Shown in pieces: positions 1 to 64,000 of a stretch of DNA of 64,000 nucleotides. Under the pieces are notes generated by a model. It saw nothing but the letters and a program-made list of their open reading frames with translations, was not told the origin of the DNA and ran no database searches. Position 1 is the stretch's first letter, and each line of letters starts with the position of its first letter. Position numbers and translations under genes: made by a program. Source of the stretch: Bactericera cockerelli (taxonomy: Eukaryota > Arthropoda > Insecta > Hemiptera > Triozidae); NCBI GenBank assembly GCA_024516035.1, contig CM044964.1, positions 18,047,084 to 18,111,083 on the forward strand. Direction: 5' to 3'.

Positions 1-627
1 ACTTTCCTTGAATTTCAGGACATTCCTCGCTCAAAATAAATTAATATGAATATGAATACCTATAAAAACAAATAATCTTTATATCGCTTCTCGGCCTTTT
101 GGCTAAGATCAAAGTGTAGTAGGTATCTGTTCTTATCAGCTGAATATAAAATAAATATGAAAATTTGGTCTACAAATTTTTCTTTGATAATAGGATGGTC
201 AATTATTGGTGTTTATGATTTCCGCTTCTATTGGTTCAAGTTTGTTACATTGGTTTGGTTTGGTTCATGTTTTTTTTTCTCATAATTTTCGTATTAGATA
301 CCTATACTCTAGTAATTAGATATCTGTTGAAAAGTAAGTTGGTACCTACACCAGTGTTGACGAAATGTTACAATTCTTACCATTTTGAACTGTGCAACAG
401 TGTAACATATAAAAAAAAAAAATAATTTCAACTGTGCAACATTAAAAAAAAAAAAAAAAAAAACAAATTCGTCATCTCATATTAATTCATCATCTTTTTT
501 CATGAACCAAACTCGGTCAAATCAACACTTGCTAAAAAAAAGTTGAAAAATAAAAATGCATCCCTTTTTTCTACAAAAAAACAAAACTAACCCTTTCATG
601 TCCTTGCGGTCTTCTTTGTCCTTTTAG
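1..627. other. Intron sequence upstream of the first visible GATA-factor exon
   Basis: No coding sequence is visible. The stretch holds a U2 snRNA-like fragment (listed separately), long A and T runs around 410-470, and a pyrimidine-rich tract ending in a good 3' splice site (TTTTAG) at 621-627. I read it as the intron before the N-finger exon of the GATA gene, whose earlier exons lie outside the window. Confidence 0.6.
83..147 (+). pseudogene. 5' fragment of U2 snRNA (pseudogene)
   Basis: The sequence starts with ATCGCTTCTCGGCCTTTTGG and follows the conserved 5' end of U2 spliceosomal RNA through the branch-site recognition block (GTAGTA) into the SL IIa region (TTCTTATCAGCTGAATAT). Two G residues are inserted just after GTAGTA, and similarity stops near 147, so the Sm site and the 3' stem-loops are missing. 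It is therefore a truncated, probably retroposed, copy and not a functional gene. No snRNA promoter (PSE) was recognised upstream. Confidence 0.8.
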
Positions 628-800
628 AGACCGGAATGGACTTTCAATTCGGTGAGGGCCGCGAATGCGTCAATTGCGGTGCGATTTCGACGCCCCTGTG
701 GCGCCGTGACGGTACGGGCCACTACCTTTGCAACGCCTGCGGCCTTTATCATAAAATGAACGGAATGAATCGGCCCTTAGTCAAGCCGTCGAAACGACTT
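628..800 (+). CDS. pnr: GATA factor exon: N-terminal zinc finger
   Basis: The acceptor TTTTAG ends at 627 and the donor CTT|GTAAGT follows base 800. Two bases complete an upstream codon, then 57 codons read from [13 protein letters not shown] to KPSKRL. All four zinc ligands (CxxC-x17-CxxC) are present, so the finger looks intact. The internal Met in MDFQFGEG could serve a short isoform, but nothing here shows that. Confidence 0.93.
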
Positions 801-3800
801 GTAAGTTAGATTTTTCACTTTCTTTCTCTTGCTGGGTTTTTTTAAGTACCGCACTTCTCACCTGAGTTCTGTATGTTTCAGTGCAATTTCTTTTCTTTTT
901 TTGGACAAATGGTCTTGACATAAATAATTATGAATGACCCGTCAGAAAAAAGAATTTTGCCTCTTCAGTATCTATTTTTTAGATTATATTACTTACTTTT
1001 GTGACCAATTTGTAAATAAGATCAGCTAAAAGTTAATGTGTTGCTTCAAAAAAAAAAAAAAAAAAAATGAACGACACAATAGGTACTTCCTATTTCTAAT
1101 ATTAGAAATTATCAGAAGTAAAATCACTATCCTCTAGATACCTCTATTTTTGTCCATTTGTAAAAATCACCAATGCACTCTGTTGTAAATTACAAAATCC
1201 CTTGCACGCTTCTGAGCACCTGTTGAATCTCACTTTTATTTAATTTCTTTTGTGTTCCGTCTTGTTTTGTATCACACTTTTTATAATCACCTAATTAAGT
1301 AATTAATGTACAGGCTTAACATCAAGTAGTGACCAATTCATTCCATTTATTTTATGATCAAGACAAGGCTCAAAATTGGTTCTTGGTGTTTCATTACTTC
1401 CAAGATTTAATAGGTTGCAGGGATGTACCTATATTTTTTACTCATTAAGGTTTTATGAGGCTTTGCACCCTTAATATTATTATGTTATTTTGATTGCATG
1501 TTTTCACTGTATGTATATGTATATTTACTATTACCTACTTTTTAGTGGGTTTATGAATAAAAATATAAGTTAATCCTGGATATAAGAGACAAAAAAAATC
1601 GATCCCTTGAGTTCTCTTACTATATCCAGGGTCGACTGTATCTACTACTAACAGATATTTTAATTTACACGAACATATTTCTTTGCATAGTGCATGATTG
1701 TGTTGCATTTAGTTTTAAAAAATGAACCCAATAGATTTTTGTTATATACACTCACCGGAAGAATTAACCGGACACTTCCTGTTTTCCCCTTTAACACCGT
1801 GTGTTTCCATGCGGCTGCAAAAGGTTGTAACTTTTACTGTAGATAACATTTTCCGATGATTTTTGTTTTGTATAAAAGAAAACAGATTAAGGATTTAAGC
1901 TCATTATAAGAAAAAAAATCAGGAAAAATCATTGCAACTCATGGAAAGACAAATGTAAACTTGCAAAACACAGAATTTTAGAGGTGTTTTATTTAGAACA
2001 CACTCATTTCTTTGTTTTATTTTTATCATTCGATTTTTCTTAAAAATACAAAAACCTAAAGATTTCAATTTCAACATGACCTACTAATACAAGGATTTAA
2101 AAAAAAACACAATTCATTGAGGATGTTTCAAAAATCTCAAAAATACGGTAAATTGAAATTTTAAATTTTTCTTTCCATGAGTTGCAATGATTTTTCCTGA
2201 ATTTTTTCTTATAATGAGTGTAAATCCTTAATCTGTTTTCTTTTATACAAAACAAAAGTCATATAAAAAAGTTATCTACAGTAGAAGTTACAACCTTTTG
2301 CAGCCGCATGGAAATACACGGTGTTAAAGGGGAAAACAGGAAGTGTCCGGTTAATTCTTCCGGTGAGTGTATATGGAGTAAAACTGGATTGGTGTAAAAA
2401 TGCTCTTACCTACAGAATAAGAATGGCCAACGATCCAAGTCTTCACAAAGCTGGACGTTGCTTAACTTGAGTGTATCTTGGGAAAATGTACGTGTCATCT
2501 CCACCGGCACTGAATAGTTAGTACGAGCTGCTCTATTACCTACCTATGTAGAATATCAGTGGTGGCTCCGTGCGGTATTTTTTGTTGTTGTTGGTTTAAC
2601 GTTTCTTATTTAATGGTCATATCACGACGAATGTTTTACCCTACATTCGCTGGAAAGTCACAAACAAAACACTCAAATCAACCTCAACCAGCCTGAGGTT
2701 TTTCTTATAGATATCAGTAGTCACTGTGGCAGAGTGAGTTAGCGCGCTGGGCATTGCACACATGGTGACCTAGGTTCGATCCCCAGCGGTGTAGGAATTT
2801 TTTCTGCTCTATACTTAGATGTTCGGGGTCCACTGATACCTCGTGAGGAAAAATGAGTAGCTGCTTTGATGTGAAGGAACGACCAGTGGCAGAATCATAG
2901 ACAAATAAAATACAAGATATTGTAACTTAAAGTGGTAAAGTCCTATGATTCTGCGCTACAAACTAAAATTGTGACATAATATAACACAAAGAAAAAGCAT
3001 TATTATATCCAGGTTTCTCTTAATTTTATATAATAATAAATAAAGAGGTTAATTTGATCTGAATATTTTATGTTGTAAATATTGTCCTAATAATTCTTCC
3101 TCTTCTTCTTCTTCTTCACCGTATCCCATCTCATTTATTTGGGGTCGGGCCTCATTGATCTTAATTGCCAACGACGTCTATTGAATGAGTCCTCTTGACC
3201 TAAGTTTTGTTCTTTCAATTCTTTTTCTATGTTGGTCCACCAGGTCCTAATATTGTCCTAATAATTAAATTTATGTAATAATAAATAATCCCCAGACCGC
3301 CACCCGTCGGCTAGGCCTCTGCTGCACCAACTGTGGCACCCGCATGACAACTCTGTGGCGGCGTAACAATGATGGGGAGCCGGTGTGCAACGCCTGTGGG
3401 CTCTACTACAAGCTGCACAATGTGAACCGGCCCCTGGCGATGAGGTAAGGGCCTCCTGTTGGAGCACACCTGGGCCCCGTTCCAGAAACACTCTCCACTC
3501 TCAAATCTCCCTGTCTATAGTCACACAACACACTCTGATTGGTTATTAGGTTATTACTTATTACTTTCGAGAAATTTCTAATATTAGAAATCGGAAGTAT
3601 TTTTCATTCTAATTAACTAATCAGAGAGCGTTGTGTGACGGTTGTGACGGTTGGAGATTTGGCGATTTCGAGAGTGGAAAGTGTTTCTAGAATTGAACAC
3701 TGGGTCTCCTTCGGTAAAGCACAGTCAGTCTCAAAATTCTAAAAATCTCCCTCCTGACCGTCAAATTTCGTTTAAATAAATCAAAGAGTTTGGTATTACC

Positions 3801-5638
3801 TATGAGAGAGAGCAAGAGAGAGTACCAGTTGTACCTATACAGTGAAGATGATGGAAAAAGAGAGAAAGGGTAATTTAATTTTTTTAAATTATTATTATTA
3901 TTATTTAGTTACGTATTTTATCTGTATCTACCTGTGTTTTTTTAGACTATGAGATTTAAGGATTTGGATAAAAATAAACTGTGTAATTACCTTGTAGTAT
4001 TTTTTAACAATAAATAAGGTAAATATAAGGGCTGTATGAAGTGTTATCAAAATTAAATCAAAGTTCCTACTTACATATTGTATATTTTTTAACAATAAAT
4101 AATACAACTATGTTAATTCTGTATGAATGGCCTTCCTTTTAATAAAAATATCAAAATTTTATAATTTTATTAACATTATAATACAAAAATGAAAATAATA
4201 CCTAACTTAGGTACTCAACATAGTATTATAGGACACGGTCTTATAATTATAGGATTATAATATGTATTTATTTTTGTTTTATTTCATTTATTATTTTGTT
4301 TATTTTTTTTATTATGACAGTTTATTTGACATGTTGTGGTTATTCCACAATTTTCTATTTATTGTACTTTCTAGGTATATTTTATTAACTTTAGTTTACC
4401 CTTGTGATGTATTTGTGATTTATTATTAGTATTTTTGTAACCTTTGTTTATTTTTATCCTTTTATTATTAATATTATTTGTGTAAATAGAGCTCGGCTCG
4501 TTTATATACCCGTTCTGCGGGCATTTATCATTTATTCCATGCCTTTCACTCCTTCCACTCCCCTTCACAGGAAGGACGGAATTCAAACCCGGAAGAGGAA
4601 ACCGAAGAAGCAGTCCTCTGGAGGAGGAGGTGTCAGCTCCAGTGGATGTGCCGCCCTCTCCAACCATCTCTCCCAGCTGGACCACCGCAGCCCCGGCCCA
4701 GCCAGCTCGGGTGAGTGGGGGTCCTGGGATCGAATCCCGGGCGGGAACTTTGTTTTATTTCCTGAGTAATTTAATGAATGTCCTACTTCTTAAATACCAT
4801 GTGTGAAGAGCTTTTTTAAGGTATTTTTCGGATTTACAGTTTTTATTATTTATAATTAATAATTATATTAGCAGCATTGTTTATTAAAAAAAAACTATGA
4901 ACTCCATAGAGAGGTGAGGTAGAAAACTAGAAACAATAGTAAACCTAGTACGTACCTACGTACTTATTGCCTCTACCCATTCTTGTTGGGAAGGGTAGGT
5001 AGGTATAAGTCAATATTAGTTAACTAATCTCTACAAATAGTGCATTCATATTTTATACTTAGCCTTAGCTTATACTTAGCCTCATCTTATACTTAGCCTT
5101 AGCTTAAACTTAGCCTTAGATTATACTTAGCCCTAGCTTATACTTAGCCTTAGCTTATACTTAGCCTCAGCTTATACTTAGCTTTAACTTATACTTATCC
5201 TTAGCTTATACTTAGCCTTAGATTACGCTTAGCCTCAGATTATTTCCAATAATGGTTCTTTAATTCCACGTTCTTTCAGAGCTCAAATCATCTCTTCTCG
5301 AGTCACTGCCGTCAAAGCTCCCCGTACTGACTTCCTCCTCCTCATCGCTTCCTCACAATGCTCCCTCCTACATGTCCCTCCTCCATCACAGCTCCTCCAC
5401 TCCCTCTCCTCTCATCAAATCCGAAACCCCCACCACCTCTACCGCTTCTCCTTACGGATTGGATCATTTCAACGCTGGCTCCGCCCATTCCCACCTCTCA
5501 ACGCATGCGCAGTTGGGTTTCAGCTTCGGCGCACCAGGGTCCCATGCACACCTGTCGAGTCATGCGCATCACCAGTACGCTGCCCATGCGCATTCCATGC
5601 TCAATAGCGCCGCCGCCGGCAAGCTGATAACCTCGTGA
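628..5638 (+). CDS. pnr: GATA zinc-finger transcription factor, pannier-like (3' part of gene)
   Basis: Four exons encode the C-terminal part of a two-finger GATA factor that binds (A/T)GATA(A/G) sites in the nucleus. Exons: 628-800, 3296-3444, 4571-4710 and 5280-5638, with compatible phases throughout and a TGA stop at 5636-5638. The N-finger (CVNC...CNAC, '[20 protein letters not shown]') is followed by the linker [13 protein letters not shown], typical of the GATA4/5/6 class. The C-finger (CTNC...[24 protein letters not shown]) is followed by the basic tail [19 protein letters not shown]. These match my memory of Drosophila pannier more closely than grain or serpent. The tail is rich in Ser, Gly, His and Ala. 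In Drosophila pannier acts in heart and dorsal thorax patterning; that role is by homology only. The start codon is outside the window. Confidence 0.9.
1749..2369. mobile_element. Foldback (long inverted-repeat) element, TA-flanked
   Basis: The two arms (about 210 bp each) are near-perfect reverse complements: the left starts CACTCACCGGAAGAATTAAC and the right ends with its complement. A TA dinucleotide borders each side (1747-1748 and 2370-2371), as for Tc1/mariner-type insertion. The roughly 200-bp AT-rich centre has no open frame. It is best read as a non-autonomous Tc1/mariner-like foldback MITE; transcribed across, it would form a long hairpin. Confidence 0.85.
2429..2703 (-). repeat. 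Degenerate 5S-rRNA-derived SINE fragments
   Basis: Bases 2429-2515 resemble the antisense of the 5S-like head of the SINE family described at 56361-56612 (GCTGGACGTTGCTTAACTT), and 2590-2703 match its body (TCATATCACGACG, CACAAAC, CAGCCTGAG). The two parts are out of the usual order, so these are probably two truncated copies. Confidence 0.6.
2719..3006 (+). mobile_element. tRNA-derived SINE, Family A
   Basis: The tRNA-like head shows an A-box-like GGCAGAGTGAGTTAGCGCGC and a B-box GGTTCGATCCCC. The body (GATGTTCGGGGTCCACTGAT, CTCGTGAGGAAAAATGAGTA, ATTCTGCGCTAC) recurs at 5839, 16437 and on the minus strand at 42690-42990. The 3' end is AT-rich and ends in TAACACAAA. It sits inside a GATA intron. 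Confidence 0.85.
3296..3444 (+). CDS. pnr: GATA factor exon: C-terminal zinc finger
   Basis: The acceptor CCCCAG ends at 3295 and the donor ATGAG|GTAAGG follows 3444. Phase 0 in, phase 2 out. It encodes [10 protein letters not shown] through RPLAMR with four intact zinc-ligand cysteines. The finger contains [10 protein letters not shown], where pannier usually has LHGVNRPLAM, a mild substitution. Confidence 0.93.
3445..4570 (+). other. GATA intron between C-finger and basic-tail exons
   Basis: AT-rich sequence with a copy of the 35-bp palindrome near 3566-3601 and many A/T runs. No conserved open frame is visible. It ends in the acceptor TTCACAG before 4571. Confidence 0.7.
4571..4710 (+). 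CDS. pnr: GATA factor exon: basic tail and Ser/Gly-rich segment
   Basis: One base completes the Arg codon split from the previous exon, then [20 protein letters not shown] continues the basic C-finger tail used in minor-groove contact. Donor TCGG|GTGAGT at 4711. Directly after the donor, 4718-4755 carries a tRNA-SINE B-box-like scrap (GGGATCGAATCCCGG). Confidence 0.9.
5047..5245. repeat. 17-bp tandem repeat in GATA intron
   Basis: About twelve imperfect copies of a 17-bp unit close to TATACTTAGCCTTAGCT lie between exons 3 and 4 of the visible gene. Units differ mainly at CCT/CCTCA and GCT/GAT positions. Noncoding. Confidence 0.85.
5280..5638 (+). CDS. pnr: GATA factor last coding exon
   Basis: The acceptor TTTCAG ends at 5279. 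The frame runs [14 protein letters not shown] through a Ser-, His- and Ala-rich tail to AAAGKLITS and a stop at 5636-5638. The phase (two bases completing GAG) fits the preceding exon. The other long frame over the same bases is a shadow. Confidence 0.9.
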
Positions 5639-6402
5639 GGAGAAGAGACTCAGAAGATGCAAAATTTAGGCCACTGCCTAATGCCTATACCTATACCTAT
5701 TGCAGACGGAAAGTTCCTTGGAAAGGAACAAGGATGAACAGTCAAAACTAATATTGAAAAAATGTATCTGTGCTTATTTCATATTGTTATTTTTATCCCT
5801 GCAATCCAGGCATAGGTACATAATTATTATAATTTTGGGTTACCGTGGACGAGTTAGCGCGCTACGCATGGCACTCGTGGTGAGCTGGGTTCGATCCCCA
5901 GCGGGCAGGATTTTCTCTGATCTGTACTTGGATGTTCGGGGTCTACTTATACCGCGTGAGGAAAAATGAGTAGCTGCTTTTATGTGAGTGGAGGAATGAT
6001 AGGCAATAATAAGATATTGGGATATTTAAGATACTTACGAATAAAACCCACCCACCCACTACCCACTAAAAATGTGATATAATAACACAAAAAAAAATAT
6101 TTTCTTAATTATAATTATCTATTAAATTGTGGAAGGCTGAGATTAAAATAAAATAAATATTCAGGTGACATCCAAGGGAACAAGGATTTGTTATACAACA
6201 AGTGGACTTAGCAGGCACCTACAGCTATTTACATAATGTAGGCATGACAGTAAAACATGGCTCCCGCCTCCCATTAAAGTTAGGAGTTTGACTATTTTTT
6301 ATATTTGTACCTATTACTTATTAACTGTATAAAATCATGTAAATATGAATACGAGTATATTATAAAGCATTTTCATGTAAAACTCATAATGTGTGCAATA
6401 AA
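5639..6402 (+). other. Probable 3'UTR of the GATA gene
   Basis: Follows the stop codon and ends near the polyadenylation signal AATAAA at 6397-6402. A Family A SINE (5839-6095) lies within it, so the UTR may be partly SINE-derived. RNA data would be needed to fix the 3' end. Confidence 0.5.
5839..6095 (+). mobile_element. tRNA-derived SINE, Family A (in GATA 3'UTR region)
   Basis: Head with TACCGTGGACGAGTTAGCGC and B-box GGTTCGATCCCC, then the shared Family A body (GATGTTCGGGGTCTACTTAT, GTGAGGAAAAATGAGTAGCT) and a 3' end reading GATATAATAACACAAAA. Confidence 0.85.
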
Positions 6403-6484
6403 ATCATACCACCTTTAATTCTTTTAATTTTCTACTACCTTCGAACCTGGATATGAGAGAACTGGATATAAGAGAGTAAGTAGT

Positions 6485-6610
6485 AGTCACTTTTGGCCTA
6501 GCGGTAGCATGCTCAACTTGCACTCCAGTTGACCTGGGTTCGAATCCCGGGTCGGAATTTTTTGGACTCTGTAATTCGGATGTCGGGGCCTACCCTAGCC
6601 TCGTGAGGAC
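6485..6610 (+). mobile_element. tRNA-headed SINE-like repeat
   Basis: TTGGCCTAGCGGTAGCATGC followed by GACCTGGGTTCGAATCCCGG gives A- and B-box-like motifs at tRNA spacing. The body (GATGTCGGGGCCTACCCTAG, CCTCGTGAGGAC) resembles Family A. The flanks do not form a clean tRNA acceptor stem, so this is a SINE and not a tRNA gene. Confidence 0.65.
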
Positions 6611-6634
6611 AATTGGGGTATATAGTTGTAGAGT

Positions 6635-6677
6635 GGATTATTCCAGCCATCCAGCTAGTGGATGGCTGGAATAATCC
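6635..6677. repeat. Perfect 19-bp hairpin
   Basis: GGATTATTCCAGCCATCCA, a 5-base loop GCTAG, then the exact reverse complement. It lies just after the SINE-like repeat. It may be the core of a small foldback; nothing else around it is repeated. Confidence 0.85.
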
Positions 6678-7179
6678 AATTTGGTGATTAATTCGAATCA
6701 GTACGGAAAGTTGAAAAAGTCTAAGTATGTAGGCAGGTAACTTCTCTAATGGCCGGGTCTAGATGCGTCTGTCAAGTAGATTTAACGTCACGTTATCAAA
6801 TTCCACCAAACACATAGCTCCAAATTGATCAAGTGACCCGGTCATAAGTAGGTACCTACCTGGGTATTTGACTTGAATGTCCATTATAGTCTCACCAATG
6901 TGAGAAAGGAAGTAGCCAAGGTAGGTACCAACCTAGCGAGTAGCTAGTCATTCAATGTGAGACGAAAATGTCAATAGAACAGAACTTAACTTTCACAGAA
7001 CATGTTTTGTGTTCTGGGTGTCCAAGAAGGATTATCTATCCTACTCGTAGAGAGAATTTTCAAATAGCTGCACCATAAACAATAAACATACCTAAAAAAT
7101 CGATAGGAAGGAATTTCCTACTTACTTTTAAAGGAGGAGCGAGTAACTACAAGAGATGATACAACTGGGTATTATTTAA

Positions 7180-7322
7180 AGTTCAAGTTAAGTCATCATA
7201 TTTGTGTTATTCACTTTCGTGATATCACAAATACTCAAACTCGCTTTACTAAATCTAAGCTGAAGTCAGGACTTGAACTAGTTACCAACCTCCAGGTTAC
7301 AATTCCGCTACCTCATCATTCG
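7180..7322 (-). mobile_element. tRNA-derived SINE, Family D
   Basis: Reverse-strand copy of the family whose head reads CTCAGTAGCTTGATCGATAA with a GGTTCAAGTCC B box, and whose body ends GTGATATCACAAAAGTGA and ATATGATAACTT. Here the head is diverged and the tail is well preserved. Confidence 0.65.
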
Positions 7323-8262
7323 CTCAATAATATAATAAGTAAATAAGTATAAAACGCCAGTTTTTATTCAATCTATGCAATTCTTATTGCATTTCAAGAA
7401 AGCAACACAGATTTTTAATTTAAAAGAACCCTCAATAGGTATCTGTTGACAATACAAACTTGCTTTACTTTTCTCTCTCTTCTCTGCAATAATCTCTTTG
7501 ATTACACCTCCTTGAAAACTTATCTCGACGCGGTAAATTTCAAAATATAAATGTTCTAGCTCTATCAGGGAAAAATATATTATTTTGGTTGCTTTTCCAG
7601 TTTTCCGAAGTTTCCATTTTTTTCTGCCAACTCTTCTATTTTTCCAAGTCAGCTGCCAGTGTTAATGCCACAGTAAATACACCAGTTACGCAAGAACCAT
7701 TGAAAACAAGTAACTGTCATGAAATGTTGACCTTTTTGTTTTTGAATCTATTAGTTTTCTAAATGTTTCTGCTGTCATGTCGGCCGTACTCAGGCTGGAT
7801 GAGGTTAATGTGATTATGGGACAGCAGACCAACAAGATGGTTAAACAGAAAACCGCAGTCATAAAATAGCCCAAGTACCTTCTTTGTAGCAATTCTCAAC
7901 TTGGGAGCCTTAGAAAATTGGGAGTAACAAACCAAAAAAGACTATCAGCCAGTACTCAATGGTGCAGTTTGGTTGAGCTTGATATGATTAGCTTGGAAGT
8001 TTGCCAATACAATTTTGGTAATCACTAATCCCCCGTTTACTAGATGACTCCAGCACCTATAATGACAATATTACACAATAGCCATGCAAACAAGCTACTG
8101 TTGTCAAAGAAATAGGGAGCAAGCCTCCAGTTTATAAATATAATAATAATTTTAATTTTTCTTTCACTAACCTAAGTATAGGATAAAAAATGGACAAAAT
8201 TCTATTGGAAGGATCAATTTTTAACTTGAATAACTATTACTGAGACAAAGAAAGCTATTGTA

Positions 8263-8349
8263 ATGTATCGGGTGGAATCTTTTTTGACATCATTCATACT
8301 GAGCTATGCTGACAAATATATCAAGAATTTCAAGAGATCAGATGCACAG
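8263..8349 (+). CDS. Vps13B: Vps13B exon 1 (start codon, chorein N-terminus)
   Basis: The ATG at 8263 opens 29 codons, MYRVESFLTSFILSYADKYI and on, ending GCACAG|GTAAGT. Human VPS13B begins MLESYVTPILMSYVNRYIKN, so start and frame fit. No in-frame upstream ATG extends it. Phase 0 out. Confidence 0.88.
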
Positions 8350-11300
8350 GTAAGTTGATAGTCATATAAAATTTACCCCAGGAAAAAAAATTGATTCTGG
8401 GTAGCATGGTGAAACATAATATTTTGTCTGTTTATAATTTTAGGATCTGAGCCTTAGAGGTACAGCTAAACCTGGATGTAAGAAAATATTTTTCACATCA
8501 AATTTATCCCTCAACAAGGAAAAATAACCTGTTTATAAGAGAAAGCTGGATTCAAGAGAAAAAAACTCCTGTCCCTTGAGTCCTCTTATAGCAGGTTTGA
8601 CTGTACCTGAGAGCCATCATTAATTATTGGTATACAATAGATGAATAGAATAGTTACAAATTCTATAAGTTCAATGTAACCTTCTAAAATAGATTTTTTG
8701 AGATCAGTCCATTAATTAGGCACTTAAAACCTAGTTTTTTATTTTTAGTAATTAAGAGTCAAAACAAGACTTTCTCTTAAATACTATAATTCTACCCACA
8801 GATAAAATTATACATTCTAGAGATTCTAAGAGGGTTTATAAGAACAAGCAAATAAATTCATTGATATAATACTGGTACACCATCCTGTGGTCAAGTAGTT
8901 GCATTCATGTTTTTTATCTAATAAAATACTTCAAATCCTGGCTGGGTAGAACATTTTCTACTCTGTACTTTAGATGTCCAGGGTCCACTAATATCTCTTG
9001 AAGAAAAATGAGTAGTTACTTGTATGAGTAAAATGACCAGTGGCTGCATTACCAGAGTATAATAAAATAAATTGTCATACCTTTCTCAAGTTAAAAAAGT
9101 TATCATATTTGTCAAGAGACCTTGTTCTTCACATAAAAAAAAAAATTACTTTAACTTTTTTAACATTATTTTCAAGGAATTCTTTGATCAGTAGGAAACT
9201 AAAAATATTTTTTTTTCTTCACATTTCAGCTCTCTCTATGGGAAGGCCAGGCATGCTTTCACAATTTGGAACTAGATCTAGAAGCCTTGGAAAGTTTAGT
9301 CCCAGTCCATTTTGAAAGTTTGGTTCCATTTCATTTTGTAAGTGGACATATCAATGAACTCAAGATCAAAGTACCTTGGACTAGCCTGGGATCTAGCTCA
9401 GTAGAAGTTGTGATTGACACTATAGGTAAGTATAATGATCTTTATGCCTAATTACAGTGTGCCTTGTTACTTATATTTAATAGATATTTTTTTCCCTTCC
9501 CATAGGTAAGCCTATAGAGGGCAAGGACTTTGAATGTTACAGACCTCTCTTTAAATAAATATTCATTTAAAAAAAGCCTATAGAGATCTTTTTTTAAAAA
9601 AATATGAGGGTTGAAGAAAAGAGTGTCATTGAATAATTGGTACATGAACCTGTACCCTAATACAAAATTATACACAGTGAAATATTAATTTTTTTAATAT
9701 CTGTAATATTTTTTTGTATTTGTATACTCTCAAAATTTTAATATTATGGTGGGAGCATCAAAAGGATATTACAGTATGAATAAAATACAATACTCTTGTT
9801 TATCCTGCAAGAATGAGAATATAGAGTCCTTTCACTCTCATAGTAAAAAAAATTTTAATCCCATTTATTGTTAAAGGCTGGCAGTTAATTTTTTTTGTTT
9901 TGTTTTTGTTAGTGAGATTTAGTTATACATATTTAAATCATATAAATTTGATAAGTACTGACTCACAGATTTTTGTTTGATAAATATATGTGAATATTAT
10001 ATCCCTTAATCTACAGAATGTGTTATGAAATTCAAGACTAGCCAGAATGATGACAATGGAACTCATACTTCATCTTCAAGCAATATTCAAAAAGACAATC
10101 AACCTTCCCGATCTCCTTCCCCTACTCTTGAGTAAGTTTTCAGTATAAATTATTCAAGCCCTGTCAACGTATATTGGACAAAAAAAAAAAATATGAACTT
10201 ATAATAAATACACTTTTAATATTAAAAAAAAGAAAGAAGTTACTTCTAATATCAATAGGAAAATAAACATAATAATAGAAAAAATAAAATCATTGGGATT
10301 TTTGCCTTTGGCAAATACATAATTACATAATATATCTAGTAATCTAGTAAGAGTAAGAATTGTTTTTATTGTAAATAAAACCCTTGGCCATCCTAAAAGG
10401 TTACTTTAAAAAAAATATAGGTATATAAATAAAAAAACGAGCTTTTCAACCAAGACCTGTCCCCGGTTTCAGTCCCACCCTGGCTCCCATGGACCCAGCT
10501 ACTGGGCCTCTGCCCCCAACCGTCAGGCGAGTGCTGTCCAATCTCAAGGTCGTCTGCAACAATGTCATCCTCAAGGTCATTGAAGAAGACACAGTGCTGT
10601 CCCTCAATATTAAGACCATCGAGTGTGGCTCTGTGGACAAGAACTGGCTGCCTGCTTTTATAGGTAATACAAGTAATATCTGTCATTGGTGTACTGGTTG
10701 GAGCGCGAGGAGCTGTCACAAAGAATTTGGAAAACTTTCGAAAAACATTCAATCTCCCGAAATCTATGATTAATGACATTGTTGTCACAGCTATTCGCGG
10801 TTCTTGTCGCATAATTCATAACCACCTATACAAACCATCCTGAAAATAACCATTGTCATTGTCTACTTCAAAACAGAAGTAACAAGAATACTGTGTCTTA
10901 TGGCAAGCATTGATAGTGATGTCAGTTGTTTGTAAATAAATTTTACTATCTTTCTCTCTAAATCTAATAAAGTGTTTCATAATAATAATAATATGATAAA
11001 ACAAGTGTCCCTCATCCCATCCCTCAGAACTGTCTCCCAAGGATCTGTTCCTGCGCAAGCGCATCACCCTGGCGGACATAACCATCTGCTTGGACCGTCG
11101 CGCCCCCTCCGGTCACATCGTCACATTCTTGGAACCCCTGCTGTTCAAGTGCTCGCTGGAGATGCGCCTCCTACAGCAGTTCGACAGGGCGAGTTACACT
11201 TCACGACTCACGCGCCTCGACATATCCTGTGAGCAGATGAGCTATGTGGTGAGCAAGCCACAGCTCTACTTGCTGCTCAAGATTGTGAATCTGGTGATGA

Positions 11301-14300
11301 ACTTGAGAAAGGTAAGCCGACCTCAGTATAATAATAATAATAATATTGCCTTATTTATACTGCCCGATTAGGACTATTAAGTGCCATTATTCCAGCAGTA
11401 AGCTCAAGACATATTATTATGTGGTAAAAATCCCAAATGGGAGGATAACTTGTCATGTCCCGGCTGGGTTTCGAACCCACGACCTCTGGAATCGCTGGAT
11501 TCACAGAGTGCCGCCTTTACCACTGAGCTACCGGGACAGACTTGATCTTGATCGATCGACTCAGTAGCTTGATCGATAATTTTTTTTTGTTGACTTTCTT
11601 TAACACATAGACGACCAGCATGATTTTAGTAAGTTCTCCCGTGGGACCCAGTGCCGGATTAAGGCTGCGCGGGGCCCTTGGCATTTTCAAGGCGCGGGGC
11701 CCCAAAATTGTACTGAGTTTTTTCTAAAATACTATTTTTAGATCCTTGAAAGCGGAGCCAAGTGTCCTGGGCACTAATCCATAATAGTATCCAAAACGAC
11801 GTTTATAACACCGAAGGCAACATTTTTTCCCGAGTAATAGTAGAAATATCTAAATATACATTATGAAAAGAATATGTGTAGAAAGATGCCATTGGGTAAG
11901 ATGTGTAGAAAGTAGATCATCGATTACTGTGGAGATTTTATTGCTAGTATTGAATGCTACTTTTAAAGGGCACTGGCCAAAATAATTCCAAACTATCAAA
12001 AGGCATTTCGAAAATGCCCAATCACTTTTTTTCTTTTAATGGTAGGTACCTACATACACTAGAATTGCACGTCTTGAAAAACAATCCAAAATATCATGAT
12101 AAGTAAATTTGACGGCGCCGCAGGCGAAATTTTTGCAAAGTTGGGGTAAAGTGCTCGGAAAATAGATACAAAAAAATATCAAAAAAAAAAAAAAAAAAAC
12201 ATTAAAAGCGTCTCAGGCGACTATAATAAAGATCATTGGTTATGATAATCACGTCCGTCAATATTATTCTTTTTAAATACGAGTAATTATATAATATTTT
12301 TTATATTTAGAAAGAGCTGCAGGAAATAGGTATAGAGATCTACCTATTTTCATATACGTAGTCGATTTTAAGGGGGCCCCCTGGTTTTTCTTTTAATATT
12401 TTGCTCAACTGGCTATGATTCTATTTAATATTAAAATCCAGAAAAACCGACTTGAAGGCCATTCAAAAACACTTATAATTTGTGTAAGCTGCCCGAAACG
12501 CGGGGTCCACAAAACTGCGGGGAACTTGGCATCTACCAAATCCGCAATTGGAGTAGGTAATATCCACTAGTGTCCATGTGGTTGATTCGAGGAGTAGATA
12601 TTAATAGGGGGCCCCGCGCTTTTCTTTCAATTTATGTACTTTGCTGTGAGTGTGTGTTTTTTCCCCTTTTATTTCTTCTTCTTCTTACTCATTATCCAAA
12701 AATACCTAGTGTAAGGTATTTTTGGATAAGCTTTTAAAAAACTCAAAACACCTAGTGCAAGCTTTTTAAAAATCTCATAATATCTAGTGTAAGCTGCTCA
12801 AGCGCGGGGCCCCCTAAAGCGCGGGGCCCTTGGCATCTGCCAAATCCGCCATATGGGTAATCCGGCACTGGTGGGACCGGCGATGTTTAGGCTATTTACA
12901 GGCGAAGTACATGCGTGTACCACCGGTGGTACACCCGTTCGTCTACGTGTTAAAGTGGCAGGGTTCTCACATGTGAGCTCTTCCACTCAACCACTATAGA
13001 GAAAAGGAAAGAAAGAAGAAGGATAATCAAAAAGACCAGAAACATTTAGTGGTGCTGCTCCAGACACAGCAGGGCGTCAGCCCTTAAACCATCGAGTTTT
13101 TAATTTAAAAAAATTCACGGCTTTGGGGATCGAACTCGAGACGAACTCGAGACCTTTCTGTGTGGGATCAACAATATTGAAGACTTTGTCTTTTTCTTTA
13201 CTAGCCATTAAACCCTGAGAAACTGGAAGCTAGCCAGGCTTGTTTATAGCCTAATCTGTTTATAGTCTATTAAAAGTCTATTAAATGCCCCAAAGTAAAA
13301 TTACGCAAAGCGAGTTTGACTATTTTTCTTGTACTTTTAAAATAAAACATGATTCTTATTTTTTATATAAAAAAGACCCATATAACGGTAGGTTATATGG
13401 GTCCAAAATTGAAGTATAGCTTAGGAGGTAATCCAAAATGTATATTTTCTTGATGTAAATAAATTTGCCACATTTTCAATTCAATTCAATTATTCTTTCT
13501 CTCCCCTCAGGTGATCTCCAAGGAAAGTCTCGAGGGTTCGAAAACCGGTTTCGCCGCGCATCCCGACAGTCCTCCCTCCTCCCAGAGTCCGCCCCCCTCC
13601 TCCCCCCTGCGCCCTTGCTCTCCCTCCCCAGTGGTGGGGGGTGAGCTGTCCCCTTCCTCCTCTCCTGGGCGGGACGAGGGGGGGAGGGAGGAGGGGGGCT
13701 GGTGGGGGTGGCTCTGGCAGTACGCGCCCTCCCTGCTGGAGGGGGAGGAGCTGGGCCCCACGCCTCCCGTGAGAACGTGACAGGTGAGTCATGGGACAAG
13801 ACCCCACGCCCTCCCGTGAGAACGTGACAGGTGAGTCATGGGACAAGACCCCACGCCCTCCCGTGAGAACGTGACAGGTGAGTCATGGGACAAGACCCCA
13901 CGCCCTCCCGTGAGAACGTGACAGGTGAGTCATGGGACAAGACCCCACGTCCTCCCGTGAGAACGTGACAGGTGAGTCATGGGACAAGACCTCACGTCCT
14001 CCCGTGAGAACGTGACAGGTGAGTCATGGGACAAGACGACAGGTGAGTCATGATACAAGACGACAGGTGAGTCATGATACGTGACAGGTGAGTCATGATA
14101 CGTGACAGGTGATTCATGATACGTGACAGGTGAGTCATGATACAAGACGACAGGTGAGTCATGATACAAGACAGGTGAGTCATGATACAAGACAGGTGAG
14201 TCATGATACAAGACGACATGTGAGTCATGATACAAGACGACAGGTGAGTCATGATACAAGACGACAGGTGAGTCATGATACAAGACGACAGGTGAGTCAT

Positions 14301-17300
14301 TATACAAGACGACAGGTGAGTCATGTCATGATACAAGACAGGTGCGTCATGATACAAGACGACAGGTGAGTCATGATACAAGACGACAGGTGAGTCATGA
14401 TACAAGATGACACGTGAGTCATGATACAAGACGACAGGTGAGTCATGATACATGATACGTGACAGGTGAGTCATGATACAAGACTACAGGTGAGTCATGA
14501 TACAAGACAACAGGTGAGTCATGATACAAGACTAATCATGTTATAGGAATAATAATTAGGGTTGGGTGGAAGAGATTGCCAAAGGCAATAACCCTGCCCT
14601 TTAGTTAGGACATATATTATGTACATATATTTATTTATTTTTCTTTATTTTTTCTTCTATTATATTGTACACTAGCCAAAACAAAATAGGGCCCACCCAA
14701 CTTTTTCTAAATAACAATGAATAAGTATTATTTTTTTATGCAGAAAGTTAAGGAATGTATTTATTTAGGGCATACTCATTTTATTTAAGTAAAGGTGACA
14801 ATATTTTAAGGGGAAAAAAGGTTATTTCAACCATTTAAAAGAATTTTGACAAAACTGACATGTTTACCTTAGTTATTCAGGTAGTGTTTAAAGTCTTCTG
14901 AGTCGCTTTAAAGTGGTGATGATCAATTCTCAGTAATGAGTGTGTGTCCCTCTTTTCCTTGCACACTCTTCTATTCTGTTTGGTATGCTTTGAATGAGAT
15001 TGACAAGATTTTCTTGAGGAATTTCGTCCCAACACACTTTCAAGGCCCGTATGAGTTCTTCTTGAGATCCTATGGCCAAAATCAGTAGTTTAAGTCTCCT
15101 TTTGAGCTGATCCCATACGTGTCCGATCGGATTTAGGTCGGGGCTTATTGCAGGCCAGTTCATTACTTCGATATTCGCCTCCTGAAGAGCTAGCCTGGTA
15201 GCGCGCGCGACATGAGGACGAGCATTGTCATGCATCAGAACAAAATTCGGGCCCAAACGATGTGCAAATGGTATCACCTGAGGTTCAATGACTTGCTCAA
15301 TGTAACTCTGCGAGGTTACTCTGCTGTCACGGAAAATTACAAGCTCTGTTCTACTGGTTAAATTTTTCCCTCCCCATACCTTGACACTTGGGCCACCATA
15401 CCGATCAGTTTCGTGAATGTAGGGCTCAGAAAATCTTTCTCCTTCACGTCTCCATACTCTAATCAGTCTATTATCACTATGAAACTTAATCTTGCACTCA
15501 TCCGAAAAGAGCACCCACTGCCCGTTGTCCATACCCCATTGGATGTGCTCTCGCGCGAATCTTAATCTTGCCGCGCGTTGAGCTGCTGTCATTTTTGGCT
15601 TCACCAAACGTCTTCTTGACCTCACCTGAGATTCTCTGAGCCTGTTCCTAATGATTTGGTCGCTTACTTGAACGTTTGATTATGCTTCCGATTGATTTTG
15701 TATCGCAGGAGCTGAGACAAAGCTCTGTTGTAGGGCAATTCTTCGAATAAAACGGTCCTCCCGGTCCGAAGTAATGCGATGTCGTCCAGAGCCAGGTCTT
15801 CTTTCACCACTACCCGTCTCTTGAAAACGGTTCCATAAGTTTCTAATGGCTCTTCAGGACACACGAAGCCGATTCGCGACCATTCTCTGGGAAGCTCCAT
15901 TTTCCAGCAAGGTTATGGCACGAGAACGAGATTCTGCATTTAAATGTCGACGAATACCCGGCATAGGGTCACAAAAAAGATACAAAACACCCGTAAAGAC
16001 TTTTTTATTGAAAATTATTGGTCTAAGAATAAATTAAAAACAACCATTAAAAATTAACTTTACTGTCACAAAAGAGCACTATCTCTAGAAAAGGTAAATA
16101 AAGACTAATTACCCAGTGATATCCATAAATAAAACCATACCAACTGTCTCAGAGTATCAATAAACAAGATTAGGACATGTTAATACCCTAAAGTTTAACT
16201 TTAAGGTGTCCTATACACGATGTCGTAAAAATTTTCAGGTGGGCCCTATTTTGTTTTGGCTAGTGTATTTAAATTTGTAATTATTTGTGTTGTATATAAT
16301 ATGTCCTATTAATAAAGTGTAAATAAATAAATAATTTAGTGACTATAAGATGGCCAGGGCCACAGACTTACCGCATGGTGAGCGAGTATATTACCACCAA
16401 GCTAATTGTGCACTCAATAATTAACTCAAATGTAGTTACCGTGGCTAAGTGTGTTAGCGCACTAGGCTTGCACGCATGGTGACCTGGGTTCAATCCCTAA
16501 CAGGGCAGAATTTTTTTTGTGCTGTGTACTTGGATGTTCGGTGTCCACTCATACCTCGTGAAGAAAAACAAGTAGCTCCATTGATGTGATCGACCAGTGG
16601 AGGAATAATAGGCAATAGTAAGATATTGGGATATTGAAGATAATGAAAAATCCCATAATGTGAGCAACTGAGTAGTGACCAGTGGCAAAATTATAGACGA
16701 TAATTAATCAGATATTATTGGTACATATATAAAAAATATGGAAGTCCTATAATTCTACGCTACCCACTAAAATTGTGATATAATAACACAAATAAAGGGT
16801 TGGTTGGAAGAGATTGCCACAGGAAATAACCCCGCCCTATAGGTAGGACATTATTGTTATATTCTTTTTTACTTATTTATTTTGTCATTTGTTTGTTTTT
16901 TCTTAATTTTATACTGATACCATTGTACTCTATCCTCCTAATAAAGCATACTATAATAATATTATAAAGAAACACATTTATTTATTTAACCAACTCAAAT
17001 TTTGTTTCACCCAAGGACACACGCTTCGCGTTGGTCTCTACATCAAGCAGCTGCAAGTGGTTCTCAAACTGGTGGAAAGCGCTCACGCTGCGTCCAGTGA
17101 CAAGATGCACTACTCCCAACTCATGGCTCTGCAACTGGACAGCATATTTCTGGAGCTCACCTCCCACAATGAGAACTGGTTCAACTTACAGACAGGTATC
17201 TAATAGAGTACCTAACCACAGGCTTAGATCTTCTCATAAGCCGTTGTTCCTCATCCCACCAATTTTCAACCTCTTATTAACCTCTTCGCGCCCAATGTCC

Positions 17301-20300
17301 TCGTAAGAGGACATTTATTTTATAGTCCTAAGTGCCCAAGCTAAAAAATTTATACTACCAAGTAGCATAAAATGTTTGTCCTCGGGCGAGGCCACCGGTC
17401 ACTTTGTACTACAAAACAAAAATGGTGTTGGGCGCGAAGAGGTTAAAGGCCCCATTAATTAATTCCATGCACACATACAACAATATGAATGAGAAACCTG
17501 ATCTTTCCCAGTCTCATTCAATAATAACGCAAATATCCTGTCAAGTATTGCTTCTTTCAGAAAACCTCTTTCTGATGGATGTGTAGACAGTTGCTAAAAA
17601 AATAAATAAAAAAAATAAGAGGTTGGTGTGATAATTGCTTCTCGTGTACAACTCCAACCAGTTATGCAGGCGAACTAAACGTTGCTTTTACCGTCACTTT
17701 CAACTGCGTGGTCGTATCACTACGGGGGTTTTACCCTCCATTCCCTGAAAATTCACAAATCAGCTACGCAAATTAACCTAACCCAGCATGAGTGGGGCAG
17801 CGAATAGCCAGCATCACGAGGTTTCGAATTCGCATGGTCACCCATCCAAGTCCTAACCTTGCTGGACATTGCTTAGCTTCAGTGACAGAACGAAAACTGG
17901 TGTATTCAACGTGCCATCGGCGCTGGCTGAACTAAACATTGCAGTCGTTCATAATAGATATCTCGAACCGACCTCAGTAGCTTGATCGATAAGGCGGCGG
18001 ACTTGTAAACTGGAGGTCGGTGGTTCTAGTTAAGGTAAAAATTTAGCAGTGGGATTTCGAGTAATTGTGACATCATAACTTTTTTAAGAGTTACATCTTG
18101 ATCTCATCAGTTCTAATTTTTTTTTTTCTGAGGCGTTTTTCTGATTGTGCTTTATTAAAAGGCTTCTCTGTTAATCTAGGTGGCCTGGGAACCAGGAATC
18201 TATGAACTTGGACAATGAATTTTTCCTTATATATTTTTTGAGAATTTGATCAGGTAATAATTTCCATTATTTTATCCGATTGTAGTTAGTTTTAGTTATC
18301 ATATTTGTGTTAGTCACTTTTGTAATATCACAACTACTCAAACTCGCTCTACTAAATCTCCGCTGAAACCGGGACTTGAACCACCGACCTCCGCGAGTTA
18401 CAAGTCCGCCGCCTTATCGAACAAGCTACTGAGGTCGGGTCGACTGTACAACACATACTAATAATTTCATTGTATTGTTCTGTCAATATTGTACTTTGTC
18501 CTTACCTATTTTTTTTTTATTTTTATTTTTTTAATTTTGACTTTCTTTATTTTTTCAGGTTTGTACACTTTTTTCTTAATGCTAATATATGTAATAACAG
18601 ACAATCATATTTAGTCATAATTATTAAATGAACAAAAAAAAATATGTATGAGTATGGTAATTTATACATCAAAAGTCTACTATTCTCACTAAGATCTTCC
18701 ATAAGGAAGATCTTGTATTGAAAATAGAACTAGGTTTCATACATACTATATCTTTTTCTCTCTCTAGCGTAATATAATAATAATACGATTCTGTTTGATT
18801 CGTGCAGGGATCGACAGCATTTTCCTCTCGTCCTGCGGCGCTTGTCCCTGTGGCCACCGCAGCCCGCACGTGGAAACCCTCCTGGCGAGCACCCCCGCCC
18901 TATCTGACGCCGGGCTGTCTGGTTCCGCCCCCTCCCCCCCCTCCGCCCCCTCCTTCACCGGCAAGTCCACAGGCGCCACCTGGCACAGGAGCAAACACAA
19001 GGTATCTACCATGAGTTAGAGGTACAAAAAAAAACAACTATTTTCATCACAGGATGGCGTCATCGTGAACGATGGTAGCCCCAGACAGTGGAGGAATGAC
19101 TTTTGTTACATTATAACACAAAAAACTATTATTAATAGTATATTTTTTAATTTTGCGTGACATAAATTCATGTGCTTGTCCCGTTCAAAGATACATTTAT
19201 TTAATTGATATCAAAAGTGTTTTGTGAGCTTTGTGAATATCATCATAGGGTGGCGTCATCGTGAACGATGGTAGCCAGATAGTGAAGGAATGACTCAGCA
19301 CTTCTACCACTGTCTTTACAAGGAGGTTTATAATTGACAAGGGCCCCCAGAACCAAGCCAATGCTGGTCTACTCCCTGTTTATAGTCCCCCAGCCAGACT
19401 GCTGGTCTACTCCTTGTTTATAGTCCCCCAGCCAGACAACTATTTTAAGAATTGAAATTACCCCACAAAACAAGAGGACTGTATCTCTTTAGTGTGGGGT
19501 AGTCGCATTTAATATATGTTACCTATTATGTACAATATGTACAATGTACATATTGTACATGTACAATTATTATTGCAAATACATTAAAAATGCAAATAAT
19601 AATAATAATAATAATAATATCGCTTTATTTATGCTGCCCGATTAGTACTTTTAAGTCCCATTATTCCAGCCGTAAACCCAAGACGTATTACTATGTGGTA
19701 AAAATCCAAAATGGAGAAGTCACGAGAAGGGTTGGGTGGTAGAAAATGCTTTGAGAATTAACCTCGCCTGGTGGTCACCTTCCACTAAAGAGTGTTATTA
19801 TTAAACATGTTGGATCAAGTTTTATTTACAAATGACATAGAATATATACATACATAGATATTGAAATTAAGAAAACAAAACTTGATCAAAGGCGGTGCTA
19901 ATGCCAACGGCATTCTCTTCCATTATTATTATCTATTTCACAGGTGTCCAAAGAGACCATTAACTCTCCGGACAATAATCCAGGCACCTGTGCTCGCACT
20001 AGCCCACCAGAAGACAAGGGAAGGGCTGGCGTCATCCTAACAGATAAAACCACTGAAGAGCCTGCCAGGGACGAAGGTCTGACAGATGCCAGTGAAGAAA
20101 TCGGTTCTTTGAATTCTCGAGAGATATCTCGAGATGAAACCATACGAACTGTTTCCGGTGAGAGGATGTCGGGTGAGACAGGCACCAGTGCGGTATTGGT
20201 TGAAAGAAAGCTGTCTGGTAATGAAAGAAAGGACAGTGCGAACACAAGAGCTGACAGTACTGGGAGGGAGGAGCAGCCGCAGGACGCTGAAGGGAGGAGC

Positions 20301-23300
20301 AACTTTTCGGCCGAAGATGTGAATACATCTACTTACTTAGCAGGTAATAGCTCAGGGGTTCCCGGTTAGTAGAATAAACTGGTGTGACACCACACGAATT
20401 TTCTTAAGTCCAATTTCGCCACTGGTGACTCAACGGTAACAGTTCGCTGAAAATCAATGTAAGATTCTTAATCAGGATGTAAAAATCATTGGATTTGATA
20501 TGTCACAACCCCATTTAGTATTAATAGTAAAAAAGTTAGTCTGGTAAGCTTATGTTGACCCAGCACCTAAACAGGAATGGGAAGTATTGTGTCACTTCTT
20601 GCATGTCGAAGGGGAGACATACAACAGGATAGACTAGCTACAACACATACCACAAGCGTCTACAGTAGCTGTTTTTCACATAATTTAATAAGTTGGTTCT
20701 TTATTTCATGTAACTTTTAACATACGAAATCGTATGATTAGCCGAACTGGATCCACAATACAGACAAAGTAATTATCAATGCTGTAGGTTCAATTCAAAG
20801 TTAATAATCAATTAACTGTTGGTCATTACTCGAATAAAAGATTTCTACTCTTAGAAAAACTATTTACCAAAACACGAAACATCAAAACAAACAAGTGTAA
20901 CAACTATCTAAAATGTTGAAGGGACATAATACCTGAAACAATTATTTACTGACGCGGTTATAGACCATGAGAACAATTCGGCGTATCTCACGTTGCTACT
21001 ACAACAAGAACATCAAATATCACTCTAGTAAGGTTTACACATTCGGACCTTCATATAAAAAACAAAATCTGTTTGCACAATTTCCTGCCCGAGAAATAAT
21101 AATCAATCATTCATTGTTCTCCTACAGTTCCTGCAGACAAAACGGAGGAAGGTGCCCAATCTCGCCCCGGGCCCCACAATACAGGCCCCACTTCACCTCC
21201 GCTGAGCGAAAGTGACCCGTTTCTTGAAGGGTCTCTATTTTCCACGCACGTCAAGTTCGTTCCCCTGTCGAAACCGTTCTGGAATGACCACCTGGCGAGT
21301 GTAGAGGAGACGGCTATGTTGAGTAGAGCCCGGGCTGTGTGTGTGGATCTGGTCAGATCCCTGGAGGTGTCGGGACTGGATGAGAAGCAGACGGGGGAAG
21401 AGGAGGAGGAGGAAGATGATGGTCATGGTAAGTTAAAATAATCATGAAAAAATATTATGTAACTAATTATTGATTTATTATTTTTTTTTAACACTTTATT
21501 AGGTAATAGGACATATACAATACAAATAATTACAAATGAAAATACAGTATACAATATAACAGAAGAAAAAAAAAAATAATAATAAATTTATACATAATAT
21601 AAATATGTCCTAACTAAAAGGCGGGGTGCCTTAGGTAACTACTGTCAAAGTATGTGTTCTGCCTTATTAAAAGTTTCTGATAATGATCAAACTGCTACAG
21701 ATAGTAAAATGCCATCAAGTTTTGATACTTTTCTATTTCAGCAAAGCGTTTGATCTCGTCTCTCACAAAATCATACAGTCAAAGTTGACATCTTTTGGAT
21801 TCTGTGATGCCGTAATTGGATGGTTTGAATCTTATCTCACAGGTCGTATGTGTACGGGGGTTAGAGGCCATCTGAGTGGAAACCATTCTTTTCTGGTATC
21901 CCTCAAGGTTCTGTATTAGACTCTGTCTTCTTCAGACTTTTTATCAACGACATCTTACTAAATGTAACTATCAAAGAGGAGGAGGGTGGTCATGGTGACT
22001 AGATGTCGGGCTGTGAGTTTGAATTTGGTCAGATCCCTTGAAGTGTCGGGACTGCAGGGGAAGCAGGCGGGGGAGCAGGAGGAGGATAATAATGGGGAAA
22101 AATCTCTCTTATATCTAATTTTCTCTTATTAAAATTTCAATTTTCCTTATTCCCTATGTTATTTTAACCTGAAATTTTATCATAATCCCAAAATGGGAAG
22201 AACACTTCTCATGTTCCGGCTGGGTTTCAAACCCGCGAACCATAGATTACCACTCAGCTACCCCAGACTGACTATGAATGATTTCACAGATATCGCCGTC
22301 CTTCAGGAGAAGATGCTACTCCGCTGTGTGCTGGGTCCCATCCTGATGAAAGTCAACTCATCCCTGCTCCATCGCGTCTCCTACCTCTCTTCCTTGCTGG
22401 ATGAGGTGTCGCAGTCCATTAGACGTGTCACCTCCACAGAGGAAGAGGAGAAGCAGGTGGCTCTGACGGAGGAGATACTGGAGATGTACTGTGCGGGGTA
22501 CATACCCTTCAATATTATACAGGTGACTAGAGCCCTATTTTTCTTTCTAACCAAAGTTAACCAAACTGGAAGCAAGTCATTTTTCTTTTGGAAGAGGAAA
22601 AATTTCCACTTCCATAGTTAACCAAAGTGGAAGTAGAAAATTCTTGCTTTCAGTTCTTTTATAGGTTAAGTCCATTGTTTATCTTTAAAAGTAACCAAAC
22701 GCATTTTTCTTTTACGAATGACCTTGGAATAAAATGGAAATATTTGGAAGAAACCTAACCAGGAATTTTTTTTGGTTAGAAAGAAAAATACGAATTAGCT
22801 GAGTTTTCTTTATATCGAGCGAAACGGTCGTTTCGCGGAGAACGCCTCCCAGAAACTACAGTGCTTACATAACGGTAAATATAGTTTGTATGTACTTTGT
22901 CGTCTTGAAAAGTCAATGTTGTAATGAACAAGAGTCATATGGTTTCATAGTGAATTTCAATCCATAACGTCACAACGACCCTCTCGCGAACACTGGAAAA
23001 GTCTCATAAAATCAAACATATTATTCATTTTTTTATAAACTAACGCGGAACTTAATACATGAGAAAGTTACCTGAGAGCAACATTTGGTTTTGTTTGAAA
23101 ATAGTAAATACCAGCCTCACTGTTAGCAGGGAACCAGGGAATAGATTTTTTTTTATAGAAAATTCTCTCCGAACCGGCATCGAACTCAGGATATCTGGAC
23201 CACGTGCAGTAGTCACAACCGTTACACCACGGAGACTGGCTAAATCATTCTTGAGATCGAAAAAAGAATGACTTCAATTCCACGAGTGTGAATGACGATA

Positions 23301-26300
23301 CAGAGCTAAGCACACGATTAGCTTAGTGGTAAGGTACTCGCTTGCCATTTGGAAGGTCCCGGGTTCAAACCCCAGAGCCTTCAAAGATTTTTTATAAAAC
23401 AAATAATATAAGTTTTTTGTAAAGGATGCAATCGTGTTGACCCAGCATCTAAATGGAAAGTATCGTGTTACTTCTAGCCCATCAGAGTTGAAGAGTTGAG
23501 GCATACTACGACTCAGACCACATGCTACAGTAGCTGCTGTTTCATGGCCACAAAACATTCATCTTAAAAAATAAAAAAAACCTCGTATCTCTATTACAGA
23601 TTGCCATCTTTCACCCGATAGTGGAGTTACACCCTATGGTACATTGTAGCAGCAGTTCCCAACCTGTGGGCGCCGGGGGTCAGGGGAGCCCCAGTGTCAA
23701 ATTGGTGGCCCAACTGGACATGGCAGATATCAAGGTCACGTTTCCCATGCATCAAGAGCTGGTCAGATGCTTTCTAGAAGAAACAGGACAGACGTGCAAT
23801 GAAGAGCTAGTGACGAGTTTGTACAGGAAGGTTAGCGTGACCATAACAGGTACGTACTGATTCGTGTTTCCCCGTCCATCCGAACCGAAAATCAGTATTA
23901 TAGCAGAACCTGTGGATATAAGAAAATCTGAATATAAGAGAAGATTTTTCAGTTCAAATTAACCTCTCTGTAACGAAAAATAACCTATTTATAAGAAAAA
24001 CCTGAATATAAGAGAATTTTTTTTCGGTCCTTTAATTTCTCTTATATCTTGGTTTGTTGTTGTGGCCGCTCACTTAGTAGGCGGCCACAACGAGGACCCT
24101 GGCCTATACCCCAGACCCTGGTCCCTACAGCTTGATATAGACAATTTTCGGGACTCCGTTGTGGCCGCTTACATTCAATAGCATGGTTAGACTATTTTAC
24201 GAGGTATGGGCTCTAACTCAGGTTCCAGGGTGGGAAAAAATACATATGAACTCTGTTTCGTGTTAATATAGACCGGTTAGCTGGCGCTACTTGACGAGCG
24301 CTCGCCTCCCGGCGAGCTTGATAGGTAGGTCTCCGTTTTGTCCGCGCACTGACGAAATAAACATGCATCTGGCAAATATAAATTCAATATACCTACATAT
24401 AATTCAATCCCTCTGTTTTTTCCCCTTCTCAGATGTTGCAGTGATCACCTGTTCCGCCATAAAAACAGGAGACGACACAAAGAAACAGCTGGAACCAGTT
24501 TTGTCAGCACCGAAGCTGAGCGCGGTGATAACTAGCAATCAGTTTCATGAGGAGGAGGTGGCTAACTTCTGCAACCTGTTCAGTAGATCACAGGATGTAA
24601 GTAACTTCTCATGTACCGGAATCAGATTTGACCCACATTAATGTCCGAGGTTTGGCTTGGGGACGTTAAACCAGTGTTTCGCTAGAGGACTATAAGTACT
24701 ATAACCAGAGAACTGACAAGCCAAACCTAACAAGCCAGGTTAGCTTGCAATTTCCCAAGGTTTTAGTGACTTATATAGAAAAAGACCAAGTTCTCACGAT
24801 ATTTGATCTTTACATTACATTACATATTTACTGGGGGTCTTTTCTACATATAGAAGAAATTCCTGTGTGCTGCGTCCATTATTTAGAACTATTGCACCCC
24901 ATTCTGCTCACTCTTCACTTTCGAAGACATCTGCTGCCCTTAAGAAGTTTAGCAGGTGTTTTATGGGTTCCGAGTGTATTGTTTCCAACTCTTGCCCTGG
25001 ATATCCAAGAGTTTGGAGTCTTGTGAGTGCAAGTGCTGGGCACTCAAGTAGGATATGAGTGGCCGTTTCCTCACTCTCAAGACATTTTCTACACTCAACT
25101 GTGCCATTGTATACCCCAATGGTGTTTAAGTGTTTTCTCAGGGAACAGTGGCCTGTTAGTAGACCAACTATTTCTCTGATGTTTTTCCTACCCAGACTAG
25201 TGAGTTTTTGGGTTGTTGTTTTTAGAGGCTCTTTTATCATTTCCTTAGATTGCCTAAGTCCTATGACATTTTTCCAGTCCTTTTTGTGTCTATCTCGGAT
25301 CCAGTCAGTTATAGCTCCTTTTACTATACATTTAGGTATGGCAAGAGCAGGTTCTGGTCCGATATAGATTGTTTCTGATCCAGCTTTTGCAAGTTGGTCA
25401 GCTTTTTCATTTCCTTCTACACCAGTATGTCCTGGTACCCAGATTAACTGGATACTATTGGTTCTGGCTAATCTTTCGAGGGATCTTCTACATTCCCAAA
25501 CAAGTTTTGAACTTATTTGGTATGATGTTATAGCTTTAATTGCTGCTTGGCTGTCAGATAGTATTTTAATGTCTTTCTTAAAGAATCTCATTTCAATGCT
25601 TTTCTGCACAGCTATAAGGATGGCTAGGACTTCAGCTTGAAATACTGTGGCATGTTTTCCCAAGCCTACTTTAATTTGTTTCTTGGGATGTACGCCAAAT
25701 ATTCCTGCTCCTGTCCCATCCTTGGTTTTGGATCCGTCAGTATACCATACTACATCACCTTTTTTCATTTTTTCCTTTGTTCTCCAGTGTTCTCTAGAGT
25801 GTATTACTAGTTCTACTGGAGAGGTAAATATGTGTTTTTTTGGCATATAATCTGAGATCATAAGAAGCCTTTCATCTTTTACGATGGAGTTTATTCTGAC
25901 ATGTCCCAAATGGGGGTTTTTGGGTTTCCAGTGATTATTGCACTCTAGTCTATATGAAGCTGCTCTAGCCATCCCTTTGATATAAATATCAAGAGGGGGA
26001 AGGTCTAGTATTGCTTCTAGTGCTAGGGAGGGTGTGGTTCTCATAGCTCCAGTAATACCTAGACAAGCCTGCCTTTGTATCTTGCCTATCTTGGTTTTTG
26101 CTGTAACTTGTTCTACCTTTGGCCACCACACAAGGGAACCATAGGTAATTAATGGTCTAATTACCATGGTGTACAACCAGTAAACCATCTTTGGTTTTAG
26201 ACCCCAAGATTTCCCAAAGGTTCTTCTGCATGTATTCATGCAGATCTGCGCTTTGTTTACAACTTTTTCAATATGACTATTCCAGGTCAGTTTCTTGTCA

Positions 26301-29300
26301 AGTGTAACTCCAAGATACTTAACCTCATTAGCCATTATGAGTTCTGTACCAAACAATGTTGGTGTTTTTTCATTTCCCTTCATGACTTTCCTCGTAAAAG
26401 GAACAAGGGTAGTTTTTGAGGGGTTGACTCTTAGACTCTCTTTAATGCACCAGTTTTCAACTACTGTCAAAGCTTGCTGCATTAGATCTAAGCTCATTTC
26501 CATGTATTTCCCTAGGATTATTATGACAATGTCATCTGCATAACCTAGAGATAGGAATCCCATTCCATTGAGTTCTATCAGCAGTGAATCAACCACGAGA
26601 GTCCACAAAATGGGCGATAAGACACCACCCTGTGGACATCCTTTCGTGGTTTCCACTGCTAATGTTTCTTCATGTATGGTTGTTATAATTATTCTGCCTT
26701 TGAGCATAGTTTCAATCCATCTAATTAGAGATGAATTGATCTCTTTCTCTTCCGCAGCTTTAATTATTGATTTGAAGGATGTGTTATCAAACGCACCTTC
26801 AATGTCTAGGAATGCTGTAAGGGCAATTTCCTTATGTGCCAAGCTATTCTCAATTGAATGTACTAGTTTGTGTAGGGCTGTCTCTGTTGATTTGCCCGCT
26901 TGATAGGCATATTGATTCTCATGTATAAGAGCTTTTGCTTTTAACATGTCTTTCAAATTCCTGTCAATAATTTTCTCCATGGTCTTCATGACAAAGGAGT
27001 TGAGACTGATAGGTCTAAATGATTTTGCCTGACCATAATGTCCTTTGCCTGGTTTCGGTATAAAGATAACTTTAACTTGTCTCCAAACGAAAGGTAGGTA
27101 TCCCATTGCTATACTAGCTCTGTATATATATACCAGGTGAGGTATTAGTATATCCTGTGATTCCTGTAACATGCAAGGAAATATACCATCTACACCTGGA
27201 CTTTTAAATGCGCCAAATGTGTGAATGGCCCACTTGATTGAAGATGCTGTAATCAGCCATCTCGCGAATTTCCAGTCTTCTTTTTCTGGTCTTCTCCAAG
27301 GAGTTCCAGTTTGAGTGTCTGTTCTTTCGTAGGATCCAGGGAAGTGACAGTCTAGTAAAACTTTCATTGTCTCTTTTCCTGTTTTTGTGTACTCTTCATT
27401 AGAGTTTAGTAGGGTTCCAATAGGATTTATTGGAACTGTTTTTAGGATTTTATTTAGTCTACTTGTTTCTACTGTGTTCTCTATAGTTCCACAGAAGTTT
27501 CTAAATGATATCCTTTTTGCTTTTCTAACTTCTATGTTGTACTTTGTAAGTGCTGATCGGTATTCCGTCCACACGTTGTACTTCATAGCTATTCGAAAAA
27601 GTTTTCTAACATTTGCTCTTTGCTGAGCTAATGACGCATTCCACCATCTTGTTCTACCTTTACAGGTTTTCACGATTGGTGGATTGTTAATTTCATAGGC
27701 TACTTTCAGAGTATCTTGCAGATGTTCTGCATACTCATCAAGTTCCCTATGATTCTTAATATTATTATTTACAGGGCCAATAGTTTCTTCGAGAGTCTGC
27801 CGGAAATTAATCCAGTTAGTTCTGCGAGGATCTCTATATATTCCCTGTTCTTTAGTACTTCCCTCTATTTCAAAGTAGATGTGTTGATGGTCAGCCAGAG
27901 ATGGTTCCTTCAAAACCTCCCACTTTGAGATAGAGTTTGAAATGTGCTGAGTGCACAAAGTTATATCCAAAACCTCTTTTCTGTTAACAGTAATAAAAGT
28001 TGGTCTGTTTCCCTTATTTAACAAGAATAGGTTGTTACTTACCATAAAGTCCAGGAGATGATCTCCTCTCTCGTTGGTATTTGTGCTGTTCCAGATGACG
28101 TTGTGCGCATTTGCATCACAGCCAAGGATTAGCTGGATGTTCTCCTCGTGTGCATACTGGACCAGCTGTTGCACTTCCATCGTGGGTGGTGGTCTGGGTG
28201 AGTCATGGGGAAAGTATGCCGAGCCGATAATGACTTCATGTTCTCCTCCATGTGTTTTGTACTTTAGCTTCACTGCAACCAGGTCTTTCCCACAGAATTC
28301 CTGAAGCACTAAGAAGCTAGTGTTGTGTCTCTTGTGGAGTATGATACAGGTCCGAGGGGTTTCTAACATCCTTTTGTCATATATTAGAAAACCCCCAGAT
28401 TCTTTCAGCCCACATACTTTGTTCTTAACACACCAAGGTTCTTGGACAAGGACAAAGTCCAGGTCCATTACCTGGAATGTCTGAACAAGTTGGGCAGTGG
28501 CAAGCTTTTTATGCTGGATGTTGGCTTGAAGTACCTTCACCACCATCCTGCATTTGCTTGGGTTTCTTCTCAATTATAGAGAAGCTGATCTTGAAGAAGC
28601 TCAGGAAGAGCGAAAGCCCTCTGTCCTTTAGCTTCCTCAGCTCCTCTTCATTGAGTAGAAACACAACAGTTCTACCAACGGGTTCTGCTTTTGTGTTAAT
28701 TATTTTCCAGTCTTCTGTATTAATGCCCTTGTTTTGGACATTCAGATTCTGGAGAATAGTTTCTATTGCTCGGCTGTTAAGAGCAGCCGGCAATCTTGTA
28801 ATTACTTTAGTGGTGTTAAGTACCAATCTTGCGTCCCCCACCAGCAAGTTGATACCCTTCCACTCTTTTATTTTTCCTACACAGTCTATGAACCATTTCT
28901 GTGTAGGTATGTTTGAGCATGTGGCTACAAACGCACCATTTTCAATCCTGCTATTGAAGAATTGAGGACCATTACCATCTTCCAATGGTCTAATGTGTTC
29001 CTCCATCTTCTCCAGCAGGTCACTCAGATCATCTTCTGACAGCTTGCTTTCAGGAAATCCTTCCAGCCATGCTGCCATCTTGATGGTCTTGAGTGAAGCG
29101 CTATAAGAAACCTTAAGTTTCTTCTTATCAGCGTCTTTTGATGGTGTACTATCCTCTGATCTCTGTCTTTTAAGAGCAGTTTCAGAGGTTTTTACCACTG
29201 GAGATGCCGTTGAAGAAGTACTACTCTTCCCTGGTTTCTCCAGTGTCCAAGTTCCCGCAGCCATCTTTCTTGCTTTTTTGAGCTTTCTGGTTTGGGAAAG

Positions 29301-32300
29301 TGTTAACTTTGGTTTCAACGAGAGTCTACCAAGTTTATTTGTTGCATTTTTTGTGTTACTGTCTGACAAACTGTCTTCAGTAACTGCAATGTTTAAATCT
29401 TTGCAAGCCTGCGCACTGGCTTCTTGCAAGATTTCTTCATCTGAATCTACAGCCATCGATAGAGATTCTGTAGTTTCAGATGAAGTGGGAAGAATAGGAG
29501 TCTCAGCAGTGACCTGCTCAGATTGAGCTTCCACTGCTGAGGGGGATATAGAGGGGTTAGGATTTAAAGGAGGATTGGGTTGAGTTTGATTTGAAGGGGG
29601 GTTCATAGTTGTTCCCACGAGAAGCAAGGGATGAGGAGGTCCACCAGGGAAGCGCCCCGCTTTCCAAGGTAAGGGTGAATACTCTGAAGGGCCCCAGGTA
29701 TTCAGAGGTGTATATTAGCGATCAAGTTTAACCCCTTGACCATTCAGCCCTCGGCATATACATAACCTTGGCTTAGGTGTGGTTATCACTAGCTCAACCT
29801 GTAAGTATAAGATCAAATGTATATTATCTGTTCATCAGATTTCAATATCTGATTAGTATATTGAGAACCCTTTGCGTACTTGATTGATCCTGGTGATATT
29901 AAATTGTTAGTTGCTAAAAAGAATCCAGGGAACAGGGCTTATCGAATTGTCAGAGATTGAAAAATCTCATTTCCCCTGTGAGAGCAAACAAACGTAAATT
30001 CAGGATGTGCACAGTACGCAAAGTGTTCAATGTGGGATATACCGACCACCCGGTCCTGGGCAGAACTCAGCCATTACATACTAGCATGCAGCATGCAATG
30101 TTACCAGCCCCCGGGAACGTGCGCATACACGTGCACGTGGACCCGCCTGTCCAGAATTATCTAGGTGCACACAGTTACAGCATTCGCCCCCTGTGTACCC
30201 TAGACCGAGGGCCATATTTGATCTTACTCATACCTTGTCAGGAAAAATGAGTAGCTACTGTGATGTGAAGCAGCGAACAGATTTATAGGCCAAAAACAAG
30301 ACATTGTATATTAAAGTGGTGAATTCCTATGATTCTGCGCTACCCTCTAAAATTGTTACATAATATCACAAAAAATTTTTTTTAATAGTATAATCATAGC
30401 GTGTAGAATTAAGAAGTGTGGAAACCACCCCCCGCCGGTCTACATCGTGGCGTCTTCAGAGCTAGTATCGCAAAGGAGTCTCCTCTCCTCGTCCCTCACC
30501 CGTATCAAATGTAAACATAAACATAAATATATCAAATGTAAACATAAATAGACCCCGAGAAATATTCTACTCCTTTGCGATGGTGTCGCGCTATGTGGCG
30601 TTTCCATGCAACTGGGGTTCGTTTCCACACTTCTTAATTTTACACGCTATGGTATAATCATAGCGTGTAGATTTAAGAAGTGAGGAAACGAACCCCAGTT
30701 GCATGGAAACGCCACATAGCGCGACACCATCGCAAAGGAGTAGAATATTTCTCGCGGTCTATTTATGTTTATGTTTACTTTTTGATATATTTATGTTTAC
30801 ATTTGATACGGGTGAGGGACGAGGAGAGGAGACTCCTTTGTGATACTAGCGCTGAGGACGCCACGATGTAGGCCGGTGGGGGTTGTTTCCACACTTCTTA
30901 GGTATAATTTTAAATTTTGCGTGACATAAATTCATGTGCTTGTCCCGTTCAAAGATTCATTTATTTAATTGACATCACAAGTGTTTTGTGAGCTTTGTGA
31001 ATATATTGATTGTTATTGCATATCCATGCCCAGATGACTAATGCACCCACCCAGGACTTGCAGTTCTCTCTCTCCAACAAGAACGTGCAACTAGACTGCA
31101 CTGTGGACTCTGTGCAGCTGCACATCAACTTGCAGACCTACCACGTGACGTCACACGTGCTGACGTCGCTGTCGACAGTCCTGGGGAAAGCACCTGGACC
31201 TCAGCAGCGAACATGGCTGTCTCAGGAGACCACTGATTACAGTGAGTATATCCTCTCAGAATGGAGAATAAGCATCATTGGGATCCTGAACCCAAGAGAA
31301 GCACTTATTCAACACAATCTAATCAAAAGGCTTCTCAAACTTTCTGAGAAGCTTAAACTTGATTAGATAACGAAGCTAAATCTTCCACACACAATGTGGC
31401 TGAGGTGTATGGGCAACCCAAACCTATAAGAAGACTTGGCTTTATGAAAGGAAATTAAATGAGTATGCTTGTGGTGAATGATAGAATGTGTTCAACGCCT
31501 TCATTTGTGATCAATTCCATGAATAATAATATCGCATTATTTATTCTGTCCTTTTAGGACTATTTTTTTTCTCAAAATACATCAACAATTAATTAGGTAC
31601 ATAATAGTATGCATCCTAATAAGAAATTAATGATGTGAAGGGTTAAAAATAAAGAAATATAAATAAATGTAAAGATAATTAAAATAAAAATAATATTGTT
31701 CTAATGGTTTTGTAAAAATAAATCAGGTTTATCTTCTAGGTCAACAATCTAGGTTCTAGGTTCTTGTAGATTGTCATGGCGGCTATTCTCATTTTTCTAG
31801 CAGTAAGCCTACGATGTATTATTATGTGGTCCAAATACCAAATGGGGTCATTTTGGGATTTGGAATTCAGGCAAACCTGCTTATAAAAGAACTTGTTTTA
31901 ACATCTAGCATAGGAAAAACCCCGGAACTGTCACATGATTTTACTTCAGGGTAGCATATAAGAGAACTGGATGTACATGTAAGAGAACAATTTCCAGGTT
32001 AAATTTACCTCTCCTAAGAGAAAAAAACCCCCACGGAAAAAAATTACCTAAGGGAAAAAAAACCTCTTTATAAGAAAAATCTGGGTATAAGAGAAAAATT
32101 TCCAGTCCCTCGAGTTGTCTTATTATATCCAGGTATGCCTTTATATCAAATGATGTAGGTGCTATTTTTAACGTCTTCATGTGTGATCAATGCTATAGAG
32201 CTACTTCCTTCCAACCGACATCAGTAGATTTACGAGTACAAGGCGATCGATTCATAACCTAGAAGCCGGTATCAGTGACACAAAATATGTGATAAAAAAA

Positions 32301-35300
32301 TATTTTTCACGTCATCATCTGTGACCTATTCCATGAAGCTTACAGCCGTATTTATGAACAGAAAACGCTGTTTGAGCATGGTCTGAAGCATGATTTCCTT
32401 TAATTTTATTGGCCAATACCTTCCTTGAGACATTGCTCCGACAAAATTCGCTGTTCATAAATACGGGTGTTAGTCCTGTGAATAAGGGAGCAATCCTGAA
32501 TAAGCAGTCCTGGACAAGGCGGGGGAAATGTGAGAAAGAGGATGGTGGGCTTGTAACTGGGTAATTACAAGCTCTATAAAGTGCCATTCTCGCCAGCACC
32601 CATTTCCCTGTCAGGCGAGTCTTTGGCGCCATAACCATTGCACACCCACTCCGTAGCGTCTGATCTCCAGAGGAGCGGCTACATCATCAACTCCAGATAA
32701 ATGGAGGAACCCATTCAAGTGTCAACGGCTTTCAAGGCGGATGAGCACGTATATGGAGGGCACTCTCTTTCCCTGAAGGCGGATGATTCGAAGTACTCGA
32801 ACAACGGCATGAGCTATGACCGGGAAGCAGCTGTCATAGTACTGTCTGTAGGTGGAGACAATGAATTGTCGGTACAGCTATAGTTTAGATAGTAGCAGGC
32901 GATTTTGGAATCCAAGATTACGGTTACTACACTGCGATGTGGTGGCAAGGAGAACCCTCCATATTATTAATCTCACGTGCAATAATTCTCTACAATGATG
33001 TCTCTATCTACTTCAAAAAAATCCGGGAGAGGACCTCAATCGGATTCCCGGGAGGTCCCTGATTTAGATATAGCCGTCCGTAAAGAAAGCATAAAACAGA
33101 ATGTTTTAAAAATTGGCACTTGGAACGTAAGATCTCTGGGAAAAACTGGAAAATTAGAAAATTTGATTCTCGAAATGACACGACTGAAAATGGATATTGT
33201 TGGAATAAGTGAAGTAAGGCAAGAAGAACCTACAGATTATTGGACTATCAACCACAGAGTCATCTATTCTGGCTATGAAAAACATATTGGGGGAGTGGGT
33301 GTTGTTTTAAACAAAGAATGGGGAAAACGGGTCAAAAGTATTGTATTGCTAAACCACAGACTGATGCTAATCAAGTTGTACATAAATGACAAAGAAGAAC
33401 TCACCATCATTCAAGCATACTTTCCAACAAGTGACACGCAGAAATACCCTGAGGAAAAAGTAGAGGAGGTATATGAGCAAATGGATGAACTGCTAGAATT
33501 GGTCAACGACAAAGACTCACTAATAATTCTTGGTGATTGGAATGCGTCTGTGGGAGGAAGTAGAAAAGATGATAATATCACAGGATTGTTTGGTTTTGGA
33601 GAAAGAAATCAAAGAGGACAGCGGCTTATCGATTTTTGCAAAGAGAAAGATTTCATTATCACAAACACGCTGTTTCAACAACCTAGTAATAGAAGATATA
33701 CGTGGACAAGACCAACTGACAAAAGAAAATTTCAGATTGACTACATCATAACAAGAAGAAAAGACCAAAAATGTGTTCTACAAAGTAAATCTTATCCAGG
33801 AGCTGATGTTAATAGCGACCATAATCTGGTTTCGATGAAGTTCAGACTCAAGTCAAGAAAACAATTTAGAAACGTGAGCAACAAAAAGAAATTTGATGTA
33901 ACCAAACTCAATATTGATTCACTTAAATCCTGTTATCAAGAAAATGTTAAAGAAGAATTGAATAATATTAGTGAAGTCCCTGATACCATTAATGAAAAAT
34001 GGACAGTATTTAAAAGCTCTATATTAAAAGCTGCAGAAAAAGCACTAGGAACACCACAGAACTTACCAAGAAGACCATGGATTACAAACAAGATAATTAA
34101 CCTAATTGAAGAACGAAGGAAAGTGAAGAATGCAAACAATATTGAAGGAAAAATCAAATACAGGTACCTGAAAAATCTAATCAACAGAGAAGCAAAAATA
34201 GAAAAAGAAAAGTGGCTTAAGGAATTATGTGAAGAAGTTGAAGAAAATATGAGGTCCGGAAGATTAGAAAAAGGATACAATATGATTAGGAAGTATTTTG
34301 GGAAAAGGAAAATGATGAGTGAATCAATCAAAGATGAAAATGGAAAACTACTTATAAATGAAAACGATATCGTGAACAGATGGAAACAGTATATTGAAAA
34401 TCTATATGATGACACAGATGAATTACAAGAACTGAGAATGGATGAAGAAGAAGAGATTGACGAACCAGAGATAAGTAGAGAAGAATTTGACCTTGCATTG
34501 AAATCCCTTAAAAACAAAAAGGCATGTGGTAATGACCAGATACCAGCAGAATTGTTAAAAGCTTTAGACGAAGACATGAAAGAACTTATGTTGTCAATGA
34601 TTAGGGAAATGTATGAAACTGGGATGGTACCAAGAGATTTTCAAGAAAGCGAAATTGTACTCATACCAAAGAAAGCGAAATCAAAGAAATGTGAAGATCA
34701 CAGAACACTTAGCCTACTATCTCATAGCTCCAAGGTTTTAACAAATATCGTCAAGAAAAGGATTGAACGGAAAATAGACGTAAATTTAAGTGAAGACCAG
34801 TTTGGTTTCCGATATGGAAAAGGTACCAGAGAAGCCATCCTATCTCTAAGGCTGATTGCAGATGAGAGCATTAGAGTAAAAAAACCACTCTATGTAGCAT
34901 TTGTTGACTTACAAAAAGCGTTCGATAATGTGAATTGGAATGTGATGATGGATATACTGAAAGAAATCGAAATAGGAAAGAAAGACAGAAGAATAATTTA
35001 CAATCTTTATAAAGATCAAGTAGCAGGTATCCAAGTAAAGAATAGCATAAGAAAAACAGCTAAAATCAAAAAAGGAGTGAGGCAAGGCTGCAACTTGTCA
35101 CCATATCTGTTCAATATCTATATTGAAAAGGCCATCAACGAGATAAAAGAATGCTGTACCGGAATACTTTTAAATGGAACTAGAATCCAGATGTTAAGGT
35201 TCGCAGACGATATTGCAGTACTTGCACCTGACGAAATCAACCTAAAAAGAACATTGGAATATATGAATGAAGTACTACATAAATACAAGATGAAAATCAA

Positions 35301-38300
35301 TATGGAAAAGACGGAAATAGTAATGTGTTCGAATACTGTAGACGAAATCAACATCAGAGTCAATAACAATGAACTGAAACAGAAGAACAGTTTCAAATAC
35401 TTGGGTAGCACTATTACGGAAGACGCTAAGAGTACAAAGGATATAAAACAGAGAATAGCGCAAGCTAAGGCTGCATTCCAATCCAAAAAAACACTTTTCT
35501 GCTCCAACAACTTGAGCCTTGATTTGAGAAAACAAATGGTAAAAACCCTGGTATGGAGTGTAGCCTTGTACGGATCAGAGACATGGACTATATCAAAGAC
35601 AGACAAGAAAAGAATAGAAGCTTTCGAAATGTGGTGCTGGAGAAGATTGGAAAAGATCAAATGGACAGAACATGTGAGTAATGAAAGAGTACTGGATATG
35701 GTGAACGAGAGAAGAACAATATGGAATACAGTTCAACAAAGAAGACATAAATGGATGGGTCATATCTATCGACACAACACCTTCCTTGTTAACATTATTG
35801 AGGGACAAAGACCTGGAACGAGAGGAAGAGGAAGACCAAGGATATCATACATGGACCAAATAATACAATACGCGGGATGCAGATCTTACTGTGAAATGAA
35901 AAGATGCACTTCAGAAAGAGATAAGTGGAGAAATATTGCTAACCAATCTTCGGATTGAAAACATATGATGATGAGTCTTTCCCAAACTACCGAAATGAAT
36001 TTTGTTGAATTTAGAGTAAAGGCAGAAGTAATTTTTAGGACTTTTTTTTTGAGTAATTTTTTTTACCTAATAACAACCACAAATTCAAGTTTTTCTCCTT
36101 ATTAGAAATCTCCATGTTTATTTATGTTTGTTACGGGTTGCAGCCTGAACGGTACATCCTAGAAACTTGAATTTTACAATGCTAATAGAAAAATTCAGTG
36201 GAGAAGCATCCTAACGACAGTGTAAAGTTTCGAAACTCTGAATTTTTTCTAAAAAAATGGACTATTAGAAGATATCGTCATTTTTTAAATTTCCTATAAA
36301 AATACATGGTAGGAGAAAAAGATCATTAAGAGTGCACGAATCATAGTATGCATTTGGAATGAATAAATAAAGTTCTTTGTCAACTGAAAATATTTTCTCG
36401 AGTACGGAATTATTTTTTTAAGATTCTACAAGAAAAGATTCTAAAATCTATCCAAAATATGACCGGGGGAAAATATCATTTAGATTTTAGAATGCACAAA
36501 GCATTGTATGAATTTGGAATGAATAAATAAAGTTCTTTGTCAACTGAAAATATTTTCTCGAGTACGGAATTATTTTTTTAAGATTCTACAAGAAAACATT
36601 CTAAAATCTATCCAAAATATGACCGGGGGAAAATATCATTTAGATTTTAGAGTGCACAAAGCATTGTATGAATTTGGAGTGAATAAAGGAAGTCATTTTG
36701 GTCTTTCTCGAGAATAAAATTAATTTTGAAGATTCAACAAAAAAATATTAAGGGGATGAATAAGAAAACATAGATTTTAATAAAATTAAAAGTATTTATA
36801 TTGAACAAGTCCTACAATAAAGGGAGGACGGGGACACACACCATCATTTCTGCAAACTTGCTAACTGTCCAATCATTTCCAATTCTCAATTGAAGTCGAT
36901 CAGAAATCACATTTTGATTTTGAATCTTTGTGCCATTTTCTGATTTTTGTCAAAGACCCATATTCACATTTTGATTTTGAATCTTTGTTCCATTTTCTGA
37001 TTTTTTTTTGTCAAAGACCCATATTCACATTTTGATTTTGAATCTTTGTTCCATTATTTTCTTATTTTTTGTCAAAGACCCATATTCACATTTTGATTTT
37101 GAATCTTTGTTCCATTATTTTCTAATTTTTTGTCAAAGACCCATATTCACATTTTCATTTTGAATCTTTGTTCCATTTTCTATTTTTTTTTTTGTCAAAG
37201 ACCCATTTTCACATTATCATTTTGAATCTTTGTTCCATTTTCTTATTTTTTGTCAAAGTACCATATTCACATTTTGATTTTGAATCTTTGTTCCATTATT
37301 TTCTTATTTTTTGTCAAAGACCCATATTCACATTTTGATTTTGAATCTTTGTTCCATATTCTTATTTTTTGTCAAAGACCCATATTCACATTTTGATTTT
37401 GAATCTTTGTACCATTATTTTCTTATTTTTTGTCAAAGACCGATATTCACATTTTGATTTTGAATATTTGTTCCATTTTCTAATTTTTTGTCAAAGACTC
37501 ATTTTCACATTTTGATTTTGAATCTTTGTTCCATTTCTGATTTTTTGTCAAAGACTCATTTTCACATTTTCGTTTTGAATCTTTGTTCCATTTTCTGATT
37601 TTTTGTCAAAGACCCATATTCACAATTTGATTTTGAATCTTTCGAGATATTTTCTGATTGCTTGTCGAAGAACCAAATATGGTTTCTTGATGTTGAATCG
37701 GTGAGCCATTTGCTAATGTTGAGCCAAAAAACATATCACTAGTTTTTTTTGCGTCATCAATTCGCCTGTCCTTATGAATCATACTAGTTGCTGTTCTAAC
37801 CAAAAAACCTTCCCATTTTCCGTCAATGCTGCCTCATTGACTTGGACCTGCATCAAGCATGTCCCGAGACACTGCAAACAGATACTTGGACGTCTGGCGA
37901 ATCTCCGCATACTTGGCCTTGACGATGTCAATCTGATCGTCCAATGCGGATGCCATGTCAGTCCATGTCTCAATCAGCTCGCGGTCCTCGCAGTCTCGAT
38001 CCTGCTGAGCGCGAATGTAGGACCAAGTGCGTTCTTTTCGCCGCAGCATATCCTTGAGGACGTAGCGATACCATGTCGCATCCTTGCAGACCTGCGCCAT
38101 TTGCAGTTTCAGATCCTCTAATTGCTCGACCTGGCCAAGCATGGTTGCGAGTCTCTCGTCTATTGTCTCTTGCATGTCGGAGGCTCTGTCAACACGTTCA
38201 TGCTTCTTGAACCACGGCCATTTCATCTGAGCGTAGCGGTTGCGAATCCAACGAAACATGGTGATGTTTTTATTCTTAGGAGACGGATTTAGTTTTTTGC

Positions 38301-41300
38301 TATTGTAAAGAAATTTTAATAGAAATGACTTTTTCACAAAAATAATACTGGTTTAAAATTTCAACAAGTTTTCCCAACATTTGAGCCATCATATTAAAAA
38401 AAAACAATAATTGTATGACCATTAAATTTATACAGAGTCAAAAAATTGTCTAAAATTTCTACTAACATAAAACTTTGTCTGATAGATTGGTGGATTCAGA
38501 TCTATTTGGTAAATGTATTTAGATCTTGAACAAGTGTTTGCTCTAAAATTCTTTAAACTATTTTACCACCCTCACTTAAGTTTACTCTAAATGCAAATCG
38601 AACCCAGGTCCAAAAGTTTAGAGTTAGATAATAATAATAATACTCTTTAGTGAAAGGTTAATGGTTAAAGGCGAGGTTAATGCTCAAAGCACTTTCTACC
38701 ACATAACCCTCAGAGTCTTATTATTATTTGGTCACAAACTCAAACAAATGAGGAAAAAAAAAACGAACTAATACTTCCAATTTCTAATATTAGAAATTTC
38801 TCGGAAGTAACATGCACTGGGTGGGATTCGAACCAACGGATTCATACACTACCTGAATTACCAGACTAGCCCGTTAACCACCTGACTACCAGTGCACGGT
38901 TACATGAAGGTTTTGTGTTAAAAAGAGATGAATATTTAAGTTTTAACTAATGGACCATTTACTTTCCGTGTCCGGAATAATGATGTGTTTTCTATTGAAA
39001 TATTCCACACATTTGTGAAAACATCATGTATTGTGTGAGTAATATACAGCAATCCTGTCAATCGAAACTCCGCGCCGACAAAAATTTGTATTCATAATTT
39101 GGTTACAGTTCTTTGTAAGTGATACCTACCGGTGCGCTCGTGTTGACCCAGCACCTAAATGGGAAGTATTGTGTCACTTCTCGCCCATCAGAGGGGAGGC
39201 ACACTACGGGATGGGCAGGCTGCAACACAGACCACAAGCGTCAACAGTAGCTCTTGTTTCATGGCTACGAAATAAAAAAGGCTGTGAAACTCATCTTTAA
39301 AAATAATAATAAAAAAAAAATAATAAGATTAGTTCGGGGACTCGGGAATTTTCATAAAAACCAATGTATGCATTTTTTTTTTTTTTTTGTGAATGGAACC
39401 ACATTATTGCACTAATATTACTCGCTTATTTATTGACCTTTTACAAATTTTGAAGAAATACATGCTTTCTCATGTGTAGGTATTATCAGATGTATACAGG
39501 GCCTCCATAAAGTCTCACCGAAGCCTGCATTTCTCGAGGACCACTCAAAATATCAAAAAACACAAGAACCCGTATTCCTTTTGGGGATTAATTTTCAGCA
39601 ATTTTTTTCTTTTGCCTACACGGCCTCAGTCAGGCTGGGCATGGACCAACTTTAAAATCTTAAATAGAATGGTATGTGGTACGACTTGTGGCACATTGTT
39701 CTTAAGGTCTAATCGAGAAAATTTCTTTACAACAAATTTCAGTGAGCTACGATATACCGTTCTCGAGATACAGGGTCGGACGTCCTGCGTAATATCCATA
39801 TATTTTGATTTATATATCACCGTAAACCGTAAATTCCAGAATAATGAAATTTGTTAGTAATAACTCCTTATGACGAAACCTTTCGAAAACGCTATAACTC
39901 GACTTATTCTGTTGATGTTAGTTTCTGGTCGGTTTCGTCAGCCAGCCGGACGAACATTCAAAAATTGTTTAACTAAAAAACAAATCAAGTTGTAACTTGT
40001 TCGAAAGGTCTTGCCATAAGGAGTTATTATCATTAAATTTCATCTTTCTTTATTTTACGGTTAACGAGTTACAGGTCAAAATATATGGATATTACGCAAG
40101 ACGTCCTGTATCTCGAGAACGGTAAGTCGTAGATCACTAAAATTTGTTGCAATGGTCTTCTCTCGATAAGACCTTTAAAAAATACGCCACAAGACTTATC
40201 ATTCTATTTAAGATTTTAAAGTTGATCCATGCCCAGCCTGGCTGGGACCGTGTAGGCAATTTTTTGGCTGAAAATGAATTCTCCTAAAAAATTGGCTGAA
40301 AGGAATACGGGTTTTAGCGTTTTAATAATAAATAATATTAATTCACATAAATATTATTATTTTACGTATCAATGGTTAATAATAATAATAATAGAACGAT
40401 ATGGTTATGTTATGAATAAAAAAAAATACATTACAGATTATGAAATGGAATCCGACGTACCTTGAAAATGGAAGAATGTTAAATATCACAGTCACATGGT
40501 AACAAGGAGACATTACTGAGCAAATATAGAAACGTGTGCCAAATACCTAACAGAAAAGGAATGGAAACCGATTGAAGAATAGTGATTGTGAAGAATAGTT
40601 ATTGCATTTTATTTTGATTTAAAAGAGGAATATGAGGAGGGTGTGAAAATAAAGATTATCTTTCATTTATATCTGAATTGTTTGCGACTTGATTTTTAAA
40701 TTTATATTTCTTCCCTTCACTCTTTTTATTTCCATATCAATGATCAAACTTTTCATTGAAAAATGTCTCATGTCTCAAGAGATTGATGTTTTTTTTGTGG
40801 GTATAACGTCGCTTTCAACTGCATGGTCATATCACGACGGAGGTGTTACCCTCCATTCGCAGGAATTCACAAACCTGCTACTCACATTAATCTCACCCAG
40901 CCTGGGTTGGGTCGGAATGCCAGTATCACGAAGTCTTCACCTCGCTGGACGTTGCTTGAGGGATTTAGGACTAGTTGTGTAAGCTGGGCGGGCACCAGCT
41001 CAAGATTCTTAAAGAGAACGCTATCAAATCTGAGTTCATTTTAAACGTATTTTGTCGACATCTTGCGTGGTTCTCGAGATATCAGGGGTGGGATGAAACT
41101 TTAGGCTCACCCTGTATGTGGCAATAGCAAAGCTTAGCCAAGAGATTTTAGTCAATATTGGATTTCTGTGTATTTCATTGAGAGTTTCTGAGTATTTAAA
41201 ACTAAATCAAAACTTTTTTGTGCATTATTTTGTATTTCAATATCGCATGATATCTCTATTTAATTACGTCTGGGGGCTGGGTCTCTGATGAGCACAATAC

Positions 41301-44300
41301 AATACAATGCAATACAACACAAAACAATACAATACTCTATTTATCCTCCAAGAACAAGACTGAAAGATTGACTTTAGGCCAGTTTCCCACTGAGCGAAAT
41401 ACAATTCATGATCCATTCTTCCTTTATTTCATAAAACCAATAAATGAGAGTTTGTTTAAACTGCCAGGAAAAGGGAACAGTTTGGTGCTGCACCCACAGT
41501 AAAAAAAAGTATTTCCGACCTCAGTAGCTTTATCGATAAGGCGGTGGACTTGTAACCTGGAGGTCGGTGTTTGAAGTCCCGGTTTCAGCGTAGATTTGGT
41601 AAAGCTAGTTTGAGTAGCTGTGGTATCACAAAAGTGACTTAGGTACACAAATATGATAACTTAAAAAAAAAAAAACTTCTTCCAATTTGATTTTTCAGAT
41701 CAGCGCACAGTTAGTCTTCAACTAGTTAGCGTCGCTTTCCAATGCGTCCACTCCTCCCTGTACACCTGTCTAAACCTGACAGCGACCTCCCTATCCGGAC
41801 ACATACATAGGCGAAACCATCTCAACCAAATCAAATACGTCAACAATATTCTGCAATCCGAAAATGTACTAGAAAAAAGTTCCTGTCAACAAGATGTGAA
41901 ATTGTCGAGTCCTTCTCAATCAACAAGGAACATATTTTCAGAGTCGGGCCAAAAACCAGAAAGTAATTCCCTCCCAGTTCTCTCACTTCTAGTCCAAATT
42001 CCGTCTCTCTGTAAGGAAAATGCTACGTCAAATTCTTCTCCCGACGTGGCCCCTCCCCTTGAAAATCACCCCTGCGCAAAGGTTCCGCCCATTCTGGTGG
42101 TCAAGCTGAGAGGGGTGTCTGCTCTGGGCGATGTCCACCTGTACGAGATGGTGAATAGCTGGCAGAAGCTGGCACTCGGTGCCGCCAAGTCTGAGGAGTG
42201 TGTCTTCCAGGATGCTGCGAACACACGGCATAGTTCCGGGTAAGTGTCTTTCTTTTAAGATGAGTGTTTCACAGCCTTTTTTTATTTCGTAGCCATGAAA
42301 TAGGAGCTACTGTAGACGCTTGTGGTCTGTGTTGTAGCCTGCCCATCCCGTAGTATGCCTGCCCTCTGATGGGCGAGAAGTGACACAATATTCCCATTTA
42401 AGTGCTGGGTCAACACGAGCGCACCGATTACAAACAATTGTAATCAAATTAAGAATATAAATTATTGTCGGCACGGGGGATCGAACCCGGAGCCTTCCGC
42501 ATGGCAAGTGAGTGCTTAACCATTGAGCTAATTGCGCAATTAGCTCAGTGTCTTGTCTCAGTCTCTATTTGTGGCCGGCTCTTGGTCCAGATGTGAAGTA
42601 AGAGACAAGTTCTCTGAATTCCGAAGCGGAAACCAGCCACGGAAAACAGAGCATTTCTGGGGACGAAGTGTCGGTATTGAACTACTTATAATAATAATAA
42701 TAATAATGTGTTTCTCTGTGTTATTACATCATAATTTTAGTGGGTAGCGCAGAATTATAGGACATTTCCGTATCTTTAATATCCCAATATCTTATTTTTG
42801 CCTTTAATTCTGCCACTGGTCGCTGCTAACATCAAAGCAGCTACTCATTTTTCATCACGAGGTATGAGTGGACCCCGAACATTCAAGTACAGAGCAGAAA
42901 AAATCCTGCCCCGCTGGGGATCGAACCCAGGTCACCGTACGTGCAATGCCTAGCGCTCTAACTCACTCGGCCACGGTGACTACTAACTAGTTATAATAAT
43001 AATACCCTTTAGTGGAAGGTAACCACCAGGCAAGGTTAATGGTCAAAGCATTTTCTACTGCCTAACCTTCAGTTCTAATGGCCGGGTCGAGATGTGACTG
43101 CCGGGTCCTGGCTCATGTGGATTTTAGGCACATGGAAAAAAACGCTCCACATTGGGAAAAAAAACGTAAAATTTTGGCGGAAAATAATAATTACATTTTG
43201 CGAATGTCACAGTCAATAACCTTTTGTTTATGGTTTTGATAATCCAAAATTAAGTAATCAAAAGTGGGATGGATCAAGTCTATCTATAAACTCATGCAAG
43301 TGGGATGAATCAAGTCTATCACCTGTAATTTTAATTGCCTTGTAAATAAAAATGAAAAGTGATTTTCGATGAACTTTAAAAAAAGTAATCAAAAATGTCT
43401 TCAATTTCTCTTGTTCGTGCAGACTCGGTCTATCTCGGCAAGTGTCGAGTGGTGCTTCCACCTCCTCGGGTGTCTTCGCCACGCCTCCTGTGTCTCTAGA
43501 CCACGCCTCCTCCCCGGTAGCCCCGCCCCCCGAGCAGGACTCTGTGTTCAGCTCCCCGCCTTTGTTTCCAGAACCATCTGGCGCCAAGGGAATGGACACT
43601 ACAGAGCCATCGGTAAGTTAGACCTAATTTTACACTTAACTTGATCATCATCATCATACGGTGCCGGCATCGTGAACGATGGTAGCCAGACAGTGGAGGA
43701 ATGACTCAGCACTTCTACCACTGTCTTTACAAGGAGGCTAATAATTGACAAGGGCCCCCAGAACCAAGCCAATGCTTAACCACTGAGCTGCTATGTATCT
43801 TGTATCCAGGGTTAAGAGGCAGAGAATGCCTAAGGCATTAACTTTGCCCCGGATTGCAAGACAAATGTAAATTTAAATATTTTTTTTCTATATTTTATTT
43901 TGTAAATATTGTTAATTTTTTTCATCTCTGTTAATAATTTATTGTTGATTGTTTTGTATAAAAAAATGAAGTGTAAAAAAAAAAATGAAAAATAATAAAT
44001 AAAAACTAGAGCCCAATTTAAAAGACAGTGTCCTTGGATGAAATCTAATCCTGTTTTATACTTCGGCCTTATTTATTTTCTTCTTTTATTAATTTATATT
44101 CTGGTAAAATAGCACCACTGTTCGTTACTCACTGCTTAAACTCATATTTTTTTTTTTATGGGCATAAAATCATTTAGATGTACTTTAGAGTAAGCCAAAC
44201 GACAATACTAATGTCCTAACAAGGCATACAAACTAATAAACAATACAGACTTAACTTTTACATTTTTTATTGTCTCCCAGAAGTCTAGCCTGCTCAGACA

Positions 44301-47300
44301 CTACAACATCTGGAAATGTCTCATCCTTTCCATATCCCTGGACAACCTGGCGGTATACCTCCCCATAAAACCTCTGGTGAACGCCTCGGACGTGCCATAC
44401 CACAGACTGGACACGGATATGGTCGTGCTGAAACTGCCAAGTACTGAGGTGCACAGCCTGAACCGGCACATCACAGTGGAGAAGTTACCGACTGTCATAT
44501 CTGATCCTGCTGTGTGGTCCAGTGGTAAGTGAGATAGCTAACTGTTATTATTATTATTATTATTATTATACAATTCTTTATTAGATACAAAGGGACATTA
44601 TGTACATACAAATAATAATTTTAACAGTGGAAAAATGAAAAAAACTATATATACAGGGTGTCCCACCAAACTTGGACACCTCAAATTACTCGGCCCTGAA
44701 AGAGTTTTTGAAAAATAAAAAAATCTAGGGTACATGTGCTAATTATGCGGTTTCAGTTATGAAATTTTTTTTATACAGGGTGGTTCAAAAGTCAGAAATT
44801 GAGGTGTCAACTTTCGATTTTTAAATGGATCGACCTGAATTTTATTTGATAATTTTACTTCTAAATGATTCCCGAGTACTTTTTTAAACAAAAATATTAC
44901 ATACAGGGTGGTTTTTTTTCGACCAATTTTTTTTCTAAATCTTGAATAACTCAAGTTCGGTTAATTTTTTCGATAACAAGAATAGAAAGTGTTTGTGCAA
45001 CAAATACACGCACTTTTAATTGGCATCAAAAATTTTTATACAGGGTGGTTCACAAGTGAAATAATGACTTGATTTTTTTTAAAACCGAGTTTTTTTAATT
45101 TTTTATTTAGGATTAATAATTCTCGTCTAATTTTACACATTTTTCGTTAGTCATATCGAAAAACAAAACTAAAGTGTTGTACAGGGTGAGACATAATTTT
45201 TTTGTAACACACTGTATATGGGCAGTCAAAGAGACGCAAAATTAAATATAAAGACTAAATATGCAAGAAAAACTTTGATTTTTAAATAAACTAAAAAGTT
45301 ATGGTGTTTTAACTAATATTGTCGCATGTACCACCCTGTAGATATTTTCTTAAACTATCATGTAGGTACTCTAAGTTGTATAAAATTCAACGAACACTTC
45401 GAATCATGTGGGAAAAAACAAGTAAAAAACACGAATTTGAAGCCATTTTCAATTTGGTGTCCACACTGAATGATTTTAAAACTTGAAATAAAAAGTAGGT
45501 AGGTGTAGACACAAAATTGAGCATGGCGTTTTGAATTCATTTTTTTTCTTTCAGATTTGGACTCCTCGTTGAATTTTAGACAGTTTCGACTACCTATATG
45601 ATGGTTTAAGAAAATATCTACAGGGTGGTCCATGCGACAATATTAGTTAAAAGACCATAGCTTTTTAGTTTAATTAATAATCAAAGTTTTTCTTGCATAT
45701 TTAGTCTTTATATTTAATTTTGCATCTATTTGACTGCCCATATACAGGGTGTTACAAAAAACTTATGTCTCACCCTGTACAACATTTTAGTTTTTTTTTC
45801 GATATGACTAACGAAAAATGTGTAAAATTAGACGAGAATTATTAATCCTAAATAAAAAATTAAAAAAACTCGGTTTTAAAAAAAATCAAGTCATTATTTC
45901 AATTGTGAACCACCCTGTATAAAAATTTTTGATGCCAATCAAAAGTGCGTGTATTTGTTGCACAAACACTTTCTATTCTTGTTATCGAAAAAACTTGGAC
46001 ACCTCAAATTACTCGGCCCCTGAAAGAGTTTTTGAAAAATAAAAAAATCTAGGGTACATGTTCTAATTATGCGGTTTCAGTTATGAAATTTTTTTTATAC
46101 AGGGTGGTTCAAAAGTCAGAAATTGAGGTGTCAACTTTCGATTTTTAAATGGATCGACCTGAATTTTATTTGATAATTTTACTTCTAAATGATTCCTGAG
46201 TACTTTTTTAAACAAAAATATTACATACAGGGTGGTTTTTTTTCGACCAATTTTTTTTCTAAATCTTGAATAACTCAAGTTCGGTTAATTTTTTCGATAA
46301 CAAGAATAGAAAGTGTTTGTGCAACAAATACACGCACTTTTGATTGGCATCAAAAATTTTTATACAGGGTGGTTCACAATTGAAATAATGACTTGTTTTT
46401 TTTTTAAAACCGAGTTTTTTTAATTTTTTATTTAGGATTAATAATTCTCGTCTAATTTTACACATTTTTCGTTAGTCATATCGAAAAAAAAAACTAAAAT
46501 GTTGTACAGGGTGAGACATAAGTTTTTTGTAACACCCTGTATATGGGCAGTCAAATAGATGCAAAATTAAATATAAAGACTAAATATGCAAGAAAAACTT
46601 TGATTATTAATTAAACTAAAAAGCTATGGTCTTTTAACTAATATTGTCGCATGGACCACCCTGTAGATATTTTCTTAAACCATCATATAGGTAGTCGAAA
46701 CTGTCTAAAATTCAACGAGGAGTCCAAATCTGAAAGAAAAAAAATGAATTCAAAACGCCATGCTCAATTTTGTGTCTACACCTACCTACTTTTTATTTCA
46801 AGTTTTAAAATCATTCAGTGTGGACACCAAATTGAAAATGGCTTCAAATTCGTGTTTTTTACTTGTTTTTCCCACATGATTCGAAGTGTTCGTTGAATTT
46901 TATACAACTTAGAGTACCTACATGATAGTTTAAGAAAATATCTACAGGGTGGTACATGCGACAATATTAGTTAAAACACCATAACTTTTTAGTTTATTTA
47001 AAAATCAAAGTTTTTCTTGCATATTTAGTCTTTATATTTAATTTGCGTCTCTTTGACTGCCCATATACAGTGTGTTACAAAAAAATTATGTCTCACCCTG
47101 TACAACACTTTAGTTTTGTTTTTCGATATGACTAACGAAAAATGTGTAAAATTAGACGAGAATTATTAATCCTAAATAAAAAATTAAAAAAACTCGGTTT
47201 TAAAAAAAATCAAGTCATTATTTCACTTGTGAACCACCCTGTATAAAAATTTTTGATGCCAATTAAAAGTGCGTGTATTTGTTGCACAAACACTTTCTAT

Positions 47301-50300
47301 TCTTGTTATCGAAAAAATTAACCAAACTTGAGTTATTCAAGATTTAGAAAAAAAATTGGTCGAAAAAAAACCACCCTGTATGTAATATTTTTGTTTAAAA
47401 AAGTACTCGGGAATCATTTAGAAGTAAAATTATCAAATAAAATTCAGGTCGATCCATTTAAAAATCGAAAGTTGACACCTCAATTTCTGACTTTTGAACC
47501 ACCCTGTATAAAAAAAATTTCATAACTGAAACCGCATAATTAGCACATGTACCCTAGATTTTTTTATTTTTCAAAAACTCTTTCAGGGGCCGAGTAATTT
47601 GAGGTGTCCAAGTTTGGTGGGACACCCTGTATACAATAAAAATGAAAAATAATAGAAAATATTTGAAAACATCTGTCCTAACTAAAGGGCGGGGTTATTG
47701 CCTATGGCAAAAATCTCTAAAAAAATGTTCGTTAATCAACAATCAACGTTAATCAACAACAACAACATCAAAAAAAAAAATCAACATTTTTTTAAATTGT
47801 TATGTGATTATAAGTAATTGGATGTTGATCAGCCATTGTAAGGTCAACATCTGTTTTATTATTACAATAAATAAATACATTGAATTGAATTGAATTGAAT
47901 CATCATAGGGTGGCATCATCGTTAACGATGGTAGCCAGACAGTGGAGGAATGACCCAGCACTTCTATTACTGTCTTTACAAGGAGGCTTATAATTGACAA
48001 GGGCCCGCAGAACCAACCCAATGATAGTCTACTCCCTGTTTATAGTCCCCCAGCCAGACTTGTCGTTCGTCAATATTCTCTTTATAAAAAGTAATTTAAA
48101 ATAAATTAAAATGCTGCTGTTAATTTTGAAAGAACTCTGTGTGTATTTTTATTGTTTGAAGTGTAGATTCATCATAATACATTGTACAAGTAGCTTCCAA
48201 AATCAAATTCAAGAGAAGGTCCAAGGGCGAGTATCCGTTTTGGCAGTCCATTAATTTTCCTGTTATAAGTTAACATTCTGCTGGTAATTTTGAAATAACT
48301 CTGTGTGTATTTTTATTGTTTGCAGTGTAGCTTCATCATATCCCATTGTCCAAGTAGCTTCCAAAATCAAATTCAAGAGGAGGTCCAAGGGCGAGTATCC
48401 GTTTTGGCAGTCCATTAATTTTCCTGTTATAAGTTGACATTCTGCTGGTAATTTTGAAATAACTCTGTGTGTATTTTTATTGTTTGCAGTGTAGCTTCAT
48501 CATATCCCATTGTCCAAATAGCTTCCAAAATCAAATTCGAGAGACGGTCCTAGAGCGATTATCCGTTTTGGCAGTCCATTAATTTTCCTGTTATAAGTTA
48601 ACATTCTGCTGGTAATTTTGAAATAACTCTGTGTGTATTTTTATTGTTTGCAGTGTAGCTTCATCATATCCCATTGTCTAAGTAGCTTCCAAAATCAAAT
48701 TCGAGAGACGGTCCTAGAGCGATTATCCGTTTTGGCAGTCCATTAATTTTCCTGTTATAAGTTAACATTCTGCTGGTAATTTTGAAATAACTCTGTGTGT
48801 ATTTTTATTGTTTGTAGTGTAGATTCATCATAGTGCATTGTCCAAATCGCATCCTAAATCAAGTCCGAATGGGGTTCCGAGGGTCATATCCGTAAAATCA
48901 ATCCTTTTTTGCCTGTGTTAGTGTTTTTTCTACTTAACATTGACGACTGGAAGCTAATTCTGATTCAATTTGACTGTTGATGCTCTCTTCTATGTTCTGT
49001 ACGAGTTGTACTCGACACGTATGGTGGTGTATTATACTGGACTTGATATGCTGAGAATCCAGTAGGACCTCATTTAGTCATCTTGTGTAATCTGCCCCTC
49101 TTCATAATCTACACCCGCACTTGCATTGATTGTTTATCCGCTCTCTCTGGTGTTCGCACACTCCTCGGGCACCTGCATCAACAGTCAACTTCTATGTTCT
49201 CTTATTTCTCCCCATGCCAAAGCCAGGAGATGACGGAATTAGGTCCGAGCAGGGAGTCGGTTGACTCTTTCATTGCCCCTTCCTGTTCCTCAGAGTCTGC
49301 AATGTCGTCCAACTCCTCTTGTATGAAGAAAGGTTCCATAGAGGACGCATCGTGGCATTCCGATTTGTGCTTAACAATGAGCTTGCAAGTATCGTCTAGC
49401 TCTTCTCTGCAATTTTGACAGCACCAGCCAAGAGAACAGAAGCATTTCATTATGGCACACAGTACACAGCACCCATGAATTGGGTCCATTTTTGGGGAGT
49501 AAAGATGCTCTTTTTACTATGAATCTGAAATGATAAGATAATAATATAATATCGCCTTATTTTTACTGCCCGATTAGTATTATGAAGTCCCATTATTTCA
49601 GCAGTAAGCCCAAGACGTATTATTATGTGGTAAATGGTAAAAATCCTAAATGGGAGGATAACTTGGCATGTCCCGCCTGGGTTTCGAGCCCGCGACCTCT
49701 GGAATCTCTGGATTCACACAGTGCCGCCTTTACCACTGAGCTACCGGGACAGAACAGAATCATTCTAATGATTCAAAGATAACAAAATGTACTACCGAGT
49801 CCACCTGTCACAATTATTATTATTTAACACTTTATTGGTCAACTACATGATACATTCAACAAAATATAACATAAAAAAAGAACACAATAGAATATGTAGT
49901 GAACCAAGGGGCGAGGTTTAAGCCTGTGGCTTTCTCTTCCACCGAATACCATCTAATGTTATTGGTGTGTAAGCAAAAAAGATTCTTATATTTTTGCTCT
50001 GGGACGAAAATTTCTGGGGATATAGAGGTGGAGGGAATGGAAGTAGGTGTACAAAATTACACTCCTGAAGGCTCCACCATTTAGTTTTTTCACAAAATTC
50101 TTTTGATGTGTGGTTCATGGGGGTCAGTTTTCATTATTTTTTGATATCTTCAATTTCAACCGGATTATTTTTTGATATCTTTTTCGTTAACTTAGAAATA
50201 TCGAAAAATTCATGGAAATCAATCCGCTATATTGATATAAGTACTTGGAGTTTCCTCTACAAAATAAAATTTAAAAAAAGTCATTGTAGGAGCCTCCACA

Positions 50301-53300
50301 GGGGTGGAACTTCGTTCATCCATTTCCATTTGAATCCCGGTAGGGTTAGCTTTTTTCGGCTCTTTTTCTAAAATAACAGGGGGCCTTGAGCCTACTCATA
50401 CGCATTAAAACATTCACTTACCCAATATACAGACGGAAGCGCGTCTAGTCGTAGATTACCAGCAGCAGTGACGTGCAAGTAGAACTACTTGGCAGTGCTG
50501 ATAGCGGCCGGTGTAGCGAAGCCGCCTTGCAAATCTCGGCGAGAGCTTGCAGGGGTCTTCTTGCTTGTGGAGGTTGAAGTCTATTCAGATGAAATCTATT
50601 CTTTGAGAGTGTAGATGATTTGGAAAAACTATTGAGATTTATATGTTTAGAAAATTATTTTTCGAAGTAATGATTTTTTCTTAAGTTAGTATCGAACAAA
50701 TTATTGGCTCTCATATATATTTTTTGGCCTAATTATTACTTAACACGTATGAGACGGGTCCTATTTTCTATAGTTTGTACGCTGGGACGGCTTCAAATTA
50801 GGGTATGTGTTCCAAATATGACAACAACAACAAAAAATTGGGACGGGCGAGTACAAAAATATATTAAAAATTGCATTATCTGTGCCCACCGGTGGGTCAC
50901 ATTACAAGGGAATTTGAAGAAAAAAAAGTGACCCACCTGTGGGCACGCCGTCTCATACGTGTTAATAATAATTATAATAAATCATTGGTTTTATTTTTCA
51001 TACTTTTTTGCATACAGAGGACCCATCCTAAGTCATTTTTATTTCTCTTCTAAGATTCATTCCTATTACTTCCTATAAATAATATTAGAATTCGGAAGTA
51101 TTGTTTTCGTTTCTGTATTTTTCCCCCCTTGGATTTCAATTTCGTATTTCTGGCCGTTTCACAACCTCCTGAGAAACTTTGGTTTAGTGTCTGTCTGTCG
51201 GTCTGTTAAATACATTCTTTCTAACGCGCAGAAACTGAACGGATTTAAACGAAATTTTGTAAACATATTGAAGATATATTGTGGATTCTCCCATTTTAAA
51301 TTAATCGACTTCGCACTTGCGGTTCTTTGAGATAGAGACCATGCGCCTGATCTCTATTACTTCCGAGAAATTTCTAATATTAGAAATCGGAAGAATTGTG
51401 TTCGTTTTTGTAAAAAAAAAAATATTTTTTGCTCCGATTTCAATTTTTTTTTCATATTTCTGGATGTTTCATAACCTCCTGAGCAACTTTGGTTTTGTGT
51501 CCGTCTGTCGGTCCGTCGATCCCTCGGTCTGTTCAAAATATTCCTTGTAACGCGCAAATCTCAGAAAGTACTCAACGGATTTTGATTAAATTTTGCAGAG
51601 ATATAGGAGACGTTCTGTAGATGGTCCCATTTTAAATTCATCAAATTCGTACTAGCGGTTCTGGGTGAAAGAGACCATGCGCCTGACCACTAACTTTTTA
51701 CTTAAACGCTTATATCTCGTGAACGGTACACCCGATTTTGATGAAATTTTGTATGACAGACAATATTCTTCTCAATCTCCCCTTCTGTTCTCAGACAAGC
51801 TGAACTTCCCCTGGAGTGTGAACATAAGCAACGTGGTCTCCTACACCACCCTAGCTGGCCCCGCCCCTGAGAGGAGGATGCAGCTCTACCTGCTCAAGCC
51901 CCTGGATGTGAACTGCTCCATCGCTGTGAATGTGAAGCGAGATGCTGTGGATGTGGAGACGTCTCAGTCTGGTAGGTTTATTATTATTATTATTATTATT
52001 TTTAAAGATGAGTGTTTCACAGCTGTTTTTATTTCGTAGCCATGAAACAGGAGCTACTGTAGACGCTTGTGGTCTGTGTTGTAGCCTGCCCATCCCGTAG
52101 TATGCCTCCCCTCTGATGGGCGAGAAGTGACACAATACTTCCCAATTATGTGCTGGGTCAACACGAGCGCACCGGAAGGTATCCCTTACAAACAATTGTA
52201 ACCAAATTAATAATACAAATTTTTGTCGGCACGGGGGATCGAACCCGGGACCTTCCGCATGGCAAGCGAGTGCTTAACCACTGAGCAAATCGGGTCATAT
52301 TATAGATAAATGTATTTTATTATTATTATGGCATACAGCGCAAGATAATTTATTTTTTATCCGTACAATACAAATTACTAACATCGAGAATAAACCATAT
52401 TCTTTCGACGTTAGCTAAATCGCTTTCAATCATACACCAAACTTTGTGAGAATGTGGCCTGTACTCGTGGCACATGATTGCACTTCGGAAACATTGAAAT
52501 ATCCTGGAACCATTTTTTATGACGAGGTCATTTTTTTATTAGGAGGACAAAGTAACGTACAATATTTACAGTATAAAATGAATACAAAATAAATAGGTAC
52601 ATGATAAAATAGTTTGGAAAAAAAAAAAAAAAAAACAAAGAAGAAAATAATACTAATGTCCTAATTAAAGGGAGCGTGCAAAGCATAGCGCGCTAACTCA
52701 CTCTGCCACTGTGGCTACTTAATTATTATTATTGGCCTCGGTGAAATAACGTTATGAATCATTTCTAATAACTAATGAGGTTTACTGCTCTACCCCAGCC
52801 CTCCCCACCCCCGAGTCCCCTGCATAGCGTGGCCTTCACTATCCACCTGAACACTTCTCGCGTGGACCTCAACATCTGCGAACCCCAGGTAGATCTGCTG
52901 ACCCAGCTGCTGGCTGGCCATGTGCTGGAGTGTGCATCGAACCTGCGAACCCTGGTCTCCTGGTCGGGAGACGCCGCCAGGAGTGGGATGGCCGGTAGGA
53001 GACACTTTCCTTTGTTATAACTTTGTTTTCTTGTTCATATTTGAAGACCATTCTTCAATAACACCTTACAATATTAATGTTCTTCGTGAGACTCCTACAT
53101 CACTAAAAATTAAACTTCAGAACCTTGTTTCCATCCGCGCGATCAATGCGCAGAGCCAACCTTTATTTAGGTCCTTTTTACTTCCGAGAAAGTTCTAATA
53201 TTAGAAATCGGAAGTATCGTGTTCGTTTTTGTAAAAAAAAATATTTTTTTGCTCCGATTTCAATTTTTTTTCTTTCTTGTTCATATTTGAAGACCACTCT

Positions 53301-56300
53301 TCAATAGTGATCTAAGTGCCAAAAAGTTCATTTCGAGATAATTTTTATTTATTTAGTTACACTTTATTTTTATTTTTTTTTACAAAACAGTCAACAACAA
53401 CAAATTATTAACAATAAATTTTATAAAAAAAAAACTTAGAAACGTGTACATAAAATTAAAGATACGTAATAACGTAATACGTCTTGGGCGTACTGCTTAA
53501 TAAAAACGGACTTAATAGTCCTAATCGGGCAGTATAAATAAGGCGATAATTTTATTATTATTGTATTTTACTGTATTGTATTTTATTGTATTGTATTTTA
53601 CTGTATTGTATTGTAATGTATTGTATTGCATTGCATTGTACTGTATTGTATTGTATTGTACTGTATTGTGCTCATCAGAGATCCCGCCCCCAGACGTGAA
53701 GGTCTCAGCGCTGGTGCAGTGGACTCTGGCCCGCCTAGGACTACACCTGCGCATCGTAACATATTATTGTATTGTATTGTACTGTATTGTATTGTATTGT
53801 ATTGTATTGTATTGTATTGTGCTCATCAGAGACCCCGCCCCCAGACGTGAAGGTCTCAGCGCTGGTGCAGTGGACTCTGGCCCGCCTAGGACTACACCTG
53901 CGCATCGTAACATATTATTGTATTGTATTGTACTGTATTGTATTGTATTGTATTGTATTGTATTGTATTGTACTGTATTGTATTGTATTGTATTGTATTG
54001 TATTGTATTGTATTGTATTGTATTGTACTGTATTGTATTGTATTGTATTGTATTGTATTGTATTGTATTGTATTGTATTGTATTGTATTGTATTGTATTG
54101 TATTGTATTGTATTGTATTGTATTGTATTGTATTGTATTGTATTGTATTGTATTGTATTGTATTGTACTGTATTGTATTGTATTGTATTGTGTTGTGTTG
54201 TATTGTACTGTATTGTATTGTACTGTATTGTATTGTACTGTATTGTATTGTATTGTATTGTATTGTATTGTATTGTACTGTATTGTATAGTATTTGTATT
54301 GTATTGTATTGTATTGTATTGCATTGTATTGTAATGTATTGTATTGTATTGTATTGTATTGTGCTCATCAGAGTCCCCGCCCCCAGACGTGAAGGTCTCA
54401 GCGCTGGTGCAGTGGACTCTGGCCCGCCTAGGACTACACCTGCGCACCGTAACATATTATTGTATTGTATTGTACTGTATTGTATTGTATTGTATTGTAC
54501 TGTACTGTATTGTATTGTATTGTATTGTATTGTATTGTATTGTATTGTATTGTACTGTACTGTATTGTATTGTATTGTATTGTATTGTATTGTATTGTAT
54601 TGTACTGTACTGTATTGTATAGTATGTATTGTATAGTATTGTATTGTACTCTATTGCATTGTATTGTATTGTATTATATTGTATTGTATTGTGCTCATCA
54701 GAGACCCCGCCCCCAGACGTGAAGGTCTCAGCGCTGGTGCAGTGGACTCTGGCCCGCCTAGGACTATACCTGCGCACCGTAACATATTATTGTATTGTAT
54801 TGTATTGTATTGTATTGTATTGTACTGTATTGTATTGTATTGTACTGTATTGTGCTCATCAGAGACCCCGCCCCCTGACGTGAAGGTCTAAGGGCTGGTG
54901 CAGTGGACTCTGGCCCGCCTAGGTCTACATCTGCGCACCGTAACATATTATTGTATTGTATTGTATTGTATTGTATTGTATTGTATTGTATTGTGCTCAT
55001 CAGAGACCCCGCCCCCTGACGTGAAGGTCTCAGCGCTGGTCCAGTGGACCCTGGCCCGCCTAGGACTTCACCTGCGTACTGTGACGTCACGGCCCGGGCA
55101 GGAGTGCCGCAAGATGTCCCTACAGATGGAGGAGCTGATACTGTCCATGGACTGCCAGCCACCCTCCTACCAGATGGTCAAGCTCAAGGTGGCCTCTGCC
55201 CAGATGTTCCACTTCAAGAGGTGAAACAAATTTATGTATTTTATTTTATTTTAATTTTTTTAACACTTAGACGACCGGGTCTACCACCTGTGGTACACGC
55301 ACGTTCGTACGGAATGAACCGGGTGTACCATCGGTGGTATACACATAGCCGATAGCCGTATTCTTGCCGGACCCACAAGAGAATTCACGAAAAACCATGC
55401 CGGTCGTCTAAGTGTTAATCTCTGTTTACACACTATAAAAACAAGGAGTAGACCAGCATTGGCTTGGTTCTGGGGGCCCTTGTCAATTATTAGCCTCCTT
55501 GTATAGACAGTGGGAGAAGTGCTGAGTCATTTCTCTACTGTCTGGCTGTCATCGTTCACGATGACGCCACCCTATATGATGATTACACGCATATTATATG
55601 CAATTGCGTAAACAGGTAAGAGGATTTTAAATTAAAAAAAAAATATTACAGGGGAAAAGATAAAGCCTCTTTACACATTTCTTTAAATGAGTTAATATTA
55701 TTACTAAGGTCTAAAGTAGAGGAATTTGCGTTGTAAGTTATGAGGGAGGAAATCAATGGAAAGTCGAGGTATATCATTATTAACAGGCCAGCCGAATGTA
55801 AAAAAAAAAAAGATTACATATCAAAAGCTAAGTAGGTTACATTTAACATTACATTTTTATTACATAATTATCAAAAGCACAATAGTTTATAATATAATTA
55901 TCAAACATTACATTTTTTTTTTAATTTGAGTTTAACGTTGTTTTTAATTGCATGCTCATATCACGACGGGGGTATATTAACCCTTCATTCGCTAGAAACT
56001 CACAAACCAGCTACTCAAATTAACCTCACCCAGCCTGAGCGGGGCCGGGAATAGCCAGCATCAGGAGGGTTCGAATTTGAATGGACAACCATCAAAGTCC
56101 TATCCTCGCTGGACGTTTCTTAACTTCTCGCAGCTTTGTTAATAGCTTATTATTAACTCCCCTCTACTCTCTACATCATTCATAACCACTTCCATGGAGT
56201 ATGAAAAAAAAAAAAAAAAAAAAAAAAAAATGCAAAAGAAAAACAGAAAAAAAGAAGGAAAAAAAAATGTATTTAAACTGATAGATATGCTGTGTACTGG

Positions 56301-59300
56301 CAATCAGCAAAAATGCTGACAGCTTCTTTGTTGTATTTTTTTTTTTTTTTTTTTTTAAGTGGGGTTTAACGTCGCTTTCAACTGCCATGGTCATATCACG
56401 ACGGGGGTTTTACCCTATATTCGCAGGAAACTCACAAACCTGCTACTCACATTGACCTCACCCAGCCTGAGTGGGGCCGGGAAAAGCCAGCGTCACGAGA
56501 ATTAGAATTTGAATGGTCACCCATCCAAGTCTTAACCTCGCTGGATGTCGCTTAACTTCGGTGTTCTGAAGGGAACCGGTGTATTCAACATGCCATCGAC
56601 GCTGGCCCTGTATTTTTTTGATAATATATATAACATTTGTTTCTCTCTGCACAGAGCGAGTCTGGAGGATCCCTGGCTGCTAGGGGACTACCGCGGCGTG
56701 ATCATGAAGGCCAATGAGTTGGAGTCGCGCCCTCCAGGGGGCGTGGCGGACGAGTCTAATGGGGGCTTCCTGAGTGTCACCCTCACGCGGGCCAACAGCG
56801 ACAACCTGCACTCCAAGATAGGGACCCGGGATCGAGTCCAGAAGTTCAACAAGGTAAAAATGTGGTTGGATGGAAGAGGTCAAAAATTGAGAATCCTGCC
56901 ACATTAAGGGCGGAATTAATAGACAACATCAATAACTTATGTCGTTGGTAAGTGTCGATTTTCCCTATCTTATACAGTACGCAATCCGTGACTTAGCGCC
57001 ACAGAGGTATTACAAAAACGTCTATTAATTCCGCCCTAAATAAATCAAAAAATAATAATAAAAAATAGGCATGAGACAATGCAGGGTGTCCCGGAATTTA
57101 TGATCCACTCAAATATCTCGAGAACGCCTTAAAACTTTGAGAACTAATTCAATTATTAATAAACGACGTGTCATAACAATCTAAAACCAATATACTTAAT
57201 TTCTATTTACTCATATTTTACCTGCTTTTATCTGGTACCCAAGTAGTACATCTTCCGTACCCAACTAGTAATTTTCACCTGCGTGTTTGGTACCCAAGAA
57301 GTAGTTCTGTACCCAAGAAGTACACACCGAGAAAAAATTCTATCCCATCGGTATCCTACTGAATGCAATATGTTGTCTCGCAACGTTTCTAGCTCCGCTC
57401 TACCTTTGTAATCAAATAAGATCCAATCTCATTCACTGAATCATTGGTTCACAACATTGTGAACACTTCCCAAAATTCCACCCCAATAGCTGCGAAACAT
57501 TTTGAAACAATATGTTGCACTCAGTGGGGTCCCGGCTCGAATATTATAATATTAATTCTCTTTAGTGGAAGGTAACCATCTGGCGAGGTTAATGCTCAAA
57601 ACCCACAGAATTTCATTATTATGAGTTTAAAAATCAAATGATTGAGGAAAAATTCATGCATTCCAAGATTTCCACAGACGGGACCCGATGTACAGATCAC
57701 GGATCCACGCGCTGGATTTTTTACATTACAAGTCTAGCGCCTTTATAACAAAACATCAACTAACTAGGTTTGGTAATGTTCATTTTTTTTATTAACAAAA
57801 TAAATTTTATTTTATTTTGAACTGCTCTGAACAAAGAGTTGCCAACTGACACAGTATACAATTCAAACATTCTTGTCATTAGTTATTTAAAAATTTCAGG
57901 GTAGAATGAACTTTTTTGAAGATGAAATTATTTCAGCAGCATCTTTGGGGACAGCTCTTATGAGTACATATGGCGATGGATAATGTTGAGTGTATCCCTG
58001 AGAATTGTTATGCATAATTCTTGGATCTGCTTTTTCTTGATGTTGTGTTTCTTGAATAAATTAACAAGAGAAGATGAAGCACTACCTCGTACACCAAACC
58101 AGAGACCATGAACTTCCCAGTTGGATATTCCATATTTTTCCTTGAAGTAAGGGATGGTAGTAAGGGATAAAAGTTCATTTATGTAATCGTCCTCTCTGTT
58201 TTCAGTTCCTATCCGTCCCCCCCGAGCATTTCAGCCACATCACCGAACTCATAGTCAAGGTGCAGCCCCTGGACTTCCATCCTCCCCCCCTCCACCCTCG
58301 GCGCCTTCCTCAGCATCCTCTCCCCTCTCCTCCGCTCCTCCCGCACCTCCCCCCACACACCCCAAACAGTTGCTCACCTCCAAGTCTGCCACCTATCTGG
58401 GCTCCGACAATCTTGAAGCAGAGCCGAAATTCGTTAACCAATCTTCAGGTTCCGATGTAAAATCTTCAGGTTCCGATGTAAAATGTTCAGGTTACGATGT
58501 AAAATCTCCATCCGATTACCTTCAATCTTCAGGTTCCGATGTAAAATCTTCATCCAATTACCACGGACAGCATGTAAAATCTGCATCCGATTACCTTCAA
58601 TCTTCAGGTTCGGATGTAAAATCTTCATCCGATTACCATGGACAGAATAGCGCTGCCACTACAAAGACATGCCTTAATTCTTCCTATGGTAAAGAAAACA
58701 CTGGAACGATTTCACAAGACACACTGTACTGTCCCAACGTTGGGAAAGCAAGGGACGCTGCGGAAGAAATTGGAGAAAGTCTTGTGCAATCCGTCCCGCC
58801 GCTTCAACCATTGGGAGATCGGTTTACGAAAATCCCCAACGAAGGCCGTTCGCCGTTTACAAATGTAAAAATTCCGCAGAGTCATGAAAATCTCACCGAT
58901 TTTCCGCATTCGGATGTTCCCAATATCACTTCTAGTCCGAACGAAATCAGTTACGTTGATCGTTTTCTCCAAGAGAAAATTAATCAAGATTCTTCTAGCG
59001 AGAAATATCCCAGCAAGGAAGTGTGTTCCACAGGTGTAATGACACCCATTGAGACGACTGAAACTGACACCTCTGAAGTCGATACATTGTCGGGTTTTCA
59101 TGAGCCTAGGAGCAGTGCCGTCGCGCGTCCAAGCCCTTTCACTTCTCTAGTTGGGAGGAAAAGAACACCGCCCGGGGGCTTTGGGTCGCGTCGGTCTAGA
59201 AAAGTATCATCTACCTCCGCAGAATCCTCGGATTACGCGTCTGTTCATCGGAAAATCTCGCATGTTTCCGCCGAAAAATCTTCGGAAACAGTTCAAGAAC

Positions 59301-62300
59301 ACTTCGGAAGTTTACCGAATCGAAACGTCCCAGAATTGACTGAACAATTATCGCAGAATTTGGTGGAAACGTTTTCTTCCCCAGTGGCTCCCTCGAGTAG
59401 CTTATCTTATTCACGAGTGGTGAACGAACGGGATGTTGCGTTGCCTAAGAAGCACCGCGCAGGATCTCACACCCCTCCCGTCATGAGTCACCCCCCTCCC
59501 TCATTCAACCAAGGTCATCGTGACCATCCGGAAAACCCGTCCTCACACTATCCGTCCGCTAAAAAACTGCCAAAGGACGTCCCAAATTCTTCCAACTTCC
59601 GCAGAACACCCACGCCTTCAATACTCAAGAAAACCTCCACCTCGTCCTCACTAGGCAACGAGTCCTCGAAGAAAGTATCTATTGATGTGCCTCCCGCGTG
59701 CGTTCACAATCCGGCAGGATCCCCCGCCGACCAGACGGCCAAAGTTCCGTTCCTGTCGACAGCAAAACTTCCGCTGCTGTTCTTAGACATGAAAAGTATT
59801 CGCGTCATCATTCCCGTGGAAGGCTATGGAGGGGAAAAAAGAGGAACGTGTTCTGAACGTGAGGAAAAATCAAAAGGAAATGGAGCTAGTGGTGAGAGGA
59901 AAGAGACTGAAAGTGGCGAAAAACGAACACTCGGTAACTTTTCTGTCAAAAATAGTCATGGCATGGAAAATTTACAATCCAAACACAATCAATCGAGTGC
60001 CTCCTGTGCCAAATCGAGTGCCTCCTGTGCCAAATCGAGTGCCTCCTGTGCCAAATCGAGTGTCTCCTGTGACTCAGCCAGGAAAGGATCTTCTGAGGGT
60101 CGTTCCACTTCGGCAACTATTCCTAATCCTTCCTTGGCCCTGTCTGAGATCCCCCACGACACCATCATCCTCTCCTTCTCCTCCATCTGTATTTCGCCCC
60201 AAGTGGAGAACCCCCTCACCCGCATTGAGATGCGACCAGACCTCATGGGGCTAGCTCGCAAGTTCAGCGTGGTTCACGTCCTCGGCTCACAAATCGAGGA
60301 CCGCCAGTACTCGTTCGAAGTGGGCGCTGTCAAAATAAATTCAGGTTCGCATACTCTTAGTATTTTTAGGACATTAAGCTTTATTAGGTAGAACAAAAAA
60401 TATATACAGTAGAACACAATGAAATATAAAGAAAAACAAAAAGATTAAACAAATATACAAGAAGGAAAAAAAGAGAGAAATGTCCTACCTAAAGGGCGGG
60501 CTTATTGCCTGTGGCAATCTCTTCCACCCAACTCTTTCTTTTTTTTGCGCTTCAGTGTAATACTTCTGCTCCTGACTTATTTTTTTAATATCGGATTTTT
60601 TTGTAAATATACAATTATACATACATAAGAATGTAAATATACATAAGAATGTCAAAATGCTTATTCTTTAATATTGGTAAAAGATTAGTTTTTTTAATTT
60701 AAACGGCATCGGCAGTCTAGCAACGTTTCTATGGCATTTTTTTTCTTTTTCGAACACCAGTAAAATAAAAAGTCCTAGGTGGGTGTAAACTATTAACAAA
60801 ATATATGTATGTCCCTTCACTGGCCAGGTATATGGAGTGAGTTGGAGCGCGGTACGCTGCTCTCTCGAAGCTCGGAGCTCGAACTAAACGCGGCCCTGAT
60901 CTGGAACTCGGGCCAAACCCCCGGGGCCCCCCCTAACACGCTGCCCCTGCTACGGGAGTTCAACATAAGCGCCACGCTCGCACCCTGTATAGTGTTCCTG
61001 TATGAGGCGGTGCTGGTAGCTGGGACGTCTCTAGAGGTGAGAACTGTATATGCGGTGCAAAAAAGAAACATTTCATAAAGTTATACCACAAGAAACCTAG
61101 GATTGCTAGAGAAATGAAGTTCACGGCAATTATGAACTTTGTGTACTGTATAATCGGAAATGAGGTGCCGAAACCAGGATGGTAGTGGTGGTGTCAGAAG
61201 TAGGATCCGTTCGGGGTACTAAGTAATTGAAACTTGAAAAAAAAAAACCGTCTTAAGCTCCGCGTCATTTGTGTAGTTTATTGTTTGTGAAATGAAGTAC
61301 TTAAAATTTAAATTGCACAGGACTCTCTAACCACTTTTCAAAATGAGCTTTTTTTCCCTCATGAACAAATTAAAATGTAAATACCATGATTTGAACCCAA
61401 TTGCTAATGGACGGATTTAATCATGTACTTAACAAACAACATTATACACAATTAAATTACTAATGGCCAGTTAAGTTTTCGATTAATCCGTCCGTTAGTA
61501 ACAATGCATTCTACAATAAAGCCTAATTGCATAGTTGCTAATGGATAAATTGACAGATTGAATTATGAACTTAAACATTTTTATACACAAGCCAATGGCT
61601 AATGGCCCATCATGTTTACAAATTAATCAGTCTATTAGTAACTATGCAATCCATAATAAGTTTTGCATAATTATTTAACCCTCCCCCATTTCAGTTGAGT
61701 GCAGGCAAAGACATCTGTCTCTCTCTCACGCTAGCCCAACTTCATCTTCTCTCCCATCTCTGCCGACAACTGCATGCTTCCCTCTCTCCCTTGGGGAAGC
61801 ACAAGATCAGTTCGCGCGGTGGAACAGCACAATGCTCAACTTGCTTTGAAACAACTCCAAGCGGTGTTATGGTCCCGTTTGAAATGCTGATCACAGGAAG
61901 ATCTCTTCAGGTGGAGTTGTTTGAATCTGAGGTAGGTGGTTGAGTCAAATTAATTTGAGGTATTGTTCCATTTAGTAACTGAAAATATAAATCAATAAAG
62001 TGTTGTAAAATATTAGACGAAAACAAAATACATAATAAACTTTGTTTCGTGTTAATATAGGCCGGTGGCCGCTGGCGAGATTGACACAGTTGAAAGTTCT
62101 TGTTTCCATAAAAAGGTTCCGTTTTAAATTCAACCAGTTGTTCTGTTAACTGTAGATCTCACCAGATCCTTTCTTCGAATTAATGATGCCATATTAAGAC
62201 CTTTCATATACAGCACACTAAAAGGCGCCAAGCTGTCCCGGCTTTCAAAATTTTTGGACCTTAGGGACCTCAATAAACAGGCCTACGAAATTTCATCAAA

Positions 62301-62947: not shown

Positions 62948-62967
62948 GTAAGTCCGAGATCCCATTT

Positions 62968-63140
62968 ATTTATTTATTTACACTTTATTAATAGGACATA
63001 TTATTATATACAACACAAATAATTACAAATTAAAGTACAATATAATAGAGAAAAAAAAATAAAGAAAAAAAAATAAATATATACATAATATATGTCCTAA
63101 CTAAAGGGCGGGGTTATTGCCTTTGGCAATCTCTTCTTCC
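62968..63140 (-). mobile_element. Family F retroposon
   Basis: TTATTTACACTTTATTAATA, GGACATATTATTATATACAA; other end CTAACTAAAGGGCGGGGTTA and TTGCCTTTGGCAATCTCTTC. The least diverged copy of the family. Confidence 0.85.
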
Positions 63141-63296
63141 CATTCAGTGCAACATTTTGCTGTGGAACGTTGCGCAACATTTTGTGTCGAAATTCGGATG
63201 GGAAATGTTGCAAAGCAATGTTTCAGTCCGTGGAATTCGATCTGATTTGATTTCAAAGAAACGTTGCGAGACAAAATGTTGCATTCAGTGGGATCC
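63132..63296. mobile_element. MITE with CCCATTCAGTGCAACATTTT ends
   Basis: CATTCAGTGCAACATTTTG at the left and CAAAATGTTGCATTCAGTG at the right are inverted repeats; the interior repeats AACGTTGCG-like words in both orientations. Related unit at about 57355-57535. It adjoins a Family F copy. Confidence 0.75.
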
Positions 63297-63609
63297 TGGT
63301 CTATTTTTAAACATAACATAACAAATTTACATATATATTTATTATTTTAAAAATATTTTGTACGTTTAAACTGTCTCATTGTATAACATTTTATAATTTA
63401 TATAAATATTGGGTTATTCCCGTTTAATAAATCAATATAAAAAAAATGCATAAAAATATAATTTGTGAAAGCAGAAACCACTCTAAATTACGTACTCCAA
63501 AAATTCGTAATTTCGGAGCATACGAGCATGTTTTTCGGGAAATTATATCAGAGTATGTTCAACGTATCTCAATATTTCTGTTGTCAAAATTCGAGCAAGT
63601 CGAGCAACA

Positions 63610-63815
63610 TACAGTGAAATCTGGATACATATAAGAGCACTCAAGGGACCAGAATTTTTTCTCTCTTATATCCAAGTTTCTCTTATAAAGAGGTGATTTT
63701 TCCTTGTGGAGAGTTAATGTGACCTGGAAATCGTTCTCTTGTATCTTAAATATATCTAGTTCTCTCATGTTCAGGTTTCTCTTAGATCTTAGAATGTTCA
63801 GGTTCGACTGTACTT
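63610..63815. repeat. 'ctggatataagagaa' repeat
   Basis: TCTGGATACATATAAGAGCA, TTCTCTCTTATATCCAAGTT, TCTCTTATAAAGAGGTGATT and ATGTTCAGGTTCGACTGTAC. The same words recur at about 1570-1640, 8465-8605, 23895-24055 and 31880-32140. Internal inverted repeats suggest a MITE-like family. Confidence 0.75.
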
Positions 63816-63820
63816 AAGGT

Positions 63821-64000
63821 CTGTCCCGGTAGCTCAGTGGTAAAGGCGGCACTCTGTGAATCCAGAGATTACAGAGGTTGTGGGTTCGAAACCCAGCCGG
63901 ACAAGACAAGTTAGCCTCCCATTTGGGATTTTTACCACTTAATAATACGTCTTGGGCTTACTGCTGGAATTATGGGACTTATTAGTCCTATAATCGGGCA
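63821..64000 (+). mobile_element. tRNA-derived SINE, Family B (cut by window end)
   Basis: Head TGTCCCGGTAGCTCAGTGGT (A box), GTTGTGGGTTCGAAACCCAG (B box), then GTTAGCCTCCCATTTGGGAT, ACTTAATAATACGTCTTGGG and ATTAGTCCTATAATCGGGCA. The same tail occurs in four other places in the window. Confidence 0.88.

Follow-up and report, generated by a model that had tools for sequence, protein, structure and literature searches.

Six identical 3' splice sites in a TATTG array upstream of a Vps13B exon of Bactericera cockerelli

How does a conserved exon come to be preceded by serial copies of its own 3' splice site, and which of these sites would the splicing machinery use? The question is raised by a 64,000-nucleotide stretch of Bactericera cockerelli DNA (contig CM044964.1 of assembly GCA_024516035.1; hereafter the window), where the acceptor TGCTCATCAG|AG occurs six times in one array, with exon starts at 53679, 53830, 54372, 54702, 54863 and 55004. 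By homology the host gene is Vps13B, as the initial annotation of this DNA had proposed. With a 2,503-aa concatenation of the window's exons as query, 311 residues of the spliced product aligned at 60% identity with a protein of Diaphorina citri (P0001) and at 29% with the termite VPS13B (the Zootermopsis protein P0003, which carries that name). A tblastn search of the window with the D. citri protein gave 27 rows between 8263 and 62946, including both the exon in question and its neighbors; two rows fall in truncated copies (copies 3 and 4, below) and the other 25 follow gene order. The exon is called exon 20 after the initial annotation; 17 alignment rows lie upstream of it (copies excluded), making it about the 18th or later. 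Exon 20 alone gave one candidate and no match in the protein collection, full-length proteins probably being outside the length range. Searched singly against Pfam, exon 20 had no match and exon 19 matched only VPS13_M, below the cut-off (E 0.42); no match was found among solved structures at E up to 1. Elsewhere in the window, two frames upstream of Vps13B (591-806 and 3269-3445) resemble GATA-type zinc fingers, a 164-bp tandem repeat (48101-48862, 4.6 copies) whose unit consensus contains the likewise acceptor-like TTTTTATTGTTTGCAG separates two exon blocks, and tandem repeats of 21, 42 and 75 bp are found at 58440-58645 and 59991-60071 in the large open frame after 58206.

The features around exon 20 are the following.

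52799-52994, + strand: exon 19 (same numbering), phase 1 end, donor GTAGGA at 52995; from tblastn with D. citri P0001, residues 1262-1323
53475-53560, + strand: terminal 3' part of a dispersed repeat that has (ATT)n as its tail, abutting the array on the left; from similarity matches and alignment
53559-55003, + strand: (TATTG)n array, carrying five truncated copies and reaching the functional acceptor; from TRF rows and shuffles
53669-53769, + strand: copy 1, with acceptor 53669-53678, 77-bp head 53679-53755 and junction GTAACATATTATTG
53820-53920, + strand: copy 2, with acceptor, 77-bp head 53830-53906 and junction
54362-54462, + strand: copy 3, with acceptor, 77-bp head 54372-54448 and junction; also tblastn row 54386-54454
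54692-54792, + strand: copy 4, with acceptor, 77-bp head 54702-54778 and junction; also tblastn row 54716-54784
54853-54953, + strand: copy 5, with acceptor, 77-bp head 54863-54939 and junction
54994-55221, + strand: intact exon 20 (55004-55221) with its functional acceptor (54994-55003) and the donor GTGAAA; from tblastn, spliced frame open
55004-55022, + strand: first 19 bases of exon 20 (AG + ACC CCG CCC CCT GAC GT), encoding ETPPP

The repeat unit includes the exon's own splice site, TGCTCATCAG being identical in all six acceptors. Each of the five copies has a head of 77 bp ending in the same junction, GTAACATATTATTG, where the intact exon has GTGACGTCACGG. The general structure given in the initial annotation (five partial exon heads with acceptor in one TATTG array upstream of the functional exon, each about 77 bp long and ending where the functional sequence is replaced) was found again, the length being exactly 77 bp. 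Its start for copy 1 (53689) needs correction by 10 bases, to 53679, and the open coding sequence that it assigned to every copy is present in four, copy 5 having an in-frame TAA. The distribution of variants that it described is also seen, with CCCCCAGACG in copies 1-4 and CCCCCTGACG in copy 5 and the real exon. Distances from acceptor to acceptor are 151, 542, 330, 161 and 141 bp. A 20-mer of the array unit has 130 matches with at most one mismatch, 129 of them in the array region and one at 41295; a 22-mer across tail and acceptor has seven matches in the window with at most three mismatches, six being the array and exon acceptors and the seventh lying at 41279-41300. Neither word was matched in 100 shuffles. 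The dispersed repeat to the left of the array has 83-86% matches at 49539-49622, 11332-11416 and 19606-19691, all on the minus strand, and an 81% match at 63943-64000 (four other matches in the window altogether).

Low-complexity arrays are prone to bad assembly, and copies 1 and 2 differ at only one of 87 bases, as might be seen if the copy number or the length of the array were wrong. An artefact of this kind is nonetheless very improbable: private substitutions are found in copies 1, 3, 4 and 5, the five spacings are all different and one junction is common to all copies, which simple collapse or duplication errors do not produce. Two classes of copy at the least, 1-4 and 5, must exist. Pairwise, the copies differ at 1-7 of 87 bases; thus they are not exact assembly repeats.

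The substitutions bear on how the copies arose. Fourteen sites of the 77-bp head vary among copies and exon. Five of these (exon bases 38, 47, 65, 74 and 77) set every copy apart from the exon, each time by a synonymous third-position change. At eight others only one or two copies differ, and here two changes are silent while six alter the protein, one of them creating a stop (5/5 versus 2/8; Fisher p = 0.016). A random change would be synonymous with a probability of 0.30, so that the chance of five in five is 0.0025. This pattern fits a constrained real exon and freely drifting copies: the real exon, with selection acting on it, probably acquired the five synonymous changes once the duplication had taken place, and the copies would preserve an older form of the exon head. 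The one remaining variable site, exon base 14 (site 14), is also synonymous, with A in copies 1-4 and in an insert at 41 kb (see below), and T in copy 5 and the exon. Downstream of site 14, copy 5 is copy-type at all five diagnostic sites. Copy 5 thus combines an exon-type head (T14) with a copy-type 3' part, in line with the exchange with the real exon suggested in the initial annotation, and looks as if the real exon and a copy had crossed over, although repeated mutation could also account for its state at site 14.

Since one junction is common to all five copies, a single founding duplication is indicated. It would have joined base 77 of the exon to the left end of the array, giving ATATTATTG; the joined sequence is what is seen today, and the event is deduced from it. 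The left edge of the array now reads ATTATTATTG, beside the 3' end of the dispersed repeat, and the left breakpoint of the founding duplication resembles ATTATTATTG. To judge from the substitution pattern, the unit would then have multiplied through exchange within the array and within copies, the five copies having probably spread by tandem duplication and unequal crossing-over. The blocks surrounding copies 2 and 3 share 96% identity across 300 bp, and those surrounding copies 1 and 2 share 97% with a 151-bp period, as expected if unequal exchange had operated.

The seventh match of the 22-mer, which belongs to an insert in another intron, bears on the origin of the acceptor itself.

41254-41343, + strand: inverted insert, reading body and then (AATAC)n tail on this strand, GTCTGGGGGCTGGGTCTCTGATGAGCAC + tail

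A 9-bp direct repeat, CTCTATTTA, stands on either side of it, at 41254-41262 and 41335-41343. Direct repeats of at least 9 bp occur in about 0.05% of random placements, a figure obtained with limits chosen after the repeat was seen. At 41266-41335, in inverted orientation relative to exon 20, lie the acceptor, the first 19 bases of the exon and a degenerate TATTG tail, with CCCCCAGACG as in copies 1-4; the sequence of this insert type is GGGTCTCTGATGAGCAC(AATAC)n. The insert matches the exon over 29 nt at 93% (E 5e-7) and, with its tail, copy 2 over 70 nt at 93%. 5'-truncated retroelements are marked by a short body, a tail of microsatellite sequence and a direct repeat. On the opposite strand such an insert reads as a T-rich tract and then CAG|AG, like an Alu in antisense orientation. 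The acceptor junction therefore recurs as an independent insertion with its own direct repeat, CTCTATTTA, and (AATAC)n tail. Because the same junction is found in this separate, inverted insert, the acceptor of exon 20 and the first five codons are probably not native to the exon.

The protein alignment can be read alongside. The alignment with the D. citri protein runs through exon 19 as far as A1323 (window position 52993) and resumes in exon 20 at D1330 (55018), residues 1330-1399 aligning to 55018-55227 at 67% in tblastn. In between, D. citri has DCHLQS where the window has ETPPP, which is encoded by the first bases of exon 20 and is absent from D. citri; conservation returns at DVK. The first 19 bases of the exon are those of the 41-kb insert with two mismatches. 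Conservation of exon starts as a control for ETPPP is circular, the AG nearest to each alignment start having been chosen, and carries no proof. The sequence comparisons suggest that the acceptor and the ETPPP codons of exon 20 derive from the 3' end of a retroelement. A short, 5'-truncated element with an (AATAC)n tail would have inserted antisense at the start of the exon; the (TATTG)n tract would come from its reversed tail, and the acceptor with about five codons from its 3' end.

Some observations sit less easily with such an origin. Apart from the exon locus itself, the 41-kb insert is the only copy of this sequence in the 64-kb window. No target-site duplication is apparent around the insert at the exon locus, the longest word shared between 53381-53580 and 55011-55045 being 5 bp; later amplification could have erased it. 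The homology of the 41-kb insert stops at about the same base as that of the exon, which would be a coincidence if the two truncations were independent. Conversely, the acceptor and ETPPP might be native and the TATTG tract a product of slippage, with the 41-kb insert arising afterwards as a fragment retroposed or template-copied from the array's antisense strand. The A that the insert shares with copies 1-4 at site 14 is compatible with descent from a copy, its homology stops inside exon sequence, and only one such insert is found in the 64 kb. This alternative requires, however, an antisense RNA ending within the array, and ETPPP is just the stretch at the exon 19/20 junction that is omitted from the D. 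citri alignments; a native origin is considered unlikely, although it is the foremost competitor of the retroelement reading.

Searches for the source of the element gave little. The insert sequence matched none of the viral or prokaryote contigs exactly, and further copies were absent from the 120 matches listed of 233 repeat-protein matches to its translated peptides (E up to 10), a result that says nothing about psyllids. Among 20 words scanned in these 120 listed proteins, only AHQR occurs, in P0033, and it is not next to a repeat, so that simple TATTG repeats in other contigs explain the repeat-protein matches listed. Words of the locus sequence searched for in papers were not found. A 990-codon open frame at 32986-35958 with endonuclease and reverse-transcriptase domains (Pfam) is apparently a non-LTR retrotransposon inside the gene. 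This frame was considered as the source of the tail and rejected, its 3' end reading ATGATGATGA, a different tail.

Which of the six sites would be used? All are identical over their last 17 bases. In the functional acceptor, 11 of these 17 are pyrimidines (11-16 in 14 control acceptors) and no YTNAY is found at 12-95 nt, a motif present in 13 of the 14 controls; the exon 20 acceptor is weak for this gene. The AG-free stretch upstream of each of the six acceptors measures 63 to >98 nt (17-81 in the 14 controls). Apart from position, what distinguishes the sites is what follows them. The initial annotation had proposed that GTAAC in each truncated copy could serve as a weak donor. On a matrix built from 13 donors of this gene, control sites being few and placed by eye, the copies' GTAACA scores 1.06-1.28, below all 13 placed donors (2.73-12.44, each left out in turn), and falls at the 76th-77th percentile of all + strand GTs in the window. 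The low score makes cassette exons unlikely. GTAAC was also weighed as a putative remote branch point serving the next acceptor, from which it lies 61 nt upstream in the case of exon 20, but it lacks the first pyrimidine and this role was set aside. Whether a copy is spliced in as a 77-nt exon or read through, a premature stop follows in all five cases; an exon begun at the copy 5 acceptor would be 359 nt long, with a stop 26 nt in. Only 55004 has a real donor within 218 nt and no intervening stop.

Since a real donor lies close behind it with no stop in between, 55004 is predicted to be the sole acceptor used to any extent. Exon definition would pair across the exon only that acceptor which lies closest to a real donor, and the spliceosome is predicted to bypass the copies in favor of the exon-proximal site. 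An intron-definition or first-come model would instead favor copy 1, given acceptors identical over 17 bases; the intron measures 684 nt to copy 1 versus 2,009 nt to 55004. Lacking an adequate donor and lying on the intronic side, the copies would be retained almost neutrally, save for occasional use as decoys that ends in premature stops.

The copies might, on the other hand, be active, as variable or decoy acceptors that lower Vps13B output through nonsense-mediated decay, length alleles of the array acting as a rheostat. Identical acceptors, the long AG-free stretches before them and the premature stop that follows whenever a copy is used are all compatible with such a role. There is also a precedent in the ABCA7 repeat array, where an isoform retains one repeat unit, with a frameshift, and the length of the array influences splicing (PMC5954066). 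By analogy, silence of the array in Vps13B is not guaranteed. The lack of an adequate donor in the copies speaks against active copies, however, as does their neutral-like drift (of the eight changes seen in no more than two copies, six affect the protein), and such activity is judged quite unlikely. The preferred explanation as a whole (an acceptor supplied by a retroelement, a duplication, exchange, and use of the exon-proximal site only) is held with slightly better than even confidence.

A second array of splice junctions is present at another exon of the same gene.

13756-14532, + strand: donor array, consisting of the last ~28 nt of exon 13511-13783 and the strong donor CAG|GTGAGT; exon identity from tblastn

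It comprises six units of 47 bp, the first of which forms the end of the exon, followed by about 21 units of 24 bp that carry the same donor, with 27 donor-like sites, 23 of which contain CAGGTGAGT, a sequence absent elsewhere on the + strand of the window. In the assembly, the first unit reads GCCTCCC, one C short of the other five units (GCCCTCCC or GTCCTCCC), and is out of frame; the missing C is either a sequencing error or a real frameshift. TRF arrays overlap one of 15 acceptors and one of 14 donors listed, some donor positions being approximate. In the acceptor array and the donor array alike, the additional units are found toward the intron.

The exon 20 locus amounts to a natural experiment, six acceptors with the same last 17 bases lying in one intron and differing only in position and in downstream sequence; it contrasts intron-first choice (the site nearest exon 19) with exon definition (the site nearest the real donor). 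In addition, the copies seem to keep an older exon head and so provide an internal outgroup for reading the evolution of the exon. If the retroelement origin is true, a splice site from a mobile element replaced that of a conserved exon and was then amplified. With an acceptor array and a donor array in a single gene, tandem growth of splice junctions may exceed what the few human cases imply. Splice-junction satellites could, on a wider and tentative reading that is possible but falls short of probable, be a recurrent and tolerated form of gene damage: Vps13B would have gained a retroelement acceptor, amplified six-fold, and independently a donor amplified about 27-fold, growth on the intronic side being hidden by exon definition. 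The exon-proximal copy would stay in use and the array would form a fast-changing reservoir that can rewrite the exon edge by crossing-over.

The initial annotation knew of no described case. No array of acceptors was found among the papers listed in searches of the open-access literature; for the general kind the claim is too strong, since examples are published. In human cystathionine beta-synthase, the c.844_845ins68 allele duplicates an acceptor together with 52 intron and 16 exon bases (PMC7490669). Like the exon 20 locus, it places an extra acceptor and the first exon bases beside the real ones; it has one extra copy against five here, and neither a microsatellite nor a retroelement is mentioned in the available part of the CBS text. 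The ABCA7 intron 18 VNTR begins with the exon 18 donor and has about 12 to 427 units of 25 bp (PMC5954066). As here, a tandem array starts from the splice site of the exon that it adjoins and extends into the intron, and its nearest likeness in Vps13B is the donor array at 13.8-14.5 kb; it differs from exon 20 in amplifying a donor rather than an acceptor, and in a 25-bp unit where that of exon 20 holds 77 bp of coding sequence. Another CBS repeat, the 31-bp VNTR c.1444_1467+7, crosses an exon-intron boundary and is present in 16-21 copies (PMC2630376). It sits at the donor side of its exon, unlike the array at exon 20. With antisense Alu exonization, the resemblance lies in a reversed tail that serves as pyrimidine tract and an acceptor within the body of the element; the difference is that here an element of no identified family would have taken the place of a conserved exon's acceptor before being amplified.
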